A DNA stretch of 43,195 nt, from the NCBI GenBank assembly GCA_036574075.1, contig JAINCN010000064.1:1-43195 (forward strand). Direction: 5' to 3'. This stretch comes from Deltaproteobacteria bacterium (GTDB lineage: Bacteria > Desulfobacterota > Dissulfuribacteria > Dissulfuribacterales > UBA5754). The notes below the pieces were generated by a model, which worked only from the letters and a program-made list of their open reading frames with translations, made no database searches and had not been told where the DNA came from. A program made the position numbers and the translations under genes. The stretch's first letter is position 1, and every line of letters begins with the position of its first letter. Of the stretch, positions 1 through 43,195 are shown piece after piece.

Positions 1-146
1 GCTCTCTTAATGTAGGGAGAATAAATCGCCATGTAGTCGTCTATCCCGAAAAATACATTCTCTGTTTCCATGGAGAATGCATATCACAGCCTCCATGATT
101 GTGCAAGATTTATCTGTCGGAGTAGAAATAGTTCGAGCATAACAAT

Positions 147-180
147 TCCGCCCTTCCCGCTAATAAAGGGGAGGGGCGGA
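147..180 (+). other. Strong hairpin upstream of dfx
   Basis: The sequence at 147-158 pairs with 169-180 in a 12-bp stem (one G-T wobble) around a 10-nt AT-rich loop. It ends 23 nt before the dfx start. No T-run follows, so it is not a textbook intrinsic terminator. It may be a 5' leader structure of the dfx mRNA or the end of an upstream transcript. The rest of 1-203 shows no gene that I can support. Confidence 0.4.
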
Positions 181-203
181 AATCTGAAAAAAGGAGAAAG
201 GAC

Positions 204-578
204 ATGACAAAACGGCTTCAGGTCTACAAGTGCGAGGTCTGTGGAAACATGGTGGAGATGGTCCATGATGGGGTCGGCCAGCTGGTCTGTTGCGGCCAGC
301 CCATGAAGCTCATGGAGGAAAACACCGTGGACGCGGCCAAGGAGAAGCACGTCCCGGTGGTCGAGAAGACGGCGGCAGGTCTCCTCGTCAAGGTGGGAAG
401 TGTTGCTCACCCCATGGAGGAGAAGCATTACATCGAGTGGATCGAGGTCATTGCGGACGGCAAGGCCTACAGGCAGTTTCTGAAGCCCGGAGACAAGCCA
501 GAGGCCCTATTCTGCATCGAGGCCGCAACAATCACCGCCCGTGAATACTGCAACCTCCACGGGCTCTGGAAAGGATAA
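204..578 (+). CDS. dfx: Desulfoferrodoxin (superoxide reductase)
   Basis: Reduces superoxide to hydrogen peroxide in the cytoplasm using electrons from rubredoxin, without making oxygen. The 124 residues match the two-domain (2Fe) form. The N-terminal desulforedoxin-like domain has its iron ligands at C10, C13, C29 and C30. The catalytic domain has H49, H69, H75, C116 and H119, with the active-site pair E47-K48, the same numbering as the Desulfovibrio enzymes. The ATG is preceded by an AAAGGAGAAAGGAC ribosome site. It is the first gene of an oxygen-defence cluster: ferritin starts 7 nt after its stop and rubredoxin, its usual electron donor, follows. The assignment is firm. Confidence 0.97.
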
Positions 579-585
579 AAAGGCC

Positions 586-1110
586 ATGCTTTCGAAATCG
601 ATAGAAGAGGCACTGAACAGGCAGCTCAACTGGGAACTCTACTCCTCTTACGTCTATTATTCCATGGCGGCCTATTTCGATTCCATCGATCTGGCCGGCG
701 CATCCCAATGGATGAAGAGCCAGACACAGGAAGAGCTCCTCCATGCCACCAAGTTCTACGATTACATCGTCGAGCGTGGAGGACGGGTGGTCATGGACGC
801 GATCCCCGCTCCAAAAACCGAGTGGGCATCCCCGCTTGAGGCCTTTGAGGACGCCCTCCATCACGAGGAGGACGTGACCCGGAGGATCAACGACATCATG
901 AACCTTGCCGTTTCTGAAAGGGATCACGCCACCCAGATCTTCCTCCAGTGGTTCATCTCCGAACAGGTGGAGGAGGAGGCCTCGGTGAACGCCGTTGTCC
1001 AGAAGCTCAAACTGGCCGGCGGCTCCCCCGGCGGTCTTTTCATGATCGACAGGGAGCTCGCGGCAAGGCCCTTGGTATTCCAGCGGCCGGCAGCGAGCCA
1101 GGCGGACTGA
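586..1110 (+). CDS. ftn: Ferritin, non-haem (FtnA-like)
   Basis: Iron-storage protein that oxidises Fe(II) and holds it as a ferric mineral, lowering the risk of Fenton chemistry. The 174 residues carry the ferroxidase ligands in the same numbering as E. coli FtnA: E17, E50, H53, E94, Q127 and E130. The frame is open upstream to a GTG at 541 inside dfx, but the ATG at 586 is chosen because a GGAT-type ribosome site precedes it and the protein then begins where ferritins begin. The gene lies 7 nt after dfx and is probably co-transcribed with it. The C-terminal tail (RPLVFQRPAASQAD) is slightly longer than usual. Confidence 0.93.
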   Translation: MLSKSIEEALNRQLNWELYSSYVYYSMAAYFDSIDLAGASQWMKSQTQEELLHATKFYDYIVERGGRVVMDAIPAPKTEWASPLEAFEDALHHEEDVTRRINDIMNLAVSERDHATQIFLQWFISEQVEEEASVNAVVQKLKLAGGSPGGLFMIDRELAARPLVFQRPAASQAD

Positions 1111-1174
1111 TGCTTAGATAATCGGGAAAGATCTTCTCACCACAAAGGACACAGAATTTACAGCGAACACCAAC

Positions 1175-1198
1175 GGGCGCGGCAAATTGCCCGCGCCC
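1175..1198 (+). other. GC-rich hairpin between ferritin and rubredoxin
   Basis: GGGCGCGG (1175-1182) pairs with CCGCGCCC (1191-1198) around an 8-nt loop. It lies 27 nt before the rubredoxin start. There is no T-tract, so full termination is doubtful. It may act as a partial terminator or as an mRNA end separating dfx-ftn from the following genes. Confidence 0.4.
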
Positions 1199-1225
1199 GG
1201 ACTTCTACATGAATGAGGAGAAGCC

Positions 1226-1384
1226 ATGCAAAAGTATAAGTGCACCATCTGCGGGTATGTTTACGATCCGGCCCAGGGGGACCCTGCAAACGGCGTGAAG
1301 CCCGGGACCTCCTTTGAAGACCTTCCTTCGGGCTGGTCGTGTCCTGTCTGCGGCGCCACCAAAGACCAGTTCGAGCCCGTCTGA
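1226..1384 (+). CDS. rub: Rubredoxin
   Basis: Small one-electron carrier with a single Fe(SCys)4 site. The 52 residues hold both knuckles, CTICG near residue 6 and CPVCG near residue 39, and the conserved core [10 protein letters not shown]...[15 protein letters not shown], so it is a standard full-length rubredoxin. The start has a GAGGAGAAGCC ribosome site just upstream. It lies between superoxide reductase and FprA (rubredoxin:oxygen oxidoreductase), the two enzymes that rubredoxin classically feeds. That setting supports a role as their shared electron donor. Confidence 0.97.
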
Positions 1385-1399
1385 TCCGGGAGGCCGGGC

Positions 1400-1747
1400 A
1401 TGAAACAGGTTGTCATTTTCGCATTCAGGGGGGATCCCCTCTGCTTTGTCCACGTGCTCTTGAACGCCCTCGATCTGGCGGAAAAGGGCCTCGGCGGCAG
1501 GATCGTCATCGAGGGGGAGGCGACGCGTCTCGTCCCCGAGATGTCCCAGCCCGGACATTTCCTCCACGCCCTTTACGGGTCGGTCAAGGAAAAGGGCCTG
1601 ATCGATGCGGTCTGCAAGGCGTGCTCCACGAAGATGGGTGTCCTTGATGCCGTCGAGCGGGAGGGGCTTCCCATCGAGGCCGGAATGTCTGGCCATCCGG
1701 CCATGTCACGATACGAGCAGGAAGGCTGTGAAATAGTAGTCATGTAA
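1400..1747 (+). CDS. DsrE-like small protein
   Basis: A 115-residue soluble protein with the alternating strand/helix pattern of the DsrE/DsrF-like fold: it opens with KQVVIFAFRG and contains GGRIVIEGEATRLVPEM. Cysteines occur at about residues 15, 72, 75 and 109; the CKAC pair near residue 72 is notable. Family members bind or pass sulfane sulfur or act as small accessory proteins, and many have no known role. It starts 15 nt after rubredoxin with a GGGAGGCC ribosome site, so it is likely co-expressed with the redox proteins. The fold is fairly sure. A role in persulfide handling is only a guess. Confidence 0.7.
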   Translation: MKQVVIFAFRGDPLCFVHVLLNALDLAEKGLGGRIVIEGEATRLVPEMSQPGHFLHALYGSVKEKGLIDAVCKACSTKMGVLDAVEREGLPIEAGMSGHPAMSRYEQEGCEIVVM

Positions 1748-1870
1748 TGGGTACATAGCCAAGCAGGAAGGATCGATCCAATCGGAACCCGTGGAACCCA
1801 TAGGGTGCGATGGGTAACAATCTCCACCGTTAACAACACGATTACACGTTAATAGAACATGGAGAAGAAA

Positions 1871-3070
1871 ATGAAGACAGTCGAGGTAAAAAAGGACATC
1901 TACTGGGTGGGCGCCGTGGATTGGACCATCAGGGATTTTCACGGATACTCCACGTACAAGGGGACGACATACAATTCGTTTCTCATGCTGGACGAAAAGG
2001 TCGTTCTTTTCGACACGGTCAAACACGACAAAGTGGATCAGCTCCTTGCAAGAATCCGGGAGATCATCGATCCGTCCAGGATCGACTTCATCGTAGTTAA
2101 TCACGTGGAGATGGATCACTCGGGCGGGCTCTGCAAGGTGATTGACGTGGTGAAACCCGAAAAGATCATCTGCTCTACCATGGGCAAGAAGGCCCTACTC
2201 GAGCACTTCCACCGGGAGGACTGGCCTTATGAGGTGGCTGCGTCCGGCCAGACCATGAGTATGGGAAGGCGTTCTGTCCAGTTTATCGAGACGCGCATGC
2301 TCCACTGGCCGGACAGCATGTTCTCCTATATCCCCGAGGAAAAGCTACTCATTTCAAGCGATGCCTTCGGCGAACACTGGGCGACGAGCGAACGATTCGA
2401 CGACGAGGTGGACTTCTCCGAGCTCATGGCGCATAACGCCAAATATTATGCCAACATCCTCCTTCTCTATTCACCGCTTGTTCAAAAACTCCTTCAGAAG
2501 GTCAAGGAGATGGGCCTCGAGATCGACACCATCGCCCCGGACCACGGGCTCATCAAGCGCGCCCATGTGGGCGACATCCTTGCCGCATATGACGCCTGGT
2601 CCCGCCATGAGGCCAGGAAAAAGGCCATCGTGGTTTACGACACCATGTGGCACAGCACGGAGCTCATGGCCAAGGCGGTCGCGGACGGCCTCAATCGTGA
2701 GGGAGTGAGCGTCAACATGCTCGACCTCCAGGTGAATCACCGCAGTGACATCATGACCGAGGTCCTGGATGCCAAGGCCATCCTCCTCGGTTCTCCGACC
2801 CTCAACAACGGAATGCTCCCACGCATGGCCGGATTCCTCGCCTACATGAAGGGACTCAAGCCCGCGAACAAGATCGGCGCGGCCTTCGGTTCGTATGGGT
2901 GGAGCGGGGAGGCGGTAAAGCTCATGAACGAGGTGATGGCGGATCTCAAGTTCACCTTGCCAGAACCCGGAATCCGGGTGAAATACGTCCCCACCGAGTC
3001 CGATCTCAGGGAATGCACCGAGATGGGAAGAAGAATCGGCCGGGCCGTGAACGAAGCGCTCGGAAGCTGA
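1871..3070 (+). CDS. fprA: A-type flavoprotein FprA (rubredoxin:oxygen oxidoreductase)
   Basis: Flavodiiron protein that reduces O2 (and in some members NO) with electrons from rubredoxin. The 399 residues comprise a metallo-beta-lactamase-like di-iron domain (about 1-250) with H78-x-E80-x-D82-H83 and later ligands in MLHWPDS, ISSDAFG and APDHGLI, then a flavodoxin domain (about 255-399) starting at KAIVVYDTMWHSTE. An ATG at 1859 is also in frame. The ATG at 1871 is preferred because GGAG lies 6 nt before it and the protein then starts MKTVEVKKDIYWVG as in the family. The 123-bp gap upstream could hold its own promoter. Its place in the dfx/rubredoxin cluster fits oxygen defence. Confidence 0.94.
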   Translation: MKTVEVKKDIYWVGAVDWTIRDFHGYSTYKGTTYNSFLMLDEKVVLFDTVKHDKVDQLLARIREIIDPSRIDFIVVNHVEMDHSGGLCKVIDVVKPEKIICSTMGKKALLEHFHREDWPYEVAASGQTMSMGRRSVQFIETRMLHWPDSMFSYIPEEKLLISSDAFGEHWATSERFDDEVDFSELMAHNAKYYANILLLYSPLVQKLLQKVKEMGLEIDTIAPDHGLIKRAHVGDILAAYDAWSRHEARKKAIVVYDTMWHSTELMAKAVADGLNREGVSVNMLDLQVNHRSDIMTEVLDAKAILLGSPTLNNGMLPRMAGFLAYMKGLKPANKIGAAFGSYGWSGEAVKLMNEVMADLKFTLPEPGIRVKYVPTESDLRECTEMGRRIGRAVNEALGS

Positions 3071-3088
3071 CAGCCAGGGAGAGATACC

Positions 3089-3415
3089 ATGAAGATCACC
3101 GTGGATAGAAACGTCGTCGAATTTATGCCCGAAGGTCCCCAAGAAACCGCGTCCATCGAAACCCTCTGGCGGGTTGTGGTGGACTGCGCCCGGGAAAACA
3201 AGAAGCTCGTTCCCATCGGGGAATACATCCCCTTGAAGGAGAATATCGCCCGTTTCATGATCGAGGGCATACCAGGCGGAGCAACCACTTGGTCGAACGA
3301 AGTCGCAGCCGAAGATTGCACCGTATTCTGCGCCGTGTGCAACAAGTACATGAACGTAAAGAAGGGCCACTCAATCCCTTACTGCTGTGGTCGTGTCATG
3401 GAGGCAGTTGATTGA
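3089..3415 (+). CDS. Uncharacterised protein with C-terminal desulforedoxin-like knuckle
   Basis: 108 residues. The first 75 or so show no motif I recognise. The last 30 carry C-x2-C, a 15-residue gap, then Cys-Cys-Gly (CAVCNKYMNV and YCCGRVMEA). The same C-x2-C...CCG spacing pattern forms the iron site of desulforedoxin and of the N-terminal domain of dfx in this window. It probably binds one Fe or Zn. It follows FprA by 18 nt with a GGGAGAGATACC ribosome site, so it may be an accessory redox protein of the oxygen-defence cluster. The metal knuckle is visible in the sequence. Its partner and reaction are unknown. Confidence 0.7.
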   Translation: MKITVDRNVVEFMPEGPQETASIETLWRVVVDCARENKKLVPIGEYIPLKENIARFMIEGIPGGATTWSNEVAAEDCTVFCAVCNKYMNVKKGHSIPYCCGRVMEAVD

Positions 3416-4005
3416 TCGCATGCGCTCTCAGCAATCGGCATCTTGATGAGGGCATTTCTCCGATTAGTTTTCTCCGACGGAAGATACGTGCACTTTTGGC
3501 AACGGAAAGGCCCGAGGCCGTCATCGAGGCCTTTCCCCCTTCTGGGTACCGCGGCCTTGTAAGTCCCCTCATCTCCCTTTTCTACGAGGGGGATGCCCGC
3601 ATCAGGGATGGGGCCATTGCTGCCTTCGGGTTGCTCCTTGCACGCATCGCAGACGAGGACATGGAGGCGGCCCGGGTCGTCATGAGGCGTCTCATGTGGA
3701 GTCTCAACGACGAATCAGGAGGGATCGGATGGGGCGCGCCTGTGGCCATGGGCGAGGCCATGGCGCAACACCAGGGCCTTGCAGAAGAATACGCCCCGAT
3801 CCTCCTCTCCTACATCAGGGAAGACGGGAACTATCTTGAGCTTCCCGCCCTTCGGATGGACGCCCTCAGGGGGATCGTCCGCCTCGCAGGGGCCCGGCCC
3901 CATATCCTTCGCTCGCTCGATGCGAGGAAACACATCGAGCCATGCCTTGCCTCGGAGGATCCGGAAGAAAGACGCCTTGCCGAATCGGCGCTCAGCCGAC
4001 TTTAA
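3412..4005 (+). CDS. HEAT-like helical repeat protein (DVU0298-like)
   Basis: A 197-residue, mostly helical soluble protein with repeated helix pairs such as RIRDGAIAAFGLLLARI and LRMDALRGIVRLAG, ending PEERRLAESALSRL. This is the look of HEAT or armadillo-type repeats. It resembles the conserved proteins of sulfate reducers named after DVU0298, recalled from memory. The likely start is the TTG at 3412: GGAGG lies 7 nt upstream, and it overlaps the previous stop by 4 nt, which suggests translational coupling. Such proteins usually act as binding scaffolds, and no enzymatic residue is apparent. Its 3' end overlaps the convergent gene by 4 nt. Confidence 0.6.
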   Translation: MIACALSNRHLDEGISPISFLRRKIRALLATERPEAVIEAFPPSGYRGLVSPLISLFYEGDARIRDGAIAAFGLLLARIADEDMEAARVVMRRLMWSLNDESGGIGWGAPVAMGEAMAQHQGLAEEYAPILLSYIREDGNYLELPALRMDALRGIVRLAGARPHILRSLDARKHIEPCLASEDPEERRLAESALSRL

Positions 4006-4499
4006 CGTGCCCTGTTTTCTTCAGGCGAAAGGCCTTCAAGGATCACACCGAGGGCCCGTGCCGTCTCTCCGATGACCTTGATGCATTCCCGCCGGGGACC
4101 TGATGACGGGTCGGACCGGAAGGCCTTCACCTGTTCCCGGTCCCTCCAGTCCACCCGGGCGATGTCCCGGCAGTGGATGCCTCCGTAGCGCGCAGTGATC
4201 TCGTCAAACGCCTTTACCATCCGGGCGCTCAGTCTCCACATGTCCCGATGGTCCCGGGCGGAAGGCTCCTTTTTCCCTGTAAGGACGCCGATGGCAGCGA
4301 GTGCTCCGGGAAGTGAACCGCAGACATCTCCGGAACTCCCGAGCCCCCCGCCGAAGGGGGCGAGGGATGCGATGACAAGCTGTGCCCTGTCATCGGGCAA
4401 ACCGATCTTTTCGGCGCCGACGGCGAAAACCGCCTGGCTGCAATGGAATCCCTCGTTAAAGAGTTTTTGCGCCTTTAGGGCCATGTCTTCCGGGGTCAT
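4002..4499 (-). CDS. C_GCAxxG_C_C family protein
   Basis: A 165-residue protein of the redox-linked family named for its cysteine pattern. It has FNEGFHCSQAV (C20), GGLGSSGDVCGSLPGAL (C60, in the slot of the GCAxxG signature), GIHCRDI and PRRECIKVIG. The four spaced cysteines and the glycine-rich segment are diagnostic. The family is common in anaerobes and its function is not established; metal or cluster binding has been suggested. The start ATG at 4499 follows GGAGAGACTTAAC on the minus strand. It is convergent with the helical-repeat gene and divergent from fhs, so it forms its own transcription unit. Confidence 0.8.
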   Translation of the reverse strand: MTPEDMALKAQKLFNEGFHCSQAVFAVGAEKIGLPDDRAQLVIASLAPFGGGLGSSGDVCGSLPGALAAIGVLTGKKEPSARDHRDMWRLSARMVKAFDEITARYGGIHCRDIARVDWRDREQVKAFRSDPSSGPRRECIKVIGETARALGVILEGLSPEENRAR

Positions 4500-4598
4500 G
4501 TTAAGTCTCTCCAGGATCGTATTGTGCCTTTGCAGGAGGAAACGAGTTTACGGGAAGCCCCTGTGAAGGACAAGACGCATTCTGGCCCAAAGCCACAT

Positions 4599-4712
4599 GA
4601 ATCCGCGAGATATGCAGTCAAGCATTTGATTTTACAAAATAAGCCTAGGGTATTTGTTCCGTGCGGCAAATAGCCTCCTGTCCATGGGGGCAGATTTACC
4701 GCTCACGGATTC
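4599..4712. repeat. Palindromic intergenic repeat, copy 1 (rearranged)
   Basis: Begins GAATCCGCGAG and ends CTCACGGATTC, the terminal inverted repeat shared with the copies at 29246 and 43073. The left 45 bp or so align with those copies in the forward direction. The centre (GGGTATTTGTTCCGTGCGG through CCATGGGGGCAGATTTACCG) matches their reverse complement instead, so this 114-bp copy is internally inverted and shortened. It fills much of the 340-bp gap between the C_GCAxxG protein and fhs. The rest of that gap holds only a possible fhs promoter. Confidence 0.85.
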
Positions 4713-4764
4713 AGAAAATATGAATGACAGGATGCAATATCGCAAGGAGGCGACTTTCCGGTCC

Positions 4765-4794
4765 TTGACAAGGTTTTCATCAAAACGTTACCAA
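4765..4794 (+). promoter_or_regulatory. Candidate promoter for fhs
   Basis: A perfect TTGACA lies at 4765-4770. A weak -10 candidate (TACCAA, 4789-4794) follows at 18-bp spacing, about 46 nt before the fhs start. The -35 is convincing and the -10 is poor. This is the only promoter-like site found ahead of the Wood-Ljungdahl gene run, and it sits just outside repeat copy 1. Confidence 0.35.
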
Positions 4795-4839
4795 TGTATG
4801 AAGATTCATTCAGATTACGTACATGAGGAGGGTGATTGA

Positions 4840-6603
4840 ATGAAACTCGATCCGACGAAGATGAAGGACTGGCAGATCGCCGAGGCTGCTGAGGAAAACA
4901 TGAAGACCGTCTATCAGCTCGGCGAGGAGATGGGTCTCGACAAGGAGGAACTCCTTCCGTATGGGCATTATGTGGCAAAGATCGACTACGCGAAGGTCCT
5001 CGATCGGCTCAAAGGCAGACCAAACGGAAAATACATCGACGTCACGGCCATTACCCCCACCCCTCTCGGGGAAGGGAAGAGCACGAGTTCTGTGGGGCTC
5101 ATGGAGGGGTTGGGCCTTCGCAAGAAAAAGGTCATCGGCGCCCTTCGTCAGCCGTCTGGAGGCCCGACCTTTAACATAAAAGGGAGCGCCGCAGGCGGCG
5201 GGCTTGCCCAGGTGATCCCGCTTTCCAAATTATCGCTTGGGCTCACTGGCGATATCAATGCCATCATGAACGCCCACAACCTGGGAATGGTGGCCCTGAC
5301 CGCCCGCATGCAGCACGAGGCCAACTACACGGATCAAGAGCTTGCCAAGCGGGGTCTCAAACGATTGAACATCCATCCCAAGTCCGTAGAGTTTCGCTGG
5401 GTCATCGATTTTTGTGCCCAGGCCCTGAGAAACATCACCATTGGGATAGGCGGCAAGATGGACGGATTTACCATGCAGAGCGGTTTCAACATCGCTGTGA
5501 GTTCGGAGATCATGGCCATCCTCGCCATTGCCAATGACCTCAAGGACCTTAGGGAGCGAATAGGCAAGATCGTAGTTGCCTACGACCGAAACGGGACCCC
5601 GATCACCACTGAGGACCTGGAGGTCGCTGGTGCTATGACCTCCTGGATGGTGGAGGCCGTGAACCCTAATCTCATGCAGACCATCGAGGGCCAGCCCTGC
5701 CTCATCCACGCAGGCCCATTTGCCAACATCGCCATCGGCCAGTCCTCGGTCATCGCGGATCGGGTAGGGCTCAAACTCGCTGACTACGTCGTCACCGAAA
5801 GCGGGTTCGGGGCCGATATAGGGTTCGAAAAATTCTGGAACCTGAAGTGCCGTTTCAGCGGCCTAAAGCCCAATTGCGCCGTGGTCGTGGCCACGATTCG
5901 TGCGCTCAAGTGTCACGGAGGCGCCCCCATTCCCAGGCCTGGTCGTCCCATGCCCGAGGAATACCTGACCGAGAACGTGGGCTGGGTGGAAAAGGGGACG
6001 GAAAACCTCATCCACCACATCGAGACCGTGAAGAAGGCGGGTATCAACCCAGTGGTCTGCATCAACGCCTTCTATACGGACACAAAGGACGAGATCGCGG
6101 CAGTCAGGCGTCTTTGCGAGCAGGCAGGCGCGAGGGTCGCCGTCTCTGAGCACTGGCTCAAGGGAGGCGAAGGGGCTCTGGAATTCGCGGATGCAGTAAT
6201 CGAGGCCTGCGAGGAGCCGAACGAGTTCCGTTTCCTCTATGACCTGGATGTCCCATTAAGGGAGCGCATCGAGCTAATCACCAGGGAGGTCTATGGAGGA
6301 GACGGCGTCACCTATAGCCCGGAGGCGGCGGCCAAGGCCGAGCAGATGGAAAAGGACCCGGAACTCTCCAAGCTGGGGACCTGCATGGTCAAGACCCACC
6401 TCAGCCTCTCGGACAACCCCAACTTGAAGGGGGTGCCGAAGGGATGGACATTGCACGTCCGGGATATCCTTACTTACAAGGGTGCCGGGTTCGTGGTCCC
6501 GGTGGCCGGGGCCATCAGCCTCATGCCCGGGACCGGCTCGGATCCCGCCTACCGGAGGATCGATGTGGACGTGGAGACAGGCAAGGTCAAAGGGCTCTTT
6601 TAG
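4840..6603 (+). CDS. fhs: Formate--tetrahydrofolate ligase
   Basis: Makes 10-formyl-tetrahydrofolate from formate, THF and ATP, the second step of the methyl branch of the Wood-Ljungdahl pathway. The 587 residues are about 30 longer than many homologues. The ATP-binding loop is [14 protein letters not shown] near residue 70. Further signatures are [14 protein letters not shown] followed by AAGGG, the segment [17 protein letters not shown] near residue 287, and [17 protein letters not shown]. The ATG at 4840 has a GAGGAGGGTGATTGA ribosome site. It heads the co-directional C1 gene run with folD next, separated by 220 bp containing two hairpins. Confidence 0.97.
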
Positions 6604-6613
6604 CAAATTGTCT

Positions 6614-6656
6614 GGAGGGGGCAAAACGCCCCTCCGCCTATGGGGCAAAACGCCCC
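6614..6656 (+). other. Two tandem GGGGCAAAACGCCCC-type hairpins
   Basis: Immediately after the fhs stop, GGAGGGG (6614-6620) pairs with CCCCTCC (6629-6635), and GGGGC (6642-6646) pairs with GCCCC (6652-6656). Both have similar C-AAAA-C loops. No T-tract follows. They may slow RNA decay or cause partial termination, setting the fhs:folD ratio. The rest of the 6604-6823 gap shows only the folD ribosome site. Confidence 0.45.
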
Positions 6657-6823
6657 GGTCGTGGGGACAAAAGACCCGCCTGGGTGTCTTCACCGTCTGG
6701 TTTTCATTTAATAAAGGAAGGGCGGGTTATCTCCGAAGGGAACCTTTTCTTTTTGGCACGCATTTGGCAACACTTTAGTCTCATAACAGCAAGTCTTCGA
6801 AGGATGGAGATAGGAGGGGATAG

Positions 6824-7714
6824 ATGGCGGCAAAAATCATCAGTGGAACGGAAATAGCCAAGCAGATTCGGGAGGAGCTAAAGGCGGAGGTCGCCGAGAT
6901 GAAGTCCAGGCACAATGTGACACCTGGGCTTGTGACCATTCTTGTGGGGGAGAACCCTGCGTCGGTTTCTTATGTTACGGCCAAACAGAGGACGGCTCAT
7001 GAGCTCGGTTTTCACTCCGTCCAGGACAACCAGCCCGCCGACATCTCGGAAGACGCCTTGCTTGCCCTTATCAAACGCTATAACGAGGATCCTGCCATCC
7101 ACGGGATCCTGGTCCAGCTCCCGCTTCCAAGGCATGTGAACGAGACCAACGTCCTTTACGCCATCGACCCGGACAAGGACGTGGACGGTTTCCATCCGGT
7201 CAACGTGGGGAAGATGGTCATCGGGGAGAGGTGTTTCCTCCCGTGCACGCCCCACGGCATCCTCGAGATGCTCATTAGGTCCGGTGTCAAGACCGAGGGT
7301 GCCGAGGTGGTCGTGGTGGGCAGGAGCAACATAGTCGGGAAGCCCATTGCCAACCTCATGCTTCAGAAGCGTCCTGCCGGGGATGCGACAGTGACCATCT
7401 GTCATACCCGGACCCGGGACCTCGCCTTTCACACGCGGCGCGCGGACATATTGATCGTGGCGGCCGGACGCCCCAAGGTCGTGACCGCTGACATGGTGAA
7501 GGAAGGGGCGGTTGTGATCGACGTCGGGGTAAACAGGATCGGCCAGACCCCTGAGGGCAAGGCGATCCTTTGCGGAGACGTGGATTTTGAGACGGTCAAG
7601 GAGAAGGCCTCGGCCATCACTCCGGTTCCAGGCGGGGTCGGCCCCATGACCATCACCATGCTCATGAAAAACACGGTCCTTGCTGCCAAGATCAGCGCCG
7701 GGATTTTGACCTGA
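6824..7714 (+). CDS. folD: Methylene-THF dehydrogenase / methenyl-THF cyclohydrolase
   Basis: Bifunctional enzyme that interconverts 10-formyl-, methenyl- and methylene-tetrahydrofolate with NAD(P). It supplies the cyclohydrolase step here, since no separate fchA is seen. The 296 residues are standard length. Catalytic Y50 and K54 lie in SYVTAKQRTA, followed by QLPLPRHVN, DPDKDVDGFHPVN, the dinucleotide motif VVVGRSNIVGKPIANLM near residue 162 and the C-terminal PVPGGVGPMTITML. The start follows a strong ATAGGAGGGGATAG ribosome site. cooS begins 80 nt downstream. Confidence 0.97.
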   Translation: MAAKIISGTEIAKQIREELKAEVAEMKSRHNVTPGLVTILVGENPASVSYVTAKQRTAHELGFHSVQDNQPADISEDALLALIKRYNEDPAIHGILVQLPLPRHVNETNVLYAIDPDKDVDGFHPVNVGKMVIGERCFLPCTPHGILEMLIRSGVKTEGAEVVVVGRSNIVGKPIANLMLQKRPAGDATVTICHTRTRDLAFHTRRADILIVAAGRPKVVTADMVKEGAVVIDVGVNRIGQTPEGKAILCGDVDFETVKEKASAITPVPGGVGPMTITMLMKNTVLAAKISAGILT

Positions 7715-7794
7715 CATACGGGGGACGAAAATGGGAGGAAGATTCCCCGGATGGGACCCTCGGGGAAGATCCTTATCCAAAGGAGAAGAGACTC

Positions 7795-9810
7795 ATGGAT
7801 ACGAGCAAACGATTCGAGAAAGGTAACGGCGGCTGCCCCCGCATCCAGTGCGAGGCCAACCGTGACGTCCTCTGCCAGTCCTGCGCCTCTGGAGTAATTA
7901 CGGCTGCCCACCGGGTGGAGATGCGGGCTACGGAGCCCTGTCTCTTTGGCAAGGGCGGGACCTGCTGCCGCAATTGCAATATGGGTCCGTGCCAGATCAT
8001 TGATGGCGTCGCCGAGATGGTCGGTATCTGCGGCGCGGACGCCTCCACGGTGGCGGCCCGGAACTTTGCGCGGATCGTCGCTGGAGGCGCCGCTGCCCAC
8101 ATCGATCACGGACGCGGGGTTACCCTCGCATTCCTGGCGACCGCAAAGGGTGAGACCCCTTACGAGATAAAGGATGCCATCAAGCTGAGGGAGACGGCCC
8201 TTCGCATCGGGATCGACCCCGGGGAAAAATCCACCACGGATCTGGCCATCGAGGTGGGTGAAAGGCTTCTCTCCGAGTTCGGGCAACAGCAAGGGACGCT
8301 CTCCTTCATAAGGCGCGCCCCCAAGGCCCGTCAGGAGGTCTGGGCCAAGGCAGGCGTGCTCCCCCGCGGTATTGACCGCGAGGTCACTGAGATGATGCAC
8401 CGCACGCACATGGGTGTGGATCAACATTACGAAAACATCCTCTTTCAGGCCGCCAGGTGCTCTCTTGCCGACGGCTGGGGCGCCTCCATGATCGCGACCG
8501 AGCTCTCCGATATCATGTTCGGAACCCCTATGCCCATCCGGGCCAAGGTGAACATCGGCGTCCTCAAGAAGGACGAGGTGAATGTCACGGTCCATGGGCA
8601 TGAACCTGTGCTTGCCGAGGCCCTCGCCATGGTGGCAAGCACCCCTGAGATCGTAGCAGCAGCGAAAAAAGTGGGTGCAAAGGGGGTGAATCTCTGCGGT
8701 GTTTGCTGCACAGGTAACGAGATCCTCATGAGGCGCGGGTTTCCCATCGCTGGGAGCTTTATCCAGCAGGAGGTGGTCCTTGCCACCGGTGCCGTGGAGG
8801 CCATGGTGGTGGATGTTCAGTGCATCATGCAGGGTGTCTCGCCCGTTTCGCGCAGTTTTCACACGGAACTCATCACCACTTCGGACCGGGCGTGGATACC
8901 CGGGGCGACGCACATCAAGTTTGACGAACACCGGGCCCTTGATACGGCCAAGGAGATCATAACCAGGGCCATCAACAGGTTTCCTGAGCGTGGCAAGCAC
9001 TACATACCCGTATATCAGATGGATGTGGTTGCCGGGTTCAGCCACGAGACCATCAACTACATCCTGGGCGGCAGGTTCAGGGGTTCCTACAAGCCGCTCA
9101 ACGACAACATAGTAAACGGACGCATCCGCGGGGTTGCTGCCATAGTCGGGTGCGACAATTACAGGGTCACGGACGAGATCCACATCGATCTTGCCCGTGA
9201 ACTTATAGCAAACAACATACTCGTGGTGGTCACAGGATGCGCGGCGACCGGCATGGGTCGCGCCGGACTCCTTGCTCCAGAGGCCATTTCCATGGCAGGA
9301 GACGGCCTTCGGGAGGTGCTCGAGGCCGTTGGGTGCCCGCCGGTCCTCCATATGGGTTCCTGTGTGGACAACAGCCGCATCCTGATCGCCCTCACCGAAA
9401 TGGTGAAGACCGGAGGGCTTGGAAACGACATCTCAGATCTTCCCGTCGTCGGGTGCGCACCGCAGTGGATGAGTGAAAAGGCCGTCTCCATAGGACAGTA
9501 CTTTGTCACAAGCGGTGCGCAGGTGGTCTTTGGGCCCAATTTCCCCACCTCTGGGTCCCGTGTAGTCACGGATTTCTGTTTCGAGGGCATGATGGAAAGA
9601 TACGGAGCGGCTTGGAACGTCGCCTCAACGGCCAACGAATTCGCCAACATCATGATCGACAGGATCAACCTCAAGAGGACCGCCCTTGGTCTTGACAAGA
9701 AGAAGGAGCGCATACTCTTTGACATGGCCATGAGGCGGGAGATAGGAAGCCCGGGTTCTCCCCTTCATGACGTGGGCTGTCACGGTCCCGGGGTGCCTGC
9801 AGGCGCATAA
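7795..9810 (+). CDS. cooS: Carbon monoxide dehydrogenase, catalytic subunit
   Basis: Ni-Fe enzyme that interconverts CO2 and CO. In this operon it is expected to supply CO to acetyl-CoA synthase. The 671 residues contain an N-terminal cysteine-rich region for the B and D clusters (C27, C30, C49, C57, C58, C61, C66). The C-cluster set is visible as VHGHEP (H267), GVCCTGNEI, VDVQCIMQG, VGCDNYRVT, VTGCAATGMGRAG and LHMGSCVDNSRI. The start has an AAAGGAGAAGAGACTC ribosome site. No nickel-insertion gene cooC/acsF lies in the window, so maturation factors must be elsewhere. Product naming is firm; acsA would be the acetogen-style symbol. Confidence 0.96.
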   Translation: MDTSKRFEKGNGGCPRIQCEANRDVLCQSCASGVITAAHRVEMRATEPCLFGKGGTCCRNCNMGPCQIIDGVAEMVGICGADASTVAARNFARIVAGGAAAHIDHGRGVTLAFLATAKGETPYEIKDAIKLRETALRIGIDPGEKSTTDLAIEVGERLLSEFGQQQGTLSFIRRAPKARQEVWAKAGVLPRGIDREVTEMMHRTHMGVDQHYENILFQAARCSLADGWGASMIATELSDIMFGTPMPIRAKVNIGVLKKDEVNVTVHGHEPVLAEALAMVASTPEIVAAAKKVGAKGVNLCGVCCTGNEILMRRGFPIAGSFIQQEVVLATGAVEAMVVDVQCIMQGVSPVSRSFHTELITTSDRAWIPGATHIKFDEHRALDTAKEIITRAINRFPERGKHYIPVYQMDVVAGFSHETINYILGGRFRGSYKPLNDNIVNGRIRGVAAIVGCDNYRVTDEIHIDLARELIANNILVVVTGCAATGMGRAGLLAPEAISMAGDGLREVLEAVGCPPVLHMGSCVDNSRILIALTEMVKTGGLGNDISDLPVVGCAPQWMSEKAVSIGQYFVTSGAQVVFGPNFPTSGSRVVTDFCFEGMMERYGAAWNVASTANEFANIMIDRINLKRTALGLDKKKERILFDMAMRREIGSPGSPLHDVGCHGPGVPAGA

Positions 9811-9817
9811 GGGCATG

Positions 9818-9850
9818 AAATCTCCCCTTATTCCCTTAGACAGGGGATTT
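9818..9850 (+). other. Hairpin in the cooS-hdrA gap
   Basis: AAATCTCCCCT (9818-9828) pairs with AGGGGATTT (9842-9850), with one bulged T, around a 13-nt loop. It fills most of the 57-bp gap and ends 17 nt before the hdrA start. It could give partial termination or protect the upstream mRNA end, but the T residues lie within the stem, so it is not a standard terminator. Confidence 0.35.
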
Positions 9851-9867
9851 TGCAGAGAGGAATCGAA

Positions 9868-12800
9868 ATGACAGATAAAGGAAAACAAGGAGCAGTACTC
9901 GTTCTAGGTGGGGGGGTCGCTGGTGTCCAGTCGGCCCTTGATCTCGCCGATCTCGGATATTACGTCTATCTGGTGGAAAAAAAGGCCTCTATCGGCGGGG
10001 TGATGGCCCAGCTCGACAAGACCTTTCCCACCAACGACTGTTCGCTCTGAATACTCGCGCCTAAGCTGGTGGAGGCCGGTCGGTCTCCTAACATCAAGAT
10101 CCTTACTAAGGCCCGTCTCATGGCCCTTGAAGGGGAGGCAGGATGCTTTACGGCACGGGTCTATCAGGAACCCCGTTTTATCGACGAGGACAAGTGTACG
10201 GCATGCGGTACCTGCACCATGTACTGTCCGCGTCCTGTGGTGGATCTCTACAACGAGCGGCTCGACATCACCCGGGCCCCCCACATCGACTATCCACAGG
10301 CCATTCCTGCCGCCTATTACATCGACCCCAAGGTCTGTCTCCGGGTCAATTACGAGACCTGTAACCTCTGCGCCCAGACCTGTACGGCAAAGGCCATCGA
10401 TTTTTCCCAGAAGCCCAGGGAGCACGTCCTCGATGTCGGGGCAGTGGTCCTTGCGCCGGGTTTTGGAAAGATCGACCCTGCGGTCCTCGCCCGTTTCGGC
10501 TACGGAAGACATCCAGACGTGGTGACGAGTCTCGAGTTCGAGCGCCTCACCTGCGCCTCTGGCCCGACTGAGGGGCACATCGTACGTCTCTCCGACCACA
10601 AGACGCCCAAAAAGATCGCCTTTCTTCAGTGCATCGGCTCCCGGGACGAGACGTGCGGTAACGGCTATTGTTCCTCGGTCTGTTGCATGTATGCCGTAAA
10701 GGAGGCGTCCGTCGCAAAGGAACACGAGCCGGATCTCGATATCTCCATCTTTTTTATGGATGTCCGGACCCAGGGCAAGGGTTTTGACGAGTCAAGGGAG
10801 CGGGCCGAGAAGAAATACGGCATTCGGGTCATCCGGGCCCGGGTCCCCAGGGTCGAGGAGATCGACGGCCGCCTTGCCCTTACCTGGACGGATGAAGACG
10901 GGACCTCCCGCTCAGAACTCTTTGACATGGTGGTCCTTTCCGTGGGGCTTGACGCCCCTGAGGATGCCCGCCAGATCGCCGAGATCTGCGGCATCGAGCT
11001 AAACCGATATGATTTTTGCCGGACCTCTGCTGGGAGCCCCCTTTCCACCACTCGACCGGGTGTTTTCGTGGCCGGCGCCTTCCAGGGCCCGAAAGACGTG
11101 CCTGAGAGCGTAACTCAGGCCTCTGGCGTGGCATCACTTGCCTCCGAGGTACTTGCTTCTGCAAGGGGATCCCGCACCATCTCCGTCAGTTATCCTGAGG
11201 AGGATCTGGAGCTTGCGAAAGGCCCTCCCAGGATCGGGGTCTTTGTATGCCACTGCGGCGTCAACATCGCGGGCGTGGTAGATGTAAAGGCCGTCCGGGA
11301 TTATGCGGCAACCTTGGGCGACGTGGTCCTGTACGAGGACCCCATGTATTCCTGCTCCCAGGACGCCCTAAAGAACATCGCGCGTAAGATCAAGGAAAAC
11401 AGACTGAACAGGGTGGTCATCGCGGCCTGTTCCCCCAGGACCCACGAGCCCCTCTTCCAGGAGACCTTGAGATCCGTCGGGGTCAATCCTGCCCTTGTGG
11501 AGATGGCCAACATCCGGGACCAGTGTTCCTGGGTCCATGCCCAGGAGCCTGCCGAGGCCACCCAGAAGGCCATGGACCTCGTGCGCATGGCAGTGGCCAA
11601 GGCCAAGCATCTCGAACCCCTTCCGCTCCAGATGGTTTCTGTGATCCCCAAGGCCCTGGTCCTCGGCGGAGGTGCCGCTGGCATGACTGCTGCGCTCGCC
11701 ATTGCGGACCAGGGTTTTGATTGCGTCCTTGTGGAAAAGGAAGACGGGCTCGGCGGAAACCTCCGCATGCTGAAATGGACCATGGATGGCCAGGACGCGT
11801 CCGCCATTCTCTCCGATCTGATACAGAAGGTGAATGGACATCCGAGGATCCGTGTCATGACCAACGCGGTTCTCGAGAACCTCACGGGTTTCGTGGGAAA
11901 CTTCGTCTCGACCATTCGGACAGGGGATTCGAGCGAGGAGGTCAGTCACGGGGTCTGCATCATCGCGACCGGAGGAAGGCAGTACGTCCCGACGGGCTAT
12001 ATGTATGGCGAAAGCCCCAAGGTCCTCACCCAGCTCGAGCTCGAGGGACGTCTTTCCAAAGGAAAGGGCGGGCTCAAAGGGGTGAATTCCGTGGTGATGA
12101 TACAGTGCGTGGGAAGCCGTGGTGACGGCATGAACCATTGCAGCCGGGTCTGCTGCACCCAGGCGGTCAAGAACGCACTAAAAATCAAGGAAATGAAACC
12201 GGATACTGCTGTTTACGTCCTCTACCGGGACATCCGGACATTCGGTTTCCACGAGGATCTTTACAGCGAGGCCAGAAGGAAAGGTGTGGTCTTCCTCCGC
12301 TATGAGCCTGAGGATCGGCCCCAGGTTCTGAAGGCCGGAAACGGCCTCAAGGTGCGGGCTTTCGACCGTCTCCTCGGGGAGCATATCGATATCCCTGCTG
12401 GTCTCGTGGTCCTTTCCACTGGCATCGCCCCTGGGGAAAACGAGGCCCTTTCCAAGGTCATCAAGACCCCTCTCACCTCTGATGGGTTCTTTCTCGAGGC
12501 CCATGCCAAGCTCCGTCCCGTAGAGGTCTCGGTGGACGGGTTTTATCTCTGCGGACTTGCACATGGGCCCAAGTCCCTGGGTGAGTCCATCGCCCAGGCC
12601 AAGGCCGCTGCGGCCAAGGCGGTAATACCCCTTGCCAAGGGCCAGGTCTCAGTCACCCCTCTTGTCTCCCGGGTGGATCAGGAGAAATGTATCGGCTGCG
12701 GCATCTGCGAGAGCCTCTGTCCGTTCCACGCGATCCGTCTCGTCAAGGTGGACAAGAGGCGCAAGGCTGAGACCGTCACCGCCTCGTGCAAGGCCTGCGG

Positions 12801-12906
12801 CATCTGTGCGGCCCACTGCCCGACCCTTGCCATCAGCATGGGCGGATTCACCGACGAGGCCATCATGGCCCAAATCCACGCCTTCTCCGAAAGGTGCGCC
12901 TCATGA
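9868..12906 (+). CDS. hdrA: HdrA-type flavin iron-sulfur protein, selenocysteine-containing
   Basis: FAD- and Fe-S-rich HdrA, the flavin subunit of heterodisulfide-reductase-type complexes, thought to split or route electrons between NAD(P)H, ferredoxin and partner proteins. Read through the in-frame TGA at 10048-10050 it has 1012 residues with Sec61: the context [17 protein letters not shown] is where homologues have CxxC or CxxU. Order: FAD domain 1 (GGGVAGVQ, residue 14), 4Fe-4S motifs at C110-C120 and C165-C172, HdrA hallmark [13 protein letters not shown] at C461, FAD domain 2 (GGGAAGM, about 600), then two 4Fe-4S motifs at C941-C951 and C974-C984. It therefore carries two HdrA-like flavin modules. 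The ATG at 9868 follows GAGAGG. The stop overlaps mvhD by 4 nt. Confidence 0.9.
10071..10088 (+). promoter_or_regulatory. Candidate SECIS hairpin of hdrA
   Basis: GGAGGCC (10071-10077) pairs with GGTCTCC (10082-10088), one G-T pair, around the loop GGTC. The loop matches the GGUC apical motif of the E. coli fdhF SECIS. It lies 20 nt after the TGA, a little farther than typical, so the placement is less certain than for the formate dehydrogenase site. Confidence 0.5.
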
Positions 12907-13670
12907 GCAAGACACAGTTCAAGCCCCGGATCCTCGGTTTTTTCTGCCACTGGTGCTGCTACGCCGCAGCGGATGCCGCAGGGGTCGGCCGGTATCAGTA
13001 TCCACCCAATGTCCGTGTGATCCGTGTACTTTGTACCGGACGAATCGACACCCGTTTCATCCTTGAGGCCTTCAGGTGCGGCTCGGACGGGGTCTTCACC
13101 GGCGGGTGACACCTGGGCGAATGCCATTACCAGTCTGGTAATTACGAAGCACTCATAATGGCTGAGACATGCAGGCAGGTCCTCAAGGACTGCGGCGTCA
13201 ATCCGGAAAGATTCGCCCTCGAGTGGGCCTCGGCCGCGGAAGGTCCGCGTTTTGTGGAACTCATCACTGACTACGTGAGAAGGATCTCCGCCCTCGGACC
13301 TTTGGGGGAGGGGGCAGGAGAGCCGGGACGGGACGTGCTTTCCACGAGGCTCGAGGCAGCGGTCAAGGCCGCTGGGGTCCCAAAGGTGCGGACGGCCTAC
13401 GGTACCTTTGCCAAGAAGATGCATCAGGAAGGACCTTACACCGGAGATGCGATTGCGGACGGGGTGTCGAGCAAGGTCTTTCCTCCGTTTCGCCAGGAGA
13501 GGCTTTCAATTGAGGTCATGGACGTCCTGCGGAAAGGCCCGAAGGCCCTCTCAGACCTTGTCGGCGTTACCGGAGCCGGCGAGGAGGAGCTTAACGGGAT
13601 CCTGTCCGCCTTCGAGAAAAAGGGGCTTGCCTCGGATACCGGTTCCGGGTGGGTTCTGAAGGGGGAATGA
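12903..13670 (+). CDS. mvhD: MvhD-type iron-sulfur protein, selenocysteine-containing
   Basis: MvhD-family [2Fe-2S] protein that passes electrons to HdrA. Read through the in-frame TGA at 13107-13109 it has 255 residues with Sec69. The motif FTGG-U-HLGECHYQSGN has Cys or Sec at that point in the family. Other ligands are FCHWCCY (C15, C18, C19) and RVLCTGRID (C44). The conserved domain ends near residue 140. The remaining 115 residues form a tail with a possible winged-helix-like end (LSIEVMDVLRKGPKALSDL). The ATG overlaps the hdrA stop (ATGA), which implies coupled translation and a shared complex. Without readthrough the product would lose most of the protein. Confidence 0.88.
13126..13142 (+). 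promoter_or_regulatory. Candidate SECIS hairpin of mvhD
   Basis: ATTACCA (13126-13132) pairs perfectly with TGGTAAT (13136-13142) around the loop GTC. It starts 16 nt after the TGA, within the window where bacterial SECIS elements act, and has a GU in the apical loop as expected. Confidence 0.6.
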
Positions 13671-13677
13671 GACGCAG

Positions 13678-14235
13678 ATGACCATACATATCTCAAGCGC
13701 AAACGCCGATTTTGGTGCGTCCATTGCGGGCCACGCGGGGTGCTCGACCCTTGCCCAGTGCTATACCTGCGGCTCGTGCAGCTCGGTCTGCCCTGTGGAA
13801 AAGGTCGTCCCGGACTTTGATCCTAGAAAGATCGTCCATATGGTTGCCCTCGGTCTCAAAGAGATGCTTCTCAGCTCGGACATTATCTGGGCCTGTTCCC
13901 AGTGTCAGAGCTGCGTTCCGGTATGCCCCCAGGAGGTACGCTGCAGCGACGTCATAAAGGCCCTTCGCGAGGAGGCAGTGGAAAAGGGCCTTTTGGACGA
14001 GGAACGAAGGTTTTCCCTCGGACTCTTCGCCCGGGTGGATGCGGGAAAATGCGTCGCATGCCTCACCTGTGTGCGACTCTGTCCGTTTGCGGCGCCGAGG
14101 ATCGATCCCGGAGGATATGCCGTCATCGATCCTGGGCTCTGTCGGGCCTGCGGCATCTGCGTGACGGCGTGCCCTGCAGAGGCGATCACCCTTCTTCCCT
14201 CCCTTGAGGGGCTGGGCATGAGGAAAGGATCCTGA
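13678..14235 (+). CDS. hdrC: HdrC-like protein with extra C-terminal ferredoxin domain
   Basis: Electron-transfer subunit with four [4Fe-4S] motifs in 185 residues. The first pair is the HdrC signature: C28, C31, C34, C38 and C73, C76, C79, C83. The second pair is a bacterial-ferredoxin domain: C125, C128, C131, C135 and C155, C158, C161, C165. Plain HdrC has only the first pair, so this is HdrC plus a fused two-cluster ferredoxin. No HdrB (CCG-domain) gene accompanies it. It starts 7 nt after mvhD and is followed 1 nt later by a second MvhD-like gene, so it probably links HdrA/MvhD to MetV/MetF. Confidence 0.83.
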   Translation: MTIHISSANADFGASIAGHAGCSTLAQCYTCGSCSSVCPVEKVVPDFDPRKIVHMVALGLKEMLLSSDIIWACSQCQSCVPVCPQEVRCSDVIKALREEAVEKGLLDEERRFSLGLFARVDAGKCVACLTCVRLCPFAAPRIDPGGYAVIDPGLCRACGICVTACPAEAITLLPSLEGLGMRKGS

Positions 14236-14236
14236 T

Positions 14237-14647
14237 ATGACGGAAGGACATTCGAGCATAGTCGGTATCTGCTGCAATTACGCAGGTAGGGTCTCTGAAG
14301 AGGCCTTGCGCGAGGCAGGTCTTTTGCCAGAAGGGGTCAGGATCGAGAGGCTTCCGTGCACAGGCCGGCTCGAGGTGACCACCCTCCTCGATGCCTTTGA
14401 GGCAGGGGCGGAAGCGGTCTTTGTGGCCGGCTGCGAGGAGGGGACCTGCCACAATCTCTCCGGCAGCCACAGGGCGCAAAAAAAGGTGGGTGCTGCCAAG
14501 GGAATCCTTGGAGAGCTGGATATGGATCCAGGGTTGGTGGAGATGTTTTTCGTCCCCCGAGGAGAGACCGGGCCTATTGTCGCTGCGGCCCGGGAGATGG
14601 CCTCCCGGGTTGCAGGGACCAAAAAGGGGCAAAGGAGCGAAAGATGA
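14237..14647 (+). CDS. Second MvhD-like iron-sulfur protein (Cys form)
   Basis: 136 residues of the MvhD family. Visible ligands are GICCNYAG (C12, C13), RLPCTGRLE (C41) and VAGCEEGTCHN (C66, C71). C66 aligns with the Sec69 of the first MvhD in this operon, so the two are Cys/Sec paralogues. It lacks the long C-terminal tail of the first. It lies 1 nt after hdrC and overlaps metV by 4 nt (ATGA). The placement suggests it is the electron entry point to the MetV/MetF reductase. The family is sure and the partner is inferred. Confidence 0.8.
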   Translation: MTEGHSSIVGICCNYAGRVSEEALREAGLLPEGVRIERLPCTGRLEVTTLLDAFEAGAEAVFVAGCEEGTCHNLSGSHRAQKKVGAAKGILGELDMDPGLVEMFFVPRGETGPIVAAAREMASRVAGTKKGQRSER

Positions 14648-15312
14648 TCATCGCAGAACGAAAACCCCTTCGAGAGATCCTCGACATGATCTCCGGCATG
14701 GAGAAGGTCCTCATTCTCGGTTGTCGGGGATGTGTGGCAGTCTGTTCAGCGGGCGGGGACGCGGAGGTGGACGTCCTTACCTCGGCCTTGAAACTCGGAA
14801 GAAAGAGACAGGGAAGTCCGATCCATATCGATAAGGATACCCTTGTGCGTCAGTGTGACCCTGAATACCTCGAACCCATCAAGTCCATTGGGCGCAAGTA
14901 TGATGCCGTCCTTTCCATGGCATGCGGTGTGGGAGTCAACTTCATCGCCGACCGATGTCCTGGGGTGAATGTCCTACCCGCTCTCAACACGACTTTTTAC
15001 GGAGCCAATCTCTCGAGCGGGGAATGGAAGGAGATGTGTGCGGGGTGCGGGGCCTGTGTCCTCCACCTCACGGGTGGGCTCTGTCCTGTTGCGAGATGCG
15101 CCAAGAGCCTCTCTAACGGACCTTGCGGGGGGTCGGTCGGCGGTCGCTGCGAGATCGATCCCAACGTCTCCTGCGTCTGGAACCTCATTTATGACAAACT
15201 TTCCGAACTCAAGCGATCCGAGGACATGAAGGAGATCATGCCCATTCGGGACTGGAGGACCGCGGGTCATGGCGGTCCCCGCAACCGGAGGAGGGAGGAC
15301 CTGCTGCCGTGA
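14644..15312 (+). CDS. metV: MetV, partner of methylene-THF reductase
   Basis: Zinc/iron-sulfur protein of the MTHFR C-terminal-domain family that partners MetF in acetogens and passes electrons to its flavin. The 222 residues have an N-terminal LGCRGCVAVC (C27, C30, C34) and a cysteine-rich C-terminal part with MCAGCGACVLH, GGLCPVARC and NGPCGG, the usual MetV signature. It overlaps the MvhD-like gene upstream (ATGA) and the metF-acsD fusion downstream (GTGA). In Moorella-type acetogens MetV and MetF also sit with hdr and mvhD genes, so this context is expected. Confidence 0.9.
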   Translation: MIIAERKPLREILDMISGMEKVLILGCRGCVAVCSAGGDAEVDVLTSALKLGRKRQGSPIHIDKDTLVRQCDPEYLEPIKSIGRKYDAVLSMACGVGVNFIADRCPGVNVLPALNTTFYGANLSSGEWKEMCAGCGACVLHLTGGLCPVARCAKSLSNGPCGGSVGGRCEIDPNVSCVWNLIYDKLSELKRSEDMKEIMPIRDWRTAGHGGPRNRRREDLLP

Positions 15313-18300
15313 AAGCTGCAAGCAATCTGGAACACGTCCTGAGATCAGGGGCTTTCGCCGTGACAGGCGAGCTTGGCCCGCCAAAGAACGGCAACCCCGA
15401 GGTCGTGAGGGAGAAGGCCAGGATCCTCAAGGGGGTGGTGGATGCGGCCAACATCACCGATTGCCAGACGGCGATCGTGCGTATGTCGAGCCTCACCGCC
15501 GGCCTTATCGCCCTTTCAGAGGGGGTCGAGCCCGTCATGCAGATGACCTGCCGAGACCGGAACAGGATCGGCATGCAATCCGATCTCCTCGGGGCCTCTG
15601 CGCTCGGGATCAGAAACCTGCTCTGTATCACCGGAGATCACCAGAAGTTCGGGAACCACCCCCAGTCCAAGGGCGTCTTTGACATGGACTCCATCCAGAT
15701 GCTCGGGATGGTCAGGGCCATGAGAGACGAAAAGAGGTTTCAGTGCGGAGAGGCCATAAAGGAGGCGGAACCGCGTTTTTTCCTCGGGGCTGCGGCAAAC
15801 CCTTTTGCAGATCCCTTTGAGTACCGACCTGTAAGGCTCGGGAAGAAGGTCAAAGCAGGTGCGGACTTCATCCAGACCCAGATCATCTACAACGTGGAAA
15901 AGTTCGCCCGTTTCATGGAGATGGTTCGTGACCTCGGGCTTCATGAAAAGGTCTTCATCCTTGCCGGCATCACGCCCCCCAAATCCCTCGGGATGGCCCG
16001 GTACATGAAATACAATGTCTCGGGGCTCGACGTGCCGGACGAGATCCTCGCAAGGCTAAAGGATGCCAAGGATCAGCGGGAGGAAGGGATCGAGATCGCT
16101 GTGGACATCATCCGCCAGGTGCGCGAGATCCCCGGGGTCGCAGGCGTCCATATCATGGCCATCGAATGGGAACAGGCAGTCGCCGAGATCGCCTCGCGGG
16201 CCGGACTCCTCCCGAGGCCTGCTTATCAGAATGTGGTGCCCGTTCTTGTGAACAGGGCGGCTCTCGAGGAGGCCGTGGCCACGGCGAAAAAGGAGTCCGA
16301 AGACGCCCATGTCCAGGAGATCGAGCGGGTAAAGGCCGAGGCCCAGGCCTCCCGGGACCTCGTGGTTCGTGAAAGGGAGCGGGCTCAGGGCGAGATCGCC
16401 GGTCTCAAGAAGGATCTGGCCAAGGCCCTGGAGGAAGCGCGTTCCAAGGCCGAGGAACTAAGGCGTATCCGGGAAGAGCTTTCCAAAACCAGGCAGGAGT
16501 TGCAGAACAGGCCTATGACAACTGAAAGCATGCAACCATCCATCACCCCTTCACAGGGATCGGAAGGCGCTGGCGTGGCCCTCACGCCGAGGGAAAAACG
16601 GGTCCTTAGGTCCATCAGCGCCGGACTCGAGGCCCTGAGAAAGGGTCTCGGCCTCTCCGAGGACCAGTTCGCTGCCATCAGGCACTTCATCGAGGCCGAG
16701 CTCACGATCAATGCCGAGGTCTTTTCTGAGGCACGGGCCGTGCCGGCACCCATTGCAAGGCCGATGGAAGCGCCTCTTCCGGAAATGACCCCGGCCCCAG
16801 CCGAGGCTGTGGCCCCTGCCCCTCCGGAGGTCTCTCCTGAGGATCAAGAGCGCACGAAACAGGTGACACGGCTCATTGCCAAGGGGAATGTGTCTCTCCA
16901 GAAGAGGGCCGCTCGTGAGGCCATAGAGGCCTTCGAGGCCGCCCTTGCCCTGGATCCAGGGAACCAGAAGGCAACAGACGGGCTTGCGCGGGCAAAGGAA
17001 CTTCTTCCAGCAGCGCCGCAGGCCGCGCCTGCCGTAGGGGGCATGCCACCCTGTCCGCCTGAGCTTTCTTTCGAGGAGTGGCAAAGGAAATGGGTGATCC
17101 GCCTCGTGGCCAGGGGAAATGTGGCACTTCAGAAGGGAGACAGGGAGGGCGCGCGCGCCTCTTTTGAAGAGGCCCTTCGGATCGAACCCGAAAACGCCAA
17201 GGCGAAAAAGGGGCTTTCCGTTCTTGAGTCCGGCGCCCTGCCTTCTCCTCCGAGTCCTGCCCCTGAGGCGCCCCATCCAGGTCCAGCTCTTGCTGCTACG
17301 CAGGCTCCGTCACCCCTTGCTGCCCCAAAACCCGAGGCAGCCCCGTCAAGGCCCTCGGCCCCGCCCGAGCCGAAGCCGGTCCCTGCTCCAGCGCCTGCTG
17401 CCGTCCCGCTCGGTGTGGGCATACTGCCTCCGGAGACCGTTCCTCTTGCCGAAAGGGCGAGGGGGGTGGATTCCGGGCTTTATCTCGAACCTGCAGGCGC
17501 AGCCATAAGGGCCGTGACCATTGGCGATGGGCCTTCCGCCATCACCGTGGGGGGTGAATCGGCACTTCCGTTCCATCTCTTCGAAGGGGAGATGCCTTTT
17601 GCCCCACGCATCGCCTTCGAGGTCCTGGATTCACCGCCCGAGGACTGGCCCGAGGTCCTTACCCGTCACTATGCCGACGTCCTCTCCGATCCCGTTGCCT
17701 GGGCGAAAAAATGTGTGAGCGAATTCGGGGCGAAGTCGATCTGTCTTTCCCTTGTTAGCACGGATCCCAACGGCAGAAACGTGCCTGCTGCAGAGGCAGC
17801 CAAGGCTGCAAAGGCCGTGCTCGATGCCATCGAGGTCCCGGTGGTCCTCTGGGGCTGCGGAAACGCAGAAAAGGACACGGAGACCCTGCGTGAGGTCACG
17901 AGCCTCATCGGCAGCCGCAAGGTCTGCATCTCCCCGCTTACTGACGCCAATTTCCGGAATCTGGGCGCAACCGCCATGGCCTTTCAGCTTCCGGTCGTGG
18001 CCTCGACCCCCATTGACGTCAACCTCGCAAAACAGCTCAATATCCTCCTCCAGAATCTCGGCCTTCCTTTGGAGAACATCCTTATGGATCCGTCCATCGG
18101 GGCCGTGGGATACGGCCTCGAGTACACGTATTCGGTCATGGAGAGGATCCGGCTTGCGGCCCTCACTCAGCAGGACGACAAGCTTCAGGTCCCGTTCATC
18201 TGCCATATTGGTCGCGAGGTCTGGAAGACCAAGGAGTGCAAGCTCCCCAGCGACGATCTCATGGGGGACCAGGAGAAAAGGGGCGTGCTCATGGAGGCGG

Positions 18301-18401
18301 TGACCGCAGCTCTCCTCCTCCTTGCCGGAGGAGAGCTTCTCGTCATGCGGCACCCGACTGCGATCTCTCTTACAGAAACCCTCATCAAGTCTTTCATGTA
18401 A
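15309..18401 (+). CDS. metF-acsD: MetF-AcsD fusion: methylene-THF reductase joined to corrinoid protein small subunit
   Basis: One uninterrupted 1030-residue frame. Residues 1-312 are a MetF TIM barrel (VTGELGPPKNG with E21, MTCRDRNRIGMQ, LLCITGDH, IQTQIIYNVEKF), reducing methylene- to methyl-THF. Residues 318-402 are a charged coiled coil. Residues 424-472 are a small helical domain (LTPREKRVLRSISAG). Residues 509-567 and 586-642 are two TPR-like helical hairpins that resemble each other (RLIAKGNVSLQKR and RLVARGNVALQKG). Residues 643-710 are a Pro/Ala linker. Residues 710-1030 are AcsD/CdhD (ITVGGESALPFH, WGCGNAEKD, ILMDPSIGAVGYGLEYTYSVMERI). AcsD with AcsC holds the corrinoid that receives the methyl group. 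The GTG start has a very strong GGAGGAGGGAGG site and overlaps metV. No separate metF or acsD is present, so the fusion is probably functional. Confidence 0.9.
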   Translation: MKAASNLEHVLRSGAFAVTGELGPPKNGNPEVVREKARILKGVVDAANITDCQTAIVRMSSLTAGLIALSEGVEPVMQMTCRDRNRIGMQSDLLGASALGIRNLLCITGDHQKFGNHPQSKGVFDMDSIQMLGMVRAMRDEKRFQCGEAIKEAEPRFFLGAAANPFADPFEYRPVRLGKKVKAGADFIQTQIIYNVEKFARFMEMVRDLGLHEKVFILAGITPPKSLGMARYMKYNVSGLDVPDEILARLKDAKDQREEGIEIAVDIIRQVREIPGVAGVHIMAIEWEQAVAEIASRAGLLPRPAYQNVVPVLVNRAALEEAVATAKKESEDAHVQEIERVKAEAQASRDLVVRERERAQGEIAGLKKDLAKALEEARSKAEELRRIREELSKTRQELQNRPMTTESMQPSITPSQGSEGAGVALTPREKRVLRSISAGLEALRKGLGLSEDQFAAIRHFIEAELTINAEVFSEARAVPAPIARPMEAPLPEMTPAPAEAVAPAPPEVSPEDQERTKQVTRLIAKGNVSLQKRAAREAIEAFEAALALDPGNQKATDGLARAKELLPAAPQAAPAVGGMPPCPPELSFEEWQRKWVIRLVARGNVALQKGDREGARASFEEALRIEPENAKAKKGLSVLESGALPSPPSPAPEAPHPGPALAATQAPSPLAAPKPEAAPSRPSAPPEPKPVPAPAPAAVPLGVGILPPETVPLAERARGVDSGLYLEPAGAAIRAVTIGDGPSAITVGGESALPFHLFEGEMPFAPRIAFEVLDSPPEDWPEVLTRHYADVLSDPVAWAKKCVSEFGAKSICLSLVSTDPNGRNVPAAEAAKAAKAVLDAIEVPVVLWGCGNAEKDTETLREVTSLIGSRKVCISPLTDANFRNLGATAMAFQLPVVASTPIDVNLAKQLNILLQNLGLPLENILMDPSIGAVGYGLEYTYSVMERIRLAALTQQDDKLQVPFICHIGREVWKTKECKLPSDDLMGDQEKRGVLMEAVTAALLLLAGGELLVMRHPTAISLTETLIKSFM

Positions 18402-18421
18402 CGAGTCACGGAGGAACGATA

Positions 18422-20629
18422 ATGTCCAAGATCATCTGTTCGGCTGCCATCCGGGGCGCTCACAAGATTGTCGACATGGCCGAGGAGAGATACCAGGAGG
18501 CCCTCAAGAAGTACGGTCCGGAACACGAGGTGGCCTTTCCGAACACAGCCTATTATCTGCCTATCATTTACAGCATTCTCGGGGCGCCGGTAAAACAGCT
18601 CGGCGACATGAAGGATATCTTTGCGGAATGCCGAAAGCTCCTTCCGCCCCTTGTGAGCGAGACGAATTGGCTTCCCTATCTCGCCCCTGCCCTTGATGCG
18701 GGTATGGCCACCTTCTTTGCCGAGGAGATGTTAGAGGCGATCCGCTATATCGAGGCCCCGGACTTTTATACCAAGACCGAGGACCCGCTTGGCGAAGACC
18801 GTTTCTGGCTTGGGGCCGCGGACGACATCATCTTCCGCAAGCGGGGCGTCGAGTTCGTGGATGGGACAGCGCCTGGTTTTGCAGCCATCCTGGGGACCCC
18901 TTCGGACCCAGCAGTGGCATCCAAGATCGCCCTCGAACTCCAGGAGAAGAACCTTTACATCTTCATGCATGACCAGACGAACGGGATCAGCATGCCCGAC
19001 CAGCTCCGCAAGGAGAAGGTCCAGATTGGCTGGTCCACGCGGCTTGTTTCCTTTGGCCCTACGTATACGTCAGCGGTCTTTGCCATCGGTTTTGCGTGTC
19101 GGGTGGCCCTTGGATTTGGCGGTGTCAAGCCTGGGGACTACAAGGGGAACCTCCTCTACAACAAGGACCGGACATTTGCATTCGTCATGGCCTTCGGGCC
19201 CGTCTCTGACGAATGGTACGCCAACGCCGCAGGGGCCATCAACTGGGGCTTTCCCACCATCTCCGACTGGGACATCCCCCAGATCCTGCCTACTGGTATC
19301 TGCACCTACGAACACGTGGTGAGCAAGGTCCCGCACGATGAGATCGTCCAGAAAGCGATCGAGGTGCGGGGGCTCAAGGTCTCGGTCACCAAGATCGACA
19401 TCCCCGTGGCCTACGGCCCTGCCTTCGAGGGGGAACGGGTCAGAAAGGACGATCTTTATCTGGAGTGCGGCGGCGGAAGGACCCTTGGTGTGGAGCTCCT
19501 CGTCTCGAAGGATCTCGATGAGGTCCAGGACGGGCTTGTCACGGTCGAAGGCCCTGAGATGACTGATGTCCAGCCCGGGGCCAAGCTCCCGCTTGCTATC
19601 CTGGCTGAGGTGGCGGGCCGTGCCATGCAGTCCGATTTCGAGCCCATTCTCGAACGCCAGTTCCATCACCTTATAAACTACGCCCAGGGGATCATGCACA
19701 TCGGCCAGAGGAACATCATGTGGCTCCGGGTCGGGAAGCAGGCCATCGAGAAGGGTTTCAAGTTCGAGCACATTGGTCGCATCCTCCACGGGAAGCTCCA
19801 CCAGGAGTTCGGGGCCATCGTGGACAAGGTCCAGGTGAAGATCTATACGAGCGAGGAAAAGGTCAAGGAGGTCATGGAGCTTGCGCGCCAGGTCTATGCT
19901 GCACGCGACGAGCGTCTTGGATCCATGACCGACGAGACAGAAGAGATCTTCTACTCTTGCACCCTCTGCCAGTCCTTTGCGCCGACTCACGTCTGTGTCA
20001 TCACCCCGGAGCGGATCGGGATGTGCGGCGCGTACAACTGGCTCGACGGCAAGGCCTCTTACGAGATCAACCCCACCGGTCCGAACCAACCCATCAAAAA
20101 AGGTGAATGCATCGACCCCAACCTCGGGCAGTGGGCCGGGGTCAACGAATTCGTGAAGAAGGCCTCTCGCGGCAAGGTGGAGAGGGTGAGCGCCTACAGC
20201 ATCATGGTGGACCCCATGACCGCGTGCGGATGTTTCGAATGCGTATCCACCATGCTTCCCACCTGTAACGGGCTCATGATCGTGAACCGCGACTACCTCG
20301 GAATGACCCCGAGCGGGATGAAGTTCACGACCCTTGCTGGCATGGTCGGAGGCGGAAACGTCACCCCGGGTTTTCTCGGGGTCTCGAAGCACTACATCTG
20401 CAGCCGCAAGTTCATGAAGGCTGAAGGTGGACTCAAGCGCGTGGTATGGATGCCCAAGATGCTCAAGGACGAGCTTCGTGACCGACTCCAGCAAAGGGCC
20501 GAGGAGGAAGGCATCCCGAATCTTTTGGATATGATTGCAGACGAGACCGTTGGGACCACTGAGGAAGAGGTACTGAAATTCCTCCAGGAGAAGGGGCATC
20601 CCGCCCTTTCCATGGAAATGGTCGTTTAG
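18422..20629 (+). CDS. acsB: Acetyl-CoA synthase (CODH/ACS beta subunit)
   Basis: Condenses CO, a methyl group from the corrinoid protein and CoA into acetyl-CoA. The 735 residues match the long bacterial form that keeps the N-terminal CODH-contacting domain. The A-cluster ligands are all present: C513, C516, C525 and C535 bind the [4Fe-4S] cube, and C602-G-C604 binds the distal nickel. Each is shifted by +7 relative to the Moorella numbering. The frame is open upstream, but the ATG at 18422 is chosen for its ACGGAGGAACGATA ribosome site 20 nt after the fusion gene. acsC follows 13 nt later. Confidence 0.97.
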   Translation: MSKIICSAAIRGAHKIVDMAEERYQEALKKYGPEHEVAFPNTAYYLPIIYSILGAPVKQLGDMKDIFAECRKLLPPLVSETNWLPYLAPALDAGMATFFAEEMLEAIRYIEAPDFYTKTEDPLGEDRFWLGAADDIIFRKRGVEFVDGTAPGFAAILGTPSDPAVASKIALELQEKNLYIFMHDQTNGISMPDQLRKEKVQIGWSTRLVSFGPTYTSAVFAIGFACRVALGFGGVKPGDYKGNLLYNKDRTFAFVMAFGPVSDEWYANAAGAINWGFPTISDWDIPQILPTGICTYEHVVSKVPHDEIVQKAIEVRGLKVSVTKIDIPVAYGPAFEGERVRKDDLYLECGGGRTLGVELLVSKDLDEVQDGLVTVEGPEMTDVQPGAKLPLAILAEVAGRAMQSDFEPILERQFHHLINYAQGIMHIGQRNIMWLRVGKQAIEKGFKFEHIGRILHGKLHQEFGAIVDKVQVKIYTSEEKVKEVMELARQVYAARDERLGSMTDETEEIFYSCTLCQSFAPTHVCVITPERIGMCGAYNWLDGKASYEINPTGPNQPIKKGECIDPNLGQWAGVNEFVKKASRGKVERVSAYSIMVDPMTACGCFECVSTMLPTCNGLMIVNRDYLGMTPSGMKFTTLAGMVGGGNVTPGFLGVSKHYICSRKFMKAEGGLKRVVWMPKMLKDELRDRLQQRAEEEGIPNLLDMIADETVGTTEEEVLKFLQEKGHPALSMEMVV

Positions 20630-20642
20630 GAGGGGAGACGAC

Positions 20643-21995
20643 ATGGCGCTCACAGGTATACAGATCCTAAAGATGCTCCCCAAGAAAAACTGTGGGGAAT
20701 GCGGTGTGCCCACGTGTCTCGCCTTTGCCATGAAGGTAGCGGCCGGACAGGCTGACATCGGGTCGTGTCCTTATGTATCCGAAGAGGTGAAAGAAAAGGT
20801 GGGAGAGGCCTCGGCCCCGCCCATCCGGACCGTCAGGATCGGGGGTGGGGATCATCCATTCGAGATGGGTGGAGAGACCTGCCTCTACCGCCACGAGAAA
20901 CGTTTCGAGCATCCGACTGGGATCGGGGTCCTCGTCCGGACTGATATGTCCGAGGACGAGATCGCAGGACGCCTTTCCCGGTTTACCTCTCTCCGCTACG
21001 AGCGCGTCGGCCTCACACTCAAGGCGGATATCATAGCCGTCAAGGACACGGGCGGCGATGCAGGGGCCTTTGCCACGCTTGTCACCCGTGTGCGGAGCGG
21101 GTGTCCGGATGCGGCCCTGGTCCTCATGAGTGAACGTCCCGACTGCCTTTCCGCCGGGCTGAAGGCGTGCGGGGACCACAAGCCGCTCCTCTACGCGGCG
21201 ACAGCCGGGAATGCGGAGGCCATGGCCGCGCTCGCCAAGGAGACCGGCTGCCCCTTGGCGGTAAAGGGAAACACGCTCGGGGATACTGCCGCCCTTTCCG
21301 AACGTCTCCAGAAGGAGGGGCTCAAGGACCTGGTCCTCGATTCGGGCTCCCGGACGCTACGGGGCTCCTTTGAGGACCAGATCGTCTTTCGGCGGGCATC
21401 CACCAGGCACAAATACAAGCCGTTTGGCTTTCCGAGCATAACGTTTCCTTGTGAGATGACGGACGACCCCCTCCTCGAGAGTCTCATCGCATCGGTCCAT
21501 ATAGCCAAGTACGCAGGCGCGGTGATCCTCTCTGATCTTCAGGGTGATACCCTTTTCCCGATCCTTCTCGAACGGCTCAACCTCTTTACCGATCCCCAGC
21601 GTCCCATGGTGGTCCAGGAGGACATCTATCCTATCAATGGCCCTGGGGAGGATTCTCCTGTACTTATCACCTGCAACTTTTCCCTCACGTATTTCATCGT
21701 CTCAGGCGAGGTGGAGGGGAGCAAGGTCCCGTCCTGGCTCCTCATCAAGAACACCGAAGGGCTATCGGTCCTGACGGCATGGGCAGCTGGTAAGTTCAGC
21801 GCGGATCTCATCGCTGCCTTTGTCAAGAAGTGCGGGATCGAGAACAAGGTCCGCCACAGAAATCTCATCATCCCAGGTTATCTCGCCTCCATCAAAGGGG
21901 AGCTTGAGGAGGAACTGTCGGGCTGGAACATCCAGATAGGACCCCGCGAGGCGAGTCATATCCCAGCGTATCTCAGGGAATGGAGGCCTGCATAA
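20643..21995 (+). CDS. acsC: Corrinoid iron-sulfur protein, large subunit
   Basis: Large (gamma) subunit of the corrinoid iron-sulfur protein that carries the methyl group from methyl-THF to acetyl-CoA synthase. The 450 residues begin with the [4Fe-4S] motif C17-x2-C20-x4-C25-x16-C42 (NCGECGVPTC, then GSCPYV), which reductively reactivates the cobalt. A TIM-barrel middle and a C-terminal corrinoid-binding region follow (VLITCNFSLTYFIVSGEVEGSKVPSWLL is in that part). Its partner AcsD is the C-terminal third of the fusion protein upstream. The ribosome site is AGGAGGGGAGACGAC. Confidence 0.95.
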   Translation: MALTGIQILKMLPKKNCGECGVPTCLAFAMKVAAGQADIGSCPYVSEEVKEKVGEASAPPIRTVRIGGGDHPFEMGGETCLYRHEKRFEHPTGIGVLVRTDMSEDEIAGRLSRFTSLRYERVGLTLKADIIAVKDTGGDAGAFATLVTRVRSGCPDAALVLMSERPDCLSAGLKACGDHKPLLYAATAGNAEAMAALAKETGCPLAVKGNTLGDTAALSERLQKEGLKDLVLDSGSRTLRGSFEDQIVFRRASTRHKYKPFGFPSITFPCEMTDDPLLESLIASVHIAKYAGAVILSDLQGDTLFPILLERLNLFTDPQRPMVVQEDIYPINGPGEDSPVLITCNFSLTYFIVSGEVEGSKVPSWLLIKNTEGLSVLTAWAAGKFSADLIAAFVKKCGIENKVRHRNLIIPGYLASIKGELEEELSGWNIQIGPREASHIPAYLREWRPA

Positions 21996-21996
21996 G

Positions 21997-22887
21997 ATGT
22001 ACGTCCACTGCATTGCAGAAAGCATAAATATCATGGGGGCCAGGACCGGGAAGGCCATGAAGGAGCGCGACCCCGGCCCGATCCAGCTCATGGCCAACGA
22101 GGAGGTCGCAAACGGAGCGGATTTTCTCGATCTCAACATCGGACCTGCCCGCAAGGACGGCCCAGATCTAATGCCGTGGATCGTCAGGCAGGTGGAGGAG
22201 GTGACCGACTGCCCTCTTTCCCTCGATACGACCAATGCCGACGCCCTCATAGCTGGGATCAGGGCCGCCGCCCACCCGAGCAGGCACATCATGAATTCTA
22301 TCTCCCTTCAGCCCGAGCGGATGAAGAAGCTGATCCCTGTGGCGGCAGAGGCCGGCTGTTACGTCGTGGGGCTCCTCTGGGGGGTAGAAGGGATGCCGAG
22401 GGACTCCAACGAGCGGGCTGCCATGACGGTGGATCTGGCCATGGCCATGAATGAGGCGGGGATTCCGAATGAAAGGATCCTCTTCGATCCCATCGCCACC
22501 CCCATCACCCTCGGAGCGGATCAGGTCCTGAGTGGCATTCAGTATCTCGCCATGCTTCAGGACATCGCGCCCGGGGCCAAATCCACGGTCGGGCTTTCGA
22601 ACGTCTCGAACGGGGTTGCGGCGGAAAAGCGTCATTACCTCAACCGGGCCTATCTTGCCATGCTCATGAAATACGGGATCTGGTCCGCCATCGTGGATGC
22701 GTACGACGAGGAGCTCTTGAGCCTTGCCCATGGAGAGAGGCCCGAACTCTTGAAGGTGGTACACGATATCATGGACGGAAACGAGCCCAATCCCTCTGAC
22801 CTGACGCCCAAGGAACTCGAATACTACAAGACGACCCGGGTTCTCATGGGGAAGACCATCTTCTCCGAGGCCTGGCTCGAGCTGTAA
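21997..22887 (+). CDS. acsE: Methyl-THF:corrinoid iron-sulfur protein methyltransferase
   Basis: Pterin-binding TIM-barrel enzyme that transfers the methyl group from methyl-THF to the cobalt of AcsC/AcsD. The 296 residues are of the usual AcsE size. It shows ESINIMGA near the start, the pterin-site block NGADFLDLNIGPARKDG, PLSLDTTNADAL, MNSISLQPERM and STVGLSNVSNGV. The N-terminus MYVHCIAESIN differs from the commoner LIIGERIN form. It starts 1 nt after the acsC stop, with GGAGG upstream. It acts exactly between the two activities of the MetF-AcsD fusion. Confidence 0.92.
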   Translation: MYVHCIAESINIMGARTGKAMKERDPGPIQLMANEEVANGADFLDLNIGPARKDGPDLMPWIVRQVEEVTDCPLSLDTTNADALIAGIRAAAHPSRHIMNSISLQPERMKKLIPVAAEAGCYVVGLLWGVEGMPRDSNERAAMTVDLAMAMNEAGIPNERILFDPIATPITLGADQVLSGIQYLAMLQDIAPGAKSTVGLSNVSNGVAAEKRHYLNRAYLAMLMKYGIWSAIVDAYDEELLSLAHGERPELLKVVHDIMDGNEPNPSDLTPKELEYYKTTRVLMGKTIFSEAWLEL

Positions 22888-22895
22888 GTAAGGCC

Positions 22896-25800
22896 ATGAA
22901 GACCGTTTCCCTCGAGATCGACGGACAGACGATAACGGTGGAGGATGGGACGACCATCCTCGAAGCCGCCCGATCAGCCGGGCTGGCTATCCCCACCCTT
23001 TGTCACATATCTGGCGTTTCCGAGTCTAGGATCCCGTGTCTCCTGTGCATGGTGGAGGTCGAGGGCAAGGGAAGGCGCCGCTCCTGCGTGACCCCTGTAG
23101 AGGAGGGGATGAAGATCTGGACGCGCACGAAGGAGCTGGAGGAGTTTCGTGCCCATCGCCTCCAGCTCCTTGCGGATGTCCATTACGGCGACTGCAAGGC
23201 CCCGTGCAACCTCACGTGCCCGGGCGGGATCAACGTCCAGGGGTACGTGAACCTTGTGGCCCGGGGGGAATACCGGGCGGCCCTGGGTCTCATCAAGGAG
23301 AAGAACCCCCTTCCCCTTTCTGTGGGCAGGGTCTGCCCCAGGTTCTGCGAGACCCGCTGCCGGCGGATCCTTGTGGACGAACCCATAGCCATCAATCATC
23401 TCAAGAGGTTTGTGGCTGATTACGCCCTGGAGCACGGTCCTATCGAGGAGGCGGTAGGTCCTGCCACAGGACGGAGGGTTGCTGTCATCGGAGGCGGGCC
23501 TGCCGGGCTCTCAGCCGCCTATTATCTTCGAAAATACGGTCATGATGTCACGATCTTCGAGGCCGAGAACGATCTCGGAGGGGCGCTCAGGTACTGGATA
23601 CCCGGTTACAAGCTGCCGAACCGGGTCGTGGACAGCGAGGTCCAGTCCATCCTTTCCATGGGGGTGCATGTCAAGACAGGAAAACGCTGGGGGCAGGACT
23701 TCACGCTTGATGACCTCAAGACCCAGGGTTACGAGGCGATCTTCATCGCCACGGGTCTTCACCGCCAAAAGGCCCTTGACGTGGAGGGCGGGGAGTATGC
23801 CGTTGACGGCCTCAAGTTTTTGAGAGACGTCAACGAGGGAAGACCCCCTGTGATCGGTGACCAGGTCCTGGTCGTAGGCGGTGGGGATATTGCGGTGGAT
23901 GCCGCCCGGAGCGCCAGGAGGCTTGGGGCATCGAATGTAACCGTTATCTACCCTCGCTCCCGTGTGGAGCTCTCTGCCCAGCAGCGGGATATTGCAGAGG
24001 CGGAGAAGGAAGGCGTGCAGTTCTTTCTCATGGCCATGCCGCTTCGCATCCACCGCATGGAAGGACGCATTCGCGTGGAGATGGCGCGGACGATCCTTGG
24101 GGAACCGGATGCAAAGGGTATTCGTCAACCGGAACCCATGCCCGGATCCCTGCTTAACTGGAACGGGGATTGTGTCATCAATGCAACAGGCCAGGAGGGG
24201 GACGGCTCCTTCAGGAGTTATGGGAAGATCGAGTCCTCTATCCAGCTCACGCCCAGGAAAACGATCAAATCCAATCCGAGCACCATGGCGACCAATGTGC
24301 CTGGGATCTATGCCGGAGGGGATGTGGCGAGTGGACCCCGAACGGTCATCCAGGCGGTTTCAGCCGGCAGGAGGGCTGCGGAATCCATCCATGAGTTCCT
24401 CTTTTCTGTGAAGACGCCTGCAGAACCCAGATTCAATTTCTCCAAGGGGAAAAGGTTCGAGGAGGTGGATCTCCACAACTTCGACAGAGTTCCCGTCCGT
24501 CTGAGCGAGGTCATGCCTGCCCGGCCGCCGGAAAGGCGCGTGACGGATTTCGGTGAGGCAGAATTGGGTTTCAGTGAAGAGATGGCGCGCCGCGAGGCAA
24601 GTCGGTGTCTGAAATGCGGTTGTACAGGCCTTTCTAAATGTACATTCCGGGAGCTTTCCATCCAGTACAAGGTCAACACCTCGTTGGCACCGGGCCGCCT
24701 TCGGCAATCCATCGAAGACAGCCACCCTTTCATCTCCGTGGATCCGAACAAGTGCATCGCCTGTACCCGGTGTGAACGAAGCTGTAAATATGACGCCATC
24801 GCTTTCCAGGCTGAGCACGATGAAACCGGGCATATCACGTCGGTCCAGATCAGATTGACGGAAAGATGCGTGTCCTGCGGGGCATGCGTGGATGCGTGTC
24901 CCACAGGGGCCCTTGTCAAGAAGGCCGTTGTCGTCCCGATCCTTCCCGGTGAGGCGGAGACCGTAAAAAGCGTCTGCACGTATTGTGGAACAGGATGCAG
25001 TCTCGAACTCGTCGTGACGCACGGGGCCATCCTCGAGGTGAAGGCCGACAGATCAAGTCCTCCCAATTACGGCGCGCTTTGCGTAAAGGGCCGGTTCGGG
25101 TATACCTTTTACCGGCATCCCGAACGGCTCAAAAGACCGCTCGTGCGTGAAGACATCGACGAGCCGTTTCGGGAGGTGGACTGGGATGAGGCCATACGCC
25201 TGGTCGCTGGCAGATTCCGGCAGCTCCGGGACGCCTACGGGTCAAACTGCCTCGGTGTCCTCTCCTCGTCCCGGTGTACGAACGAGGAGAACTATCTCTT
25301 GCAGAAATTCACCCGCGGGGTCTTGGGGACCAACAATATCGACAACTGCGCCCGGGTCTGACACGCCCCATCGGTCAGCGGTCTGCTGGCCACACTTGGA
25401 AGCGGAGCGGCAACGACCCCGTTCTCGCAGATTGTTGGCACGGAACTCCTCTTCATCTGCGGATCAAACACGGCCGAAGCCCATCCCATTGTTGGGCTCA
25501 AGGTCCTGGAGGCGGTCAAAAAGGGGACCAGGCTTGTTGTCATAGACCCGAGGCGGACAGTGGTCGCGGCCCTTGCAGAGGCCCAGGAAGGAGGCATCTG
25601 GCTTCGTCTGAGACCTGGCACGAATATACCCCTCTTGAACGGGATCTTGCGGGTCATCTTTGAGGAAGGGCTTGCCAACGAGGAGTTCATCCGGGAGAGG
25701 ACCGAGGGCGTGGAGGCGGTCAAGGCCCACGTCATGGACTATGAGCTCTCCCAAGTGGAGGAGATCACTGGGGTGCCAGTGGAGCAGATCCGCGAGGCCG

Positions 25801-27017
25801 CCCGCGCCTATGCCAATGCTGGGACCGCCCTTATCCTTTATGGTCTGGGTGTCGTGGAGCACAGGGGGGGGACCGCCGGTGTCATGGCCCTTGCCAACCT
25901 CGTCCTCGCAACCGGACACGTTGGGCGGCCCCATACCGGGATCAATCCCCTCCGAGGCCAGAACAACGTCCAGGGCGCGTGCGACATGGGGACACTGCCC
26001 TATGCGCTTCCGGGATATCAGCACACGGACGACGAAGAAGCGCTCAAACGTTTTGCAATGCTCTGGAACGTCCCGGAGCTGCCGGTCGACCCCGGGCTCA
26101 TGGAACCTCAGATGTACGACGAGGCCTTGCGCGGCAATCTCAGGGGTCTCTATGTGGTCGGCTATGATCCCGCCCAAACGCAAGGAAACATTTCCCACAT
26201 CCATGCCGCATTGAAGGCCCTTGATTTTCTCGTGGTCCAGGATCTCTTTCTCACCGAGACGGCCCGGTATGCCCATGTGGTCCTCCCTGCCGCGTGTTTT
26301 TACGAGAAGGACGGGACCTTTACGAGCGGGGAGAGGCGTATCCGGCGTGTCCACAAGGCGGTCGATCCTCCCTGGGACACAAAGCCTGACTGGGAGATCG
26401 TCTGTCTCATTTCCCAGGCCATGGGATACCCCATGTTCTATGTCCATCCATCCCAGATCATGGACGAGATTTCCCAGGTGACGCCTTCCTACGCTGGGGT
26501 CTCGTACGAGCGTATCGAAGGAGACGGCCTGGTCTGGCCGTGTCCGGCCTCTGATCATCCAGGAACGGCGCTCCTGCATACAGAAAGCTTCCCCATTGGG
26601 AAAGGGCGTTTCGTGCCGGTCTTTCCCGTTTTTGCCGAAGAGGACGCGGATCGGGATTTCCCCTTAACCCTTGTCACAGGGCGGCGTCTTGAACATTACA
26701 ACAATGCATCCATGACCCGCCGCTGCGAGGCCTTTGACAGGATTGCAGGAAAGGAATTCGTGGAGATCCATCCCCAAGATGCAGCAGGTCTCGGGATAGA
26801 AGACGGCTCAAGAGTGGTGGTGGAGTCGAGAAGGGGCAGGGTGAGGGCTACTGCACGGGTCACGGAGAGAAGCAGGCCTGGTTCTGTCTTCATGACCTTT
26901 CATTTCAGCGAGACGCCGGTGAACATCCTGACGAGCCCTGGACTTGACACCAAGACCATGACGCCTGAGTATAAGGTATGCGCCGTTCGGGTTTTACCCG
27001 ACGACGATGCCATATAG
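22896..27017 (+). CDS. fdhA: Formate dehydrogenase fused to an NAD(P)H:FAD module, selenocysteine-containing
   Basis: Mo/W enzyme for CO2/formate interconversion. Read through the TGA at 25359-25361 it has 1373 residues with Sec822 (NNIDNCARV-U-HAPSV, the catalytic motif). Order: NuoG-like [2Fe-2S] domain (C36, C48, C51, C64); a cysteine-rich linker (CKAPCNLTCPGG); a GltD-like FAD/NAD(P) domain with VAVIGGGPAGLSAAYYL (about 195) and VLVVGGGDIAVDAA (about 325); two [4Fe-4S] motifs (CIACTRCERSC about 619, CVSCGACVDAC about 659); and the catalytic part from CTYCGTGC (about 693) to the C-terminal cofactor-binding domain. The flavin domain suggests electrons pass directly from NAD(P)H. GltD-plus-FdhA-like pairs exist as separate subunits in Geobacter SfrAB, whereas here they are one chain. 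It starts 8 nt after acsE. Confidence 0.93.
25373..25391 (+). promoter_or_regulatory. SECIS hairpin of formate dehydrogenase
   Basis: GGTCAGC (25373-25379) pairs with GCTGGCC (25385-25391), one G-T pair, around the loop GGTCT. The loop, the stem and the 11-nt distance from the TGA closely match the well-studied E. coli fdhF element. This is the best supported of the three SECIS sites. Confidence 0.85.
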
Positions 27018-27029
27018 GGGGTCAATCGC

Positions 27030-27449
27030 ATGTCAAACCAGTCTGGAAAGCGTTTTGTTTCCGCCCTTGTCGGGGGATGCTTACTGACCGGCACGATCCT
27101 TCTCGGCGCCTGTGCGCCCACTCAATCCAATTACGAGGGCGCCGTTGGCATCGGCGCTGTGGGAGCTGCTGCCGGGGCGCTCCTCGACAAGGGAAATCCG
27201 TGGAGGGGGGCGGTCATCGGCGGGGCGCTCGGAGCAGCCGCCGGTTCGAGCATGGCCGAGATCTCGAAAAGGGCGGCTTCCGAGGCCCGGACGTATGGGA
27301 AGCCTATCTATTACGAACGGCCTTACAACGGTGGATGGCAGCGTGTCGAGGCCGAACCGCGTTATGGAACTGGGTCTTCCGGCAGGTGTGTAGAGATCAG
27401 GACGTTCGAGAACGGCCGCCTTGTTGACGAACGGCTGAGTTGCGACTGA
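27030..27449 (+). CDS. Glycine-zipper lipoprotein
   Basis: A 139-residue envelope protein. It has a signal peptide with the lipobox LLGAC (C28 would be lipidated) and a glycine-zipper stretch (GAVGIGAVGAAAGALLDK, then GAVIGGALGAAAGSS) that can form a membrane-packed helical hairpin. A basic, Gly/Tyr-containing C-terminal domain ends RCVEIRTFENGRLVDERLSC. Such proteins are small outer-membrane or periplasmic lipoproteins of uncertain function. It lies 12 nt after the formate dehydrogenase but has no functional link to it. Co-transcription may be accidental. Confidence 0.8.
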   Translation: MSNQSGKRFVSALVGGCLLTGTILLGACAPTQSNYEGAVGIGAVGAAAGALLDKGNPWRGAVIGGALGAAAGSSMAEISKRAASEARTYGKPIYYERPYNGGWQRVEAEPRYGTGSSGRCVEIRTFENGRLVDERLSCD

Positions 27450-27465
27450 ATCCCCTTGTTCGTCA

Positions 27466-27610
27466 TCACTTTTTGCATGCCGGGGCTGCTGGGAGCTGGA
27501 TCCAGAACGCAGCGCCAACACCCGGACGCACAGCGATTTCGTCATCAGGCGGGCTTTCCACCCAGATTCGACCCCCGTGTAGCGCAATAATCTCCCGGGC
27601 GATCTCAAGA
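27466..27610 (-). pseudogene. C-terminal remnant of a sensor histidine kinase
   Basis: On the minus strand about 47 codons read LEIAREIIALHGGRIWVES, then PPDD, then GAAFWIQLPAA, and end at a TGA. This is the typical end of a HATPase_c domain (the G2 box and last strands of a histidine kinase). Immediately upstream the frame is closed by a stop, and the neighbouring sequence belongs to the glycogen-synthase-like gene. The rest of the kinase is therefore gone. It marks an old deletion or rearrangement between the lipoprotein and the GT5 gene. The region 27450-27654 holds nothing else that I can support. Confidence 0.75.
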
Positions 27611-27654
27611 AATCAATAGGTTGCGCGAATACATCGAGAGATGTCAAACCGCGT

Positions 27655-29247
27655 GTGAGAGAGAAGCCCGTGTCCGGAAAGATTGCCTCCATATGGTTCG
27701 TCACCCGTGAGTACCGGGGATTGGCAGGTGCCGGCGGGGTAAAGGATGTGAGCCGGGATCTGGCCGAGGCCCTTGCCAGAAAAGGGAGGACGGTTCGAGT
27801 GGTCATGCCCTGTTACGGTTTTCTCGATCCGTCTTCGGCCGGTTTTTCTCCACTCGACATAGGTTTTGACGTGGATATGGATTATGTCCATGAGGAAAGG
27901 CGGGAGCGGGTGGGTTTTTTCTCAAGGACCATGGGAGGCGTACAGGTCGTTCTCGTCGCCTCTGCCCGTTTTTCAGAAAAGATGGACGTCTATACCTATA
28001 CTGAGAGCGAGGAGAAGGCGGATCCTTCACACAGGAAGGGAGAAGGGCATTACGATTATTTTGCCATGAACGTCCTCCTGCAAAAGGCGGCCCTCGGCCT
28101 TTCCCTGTGGGAGGGCCTGCCTCCCGACGTCCTTCATTGTCATGATGGACATGCAGCCTGTCTCGTCCCCATGATGAGGGAACTTGACGGCGTGCGGGTC
28201 TTTTTCCGCCGCACCGGCGCTGTCGTCACGATCCATAACGCCGGACAGGGATATCATCAAGACGTAGCCGACCTCTCCTTTGCCCGCTCCGTGACCGGTC
28301 TTCCCGGAAAGGTCATTCACGGAAATCTCCTCAACGGCTCATTTGATCCCTTACTTGCGGCGAGCGCCTATTGCCCGGTGAACACGGTGAGCGAACGCTA
28401 TGCCTACGAGCTACAGCACACGGACATGGACAGGCTCACCGGCTGGCTTGGCCATGCCCTTCTGGACCGAGGCGTGACCATCTCAGGGATCACCAATGGA
28501 ATCGATTACGTGCTTTACGATCCTTCGAATCCCGAGAAGTCGGGACTTCCAGCCGGATTCGATCCGGCTTCTGGAGATCTCTCCGGCAAGGCCGTGTGCA
28601 GAAAAAGGCTTGGAGAGATCATTCGGGCCGGGGCATTCGAGGGGGTACCGGTTCTGGGGACCCTGGAGGATGACCTGGATCAACCCCTTTTGACGGTCGT
28701 GAGCAGGCTTTCCGAGCAGAAGGGGATCGACATCCTCGTAGATGCCCTGTCCATGCTTTTTCACGAAGGTCTCAGTTTCCAGGCGGTTGTGATGGGGACT
28801 GGCAAAAAGGAGATGGAGGCCAGCCTCGCAGCCCTCGCAAGTGACCCTGATCTTGCAGGGCGCATGGCCTTCATGCCCGGCTACAGCGATTTCTTCGCGC
28901 GTCTTGTCTATGCTGCCGGAGATTTTTTCCTGATATCTTCCCGTTACGAGCCCTGCGGGCTTACCGATTTCATCGCCCAGCTCCACGGAAACCTTCCCAT
29001 CGTCCACGCTACCGGTGGTCTTGTCAAGGTGATCGATGGGGTCACCGGTTTCAGTTATGGCTCCAACCGGCCTGAGGATCTGGCGGAGGCCGTGCGCAGG
29101 GCCGTCTCCATTTATGACGGGCAGAGGGACAGGCTCACTGAAATGGTCGTGAGCGCTGTTCGGAACATTAGGGAAAACTACACATGGGATGTGGTGAGCG
29201 ATCGGTATATGGAGCTTTACGGAGAAGCGCTCGAAAAGGTATCCTGA
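27655..29247 (+). CDS. glgA: Glycogen/starch synthase-like glycosyltransferase (GT5)
   Basis: Adds glucosyl units from ADP- or UDP-glucose to an alpha-1,4-glucan. The 530 residues match the GT5 two-domain form: an N-terminal acceptor domain (GLAGAGGVKDVSRDLAEAL, in place of the usual KVGGLADV; DVLHCHDGHAACLVP), then a Rossmann donor domain (ISGITNGIDYVLYDP, VVSRLSEQKGIDILVDAL, LISSRYEPCGLTDFIA, ATGGLVKVIDGVTGF). The start is a GTG at 27655 or 27670; neither has a strong ribosome site. No other glycogen gene is nearby. Its stop codon lies inside the left end of repeat copy 2, and HPr and enzyme I follow. Confidence 0.87.
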   Translation: MREKPVSGKIASIWFVTREYRGLAGAGGVKDVSRDLAEALARKGRTVRVVMPCYGFLDPSSAGFSPLDIGFDVDMDYVHEERRERVGFFSRTMGGVQVVLVASARFSEKMDVYTYTESEEKADPSHRKGEGHYDYFAMNVLLQKAALGLSLWEGLPPDVLHCHDGHAACLVPMMRELDGVRVFFRRTGAVVTIHNAGQGYHQDVADLSFARSVTGLPGKVIHGNLLNGSFDPLLAASAYCPVNTVSERYAYELQHTDMDRLTGWLGHALLDRGVTISGITNGIDYVLYDPSNPEKSGLPAGFDPASGDLSGKAVCRKRLGEIIRAGAFEGVPVLGTLEDDLDQPLLTVVSRLSEQKGIDILVDALSMLFHEGLSFQAVVMGTGKKEMEASLAALASDPDLAGRMAFMPGYSDFFARLVYAAGDFFLISSRYEPCGLTDFIAQLHGNLPIVHATGGLVKVIDGVTGFSYGSNRPEDLAEAVRRAVSIYDGQRDRLTEMVVSAVRNIRENYTWDVVSDRYMELYGEALEKVS

Positions 29248-29414
29248 ATCCGTAAGATATGCACTCAACCTTTCGATTTCACAGCGTAAGCCTGCGGCCA
29301 GGGTATTTGTGGATGGAGGCGCCCATGGACGGGGCTCGAACGGCAAGTCTGCCCCCATGGACGGGGGCTATTTGCCGCACGGAGCAAATACCCCGGCCGT
29401 AGGCTCACGGATTC
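29246..29414. repeat. Palindromic intergenic repeat, copy 2 (complete)
   Basis: 169 bp from GAATCCGTAAG to CTCACGGATTC. Inner arms also pair: GCCTGCGGCCAGGGTATTTG with CAAATACCCCGGCCGTAGGC. A central hairpin forms from CGGCAAGTCTGCCCCC and GGGGGCTATTTGCCG around ATGGAC. The whole unit can therefore fold into one long multi-stem structure. It overlaps the last bases of the glgA stop codon and ends 5 bp before the HPr start, so it occupies the entire gap between the two genes. Confidence 0.9.
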
Positions 29415-29419
29415 AGGTT

Positions 29420-29695
29420 ATGAAGGCGCAGGCAGACGTGGTGATTCCCAACAGGCTTGGTCTCCATGCGAGGCCTGCCTCCCGGTTTGCGCTTCTCGCA
29501 AGTGAATTCTCTTCCCGGATCTGCCTCCTGAAGCAAGGAGAGATGGCGGACGGCAAGAGCATCCTCGAGATCCTGACCCTTGCATCCCCCAGAGGAACCA
29601 AACTCACCATAAGGGCCGAGGGTCCGGATGCACAGGATGCAGTTGAAAGTCTTGTCGCCCTTGTAAAAAGCGGTTTTGGAGAAATGGACCTTTGA
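29420..29695 (+). CDS. ptsH: Phosphocarrier protein HPr
   Basis: Small phosphorelay protein that takes phosphate from enzyme I. The 91 residues have the active-site motif GLHARPAS with H16 and the regulatory-site motif GKSILEIL with S47, plus the usual ending. The frame is open upstream through repeat copy 2, but the true start is the ATG at 29420. The only ribosome-site-like sequence is CAGG, formed by bases at and just beyond the right end of the repeat. It overlaps ptsI by 4 nt. No sugar-specific EIIBC gene is in the window, so a regulatory PTS is possible. Confidence 0.93.
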   Translation: MKAQADVVIPNRLGLHARPASRFALLASEFSSRICLLKQGEMADGKSILEILTLASPRGTKLTIRAEGPDAQDAVESLVALVKSGFGEMDL

Positions 29696-31476
29696 AGGAA
29701 AAGATCGGCATTCAGAAAAAGATTCAGGGCATAGGGGCCTCTCCTGGCATTGCCGTTGGGCCTGCCTTTGTCTGGGATCCGCGTAAACCCCTCGTCACGA
29801 AGCGTTCTGTCAGGGATGAAGACATTGAACGGGAAAAGGTCCGTTTTCGGGAGGCCGTGGAACGGGCGGAGAGGGAGATCACGGAGATCCTCCAGGATCT
29901 GCCCGATGAACTTCGAGCATACGGAGATGTCTTTCAGTTCCATCGTCTCATGCTCCGGGACCGGATGATCTATGAACAGACCGTTGCCCTCATCGCCCAG
30001 GAAAAGGTCTGTGCCGAATGGGCCTTAGCATGCGCGCTCGACCGGGCCAGGGAACTCTTTCGGAACATCAAGGACCACTACATACGGGAGCGGATCGAGG
30101 ATGTGGAGTTTGCGGTAGAACGGGTCATCAGGATCCTCGAGGGGAATGGCAACGAGGATCCCTTCACGCCGAAAGAGCCTGTCATCATCGTCGCATGCGA
30201 TCTCTCGCCTGAAGACACGATTCGCATGAAGTCGAACAAGATCCTCGCCATTGCGACCGACAAAGGGAGCAGGACGTCACATACGGCGATACTTGCCCGT
30301 TCCATCGGCATCCCGGCGGTCGTTGGGCTCGAGCACGTCTCATCCGCCGTTGAGTCGGGTCAGACGCTTGTGGTAGACGGTATCTGCGGGGTGGTGCATA
30401 TCGCTCCTGACGAACACTTTCTCGAGGTCAGCAGGGCCAAGCAGGCCCGCTTTAATCGACGCCAGCTCCATATCATTCACTCAAGCCATCTCCCTGCCGA
30501 GACCGAGGACGGACATCGAATCAAGATCAAGGCAAACATAGAGCTCATCGACGAGATCCCGGCGGTCATCGCAAACGGGGCTGAGGGCGTCGGTCTTCTC
30601 CGCACGGAATACCTCTATCTTGCCCACAAGGAACTCCCGTCCGAAGATCTACTCTTTCAGACCTATCGCGAGGTGGCAGAGAAGATCGCGCCCTATCCGG
30701 TTACCATCAGGACCCTTGACATCGGCGGCGACAAGTTTACATCCCATGTCCATTTCGCCCCAGAGATCAATCCGGCACTTGGCCTTCGGGCCATCAGGCT
30801 CTCCCTCAAGGAGCCGGAGCTTTTCAAGACGCAGCTTCGGGCCATCTTCCGGGCGAGTGCCTTCGGGGAGGTACGGGTACTTCTGCCCCTTGTGTCCGGC
30901 GTCCAGGAGATCCGGACTGCAAAGGCCCACATAGAGGAGATCAGGAACGGGTTTATGCGGGATGGCGTTCCTTTCGATTCTGACATCAAGGTAGGTGTCA
31001 TGATCGAGGTCCCGTCCGCGGTCTTGATAGCGGATCACCTGGCGCGGGAGGCGGATTTCTTCAGTATCGGGACCAACGACCTCATACAGTATACCCTCGC
31101 CATCGACAGGGTGAACGAACACGTGGCCCACCTCTACAATCCACTCCATCCAGCGGTCATTCGTATGCTCCATCAGACGGTAGAGGCAGCCCACGAGGCA
31201 GGGATCGAGATCTCGGTCTGCGGGGAAATGGCGGGCGAGCCCCTATACGTACCCATTTTTGTGGGCCTTGGGGTGGACGAGCTGAGCATGAATCCGCAGG
31301 CCGTCCCGGAAATCAAGAGACTAATCCGGCGGTGCCGCCAGGATCAGTGCGCCTCATGCGTGAGGGATCTTTTGGGCGCCCCGTCGTCGAAAGACATCCT
31401 GGAGATCCTCGGGGCGTGCATCTCCAACCATCTCCAGGGAGAAGAGGATCTCACGTCCTGGTGTTCCCTCTCCTGA
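29692..31476 (+). CDS. ptsI: Phosphoenolpyruvate--protein phosphotransferase (enzyme I)
   Basis: Transfers phosphate from PEP to HPr. The 594 residues are slightly longer than the usual 570-575. Signatures in order are IQGIGASPGIAVG at the N-terminus, the phosphorylated histidine H197 in GSRTSHTAILARS, GVGLLRTEYLY, the PEP-site region (IRTLDIGGDK, FFSIGTNDLIQYTLAIDR) and the catalytic-cysteine motif ISVCGEMAG. The start is probably the TTG at 29692, overlapping the HPr stop, with GGAG about 10 nt upstream. It forms an HPr-EI operon. Confidence 0.95.
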   Translation: MKEKIGIQKKIQGIGASPGIAVGPAFVWDPRKPLVTKRSVRDEDIEREKVRFREAVERAEREITEILQDLPDELRAYGDVFQFHRLMLRDRMIYEQTVALIAQEKVCAEWALACALDRARELFRNIKDHYIRERIEDVEFAVERVIRILEGNGNEDPFTPKEPVIIVACDLSPEDTIRMKSNKILAIATDKGSRTSHTAILARSIGIPAVVGLEHVSSAVESGQTLVVDGICGVVHIAPDEHFLEVSRAKQARFNRRQLHIIHSSHLPAETEDGHRIKIKANIELIDEIPAVIANGAEGVGLLRTEYLYLAHKELPSEDLLFQTYREVAEKIAPYPVTIRTLDIGGDKFTSHVHFAPEINPALGLRAIRLSLKEPELFKTQLRAIFRASAFGEVRVLLPLVSGVQEIRTAKAHIEEIRNGFMRDGVPFDSDIKVGVMIEVPSAVLIADHLAREADFFSIGTNDLIQYTLAIDRVNEHVAHLYNPLHPAVIRMLHQTVEAAHEAGIEISVCGEMAGEPLYVPIFVGLGVDELSMNPQAVPEIKRLIRRCRQDQCASCVRDLLGAPSSKDILEILGACISNHLQGEEDLTSWCSLS

Positions 31477-31494
31477 GAAACACGCAGTTTTCGA

Positions 31495-32631
31495 GTGGCG
31501 GGCATCTATTTTCATATTCCCTATTGCCGCAGGCGGTGTCCGTACTGTTCCTTCGTTTCCTTTGACGCCCATCACGTCACGCCGTACGAATATCTTTCCG
31601 CCCTTCTGGCCGAGTTGGATACAGTAAGCCGGATCCCCGAGGTCCGTACCATCGATTGGGACACGATCTACTTCGGGGGTGGCACTCCATCTATCTTTCC
31701 GCCCAATTATATAAAGGCCCTCATGGACCGGACGTCCGACCTTTTCCCCGTCCTGAAAAATGGAGCTGAGGTCACCCTCGAGGCGAATCCCGAGTCTATA
31801 GATCTTGAACGTCTCTGTGTGCTTCGTGAGGTCGGCGTGAACCGCATCTCCATCGGGTTCCAATCCCTTGACGACACGGGCCTTGCTGTCCTCGGCAGGA
31901 TTCACTCCGCATTAGAGGCCATTCATGCCTATGAGGCAGCAAGAAGGGCCGGCTTTACCAATATCGGAGTGGACCTCATCTACGGCTGGCCTGGTCAGGG
32001 CCCAAAGACGTGGAGGCGGGAGCTGGAAGAGGTGATCCGGCTCGGGCCGGAGCACATCTCGTGCTATGAACTCACCATAGAGGATGGGACTCCGTTTGCC
32101 CATCTCCTTTCTTGCGGGGAGCTGGGTCTTCCTCAAGAGGAGACGGTCCTCGCCCTCTCGGACCTTGCGGATTCCCTCCTCACTGAGCACGGATACGAGC
32201 ATTACGAGATATCGAACTACGCACGGCCCGGTTTCCGTTCGCGACACAACATGAATTATTGGTCCAATGGCGCGTATCTAGGCCTTGGATGCTCTGCTGT
32301 CTCCTACATACCGCCGCTTAGGCGGAGAAATACGGCCGACCTTGCTTTCTATTGCGATGCCGTCCGCTCTTTCCGGTCAGCCGTCATTTTTGAGGAGGCC
32401 CTGGACAATGAGGCGCGTTTCCGTGAGACGGTCGTCCTTGCCCTCAGGACGCGGGAAGGATTTACGCGCCGGGGTCTTCTCGAACGGTTCGGCATCGACC
32501 CTATGGATTATTATGGAGATGTTATGGATCTTTATCTCCGCAATGGGCTCATTGAAACGGACGGAGACGCAGTATATCTAACGCGACAGGGGAGAAATCT
32601 TGCAAATACCGTCATGGCAGCCTTTGTGTGA
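31495..32631 (+). CDS. hemW: HemW-like radical SAM protein
   Basis: 378 residues of the HemN/HemW family. The radical-SAM cluster motif is C11-x3-C15-x2-C18 (YCRRRCPYCSF), followed by YFGGGTPS, NPESIDLERL, VNRISIGFQSLDD and the HemW-type HNMNYWSNGAYLGLGCSAVSY. HemW proteins are haem chaperones, often misannotated as coproporphyrinogen III dehydrogenase. The extra cysteine after the CxxxCxxC of true HemN is absent (CSF instead), which favours HemW. The start is a GTG at 31495 with a weak ribosome site, 18 nt after ptsI. Confidence 0.87.
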   Translation: MAGIYFHIPYCRRRCPYCSFVSFDAHHVTPYEYLSALLAELDTVSRIPEVRTIDWDTIYFGGGTPSIFPPNYIKALMDRTSDLFPVLKNGAEVTLEANPESIDLERLCVLREVGVNRISIGFQSLDDTGLAVLGRIHSALEAIHAYEAARRAGFTNIGVDLIYGWPGQGPKTWRRELEEVIRLGPEHISCYELTIEDGTPFAHLLSCGELGLPQEETVLALSDLADSLLTEHGYEHYEISNYARPGFRSRHNMNYWSNGAYLGLGCSAVSYIPPLRRRNTADLAFYCDAVRSFRSAVIFEEALDNEARFRETVVLALRTREGFTRRGLLERFGIDPMDYYGDVMDLYLRNGLIETDGDAVYLTRQGRNLANTVMAAFV

Positions 32632-32711
32632 ATCCTTTCTAACGGATGTTCCGGCTCTTCGTCATTTCGTTGGGAGGGATGTTCCGCCAAAAAGGTCTAT
32701 TCATCTGTCGT

Positions 32712-33012
32712 TTAATCTCTTGATTTTCTGAGCTTTTTGCGTCTTTTTGTCAGCTTTTGCCTGGTGGTTACCTGGGTCTTGCGCAGGGGCAGGACGTGGG
32801 GGGGCCGGATGTCTGCAACCGCAAGTAGTCTGCTGCACAGCGCGTTGGGCTGCGGCAGCTTCTGGGTGGCGACCGCTTCCCCTTTGATGTACATGCCCCG
32901 CGCCGATACGAGAACCCTGGACAAGCTCGATCTCGGTGGATTGTTTGAGGACAGTCAGATCGCCCTTGTGCCTGTGAGCAAGCTTGATGGCGGCGATCTC
33001 CTCCTCGGAGCA
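32712..33012 (-). pseudogene. Decayed transposase remnant (possibly IS1634/IS4-like)
   Basis: Two overlapping minus-strand frames give transposase-like pieces. One reads CSEEEIAAIKLAHRHKGDL and on to ELVQGSRIGAG, like a segment near the N-terminus of IS4/IS1634-type transposases. The other ends PLRKTQVTTRQKLTKRRKKL before a stop, like their basic C-terminal tail. The catalytic middle is missing and the pieces are out of frame, so it is a dead, internally deleted copy. The family call is from memory of these end motifs. The rest of the 32632-33174 gap holds a repeat-end fragment and nothing else that I can support. Confidence 0.5.
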
Positions 33013-33118
33013 GCGGGAGAGTTAGTGGCTATAAAAACAGGAGACAAAAGACTCTTTATGTAGTATATCAAGATGATAGCCAATTTGAGCGCCGGAACAT
33101 CCGTTGAGAGAGGTCGCC

Positions 33119-33131
33119 GGCTCACGGATTC
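33119..33131. repeat. Possible end fragment of the palindromic repeat
   Basis: GGCTCACGGATTC at 33119-33131 matches the last 13 bp of repeat copy 2 exactly. Nothing else of the element is present on either side. It may be a relic left after deletion, next to the transposase remnant. With only 13 bp, chance is possible but unlikely. Confidence 0.45.
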
Positions 33132-33174
33132 GGGGTGTTGTCTGACGCCCCGGTAAAGTGTATAAAAAAGATTC

Positions 33175-35325
33175 ATGTCCTTTCCCATTCGGAAGAAGGA
33201 AGGTCCGGAGACCAGGGCCTGGGGGGCGCGATCCCTCATCGTCGTCCTTCTTTCCGCCTGCCTTTTTGTCACCCTGGTAACCGGTGGCCTTATCGTCGGG
33301 TATCTCTCCCTCGGGCTCCCGGATATCGAGAGCCTCAAGAGGTATCGGCCGCCGGTCGTCACCGAGGTCCTCGACAAGGATTTCCGCCCGCTCGCTTACT
33401 GGTATGAGGAAAGGCGGTGGTATGTCCCGCTGGACCGCATGCCCAGCAACATGATCTATGCCATCCTCGCTGCGGAGGATGCCCGTTTTTATGAACACCC
33501 CGGCATCGATTTTTTCGGGGTCATTCGGGCCGTACTCCGGAACGTGGAGGCAGGGGAAATCGTTCAGGGTGCGAGCACCATCACCCAGCAGGTGACACGT
33601 GCGCTCCTCCTCACCCCGGAGAAGAGTTGGGTCAGAAAGATCAAGGAGGCGGTCCTTGCCTGGCAGATCGATGGAACCCTCACCAAGGACGAGATCCTCA
33701 CCATATATCTCAACCAGACCTATTTCGGCCATGGCGCCTATGGAGTGGAAGCGGCTGCGCGGACCTATTTCAACAAGCACGCCATTGACCTTTCCCTTGC
33801 AGAATGTGCCCTTATTGCAGGTCTTCCCCAGGCCCCGAGCCGCTACGATCCGTTCCGCAACCTGGAAGCGGCCCGTGCGCGTCAGCACTACGTACTGAGA
33901 CGCATGGCTGATGAGGGGTTTGTATCCGCTGATGAGGCTGCTGTAGCAGCCTCATCCGAGCTTGTCTTACAGTCCGAGGAACTTCTTCCCCCGCCAGGGT
34001 CCGGATATTTTCTCGCCGAGGTGCGAAAGGATCTCGAGGCGCGCTACGGTAGAAAAAGGTTGCTCACAGATGGACTTACTGTTGTCACGACCCTGGACAG
34101 CGAGTGGCAGTACCGGGCCCATGCGGCCCTGAACAGAGGGATCGCGGCCGTTCTGAAGAGGCATCCCGGAGATAAGGACCTCGCTGCTTCGCTCCAGGGC
34201 GCCCTCGTGGCCATGGAGCTCGAAACCGGTGCGGTTAGGGCCCTTGTCGGTGGACGGGATTTTGAGACCACCCAATTCAACTTCGCGACTCAAGGGAAGA
34301 TGCAGCCCGGATCCGCCTTCAAACCCATCGTATATGCGGCGGCCATGGCCAAGGGGGCCATCAACCCGAGGACGGTCCTCACGGACGAACCGGTGGCATT
34401 TCCTGGGTCGGGGAGGGGTGACTACTGGCGTCCATCGAACTACGACGGACAGTTCCTCGGCCCGATCACGGTCCGCACGGCCCTTATCCTTTCCCGTAAC
34501 ATCATCTCTGTCAAGATCGCAGACATGATCGGGACGCGACCCATAGTGGACCTTGCCCATGCCATGGGGATAACCGTTCCGCTTGCGCAGGACCTTACCC
34601 TCTCCCTGGGATCGACGGCCGTGCCCCTGAGCCAGATGGTCCAGGCGTACAGCGCCTTCCCCAATGGGGGCAAGAGCGTCGAGCCACGCCTCATTCGATA
34701 TGTCAGGGATCAGGACGGACGGATCCTCGAGTGTATGCGGACTGTCAGACACGAGGCCCTTGATCCGGTGACAGCCTATCAGATGGTGAGTCTCCTCCAG
34801 GGGGTCGTGCAGGAAGGGACAGGGGCCGCGGCCCGGGCACTCGGCCTTCCCTGCGGTGGAAAGACCGGCACATCAAACGATTTTCGTGATGCCTGGTTCA
34901 TCGGATTTACCCCAGAGATCGTGGCTGGCGTGTGGATCGGACGGGAGGACAGGAAACCCATCGGCTCGAAGGAAACAGGGGGAAGGGTGGCCTGTCCCAT
35001 CTGGACCGACTTCATGTCGGTCACCAAGACGAGTTCGGCAAGAGCGGATTTTCCCATCCCGGCCGGGGTCGCCATCGTTCAGGTGGACAAGGAGACCGGA
35101 ATGTTTATGGATCCGGACATGGGGGATGGGGTGTCCCAACCGGTTTGGGAGGCCGTCAGGGATGAGGAACTCGCCATGAGGGAACGGACACCGAGTGCGT
35201 CAGAGGCCGAGACCAGCCAGGAAGCCGCCGCCCCCGGGCATGACCAAGAGATCCTGAACCGGGGCGAGCGTGGGAAGGGTATCCCGGGCTGGATCAGGCG
35301 CCTCGACGACCTTTTTTTCAGGTAG
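33175..35325 (+). CDS. mrcA: Penicillin-binding protein 1A (class A, bifunctional)
   Basis: Peptidoglycan glycosyltransferase and transpeptidase. The 716 residues have an N-terminal cytoplasmic tail and one membrane helix (about 20-45). The GT51 domain has the catalytic E101 in AAEDARFYEHPG and the motifs GASTITQQ and EILTIYLNQTYFG. The transpeptidase domain has S380 in PGSAFK, S440-R-N and K563-T-G (GGKTGTSNDFRDAWFIGF). It lacks the inserted OB domain of E. coli PBP1A, hence the shorter length. No good ribosome site precedes the ATG at 33175. The last 8 bp overlap the convergent CBS-ACT gene. Confidence 0.94.
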   Translation: MSFPIRKKEGPETRAWGARSLIVVLLSACLFVTLVTGGLIVGYLSLGLPDIESLKRYRPPVVTEVLDKDFRPLAYWYEERRWYVPLDRMPSNMIYAILAAEDARFYEHPGIDFFGVIRAVLRNVEAGEIVQGASTITQQVTRALLLTPEKSWVRKIKEAVLAWQIDGTLTKDEILTIYLNQTYFGHGAYGVEAAARTYFNKHAIDLSLAECALIAGLPQAPSRYDPFRNLEAARARQHYVLRRMADEGFVSADEAAVAASSELVLQSEELLPPPGSGYFLAEVRKDLEARYGRKRLLTDGLTVVTTLDSEWQYRAHAALNRGIAAVLKRHPGDKDLAASLQGALVAMELETGAVRALVGGRDFETTQFNFATQGKMQPGSAFKPIVYAAAMAKGAINPRTVLTDEPVAFPGSGRGDYWRPSNYDGQFLGPITVRTALILSRNIISVKIADMIGTRPIVDLAHAMGITVPLAQDLTLSLGSTAVPLSQMVQAYSAFPNGGKSVEPRLIRYVRDQDGRILECMRTVRHEALDPVTAYQMVSLLQGVVQEGTGAAARALGLPCGGKTGTSNDFRDAWFIGFTPEIVAGVWIGREDRKPIGSKETGGRVACPIWTDFMSVTKTSSARADFPIPAGVAIVQVDKETGMFMDPDMGDGVSQPVWEAVRDEELAMRERTPSASEAETSQEAAAPGHDQEILNRGERGKGIPGWIRRLDDLFFR

Positions 35326-36013
35326 TAGTCGGCCGCGATCTTTTGGGAAGGTCGCTCAGGTCTTCCCTGTTCACGTAGAGAACGCGGTATTCCTTTTTGA
35401 GATCGCTGACAAGGGCATCGAGTGCGTCATCCGGCATTTCCTTGATGCGGATATAGGCCTCTTTCCGGCCAGGGGGGACGTGATCGACGCTCGTAAGGAC
35501 GCTCACGATTCGGGCATTGTGGGTGCGGATGGTGTTCAGGAGCTTATTGAGGACCCCCGAGCGGTCTTCGATGTCACAGGCTAACTGGATAGGGCCGCGA
35601 TAGATTCCGGTGATGCTTACCATGACCTTGAATACGTCCGTTTGGGTGATGAGACCCACGACGTGTCTATTTTCATCTACGACTGGCAGGCCTGAGATCC
35701 TGTTGTCAAGCATGATGACCGCGGCCTTTTCCACAGAATCGTTTTCCCGGATGGTCAGGGGATTGGCGGTCATGATGTCCTTGGCCTTGACCTCTGAGAG
35801 GAGGTAGTAAAGCTCGTGGACGTCGAGGGACGTGGCCTTGGAAGGGGCAGCCTCCTTGATGTCTCTGTCGCTGATGATGCCGACGAGCCGGTTGTTCCTG
35901 ACTACAGGGATCCTTCGTATACCGTGTTCCTTCATGAGCTGGGTTGCCTTCATGATCGAGGTCTCTTCCTCGATCACGATGGGTTTTGCCGCCATCCATT
36001 CTTTTACAAGCAT
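35318..36013 (-). CDS. CBS-pair and ACT domain protein (AcuB-like)
   Basis: 231 residues: CBS domain 1 (about 1-60, MLVKEWMAAKPIVIEEETS and IRRIPVVRNNRLVGIISDRD), CBS domain 2 (about 75-130, KAKDIMTANPLTIREN and GLPVVDENRHVVGLITQTD) and an ACT-like domain (about 140-205, IQLACDIEDRSGVLNKLLNTI). CBS pairs bind adenine nucleotides and ACT domains bind small effectors such as amino acids, so it is likely an energy or metabolite sensor. AcuB-type proteins have this layout, but their targets are mostly unknown. The start has a strong AGGAGGACCGC ribosome site. Confidence 0.85.
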   Translation of the reverse strand: MLVKEWMAAKPIVIEEETSIMKATQLMKEHGIRRIPVVRNNRLVGIISDRDIKEAAPSKATSLDVHELYYLLSEVKAKDIMTANPLTIRENDSVEKAAVIMLDNRISGLPVVDENRHVVGLITQTDVFKVMVSITGIYRGPIQLACDIEDRSGVLNKLLNTIRTHNARIVSVLTSVDHVPPGRKEAYIRIKEMPDDALDALVSDLKKEYRVLYVNREDLSDLPKRSRPTTT

Positions 36014-36192
36014 GCGGTCCTCCTCATAAACATCCCGATGAAACGGGGGCTTTCCCTATCAACATGGGACGGGTTCATGAATCACGTTTGTACCCGATGT
36101 CCGAGTGAGGTAATCAGAAGGGCATCTCCGTGTCAAGGAATGGCCCTGCCTTTGATAAGGATTTCAAAAAGGGGGGATGGATATCCTGGAAT

Positions 36193-36384
36193 TTATTGGT
36201 TTGCGATTTCCTGGCAATCCTCCCGCCAGCAGCAATCCATCTGGCCGCAGTGGAGAATTTTAGTATAACACGGATCGTGTCCTTCTGCTTTCTGGATGGC
36301 CCATATGAGTTCGGTCTTTTTGAGTCGAGAATAATTCTTGATTCCCAAGGCCTTTGCGCGCGACTGAATCTCCTTGACGTTCAT
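36193..36384 (-). CDS. Small Rho-N/SAP-like protein
   Basis: A 63-residue protein. The N-terminal half (MNVKEIQSRAKALGIKNYSR, then LKKTELIWAIQKAEG) is a Rho-N or SAP-like helix-extended-helix domain, a nucleic-acid-binding fold. The C-terminal half has four cysteines (DPCYTK, LHCGQMDCCWREDC). Proteins of this plan are common in Desulfobacterota and Geobacter relatives, with no known function. The ATG at 36384 is preferred over a longer frame that runs into repeat copy 3, because AAGGAGAACAGGCC lies just before it. Confidence 0.8.
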   Translation of the reverse strand: MNVKEIQSRAKALGIKNYSRLKKTELIWAIQKAEGHDPCYTKILHCGQMDCCWREDCQEIANQ

Positions 36385-36427
36385 GGCCTGTTCTCCTTGT
36401 GAGAATCTTTGTCGGTGATATCTGCCA

Positions 36428-36456
36428 TCCTTATGTCTGTTAGGAAATATTGTCAA
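36428..36456 (-). promoter_or_regulatory. Candidate promoter for the Rho-N-like gene
   Basis: On the minus strand a perfect TTGACA (36456-36451) is followed after 17 bp by TAAGGA, a poor -10. It lies about 45-70 nt before the start at 36384 and just outside repeat copy 3. Confidence 0.3.
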
Positions 36457-36483
36457 GGCAAGAGGCCGGTCCAGTTGCCCGGC

Positions 36484-36616
36484 AGAATAAGCCGACGGCA
36501 GGGGTATTTGTGAAGTGAGGCGCCCATGGATGGGGCTCGAACGGCAAATCCGCCCCCATGGACGGGGGCTATTTGCCGCACGAAACAAATACCCCGGCCG
36601 TCGGCCCCACGGATTC
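36484..36616. repeat. Palindromic intergenic repeat, copy 3 (left end lost)
   Basis: The centre and right part match copy 2 closely (GGGGTATTTGTGAAGTGAGG, CGGCAAATCCGCCCCC, ACAAATACCCCGGCCGTCGG). It ends CCACGGATTC. The left 35 bp or so that begin GAATCCGTGAG elsewhere are replaced by unrelated sequence. It lies between the divergent Rho-N-like gene and nrdD, upstream of the nrdD promoter. With the regulatory sites it accounts for most of the 386-bp gap 36385-36770. Confidence 0.85.
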
Positions 36617-36685
36617 AGGAATGCATCAGTCGAGGAGATGAAACGGGTCGCTGAGGCGAGCCGGAACTGAGGGTTTGCGGAAAGA

Positions 36686-36714
36686 TTGACGATGTCATGG
36701 ATATACGATATATA
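36686..36714 (+). promoter_or_regulatory. nrdD promoter
   Basis: TTGACG (36686-36691), 17-bp spacer, TATATA (36709-36714). This is a near-consensus housekeeping promoter. It lies 57 nt before the nrdD start. The -10 lies inside the first NrdR box, so repressor binding would block it. Confidence 0.65.
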
Positions 36715-36749
36715 GCGTTCTTGGTGAGAGCTAATTCTAAATATTGTAT
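36703..36749 (+). promoter_or_regulatory. Paired NrdR boxes upstream of nrdD
   Basis: Box 1 ATACGATATATAGCGT (36703-36718) and box 2 ATTCTAAATATTGTAT (36734-36749) match the recalled NrdR consensus (acaCwAtATaTwGtgt) at 13 and 12 of 16 positions. Their starts are 31 bp apart, the usual three-turn spacing. Box 1 covers the -10 element. NrdR represses ribonucleotide reductase genes when dATP is high. Confidence 0.7.
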
Positions 36750-36770
36750 TTCATCAAAAGGAGGATGCCA

Positions 36771-38930
36771 GTGACGACACCAGAGACCGCTCCAGCCCGC
36801 GCCCTTTCCGGCGTATTCGACAGGATAGCAAAAAGGGACGGCCGGATCGTTCCTTTCGAGCACTCCAAGATCACGGCGGCTATTCTAAAGGCCGGCAGGG
36901 CCACCGGCGAATTCGAGGAGGCAGAGGCGCGACGGCTTTCCATCCGTGTCCTGACCCTTGCCCAGACGGTATTCGGGGAAGATATCCCCAGTGTGGAGGC
37001 CATCCAGGACCTCGTGGAGGAGGTCCTCCTCGCCTCTCCGTTCAAGAAGACGGCTAAGGCTTACATACTGTACAGAGATAGCCACGCCCGGATCCGGGAG
37101 ATGGTCGAGAAGGCGGACATGGACCTCATCGAGCAGTATCTCGGCCGTCTCGATTGGAAGGTAAAGGAAAACAGCAACATGTCCTATTCCCTTCAGGGTC
37201 TTAACAACTACATCTCAAGCGAGATCACGAAGGTCTATTGGCTGAACAAGATCTACACGCCAGAGGTGAGGGCGGCGCATATCGCAGGTGACATACACAT
37301 CCATGACCTTGGCCTTCTTTCCGTCTACTGCGTGGGATGGGACCTGGAAGATCTCCTCCTCTCCGGTTTCCGGGGGGCGCCCGGCAAGGCGGAAAGCTCT
37401 CCGGCCCGTCATTTCCGAAGCGCCCTTGGCCAGGTTGTGAACTTCTTCTACACCCTCCAGGGGGAGGCGGCCGGGGCCCAGGCGTTTGCCAATTTCGACA
37501 CCCTCCTTGCCCCATTCATTCGATATGACGGCCTTTCCCGCCGCGAGGTCAAACAGGCACTCCAGGAATTCGTCTTCAACCTGAACGTCCCGACCCGGGT
37601 GGGCTTTCAGACCCCATTCACCAACCTTACCATGGATCTGGAGCCCCCTCCTCACCTGAGGGACAGGCCTGTCATCGTGGGAGGCGAGTACCAGAAGGAG
37701 ACATACGGCGAGTTCGGAAAGGAGATGGATACACTGAACGAGGCGTTTCTCGAGGTGATGGCCGAGGGGGATGCCAGGGGCCGAGTATTTACGTTCCCCA
37801 TCCCTACGTACAACATCACGAAGGATTTCGACTGGGAGAATCCCGGCCTTTCCATGCTCTGGAAGGCCACAGCCAGATACGGCATCCCCTATTTTGCAAA
37901 TTTCGTCAACTCGGACATGTCGCCGGATGACGCCCGTTCTATGTGCTGCCGCCTGAGGCTCGACGTCCGAAAGCTCGAAAAGAGGGGGGGAGGGCTTTTC
38001 GGCGCCAAGCCACTAACGGGTTCCATCGGGGTTGTGACCATAAACATGCCTGCCATCGGCTATCAGGCGAAGAACGAGACGGAATTCCTTGCAAGGCTCG
38101 AACGCATGATGGAGATCGCCAGGACAAGTCTTGAGACTAAGCGGAAGGTTCTTGAGCGCTTTACAGAGCAAGGACTTTATCCATATACGAGCTATTATCT
38201 CAGGGACGTAAAGGCAAGGTTCGGACGGTACTGGAGCAATCACTTCTCCACCATCGGGCTCATAGGAATGAACGAGGCCTGCCTGAATTTCCTCGGAAAG
38301 GACCTGACGCACCCGGATTCCGTAGCCTTTACGGCCCGGGTGCTCGATTTTATGCGGGATCGGCTTACGATCTTCCAGGAGGAAACTGGGAATCTCTACA
38401 ACCTGGAGGCCACACCTGGGGAGGGAACGGCCTACAGGCTCGCCCGCATTGACCAGCGACGTTTTCCCGATATCAAGGTGGAAAATGCGCAGAGGACCGG
38501 GATCCCGTTCTATACGAATTCCACCCATGCACCGGTGAATTTCACTGACGACGTAATCCGCGTCCTCGATCTCCAGGAGCCCCTCCAGTCCCGATACACT
38601 GGGGGGACGGTGCTCCATGTCTTTCTCGGGGAGGCGGTGCCGGATCCGGCAAGTGTCAGGGAGTTTGTGAAGATGGTTTGCCGGAACTATTCCCTTCCGT
38701 ATTTTACTCTCACCCCGTCCTTTTCCATCTGCCACGATCACGGCTATATAAGCGGTGAACATCCCTCGTGCCCGCACTGCGGAAAGGAGACGGAGGTCTA
38801 TTCCAGGGTCGTGGGGTATCTAAGACCGGTGAATCAGTGGAACGACGGCAAACAGGCGGAGTTTTCCTTAAGGACCCGGTTCCGTCTTCCGGAACAATGC
38901 ATCAAGGAGCAAAAGAATCGAGCCGGCTGA
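36771..38930 (+). CDS. nrdD: Anaerobic ribonucleoside-triphosphate reductase
   Basis: Glycyl-radical enzyme that makes deoxyribonucleotides without oxygen. The 719 residues contain an N-terminal ATP-cone regulatory domain (KRDGRIVPFEHSKITAAIL, about 15-105), the catalytic barrel (HIHDLGLLSVYCVGWDLEDL, LNVPTRVGFQTPFTN, YYLRDVKARFGRYWSNHFST) and a C-terminal metal-site region (HPSCPHCGKETEV). The glycyl-radical loop is RVVGYLRPVNQWNDGK. The start is taken as GTG 36771, 6 nt after AAAGGAGG. An in-frame ATG at 36765 would touch the ribosome site. It overlaps nrdG by 1 nt. NrdR sites lie upstream. Confidence 0.95.
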   Translation: MTTPETAPARALSGVFDRIAKRDGRIVPFEHSKITAAILKAGRATGEFEEAEARRLSIRVLTLAQTVFGEDIPSVEAIQDLVEEVLLASPFKKTAKAYILYRDSHARIREMVEKADMDLIEQYLGRLDWKVKENSNMSYSLQGLNNYISSEITKVYWLNKIYTPEVRAAHIAGDIHIHDLGLLSVYCVGWDLEDLLLSGFRGAPGKAESSPARHFRSALGQVVNFFYTLQGEAAGAQAFANFDTLLAPFIRYDGLSRREVKQALQEFVFNLNVPTRVGFQTPFTNLTMDLEPPPHLRDRPVIVGGEYQKETYGEFGKEMDTLNEAFLEVMAEGDARGRVFTFPIPTYNITKDFDWENPGLSMLWKATARYGIPYFANFVNSDMSPDDARSMCCRLRLDVRKLEKRGGGLFGAKPLTGSIGVVTINMPAIGYQAKNETEFLARLERMMEIARTSLETKRKVLERFTEQGLYPYTSYYLRDVKARFGRYWSNHFSTIGLIGMNEACLNFLGKDLTHPDSVAFTARVLDFMRDRLTIFQEETGNLYNLEATPGEGTAYRLARIDQRRFPDIKVENAQRTGIPFYTNSTHAPVNFTDDVIRVLDLQEPLQSRYTGGTVLHVFLGEAVPDPASVREFVKMVCRNYSLPYFTLTPSFSICHDHGYISGEHPSCPHCGKETEVYSRVVGYLRPVNQWNDGKQAEFSLRTRFRLPEQCIKEQKNRAG

Positions 38931-39517
38931 TGAAAATAGGCGGATTTCAGCCCTTTACGCTCACCGATTATCCTGGAGAGGTTGCGGCCGTGGTCTTCAC
39001 CCAGGGTTGCAACCTCCGCTGCCCATTTTGCCACAACAAGGGCCTTCTTGAGGCCGGATCGGGTACGGACGAAGAATTCAAGTGTATCCTGGATTTTCTC
39101 CGAGAGAGGAAGGGGATCCTCACGGGCGTTGTCGTAACCGGGGGCGAGCCCACCATTCAGAAAGATCTGGGCAAGTTCCTCCTGTCCATCAAAAGGCTCG
39201 ATTACAAGGTGAAGCTCGACACCAACGGAAGCATGCCAGAAGTCCTGAGGGGGCTTTTGGGTGCAGGCATTCCAGACTACGTGGCCATGGACGTGAAGGC
39301 CCCATGGACGAAATACAATCTCGCGACCGGCAGGGATTGGGGCGTGGAGGCGTTTCAGGAGTCTGTCGATCTTATCGCGACGTCCGGGATCCGCCACCAT
39401 TTTCGGACCACTTTGGTCCCTGGGCTCATCGAAGGCGACGACATCGAGGTCATCAGAAAGGCCCTGCCCCGCGGGTCCCGACACGTGGTCCAACCCTACT
39501 GGGACCCTAAGGTCTGA
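38930..39517 (+). CDS. nrdG: Anaerobic ribonucleotide reductase activase
   Basis: Radical SAM enzyme that puts the glycyl radical on NrdD. The 195 residues have C27-x3-C31-x2-C34 (QGCNLRCPFCHN), GVVVTGGEPTIQ, and KLDTNGSMPEVL followed by DYVAMDVKAPW. This is the longer activase form that begins IGGFQPFTLTDYPGEV. The ATG at 38930 shares a base with the nrdD stop (TGATG), so translation is coupled. The frame extends upstream into nrdD, but that part is only a shadow. Confidence 0.93.
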   Translation: MKIGGFQPFTLTDYPGEVAAVVFTQGCNLRCPFCHNKGLLEAGSGTDEEFKCILDFLRERKGILTGVVVTGGEPTIQKDLGKFLLSIKRLDYKVKLDTNGSMPEVLRGLLGAGIPDYVAMDVKAPWTKYNLATGRDWGVEAFQESVDLIATSGIRHHFRTTLVPGLIEGDDIEVIRKALPRGSRHVVQPYWDPKV

Positions 39518-39553
39518 CATGGATAGGCGGACAAGCAGGATGCGGTGAATAAA

Positions 39554-39934
39554 TCAGGCCGGGTCGGTATCTCGTCTTGCGGACTTTGTGGTGACATAAG
39601 GCCGCAGGGCAGCGAGGTGTTTGACCCCTATGGACGGGGAAAGGAGGAGATCCTCGGTGACGAGAAAGAATCCGAGGTCGCAACGGAGCTTAAGGATGGC
39701 CTCTGCGCGTTTTTCTCCTATCCCCGGAAGATCCGTCAGTTCCTCGAAAGACGCGGAATTGAGGTCAATCGGGCGAAAGACCCCATCAGTGTGGACGCGG
39801 TATTCAGGGGGCGGCGCAGGCCGACCACTCATCCGGGAAGCGCCATGACGGACCAGCACAAGGCATGCAGCCAAAAGGACCGCAGCAAGGACGCGCCCTA
39901 CAGGAAATGGCGCCTCAGCTATCTCCCTTTTCAT
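39554..39934 (-). CDS. ComEA-like helix-hairpin-helix protein
   Basis: A 126-residue protein with an N-terminal membrane helix (about 12-28, [17 protein letters not shown]) and a C-terminal DNA-binding helix-hairpin-helix pair ([20 protein letters not shown] and [12 protein letters not shown]). ComEA proteins bind incoming DNA during natural transformation, and short relatives are widespread in bacteria with no known competence. It is last in the minus-strand operon. The chosen ATG at 39934 overlaps the end of cimA by 20 nt; no strong ribosome site is visible, consistent with coupling to cimA. Confidence 0.8.
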
Positions 39935-41504
39935 TTTTGAGGAGCTTATAACGGATCCCGTCCACAAGGGCCTGCCAGCTTGCCTCTATGATGTCATGGG
40001 AGAGCCCGACCGTTCCCCACTTGTCTTTTTCGTCTCGGGATTCGATGAGGACCCTTACGCGGGCGCCGGTTCCAGGGGTGCCGGGTAGAACCCGGACCTT
40101 GTAGTCGATGAGGCTTGTCTCACGAAGCTGGGGGTAAAATGCTTCGAGGGCCTTTCGAATGGCGTTGTCGAGGGCATTGACAGGGCCGTTTCCAACTGCC
40201 GCCGTGTGCGCTATCTCTCCCCCCACCCGGATCATGACCGTGGCCTCTGCCTGTGGAGGCTCATCCTCGCGGGTTTTCTGGTCGATGACACGAAACCCGA
40301 CGAGATCGAAATACTTCTTGCTCGTGCCCATGGCGCGCCGCATGAGGAGTTCGAAGGAGGCCTCGGCACCCTCGAACTGGAAGCCTTGGGCCTCGAGTTC
40401 CTTGAGCTGGGAGACCAGGTCGAGCAGGACAGGGTCGTGGCTGTCGAGGTCGAGGCCGAACTCGCGGGCCTTGGCAATGATGGTGCTCTTTCCCGAAAGG
40501 TCGGAGACGAGGATCCTCTGGACGTTTCCCACGAGCTCCGGGCGGATGTGTTCGTAGGTCTCGGGGTTTCTCTGGACCGCGCTCACATGTACCCCGCCCT
40601 TGTGGGCAAAGGCGCTCAGCCCCACGTAGGGCTGATACTTGTTGTGGCGTAGGTTGGCGATCTCTGTGATGTAGCGGGAGGTCTCAGTGAGCTTGGCGAG
40701 GTTCTCTCCCGCCTGGCACGTGTAGCCCATCTTGAGGACGAGGCCGGGGATGATGGAACAGAGGTTGGCGTTGCCGCAGCGCTCCCCGATTCCGTTCATG
40801 GTCCCCTGGATATGTGTTACGCCGGCCGTGACCGAAAGGAGGGAGTTCGCGACAGCGACGTCGGCGTCGTTGTGGCAGTGGATGCCGAGCTGGGTCTCGG
40901 GGCCGAGCCGTTCCCGAACAGTGCGTACGATCTCCACGAGCTCTGTCGGCAAGGTCCCGCCGTTCGTGTCGCAGAGTACGATGCACTCGGCCCCCGCTTG
41001 CTTGGCGCGCCGGACGGTCTCGATGGCGTAATCAGGGTTTGCCTTGTAGCCGTCAAAGAAGTGTTCTGCGTCGTAGAAGAGGGTCTCGACGCGCGGCCTG
41101 AGCCAGGAGAGGGAGTTTTCGATGAGTTCAAGGTTGCGCTCGAGGGAGATGCGAAGGGCGTCACGGACATGGATGTCCCAGGTCTTTCCGAAGATGGTGA
41201 CGACAGGAGTGCGGGCCGCGACCAAGGCCTGGAGATTTGAATCGTTCTCCGGCTCGTTCTTCGCCTGGTGCGTGCTACCGAAGGCAGTTATCCTCGCGTG
41301 TCGCAGGGAATAGTTTTGGATCTCTTTAAAGAACTGGACGTCCTTGGGGTTGGATCCTGGCCATCCTCCCTCGATGTAATCCACTCCGAGCCCGTCGAGT
41401 CGCACCGCGATTCTGAGCTTGTCCTCGACAGAAAGGGTGAAATCCTCTGCCTGGGTCCCATCTCTGAGGGTGGTGTCGTAGATCTCGATGCGACGGGTGG
41501 TCAT
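39915..41504 (-). CDS. cimA: (R)-citramalate synthase
   Basis: Condenses pyruvate with acetyl-CoA to citramalate, the threonine-independent route to isoleucine. The 529 residues have the catalytic barrel start [73 protein letters not shown], the metal-site [12 protein letters not shown] and [17 protein letters not shown]-terminal LeuA-type allosteric domain begins near residue 410. FGSTHQAKN and the HFFDGYK block separate it from 2-isopropylmalate synthase. The ATG directly abuts the lysC stop (TAAATG). It would use acetyl-CoA made by the CODH/ACS pathway. Confidence 0.93.
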
Positions 41505-42728
41505 TTAGGCGGCCGCCTTGTCCAGGCCGAATCCTTCGTGGAGGGCCCTGACGGCAAGTTCCGTGTATTTCTCGTCGATGACACAGGAGATCTTGATCTC
41601 AGAGGTGCTGATCATGAGGATGTTGATACCGTGGCTGGCGAGGATCTCGAACATCCTTGACGCAACACCTGCATGGGTGCGCATGCCCGCCCCCACGATG
41701 GAGACCTTGGCTATGTCCTTCTGCCCGAAGACCTTTTCCGCACCGATGGAGGTTGCAACCCCCTGGACGATCTCCAGGGCCTGTTCGTAGTCGCTTCGAG
41801 GAACGGTGAAGGTCATGTCCGTAATACCGCCTTCACGGGCGTTCTGGATGATCATGTCCACGCTGATGTTGGCGTCCGAAATGGGCTTGAAGATGGCGGC
41901 TGCGATCCCGGGCCTGTCAGGGACCTTGGTGATGGTGATGCGGGCCTCGTTCCTGCTGTATGTTACCCCTGAGACAAGGATCTTTTCCATGGTTTCATCC
42001 TCTCTTACCACATAAGTGCCTTCTGAATCGGAGAAACTGCTTCTCACGTGCAAAGGAACGCCGTAGAGCATGGCGATCTCGACGGAGCGTATCTCAAGGA
42101 CCTTTGCCCCGAGGCTTGCCATCTCCATCATCTCTTCATAGGTGATGCGCTGGATCTTGCGGGCGTTGGTGCAGACGTTCGGATCTGTAGTGTAGACCCC
42201 CTCCACGTCCGTGTAGATCTCGCATAGATCCGCGCCTACGGCCGCTGCTATAGCAACGGCGGTGGTGTCAGACCCGCCCCGGCCGAGTGTCGTTATGGCA
42301 CCGCTCTCCGTCACCCCCTGAAAGCCGGCGACCACGGGGATCTTGCCAGAGGCGAGGGCGGCCTTGAGCCGGTCGTTCGGGATCTCGGTGATGCGGGCCT
42401 TCGTATGGGAGTTGTCGGTCTTTATGGGGATCTGGTGGCCTAGAAAGGACTCGGACGGAAACCCGAGACGGCTTGCCGCCATGGCAAAGAGGCCGATCGT
42501 CACCTGCTCGCCGGTTGACATGACCACGTCGAGTTCCCGCGGGTCAGGACGATCCTGTATCTCCCTGGCAAGGGCGATGAGCCGGTTCGTCTCGCCCGCC
42601 ATGGCCGAGAGGACCACTATGACCTGGTTTCCTTCGCGAATCCGGTTCGTGACCCGTTCTGCGACCTTTTTGATCCGTTCGGTGTTGGCGACAGACGTGC
42701 CCCCATATTTCTGAACGATGAGCGCCAT
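41505..42728 (-). CDS. lysC: Aspartokinase
   Basis: Phosphorylates aspartate, the first step to lysine, threonine and methionine. The 407 residues begin MALIVQKYGGTSVANTERI (nucleotide site with K7). The kinase domain contains GFQGVTESGAITTLGRGGSD and TDVEGVYTTDPN. Two C-terminal ACT domains (about 265-405, ITKVPDRPGIAAAIFKPIS and SIVGAGMRTHAGVASRMF) give feedback control. The length fits the monofunctional aspartokinase of most bacteria. The ATG at 42728 follows a GAGGGAGAGGGAGCC ribosome site, 13 nt after the J-domain gene. Confidence 0.96.
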   Translation of the reverse strand: MALIVQKYGGTSVANTERIKKVAERVTNRIREGNQVIVVLSAMAGETNRLIALAREIQDRPDPRELDVVMSTGEQVTIGLFAMAASRLGFPSESFLGHQIPIKTDNSHTKARITEIPNDRLKAALASGKIPVVAGFQGVTESGAITTLGRGGSDTTAVAIAAAVGADLCEIYTDVEGVYTTDPNVCTNARKIQRITYEEMMEMASLGAKVLEIRSVEIAMLYGVPLHVRSSFSDSEGTYVVREDETMEKILVSGVTYSRNEARITITKVPDRPGIAAAIFKPISDANISVDMIIQNAREGGITDMTFTVPRSDYEQALEIVQGVATSIGAEKVFGQKDIAKVSIVGAGMRTHAGVASRMFEILASHGINILMISTSEIKISCVIDEKYTELAVRALHEGFGLDKAAA

Positions 42729-42741
42729 GGCTCCCTCTCCC

Positions 42742-43041
42742 TCAACTCGGTGTCCAGACGGGATCCTGGCCGAAATGGTCCATCCACCACTCCTCGTCTG
42801 TCATGCCGTCTGTGTTTTTTGCAAGTTTGATGGTGTAGGTGTCTGCGTACTCCATTAGGAGTCTATATGCGTTGTTGATTGATGTCATGTCAGGAGAGGG
42901 TCCATCCGCACCACAGTGGTCAGGGTGGAGCTCTCGGCTCTTTTGGCGGTACGCCTCCCGAATCTCCCGCCTCGTGACCTCGATGGGAAGGGAGAGGATA
43001 CGACGGGCCTCATCAAGCTCTTTCCATTTGTTGTGTCTCAT
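42742..43041 (-). CDS. Short J-domain protein
   Basis: A 99-residue protein made almost entirely of a J domain. Helix II is REIREAYRQKSREL and the HPD motif is H39-P40-D41, followed by NNAYRLLMEYADTYTI. J domains stimulate the ATPase of DnaK-type chaperones. With no zinc-finger or client domain this is a small co-chaperone with an unknown client. The tail is acidic and Trp-rich (DEEWWMDHFGQDPVW). It is the first gene of the minus-strand operon, with GAGGAACATCCAGCC before the ATG. Its promoter would lie near repeat copy 4. Confidence 0.88.
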   Translation of the reverse strand: MRHNKWKELDEARRILSLPIEVTRREIREAYRQKSRELHPDHCGADGPSPDMTSINNAYRLLMEYADTYTIKLAKNTDGMTDEEWWMDHFGQDPVWTPS

Positions 43042-43072
43042 GGCTGGATGTTCCTCTCAAAAAATAAAACCT

Positions 43073-43195
43073 GAATCCGTGAGATATGCACTCAACCTTT
43101 CGATTTCACAGCATAAGCCTACGGCCGGGGTATTTGTGGAGTGAGGCGCCCATGGACGGGCGCCGTCGGCAAATCTGCCCCCATGGACGGGGGCT
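43073..43195. repeat. Palindromic intergenic repeat, copy 4 (cut by window end)
   Basis: Starts GAATCCGTGAGATATGCACT and follows copy 2 nearly base for base (TTTCGATTTCACAGCATAAG, CGGCCGGGGTATTTGTGG, CTGCCCCCATGGACGGGGGC). A small difference lies in the centre: GGCGCCGTC replaces GGGCTCGAAC. It is in the same orientation as copy 2 and runs off the window. It lies 31 bp upstream of the J-domain gene start. Confidence 0.9.

Follow-up and report, generated by a model that had tools for sequence, protein, structure and literature searches.

A conserved MetF–AcsD fusion gene in the Wood–Ljungdahl cluster of a Dissulfuribacterales bacterium

We analyzed a stretch of 43,195 nucleotides from a metagenome-assembled genome of the order Dissulfuribacterales (the whole stretch is called the window below) and found that MetF, the methylene-THF reductase (MTHFR), and AcsD, the small subunit of the corrinoid protein CFeSP, are joined in a single protein. 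The fusion is real and conserved and probably functional. In the Wood–Ljungdahl pathway, methyl-THF is the product of MetF; AcsE transfers its methyl group to the cobalt of CFeSP (AcsC–AcsD), which delivers it to ACS (AcsB).

The gene, its neighbours and its two enzyme domains

Translation of the fusion frame from the window gave 1030 codons with zero internal stops. GGAGG lies upstream of the start codon, and the first 4 bases of the gene (GTGA) also include the metV stop. The gene, its parts and its neighbours are as follows.

4840–9810, + strand: fhs, folD and acsA, the remaining Wood–Ljungdahl cluster
10069–14647, + strand: HdrA-like, MvhD-like, ferredoxin/HdrC-like and MvhD-like genes of a MetFV–Hdr–Mvh-type redox complex (Pfam, NCBIfam, synteny)
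14644–15312, + strand: metV-like gene (DUF5981), directly upstream of the fusion gene and overlapping it
15309–18401, + strand: metF–acsD fusion gene, GTG start, TAA stop
15309–16223, + strand: MetF (MTHFR) domain, residues 1–305 (Pfam, homologue alignment, AlphaFold2, solved MTHFRs)
16254–16496, + strand: predicted single long helix or coiled coil, residues 316–396 (AlphaFold2, periodicity)
16584–16718, + strand: conserved helical hairpin, residues 426–470 (dN/dS, Pfam search, 13-genome search, folding)
16833–17018, + strand: TPR-like unit 1, residues 509–570 (alignment, AlphaFold2, Foldseek)
17031–17243, + strand: TPR unit 2, residues 575–645, with the conserved lead-in PPCPxELxxEEWxRKWVIR (Pfam, alignment, Foldseek)
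17244–17444, + strand: Pro/Ala-rich low-confidence linker, residues 646–712 (AlphaFold2, composition)
17502–18398, + strand: AcsD (CFeSP small subunit) domain, residues 732–1030 (Pfam, NCBIfam, PDB matches)
18422–20629, + strand: acsB (ACS), its start moved from the ORF start 18236 to the ATG at 18422 behind the Shine–Dalgarno sequence GGAGG
20643–21995, + strand: acsC (CFeSP large subunit), the encoded partner of AcsD (Pfam, NCBIfam)
21997–22887, + strand: acsE (methyl-THF:CFeSP methyltransferase) (Pfam, NCBIfam)

The domains follow each other in the order MetF, long helix, helical hairpin, two TPR-like units, Pro/Ala linker and AcsD. A first-pass annotation of this DNA had already placed MetF and AcsD in one 1030-residue frame with this domain order; the open frame together with the Pfam, NCBIfam and PDB matches bears out the former, and Pfam, NCBIfam and AlphaFold2 agree on the latter. 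It had also proposed a structure prediction, and the AlphaFold2 model of the whole protein indeed contained a MetF-like barrel (1–300), a helix (316–396), a hairpin (427–469), TPR-like helices (510–564 and 588–641) and then AcsD, with low-confidence linkers at 471–508 and 646–712. Confidence within the domains was moderate and the pTM was 0.42, so that the relative placement of the domains is not fixed by the model.

The N-terminal half matched Pfam MTHFR (PF02219) at residues 8–299 with an E-value of 1.8e-39 (136 bits against a cut-off of 24). Its barrel resembles the folds of the Thermus and E. coli MTHFRs, and solved MTHFRs match it in sequence too. The catalytic residues of the E. coli enzyme, which we take to be E28, D120 and Q183, have counterparts in E21 (GELGPP), D110 (TGDH) and Q191 (QTQ), which are invariant in an alignment of 25 homologues; D110 and Q191 align with the solved MTHFRs, and E21 was assigned by its motif only.

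The C-terminal half matched Pfam CdhD at 736–965 (E 1.9e-39), and the NCBIfam AcsD models cover 731–1029. PRK04452.1-2 exceeds its cut-off and NF003376 scores 360 bits against a cut-off of 280, whereas the whole-protein cut-off of NF040759 is missed by the AcsD domain (289 against 430). Residues 13–302 of the CFeSP small subunit 2h9a_B match residues 732–1023 of the fusion with an E-value of 1.2e-86, and the small subunits of PDB 2H9A, 4DJD and 9FZY align with the entire AcsD domain (E 1e-86 to 3e-65), although they are free subunits of about 310 aa. The AcsD part had been placed at 710–1030; a complete AcsD domain is present, but it begins at about 731, not 710.

The window had been said to hold no separate metF or acsD. 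For acsD this extends to the whole genome (99.9% complete), in which we found no other copy, so that the fusion is the sole one. For metF it also holds in that no second Wood–Ljungdahl-type metF was found elsewhere in the genome, with the addition that two further MTHFR-domain proteins, both of other kinds, lie outside the window; one of them is a 640-aa homocysteine methyltransferase/MTHFR. The other, a 530-aa protein at L034:1303-2892, consists of MTHFR fused to a MetV-type DUF5981 and stands right after a selB-like gene (L034:1-1299, same genome). A genome from our comparison that has the fusion also carries a distant second AcsD (L049, G002:C81:608-1504; 54% identical) in a 516-aa frame.

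The surroundings resemble those of the MetFV–HdrABC–MvhD complex of Moorella thermoacetica (the MetFV–HdrABC complex is described in PMC10553843) in that MetF adjoins metV, hdr and mvhD genes, but MetF is a separate protein there and carries AcsD here. At 22896–27017 (+ strand), the window also encodes a fusion protein in which an NAD(P)-binding GltD-like/Fe-S part precedes a formate dehydrogenase alpha subunit. Its frame contains one in-frame TGA, probably selenocysteine (residue 822, RVUHAPSV), and ordinary gene callers would break it at 25361.

Conservation of the frame and make-up of the linker

Among 45 genomes of the same order, which represent 11 families, 32 carry the intact one-frame fusion (57–86% identity), and in most of the remainder the fusion is cut at contig ends; G014, G028 and G044 gave only distant MTHFR matches. 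The metagenome-assembled source and the frame-split versions in the loci L117, L121 and L133 might raise the suspicion that an assembly or sequencing artefact had joined two genes, but the intact frame recurs in these 32 independent genomes and in about 40 genomes of other groups, among them the records of Desulfurivibrio sp. AMeS2 and Thermosulfurimonas dismutans S95, and the fusion appears in published annotation. In L117, L121 and L133, the last a cable bacterium assembly, frameshifts within MetF break the fusion frame and are probably sequencing errors.

Between the window and a congener (86% identical), dN/dS is lowest in MetF (0.04), followed by AcsD (0.09), the hairpin (0.10), the TPR units (about 0.2) and the coil (0.30). 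Purifying selection was thus found in every linker segment for which dN/dS can be estimated; the Pro/Ala linker (646–706) is too diverged for dN/dS and stands outside this statement. Since the frame is open order-wide and the coil, hairpin and TPR units are under purifying selection, the linker is, on this comparative evidence, translated and constrained. With the frame intact in these genomes, most of the others cut by contig ends and the estimable linker segments under purifying selection, an artefact is hardly conceivable.

The long helix spans 81 residues, and its a/d hydrophobic periodicity is above that of shuffled sequences (p 0.005). When the linker was modelled alone, the same helices appeared, with pLDDT >90 in the coil and TPR units, and Foldseek with this model matched TPR structures. 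Pfam TPR_2 was detected at 599–629 (E 5e-10, 39 bits against a cut-off of 27), while unit 1 is merely TPR-like and is absent from several members of the order. The TPR units were added in this order; weak TPR-like repeats also occur in a Thermodesulfobacteriales MAG (L110).

The hairpin (about 49 residues) gave only noise against Pfam, even at an E-value of 10, and matches no known family there. Each of 13 genomes of the order has one copy, always inside the fusion, and a search of these genomes for the hairpin as a docking module in other proteins found none. The linker profile also detects it in the fusions of Desulfobulbia. Because the hairpin is the most strongly constrained part of the linker, it stands out among the linker segments as the candidate element for docking or oligomerisation.

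Distribution, origin and earlier descriptions

In a scan of public genomes, the same one-frame domain order was found in about 50 of the best 80 loci. The fusion is common across a large group of bacteria of the sulfur cycle. In this order the fusion has 959–1074 residues with a linker of about 420–455 aa. The linker is about 230–330 aa in Desulfobulbia, including Desulfurivibrio, Desulfocapsa and cable bacteria, about 195–260 aa in Thermodesulfobacteria such as Thermosulfurimonas and Caldimicrobium, and about 110 aa in one further family. In the genomes examined outside these groups, metF and acsD are encoded separately. The gene order hdrA-mvhD-hdrC-mvhD-metV-metF/acsD-acsB-acsC-acsE is shared, and in three Desulfobacterales loci (L112, L154 and L155) metF and acsD are adjacent and unfused in an otherwise identical operon, an arrangement that resembles the pre-fusion state. 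Loss of the metF stop would then have merged these neighbouring operon genes into one.

The fused AcsD domains form a single clade in the tree (support 100). In the midpoint-rooted MetF tree, this order and Desulfobulbia group together (92), with the thermophile MetFs at the base. Given one AcsD clade and a MetF tree that leaves the thermophiles unplaced, the fusion probably, though not certainly, arose only once. In one relative, L148, a stop, a Shine–Dalgarno sequence and an ATG lie between metF and acsD (7360–7450, − strand); its AcsD retains an N-terminal extension of about 107 residues and nests inside the fused clade, an apparent gene fission by which the fusion was split again. A single 801-aa frame of the same locus (1461–3863, − strand; CdhD + FeS + Pterin_bind) encodes both AcsC and AcsE. 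Since a relative with split metF and acsD has joined acsC to acsE, tethering of CFeSP to methyl-branch enzymes appears to recur.

The arrangement had been thought undescribed. Our database search for the same domain order found it in Desulfobulbia, cable bacteria and Thermodesulfobacteria, and Melton et al. 2016 (PMC5016858), who compared the cluster of Desulfurivibrio alkaliphilus AHT2 with that of delta proteobacterium MLMS-1, list an "mthfr/acsD ... fusion" in AHT2. Because this paper names it, the fusion is already known at the annotation level, although it has drawn little notice. This was the one clear mention in the literature searched, in which we found no discussion of its function. 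In AHT2, as here, MetF is followed by AcsD within the acs cluster. A relative in the AHT2 lineage (L099, 906 aa) has a short helix, the hairpin, an Ala/Lys/Glu-rich linker and no TPR, whereas the linker here is longer, with the 81-residue helix and TPR-like units. In relatives of that lineage, acsE and metV are found at other sites in the genome, whereas both are in the operon here. New are the long variant with coiled coil and TPR units and the unnamed hairpin, which is private to the fusion and common to this order and Desulfobulbia.

The locus L108 of Thermosulfurimonas dismutans S95 encodes an 818-aa fusion in an operon with the gene order seen here, hdrA-mvhD-hdrC-mvhD-metV-fusion-acsB-acsC-acsE, but its linker is about 195 aa long and Glu/Pro-rich, with one short helix pair and no TPR. 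In T. dismutans, TDIS_1006 is annotated only as methylenetetrahydrofolate reductase (PMC4911364), and we infer that it is the L108 fusion gene. Another report lists acsABC, two metF and no metV (PMC7117923). Both this listing and the plain MTHFR presumably refer to the fusion, which may explain such annotation gaps in genome papers; fused proteins could also be misjudged in pathway surveys that demand acsD on the basis of query coverage.

Proposed role of the fusion

We consider it quite probable that the fusion is a working bifunctional Wood–Ljungdahl protein, whose linker tethers MetF to CFeSP, sets their stoichiometry and raises methyl-THF near AcsE. The N-terminal half would act as MetF together with MetV and probably the Hdr/Mvh subunits encoded upstream, and the C-terminal half would pair as AcsD with AcsC. 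The linker would serve as a tether, long and for the most part flexible, whose conserved hairpin mediates docking or oligomerisation and which in this order also contains TPR-like units. The fused form had been proposed as the probable working one, with which the sole acsD of the genome and the lack of a supported internal AcsD start agree. Cleavage in the Pro/Ala linker or an internal start could instead release separate MetF and AcsD to do the work; the low-confidence stretches 471–508 and 646–712 would be protease-accessible, and in-frame GTG codons occur at residues 703–747. However, no Shine–Dalgarno-preceded internal start before the AcsD domain was found in the window protein, none of whose GTGs has such a motif. 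Nor do the members of the order share a start position, and this course is therefore very unlikely.

If the protein stays intact, a fixed MetF:CFeSP stoichiometry would follow directly from the fusion. We infer that the fusion also tethers the two enzymes, keeping the maker of methyl-THF near CFeSP where AcsE docks and probably making the transfer of methyl-THF shorter, and a higher local level of methyl-THF for AcsE, and so for AcsB, is plausible. The earlier suggestion that methyl-THF is channelled is reasonable, but channelling, dimerisation through the coiled coil and a partner of the TPR units can only be hypothesised. In Desulfobulbia the fusion persists with metV and acsE located elsewhere in the genome, so its value would be independent of having both genes in the operon. 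With linkers of about 110 to 450 residues and a dispensable TPR unit 1, a single precise geometry is disfavoured.

The split in L148 is a counterpoint to the tether. Together with the wide variation in linker length and content and the neighbouring metF and acsD of the unfused state, it would suit a device for co-expression and stoichiometry only, in which the halves fold and work independently, with the linker serving chiefly as a spacer and kinetic coupling absent. A pure spacer, however, would need no hairpin with a dN/dS of 0.10 kept from this order to Desulfobulbia, and we judge this explanation possible but doubtful. Beyond the tethered bifunctional protein that we prefer, the hairpin and TPR units might join MetF/MetV–Hdr to CFeSP–AcsE–ACS as the scaffold of a metabolon, with methyl-THF bypassing the bulk pool; such a scaffold seems rather unlikely to us. 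If it exists, the reductive methyl branch would be physically coupled to acetyl-CoA synthesis.

Follow-up and report, generated by a model that had tools for sequence, protein, structure and literature searches.

In the 43,195-nucleotide stretch analysed here (the window), the methylenetetrahydrofolate reductase MetF and the corrinoid protein AcsD form, as read from sequence and structure prediction, a single chain in which four conserved helical beads lie on variable disordered strings between the two enzymes. On balance we lean towards reading this linker of about 420 residues, all within the one frame, as a tether carrying assembly modules for the methyl-branch enzymes. The window is a Wood-Ljungdahl gene cluster (Table 1), with Fhs, FolD, CODH, HdrA-like, MvhD-like, four-cluster ferredoxin and MetV genes upstream, and AcsB, AcsC, AcsE (the enzymes that AcsD works with) and a formate-dehydrogenase-like set after the fused gene. 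MetF makes methyl-THF, AcsE moves the methyl group to the corrinoid protein AcsC/AcsD, and AcsC/AcsD delivers it to AcsB; successive pathway steps would be placed together because the tether joins MetF to AcsD. The GTG start of the fused gene is found in all 27 order sequences readable at that position, and an assembly artefact was ruled out as the source of the fusion, since it is present in a sister genome and across the order. A promoter scan gave no signal above chance.

The fusion itself is already in print as a term: a 2016 genome paper on Desulfurivibrio alkaliphilus AHT2 names an MTHFR/AcsD fusion in its abbreviation list (PMC5016858). The AHT2 protein joins the same two enzymes in the same order, and a Desulfurivibrio MAG (L081) falls inside the fusion clade described below; by kinship with L081 the AHT2 linker would differ from that of the window in being of the Desulfobulbales type without TPR units. 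The main text of a study of the pathway's evolution in the phylum (PMC12827605) does not contain the words fusion or fused, and the open-access literature, from which subscription papers are mostly missing, yielded no discussion of the linker or of an internal start of the fusion.

Table 1. The fused gene, its linker and its neighbours (positions in the window; residues of the fused protein)
Feature	Position	Strand	Residues	Evidence and remarks
metV-like gene immediately upstream, its end overlapping the fused gene	14644..15312	+		PF12225; conserved order HdrA-MvhD-Fer4-MetV
MetF-linker-AcsD fused gene	15309..18401	+		Single open frame, 1030 aa; GTG start overlaps the end of metV
MetF (methylenetetrahydrofolate reductase) domain	15330..16205	+	8-299	Pfam PF02219 (MTHFR), 136 bits
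Charged amphipathic helix, coiled-coil-like	16254..16505	+	316-399 (84 residues)	AlphaFold2 helix; identity 0.48; periodicity
Variable disordered gap	16506..16586	+	400-426	Identity 0.18; residue 425 is CTC, relatives' internal start not kept
Two-helix hairpin, conserved	16587..16718	+	427-470	AlphaFold2; identity 0.59; common to Desulfobulbales-type fusions
TPR unit 1 and capping helix	16836..17000	+	510-564	AlphaFold2; TPR_2 alone 22.5 bits; identity 0.55
PPCP...EEW motif, running into TPR unit 2	17040..17081	+	578-591	Identity 0.61
TPR unit 2 and capping helix	17070..17231	+	588-641	AlphaFold2; TPR_2 alone 28.7 bits; identity 0.58
Pro/Ala-rich disordered tether	17232..17444	+	642-712	AlphaFold2 pLDDT<50 at 643-699; identity 0.33; length 66-99 residues
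AcsD (CFeSP small subunit) domain	17514..18398	+		PF03599 (CdhD) at residues 736-965, 136 bits; NCBIfam delta subunit
AcsB, AcsC, AcsE, directly downstream	18422..22887	+		Pfam; conserved gene order

AlphaFold2 models of the isolated linker (23 sequences, mean pLDDT 75.8) and of the whole fused protein (28 sequences, mean pLDDT 76.5) agree on the linker's helices and gaps. Helices are predicted at residues 316-399, 427-447 and 451-470, 510-564 (as 510-531, 535-548 and 553-564) and 588-641 (as 588-608, 612-625 and 630-641), confident within the beads and separated by low-confidence stretches, the gaps lying mostly below a pLDDT of 50. The prediction accordingly describes the linker as a string of beads, namely an 84-residue amphipathic helix, a hairpin of two helices and two single-TPR units, with disordered Pro/Ala-rich gaps between them. 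A preliminary description of this DNA had argued that the linker is no plain spacer, and it was right in this respect: the linker holds conserved folded modules of known interaction types, the helical piece beginning LTPREKRV and the two GNV units are present in it, and the Pro/Ala-rich stretches that separate the units are disordered in the prediction. The region is neither fully disordered nor devoid of repeat similarity, as helices are predicted and the two units resemble each other. The charged coiled coil of that description survives as a charged amphipathic helix, hydrophobic at 16 of 24 a/d positions in the best register versus 15 of 60 positions elsewhere, but a coiled coil is likely rather than proven because the mean period across the order peaks at 3.6, not 3.5.

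Constraint within the order follows the same divisions. Among 29 distinct order linkers (one of them, L030, a truncated frame), mean pairwise identity is 0.85 for MetF and 0.76 for AcsD, from 0.48 in the long helix to 0.61 in PPCP-EEW for the beads (Table 1), and 0.18, 0.22, 0.25 and 0.33 for the gaps. The beads are near-constant in length (84-88 residues for the long helix) and the gaps vary. PPCP occurs in 25 of the 29 order linkers and in none of 50 other linkers, and PPCP-EEW and the widely spaced TPR units are both limited to the window's order.

The TPR-type duplication noticed in the preliminary description is genuine. TPR_2 (PF07719) scores 39.1 bits for the whole protein, above the Pfam gathering cut-off of 27, and when the units are scored singly unit 2 lies above this cut-off and unit 1 below it (Table 1). 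In the AlphaFold2 models both units have the two antiparallel helices per approximately 34 residues that define a TPR. The units align to each other with a local score of 99 over 49 ungapped residues, versus a mean of 23.9 (sd 4.5, maximum 47) in 2000 shuffles, and a unit-2 profile searched against the whole genome at E<=0.01 matches only unit 2 itself and unit 1 (60 bits), despite 21 TPR_2 matches in that genome; they therefore look like an internal duplication and each other's closest kin in the genome. The three or more tandem repeats that form a groove were not found: each unit is a lone repeat, the second some 78 residues on from the first beyond a disordered stretch, and for this reason no continuous superhelical groove is expected. 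The best Foldseek matches for the linker in the PDB are TPR proteins (E 1.6e-4), designed CTPR foremost, with poor TM-scores and rmsd, as superposing two spaced units on a contiguous array would be expected to give; for the TPR part of the linker, Foldseek and phmmer matched generic TPRs only. Each unit shares with TPR proteins the helix A/helix B motif and a capping helix, but differs in being a single repeat outside any tandem array, with PPCP-EEW between the two. A carboxylate-clamp reading was dropped after comparison with the clamp pattern, of which the Asn is kept and the first Lys is not. The lone repeats without a continuous groove, together with the sub-threshold score of unit 1 and the imperfect heptad period of the long helix, weigh against reading the linker as an assembly tether.

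The first search covered 60 relatives, with the window's genome reported besides. By reading of the match rows, the fusion is present in one open frame in 34 of 46 order genomes (the window's included), as pieces cut by contig ends only in 9, and without such a match in 3 (G014, G028 and G044). One order genome that also carries the fusion has a second AcsD (G002:C81:608-1504, 54% identity, in a 516-aa frame), which may be a paralogue, a transfer or contamination. In a phylum sample of 247 genomes, 9 of them from the window's order including the window's own, AcsD was found at E<=1e-30 in 161, and 20 of those have a MetF-fused frame; the 11 such frames outside the window's order were read. A scan of genome contigs, in which 80 of 584 loci were kept, found the fusion also in Desulfobulbaceae, Desulfocapsaceae, Desulfurivibrio, the cable bacterium Electronema (L109), Thermosulfurimonas (L086) and Caldimicrobium (L108).

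Linker length is 393-466 aa in the window's order, mostly 240-310 aa in the Desulfobulbales types (358 in L121) and 105-276 aa in Thermodesulfobacteria, and their composition varies by clade (Ala/Lys-rich, Pro/Glu-rich or TPR-bearing). This 105-466 aa range among the fused genes and the clade-specific compositions would suit a linker that is a flexible spacer only, its beads being helix-prone filler without partners and selection acting on length and solubility. We consider such a spacer unlikely, as the beads of the order keep their sequence and length while the gaps drift, and the hairpin before AcsD is a feature of the fusion family that the window shares, with a profile-profile probability of 98.8 between the order's hairpin and that of the Desulfobulbales type. 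Pfam TPRs were detected in 9 of 23 linkers scanned (by sequence, 8 of the window's order and L088), and are absent from all 11 linkers of the Desulfobulbales type in that scan and from 3 of its 4 from Thermodesulfobacteria. Because TPR units are missing in these relatives and the smallest linkers comprise only 105-114 aa, the fusion does not need a TPR scaffold, and its persistence without TPR units counts against the tether reading that we prefer. The scaffold proposed in the preliminary description is partly supported, lone TPR repeats and TPR-free fusions both speaking against one of the classical kind. Three linkers of one Thermodesulfobacteria family (L088, with L126 and L128 likened to it by eye) bear at the same place a different, contiguous TPR-like pair without PPCP, possibly an independent gain.

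To trace the origin of the fusion, an AcsD tree of 108 rows was inferred by quick search, leaving out duplicates (the loci up to L032, and L113), identical domains and any match that spans less than about 250 residues. All 76 fused rows fall in one clade (SH-aLRT 99), so that multiple origins are not required, and the fusion appears to have arisen once, from adjacent metF and acsD genes. Just outside this clade, L090 and L094 have the same order, HdrA-MvhD-Fer4-MetV-metF-acsD-AcsB, with metF and acsD separate, which explains the fused arrangement by fusion of neighbouring genes. We read the fusion as ancient, having arisen where metF and acsD adjoined. Five rows inside the clade were labelled as AcsD alone. 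Three of these are not unfused genes: the L116 locus is truncated upstream, a fused frame of 1099 aa being present in the same genome (G016); L058 begins at the edge of its contig; and the L048 linker is interrupted by a run of N. The true departures are L103 and L133. In the former (L103:2759-3784, Desulfobulbaceae) AcsD stands alone beside folD with no MetF beside it, a real loss of MetF and linker within the fusion clade which also counts against the tether reading. In the latter (genome G143) metF and acsD are two genes separated by TAA and a ribosome-binding site, GGGGGA, and the unfused AcsD starts MQNEKELLKILIDILSDLKSSL, which resembles the hairpin of its fused kin.

Desulfobulbales-type genes carry ...AGEHEMNEKER... 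before the hairpin, with the DNA GCA GGA GAR CAT GAR ATG, and a conserved internal Shine-Dalgarno (SD)/ATG was seen at loci L041-L085 (without L058), L096, L097, L109 and L171-L240. Our first pattern required the Met, whose presence is thus by construction, and left the Gly codon free; it matched 46 of 47 Desulfobulbales-type loci, the exception (L059, which to all appearances recurs as L235 among the loci read later) differing after the Met. The Gly codon before the internal ATG is GGA in 46 of 46 cases versus 105 of the 513 Gly-Glu pairs that these frames contain (this site included). Among the 41 frames of at least 700 aa it is GGA in every one, no single codon accounts for more than 66% of any of the other 39 invariant Gly columns, and out of 193 invariant degenerate columns only this one reaches 95%. 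An SD pairing energy of -7 or better was obtained for all 46 internal ATGs versus 13.8% of 1207 other in-frame ATGs. Per-sequence synonymous codon resampling gave P<0.05 in only 3 of 46, because a Gly-Glu peptide is SD-like anyway, and the case for the internal start rests on the fixed GGA codon. Searched against 192 genomes of the Desulfobulbales-type class, the hairpin profile was present in 119, spanning 43 of 62 genera. From this hairpin-carrying set 70 loci were read, 61 of which (38 new and 23 repeats of the first set) could be placed by a pattern that does not require Met, and ATG and GGA were found in all 61; of the remaining nine, eight have GGA, GAR and ATG by a pattern requiring ATG, and one ends at a contig edge. 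An ATG with a strong SD also occupies this place in five Thermodesulfobacteria loci (L098, L100, L108, L127 and L137) and in one lineage of the window's order (L036/L029), which keeps GGGGAGGCGAAATG before the hairpin. Since the internal SD/ATG lies just before the hairpin and its Gly codon is GGA in every readable case, the Desulfobulbales-type gene probably makes both MetF-AcsD and a free hairpin-AcsD.

These observations bear on whose module the hairpin is. The hairpin and the part that follows it could be AcsD's own, serving CFeSP dimerisation or stability and having nothing to do with its link to MetF, with only the long helix and the strings specific to the fusion; we regard this as possible, if somewhat doubtful. 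Agreeing with it are G143, in which AcsD is unfused, has a ribosome-binding site to itself and still bears a hairpin, and the internal start exactly before the hairpin in Desulfobulbales-type genes, from which a free hairpin-AcsD is probably made. Against it, the stand-alone AcsDs read outside the fusion clade (L090, L094, L140, L143-L151 and L156) have no hairpin, and the Thermodesulfobacteria hairpins, G143's included, match the order's only weakly in profile comparison (probability 58) and that of the Desulfobulbales type hardly at all (5). A stand-alone AcsD with such a helical region, which the preliminary description suggested looking for, was found in one genome, G143, by the hairpin at its start, though the profile link of that hairpin type to the window's is weak. 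As a separate observation, the Desulfobulbales-type hairpin (alignment A4) shows in 4 of 11 members a sub-threshold likeness to the TAL-effector repeat profile (best match E 0.003, 18.4 bits versus a 28-bit cut-off); PDB E-values for this likeness are inflated because repeats are summed, and convergence is likely.

An internal start was also sought in the window and was not found. At residue 425, the corresponding place, the codon is CTC and there is no SD. The best SD-like sites ahead of other start-like codons in frame are too far upstream (403 ATG, 596 GTG) or unconserved. Across 28 order sequences no linker column has fixed codons; the one column fixed in all of them is the GTG at which the gene starts, and it makes a useful positive control. 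With CTC without SD at this position and no fixed linker codons, the device is a feature of the relatives and not of the window, and we read the window's order as having lost the internal start apart from the L036/L029 lineage. That lineage, and the relatives which appear to do so, are what speaks for free AcsD arising from an internal start in the window's linker as well, a notion that the findings above render highly improbable.

Although tentative, and in our estimate a little short of an even chance, it is attractive to think of the fused gene as a two-product device, whereby the Desulfobulbales types (cable bacteria included) would set the ratio of tethered to free corrinoid protein, and most of the window's order would have lost the start and gained the TPR pair, so that every AcsD is tied to MetF and the linker becomes an obligate assembly platform for the methyl branch. 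The presence of the internal start in all readable genes of the Desulfobulbales type predicts a tethered/free AcsD ratio that is set by a single gene. The SctQ/SpaO sorting-platform proteins and ClpB offer a parallel in which one gene yields a long form and a C-terminal short form, and the SD-ATG of the relatives fits this; the difference is that in the relatives two metabolic enzymes would be separated, that the evidence is solely evolutionary, and that the window is without the start.

Under the tether reading, the long helix next to MetF and the hairpin next to AcsD would self-associate, and the two TPR units may dock a partner from the same operon. MetF and the corrinoid iron-sulfur protein would thereby be held in one assembly at raised local concentration, with the disordered strings leaving AcsD free to reach AcsE and AcsB. 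In favour of this reading are the constancy of the beads against the drifting gaps, the confidently predicted helices, the single well-supported fusion clade, the spread of the fusion through the order, the neighbouring but separate metF and acsD of L090 and L094, the hairpin on the unfused AcsD of G143 and the independent tethering of AcsD to CODH described below. The hairpin was probably AcsD's first, the TPR pair being added in the window's order. The fusion bears on the question of whether Wood-Ljungdahl enzymes act as an assembly in bacteria: in a large group of sulfur bacteria MetF and the corrinoid protein have become one chain through evolution, and in other clades AcsD has been tied to CODH. 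The linker beads are small defined pieces that can be tested for partners.

The tie to CODH was found in two genomes of other clades, where AcsD is fused C-terminally to CODH (AcsA; L152:1816-5184 and L153:1-2874). Like the window's protein, these tie AcsD to another enzyme of the Wood-Ljungdahl pathway by way of a Pro/Ala-rich string that contains a short helix-like segment, but the fusion is C-terminal, the clades are others, and no common linker sequence is evident by eye. In addition, at 11 loci read (L140, L143-L151 and L156) AcsD has a charged C-terminal extension of about 200 aa, mostly Ala/Lys/Glu-rich and helix-like, and some 36 AcsD frames of 450-560 aa in the 247-genome sample, those 11 included, may be alike. 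This independent tethering to CODH, together with the C-terminal extensions, suggests that AcsD repeatedly becomes the anchor.
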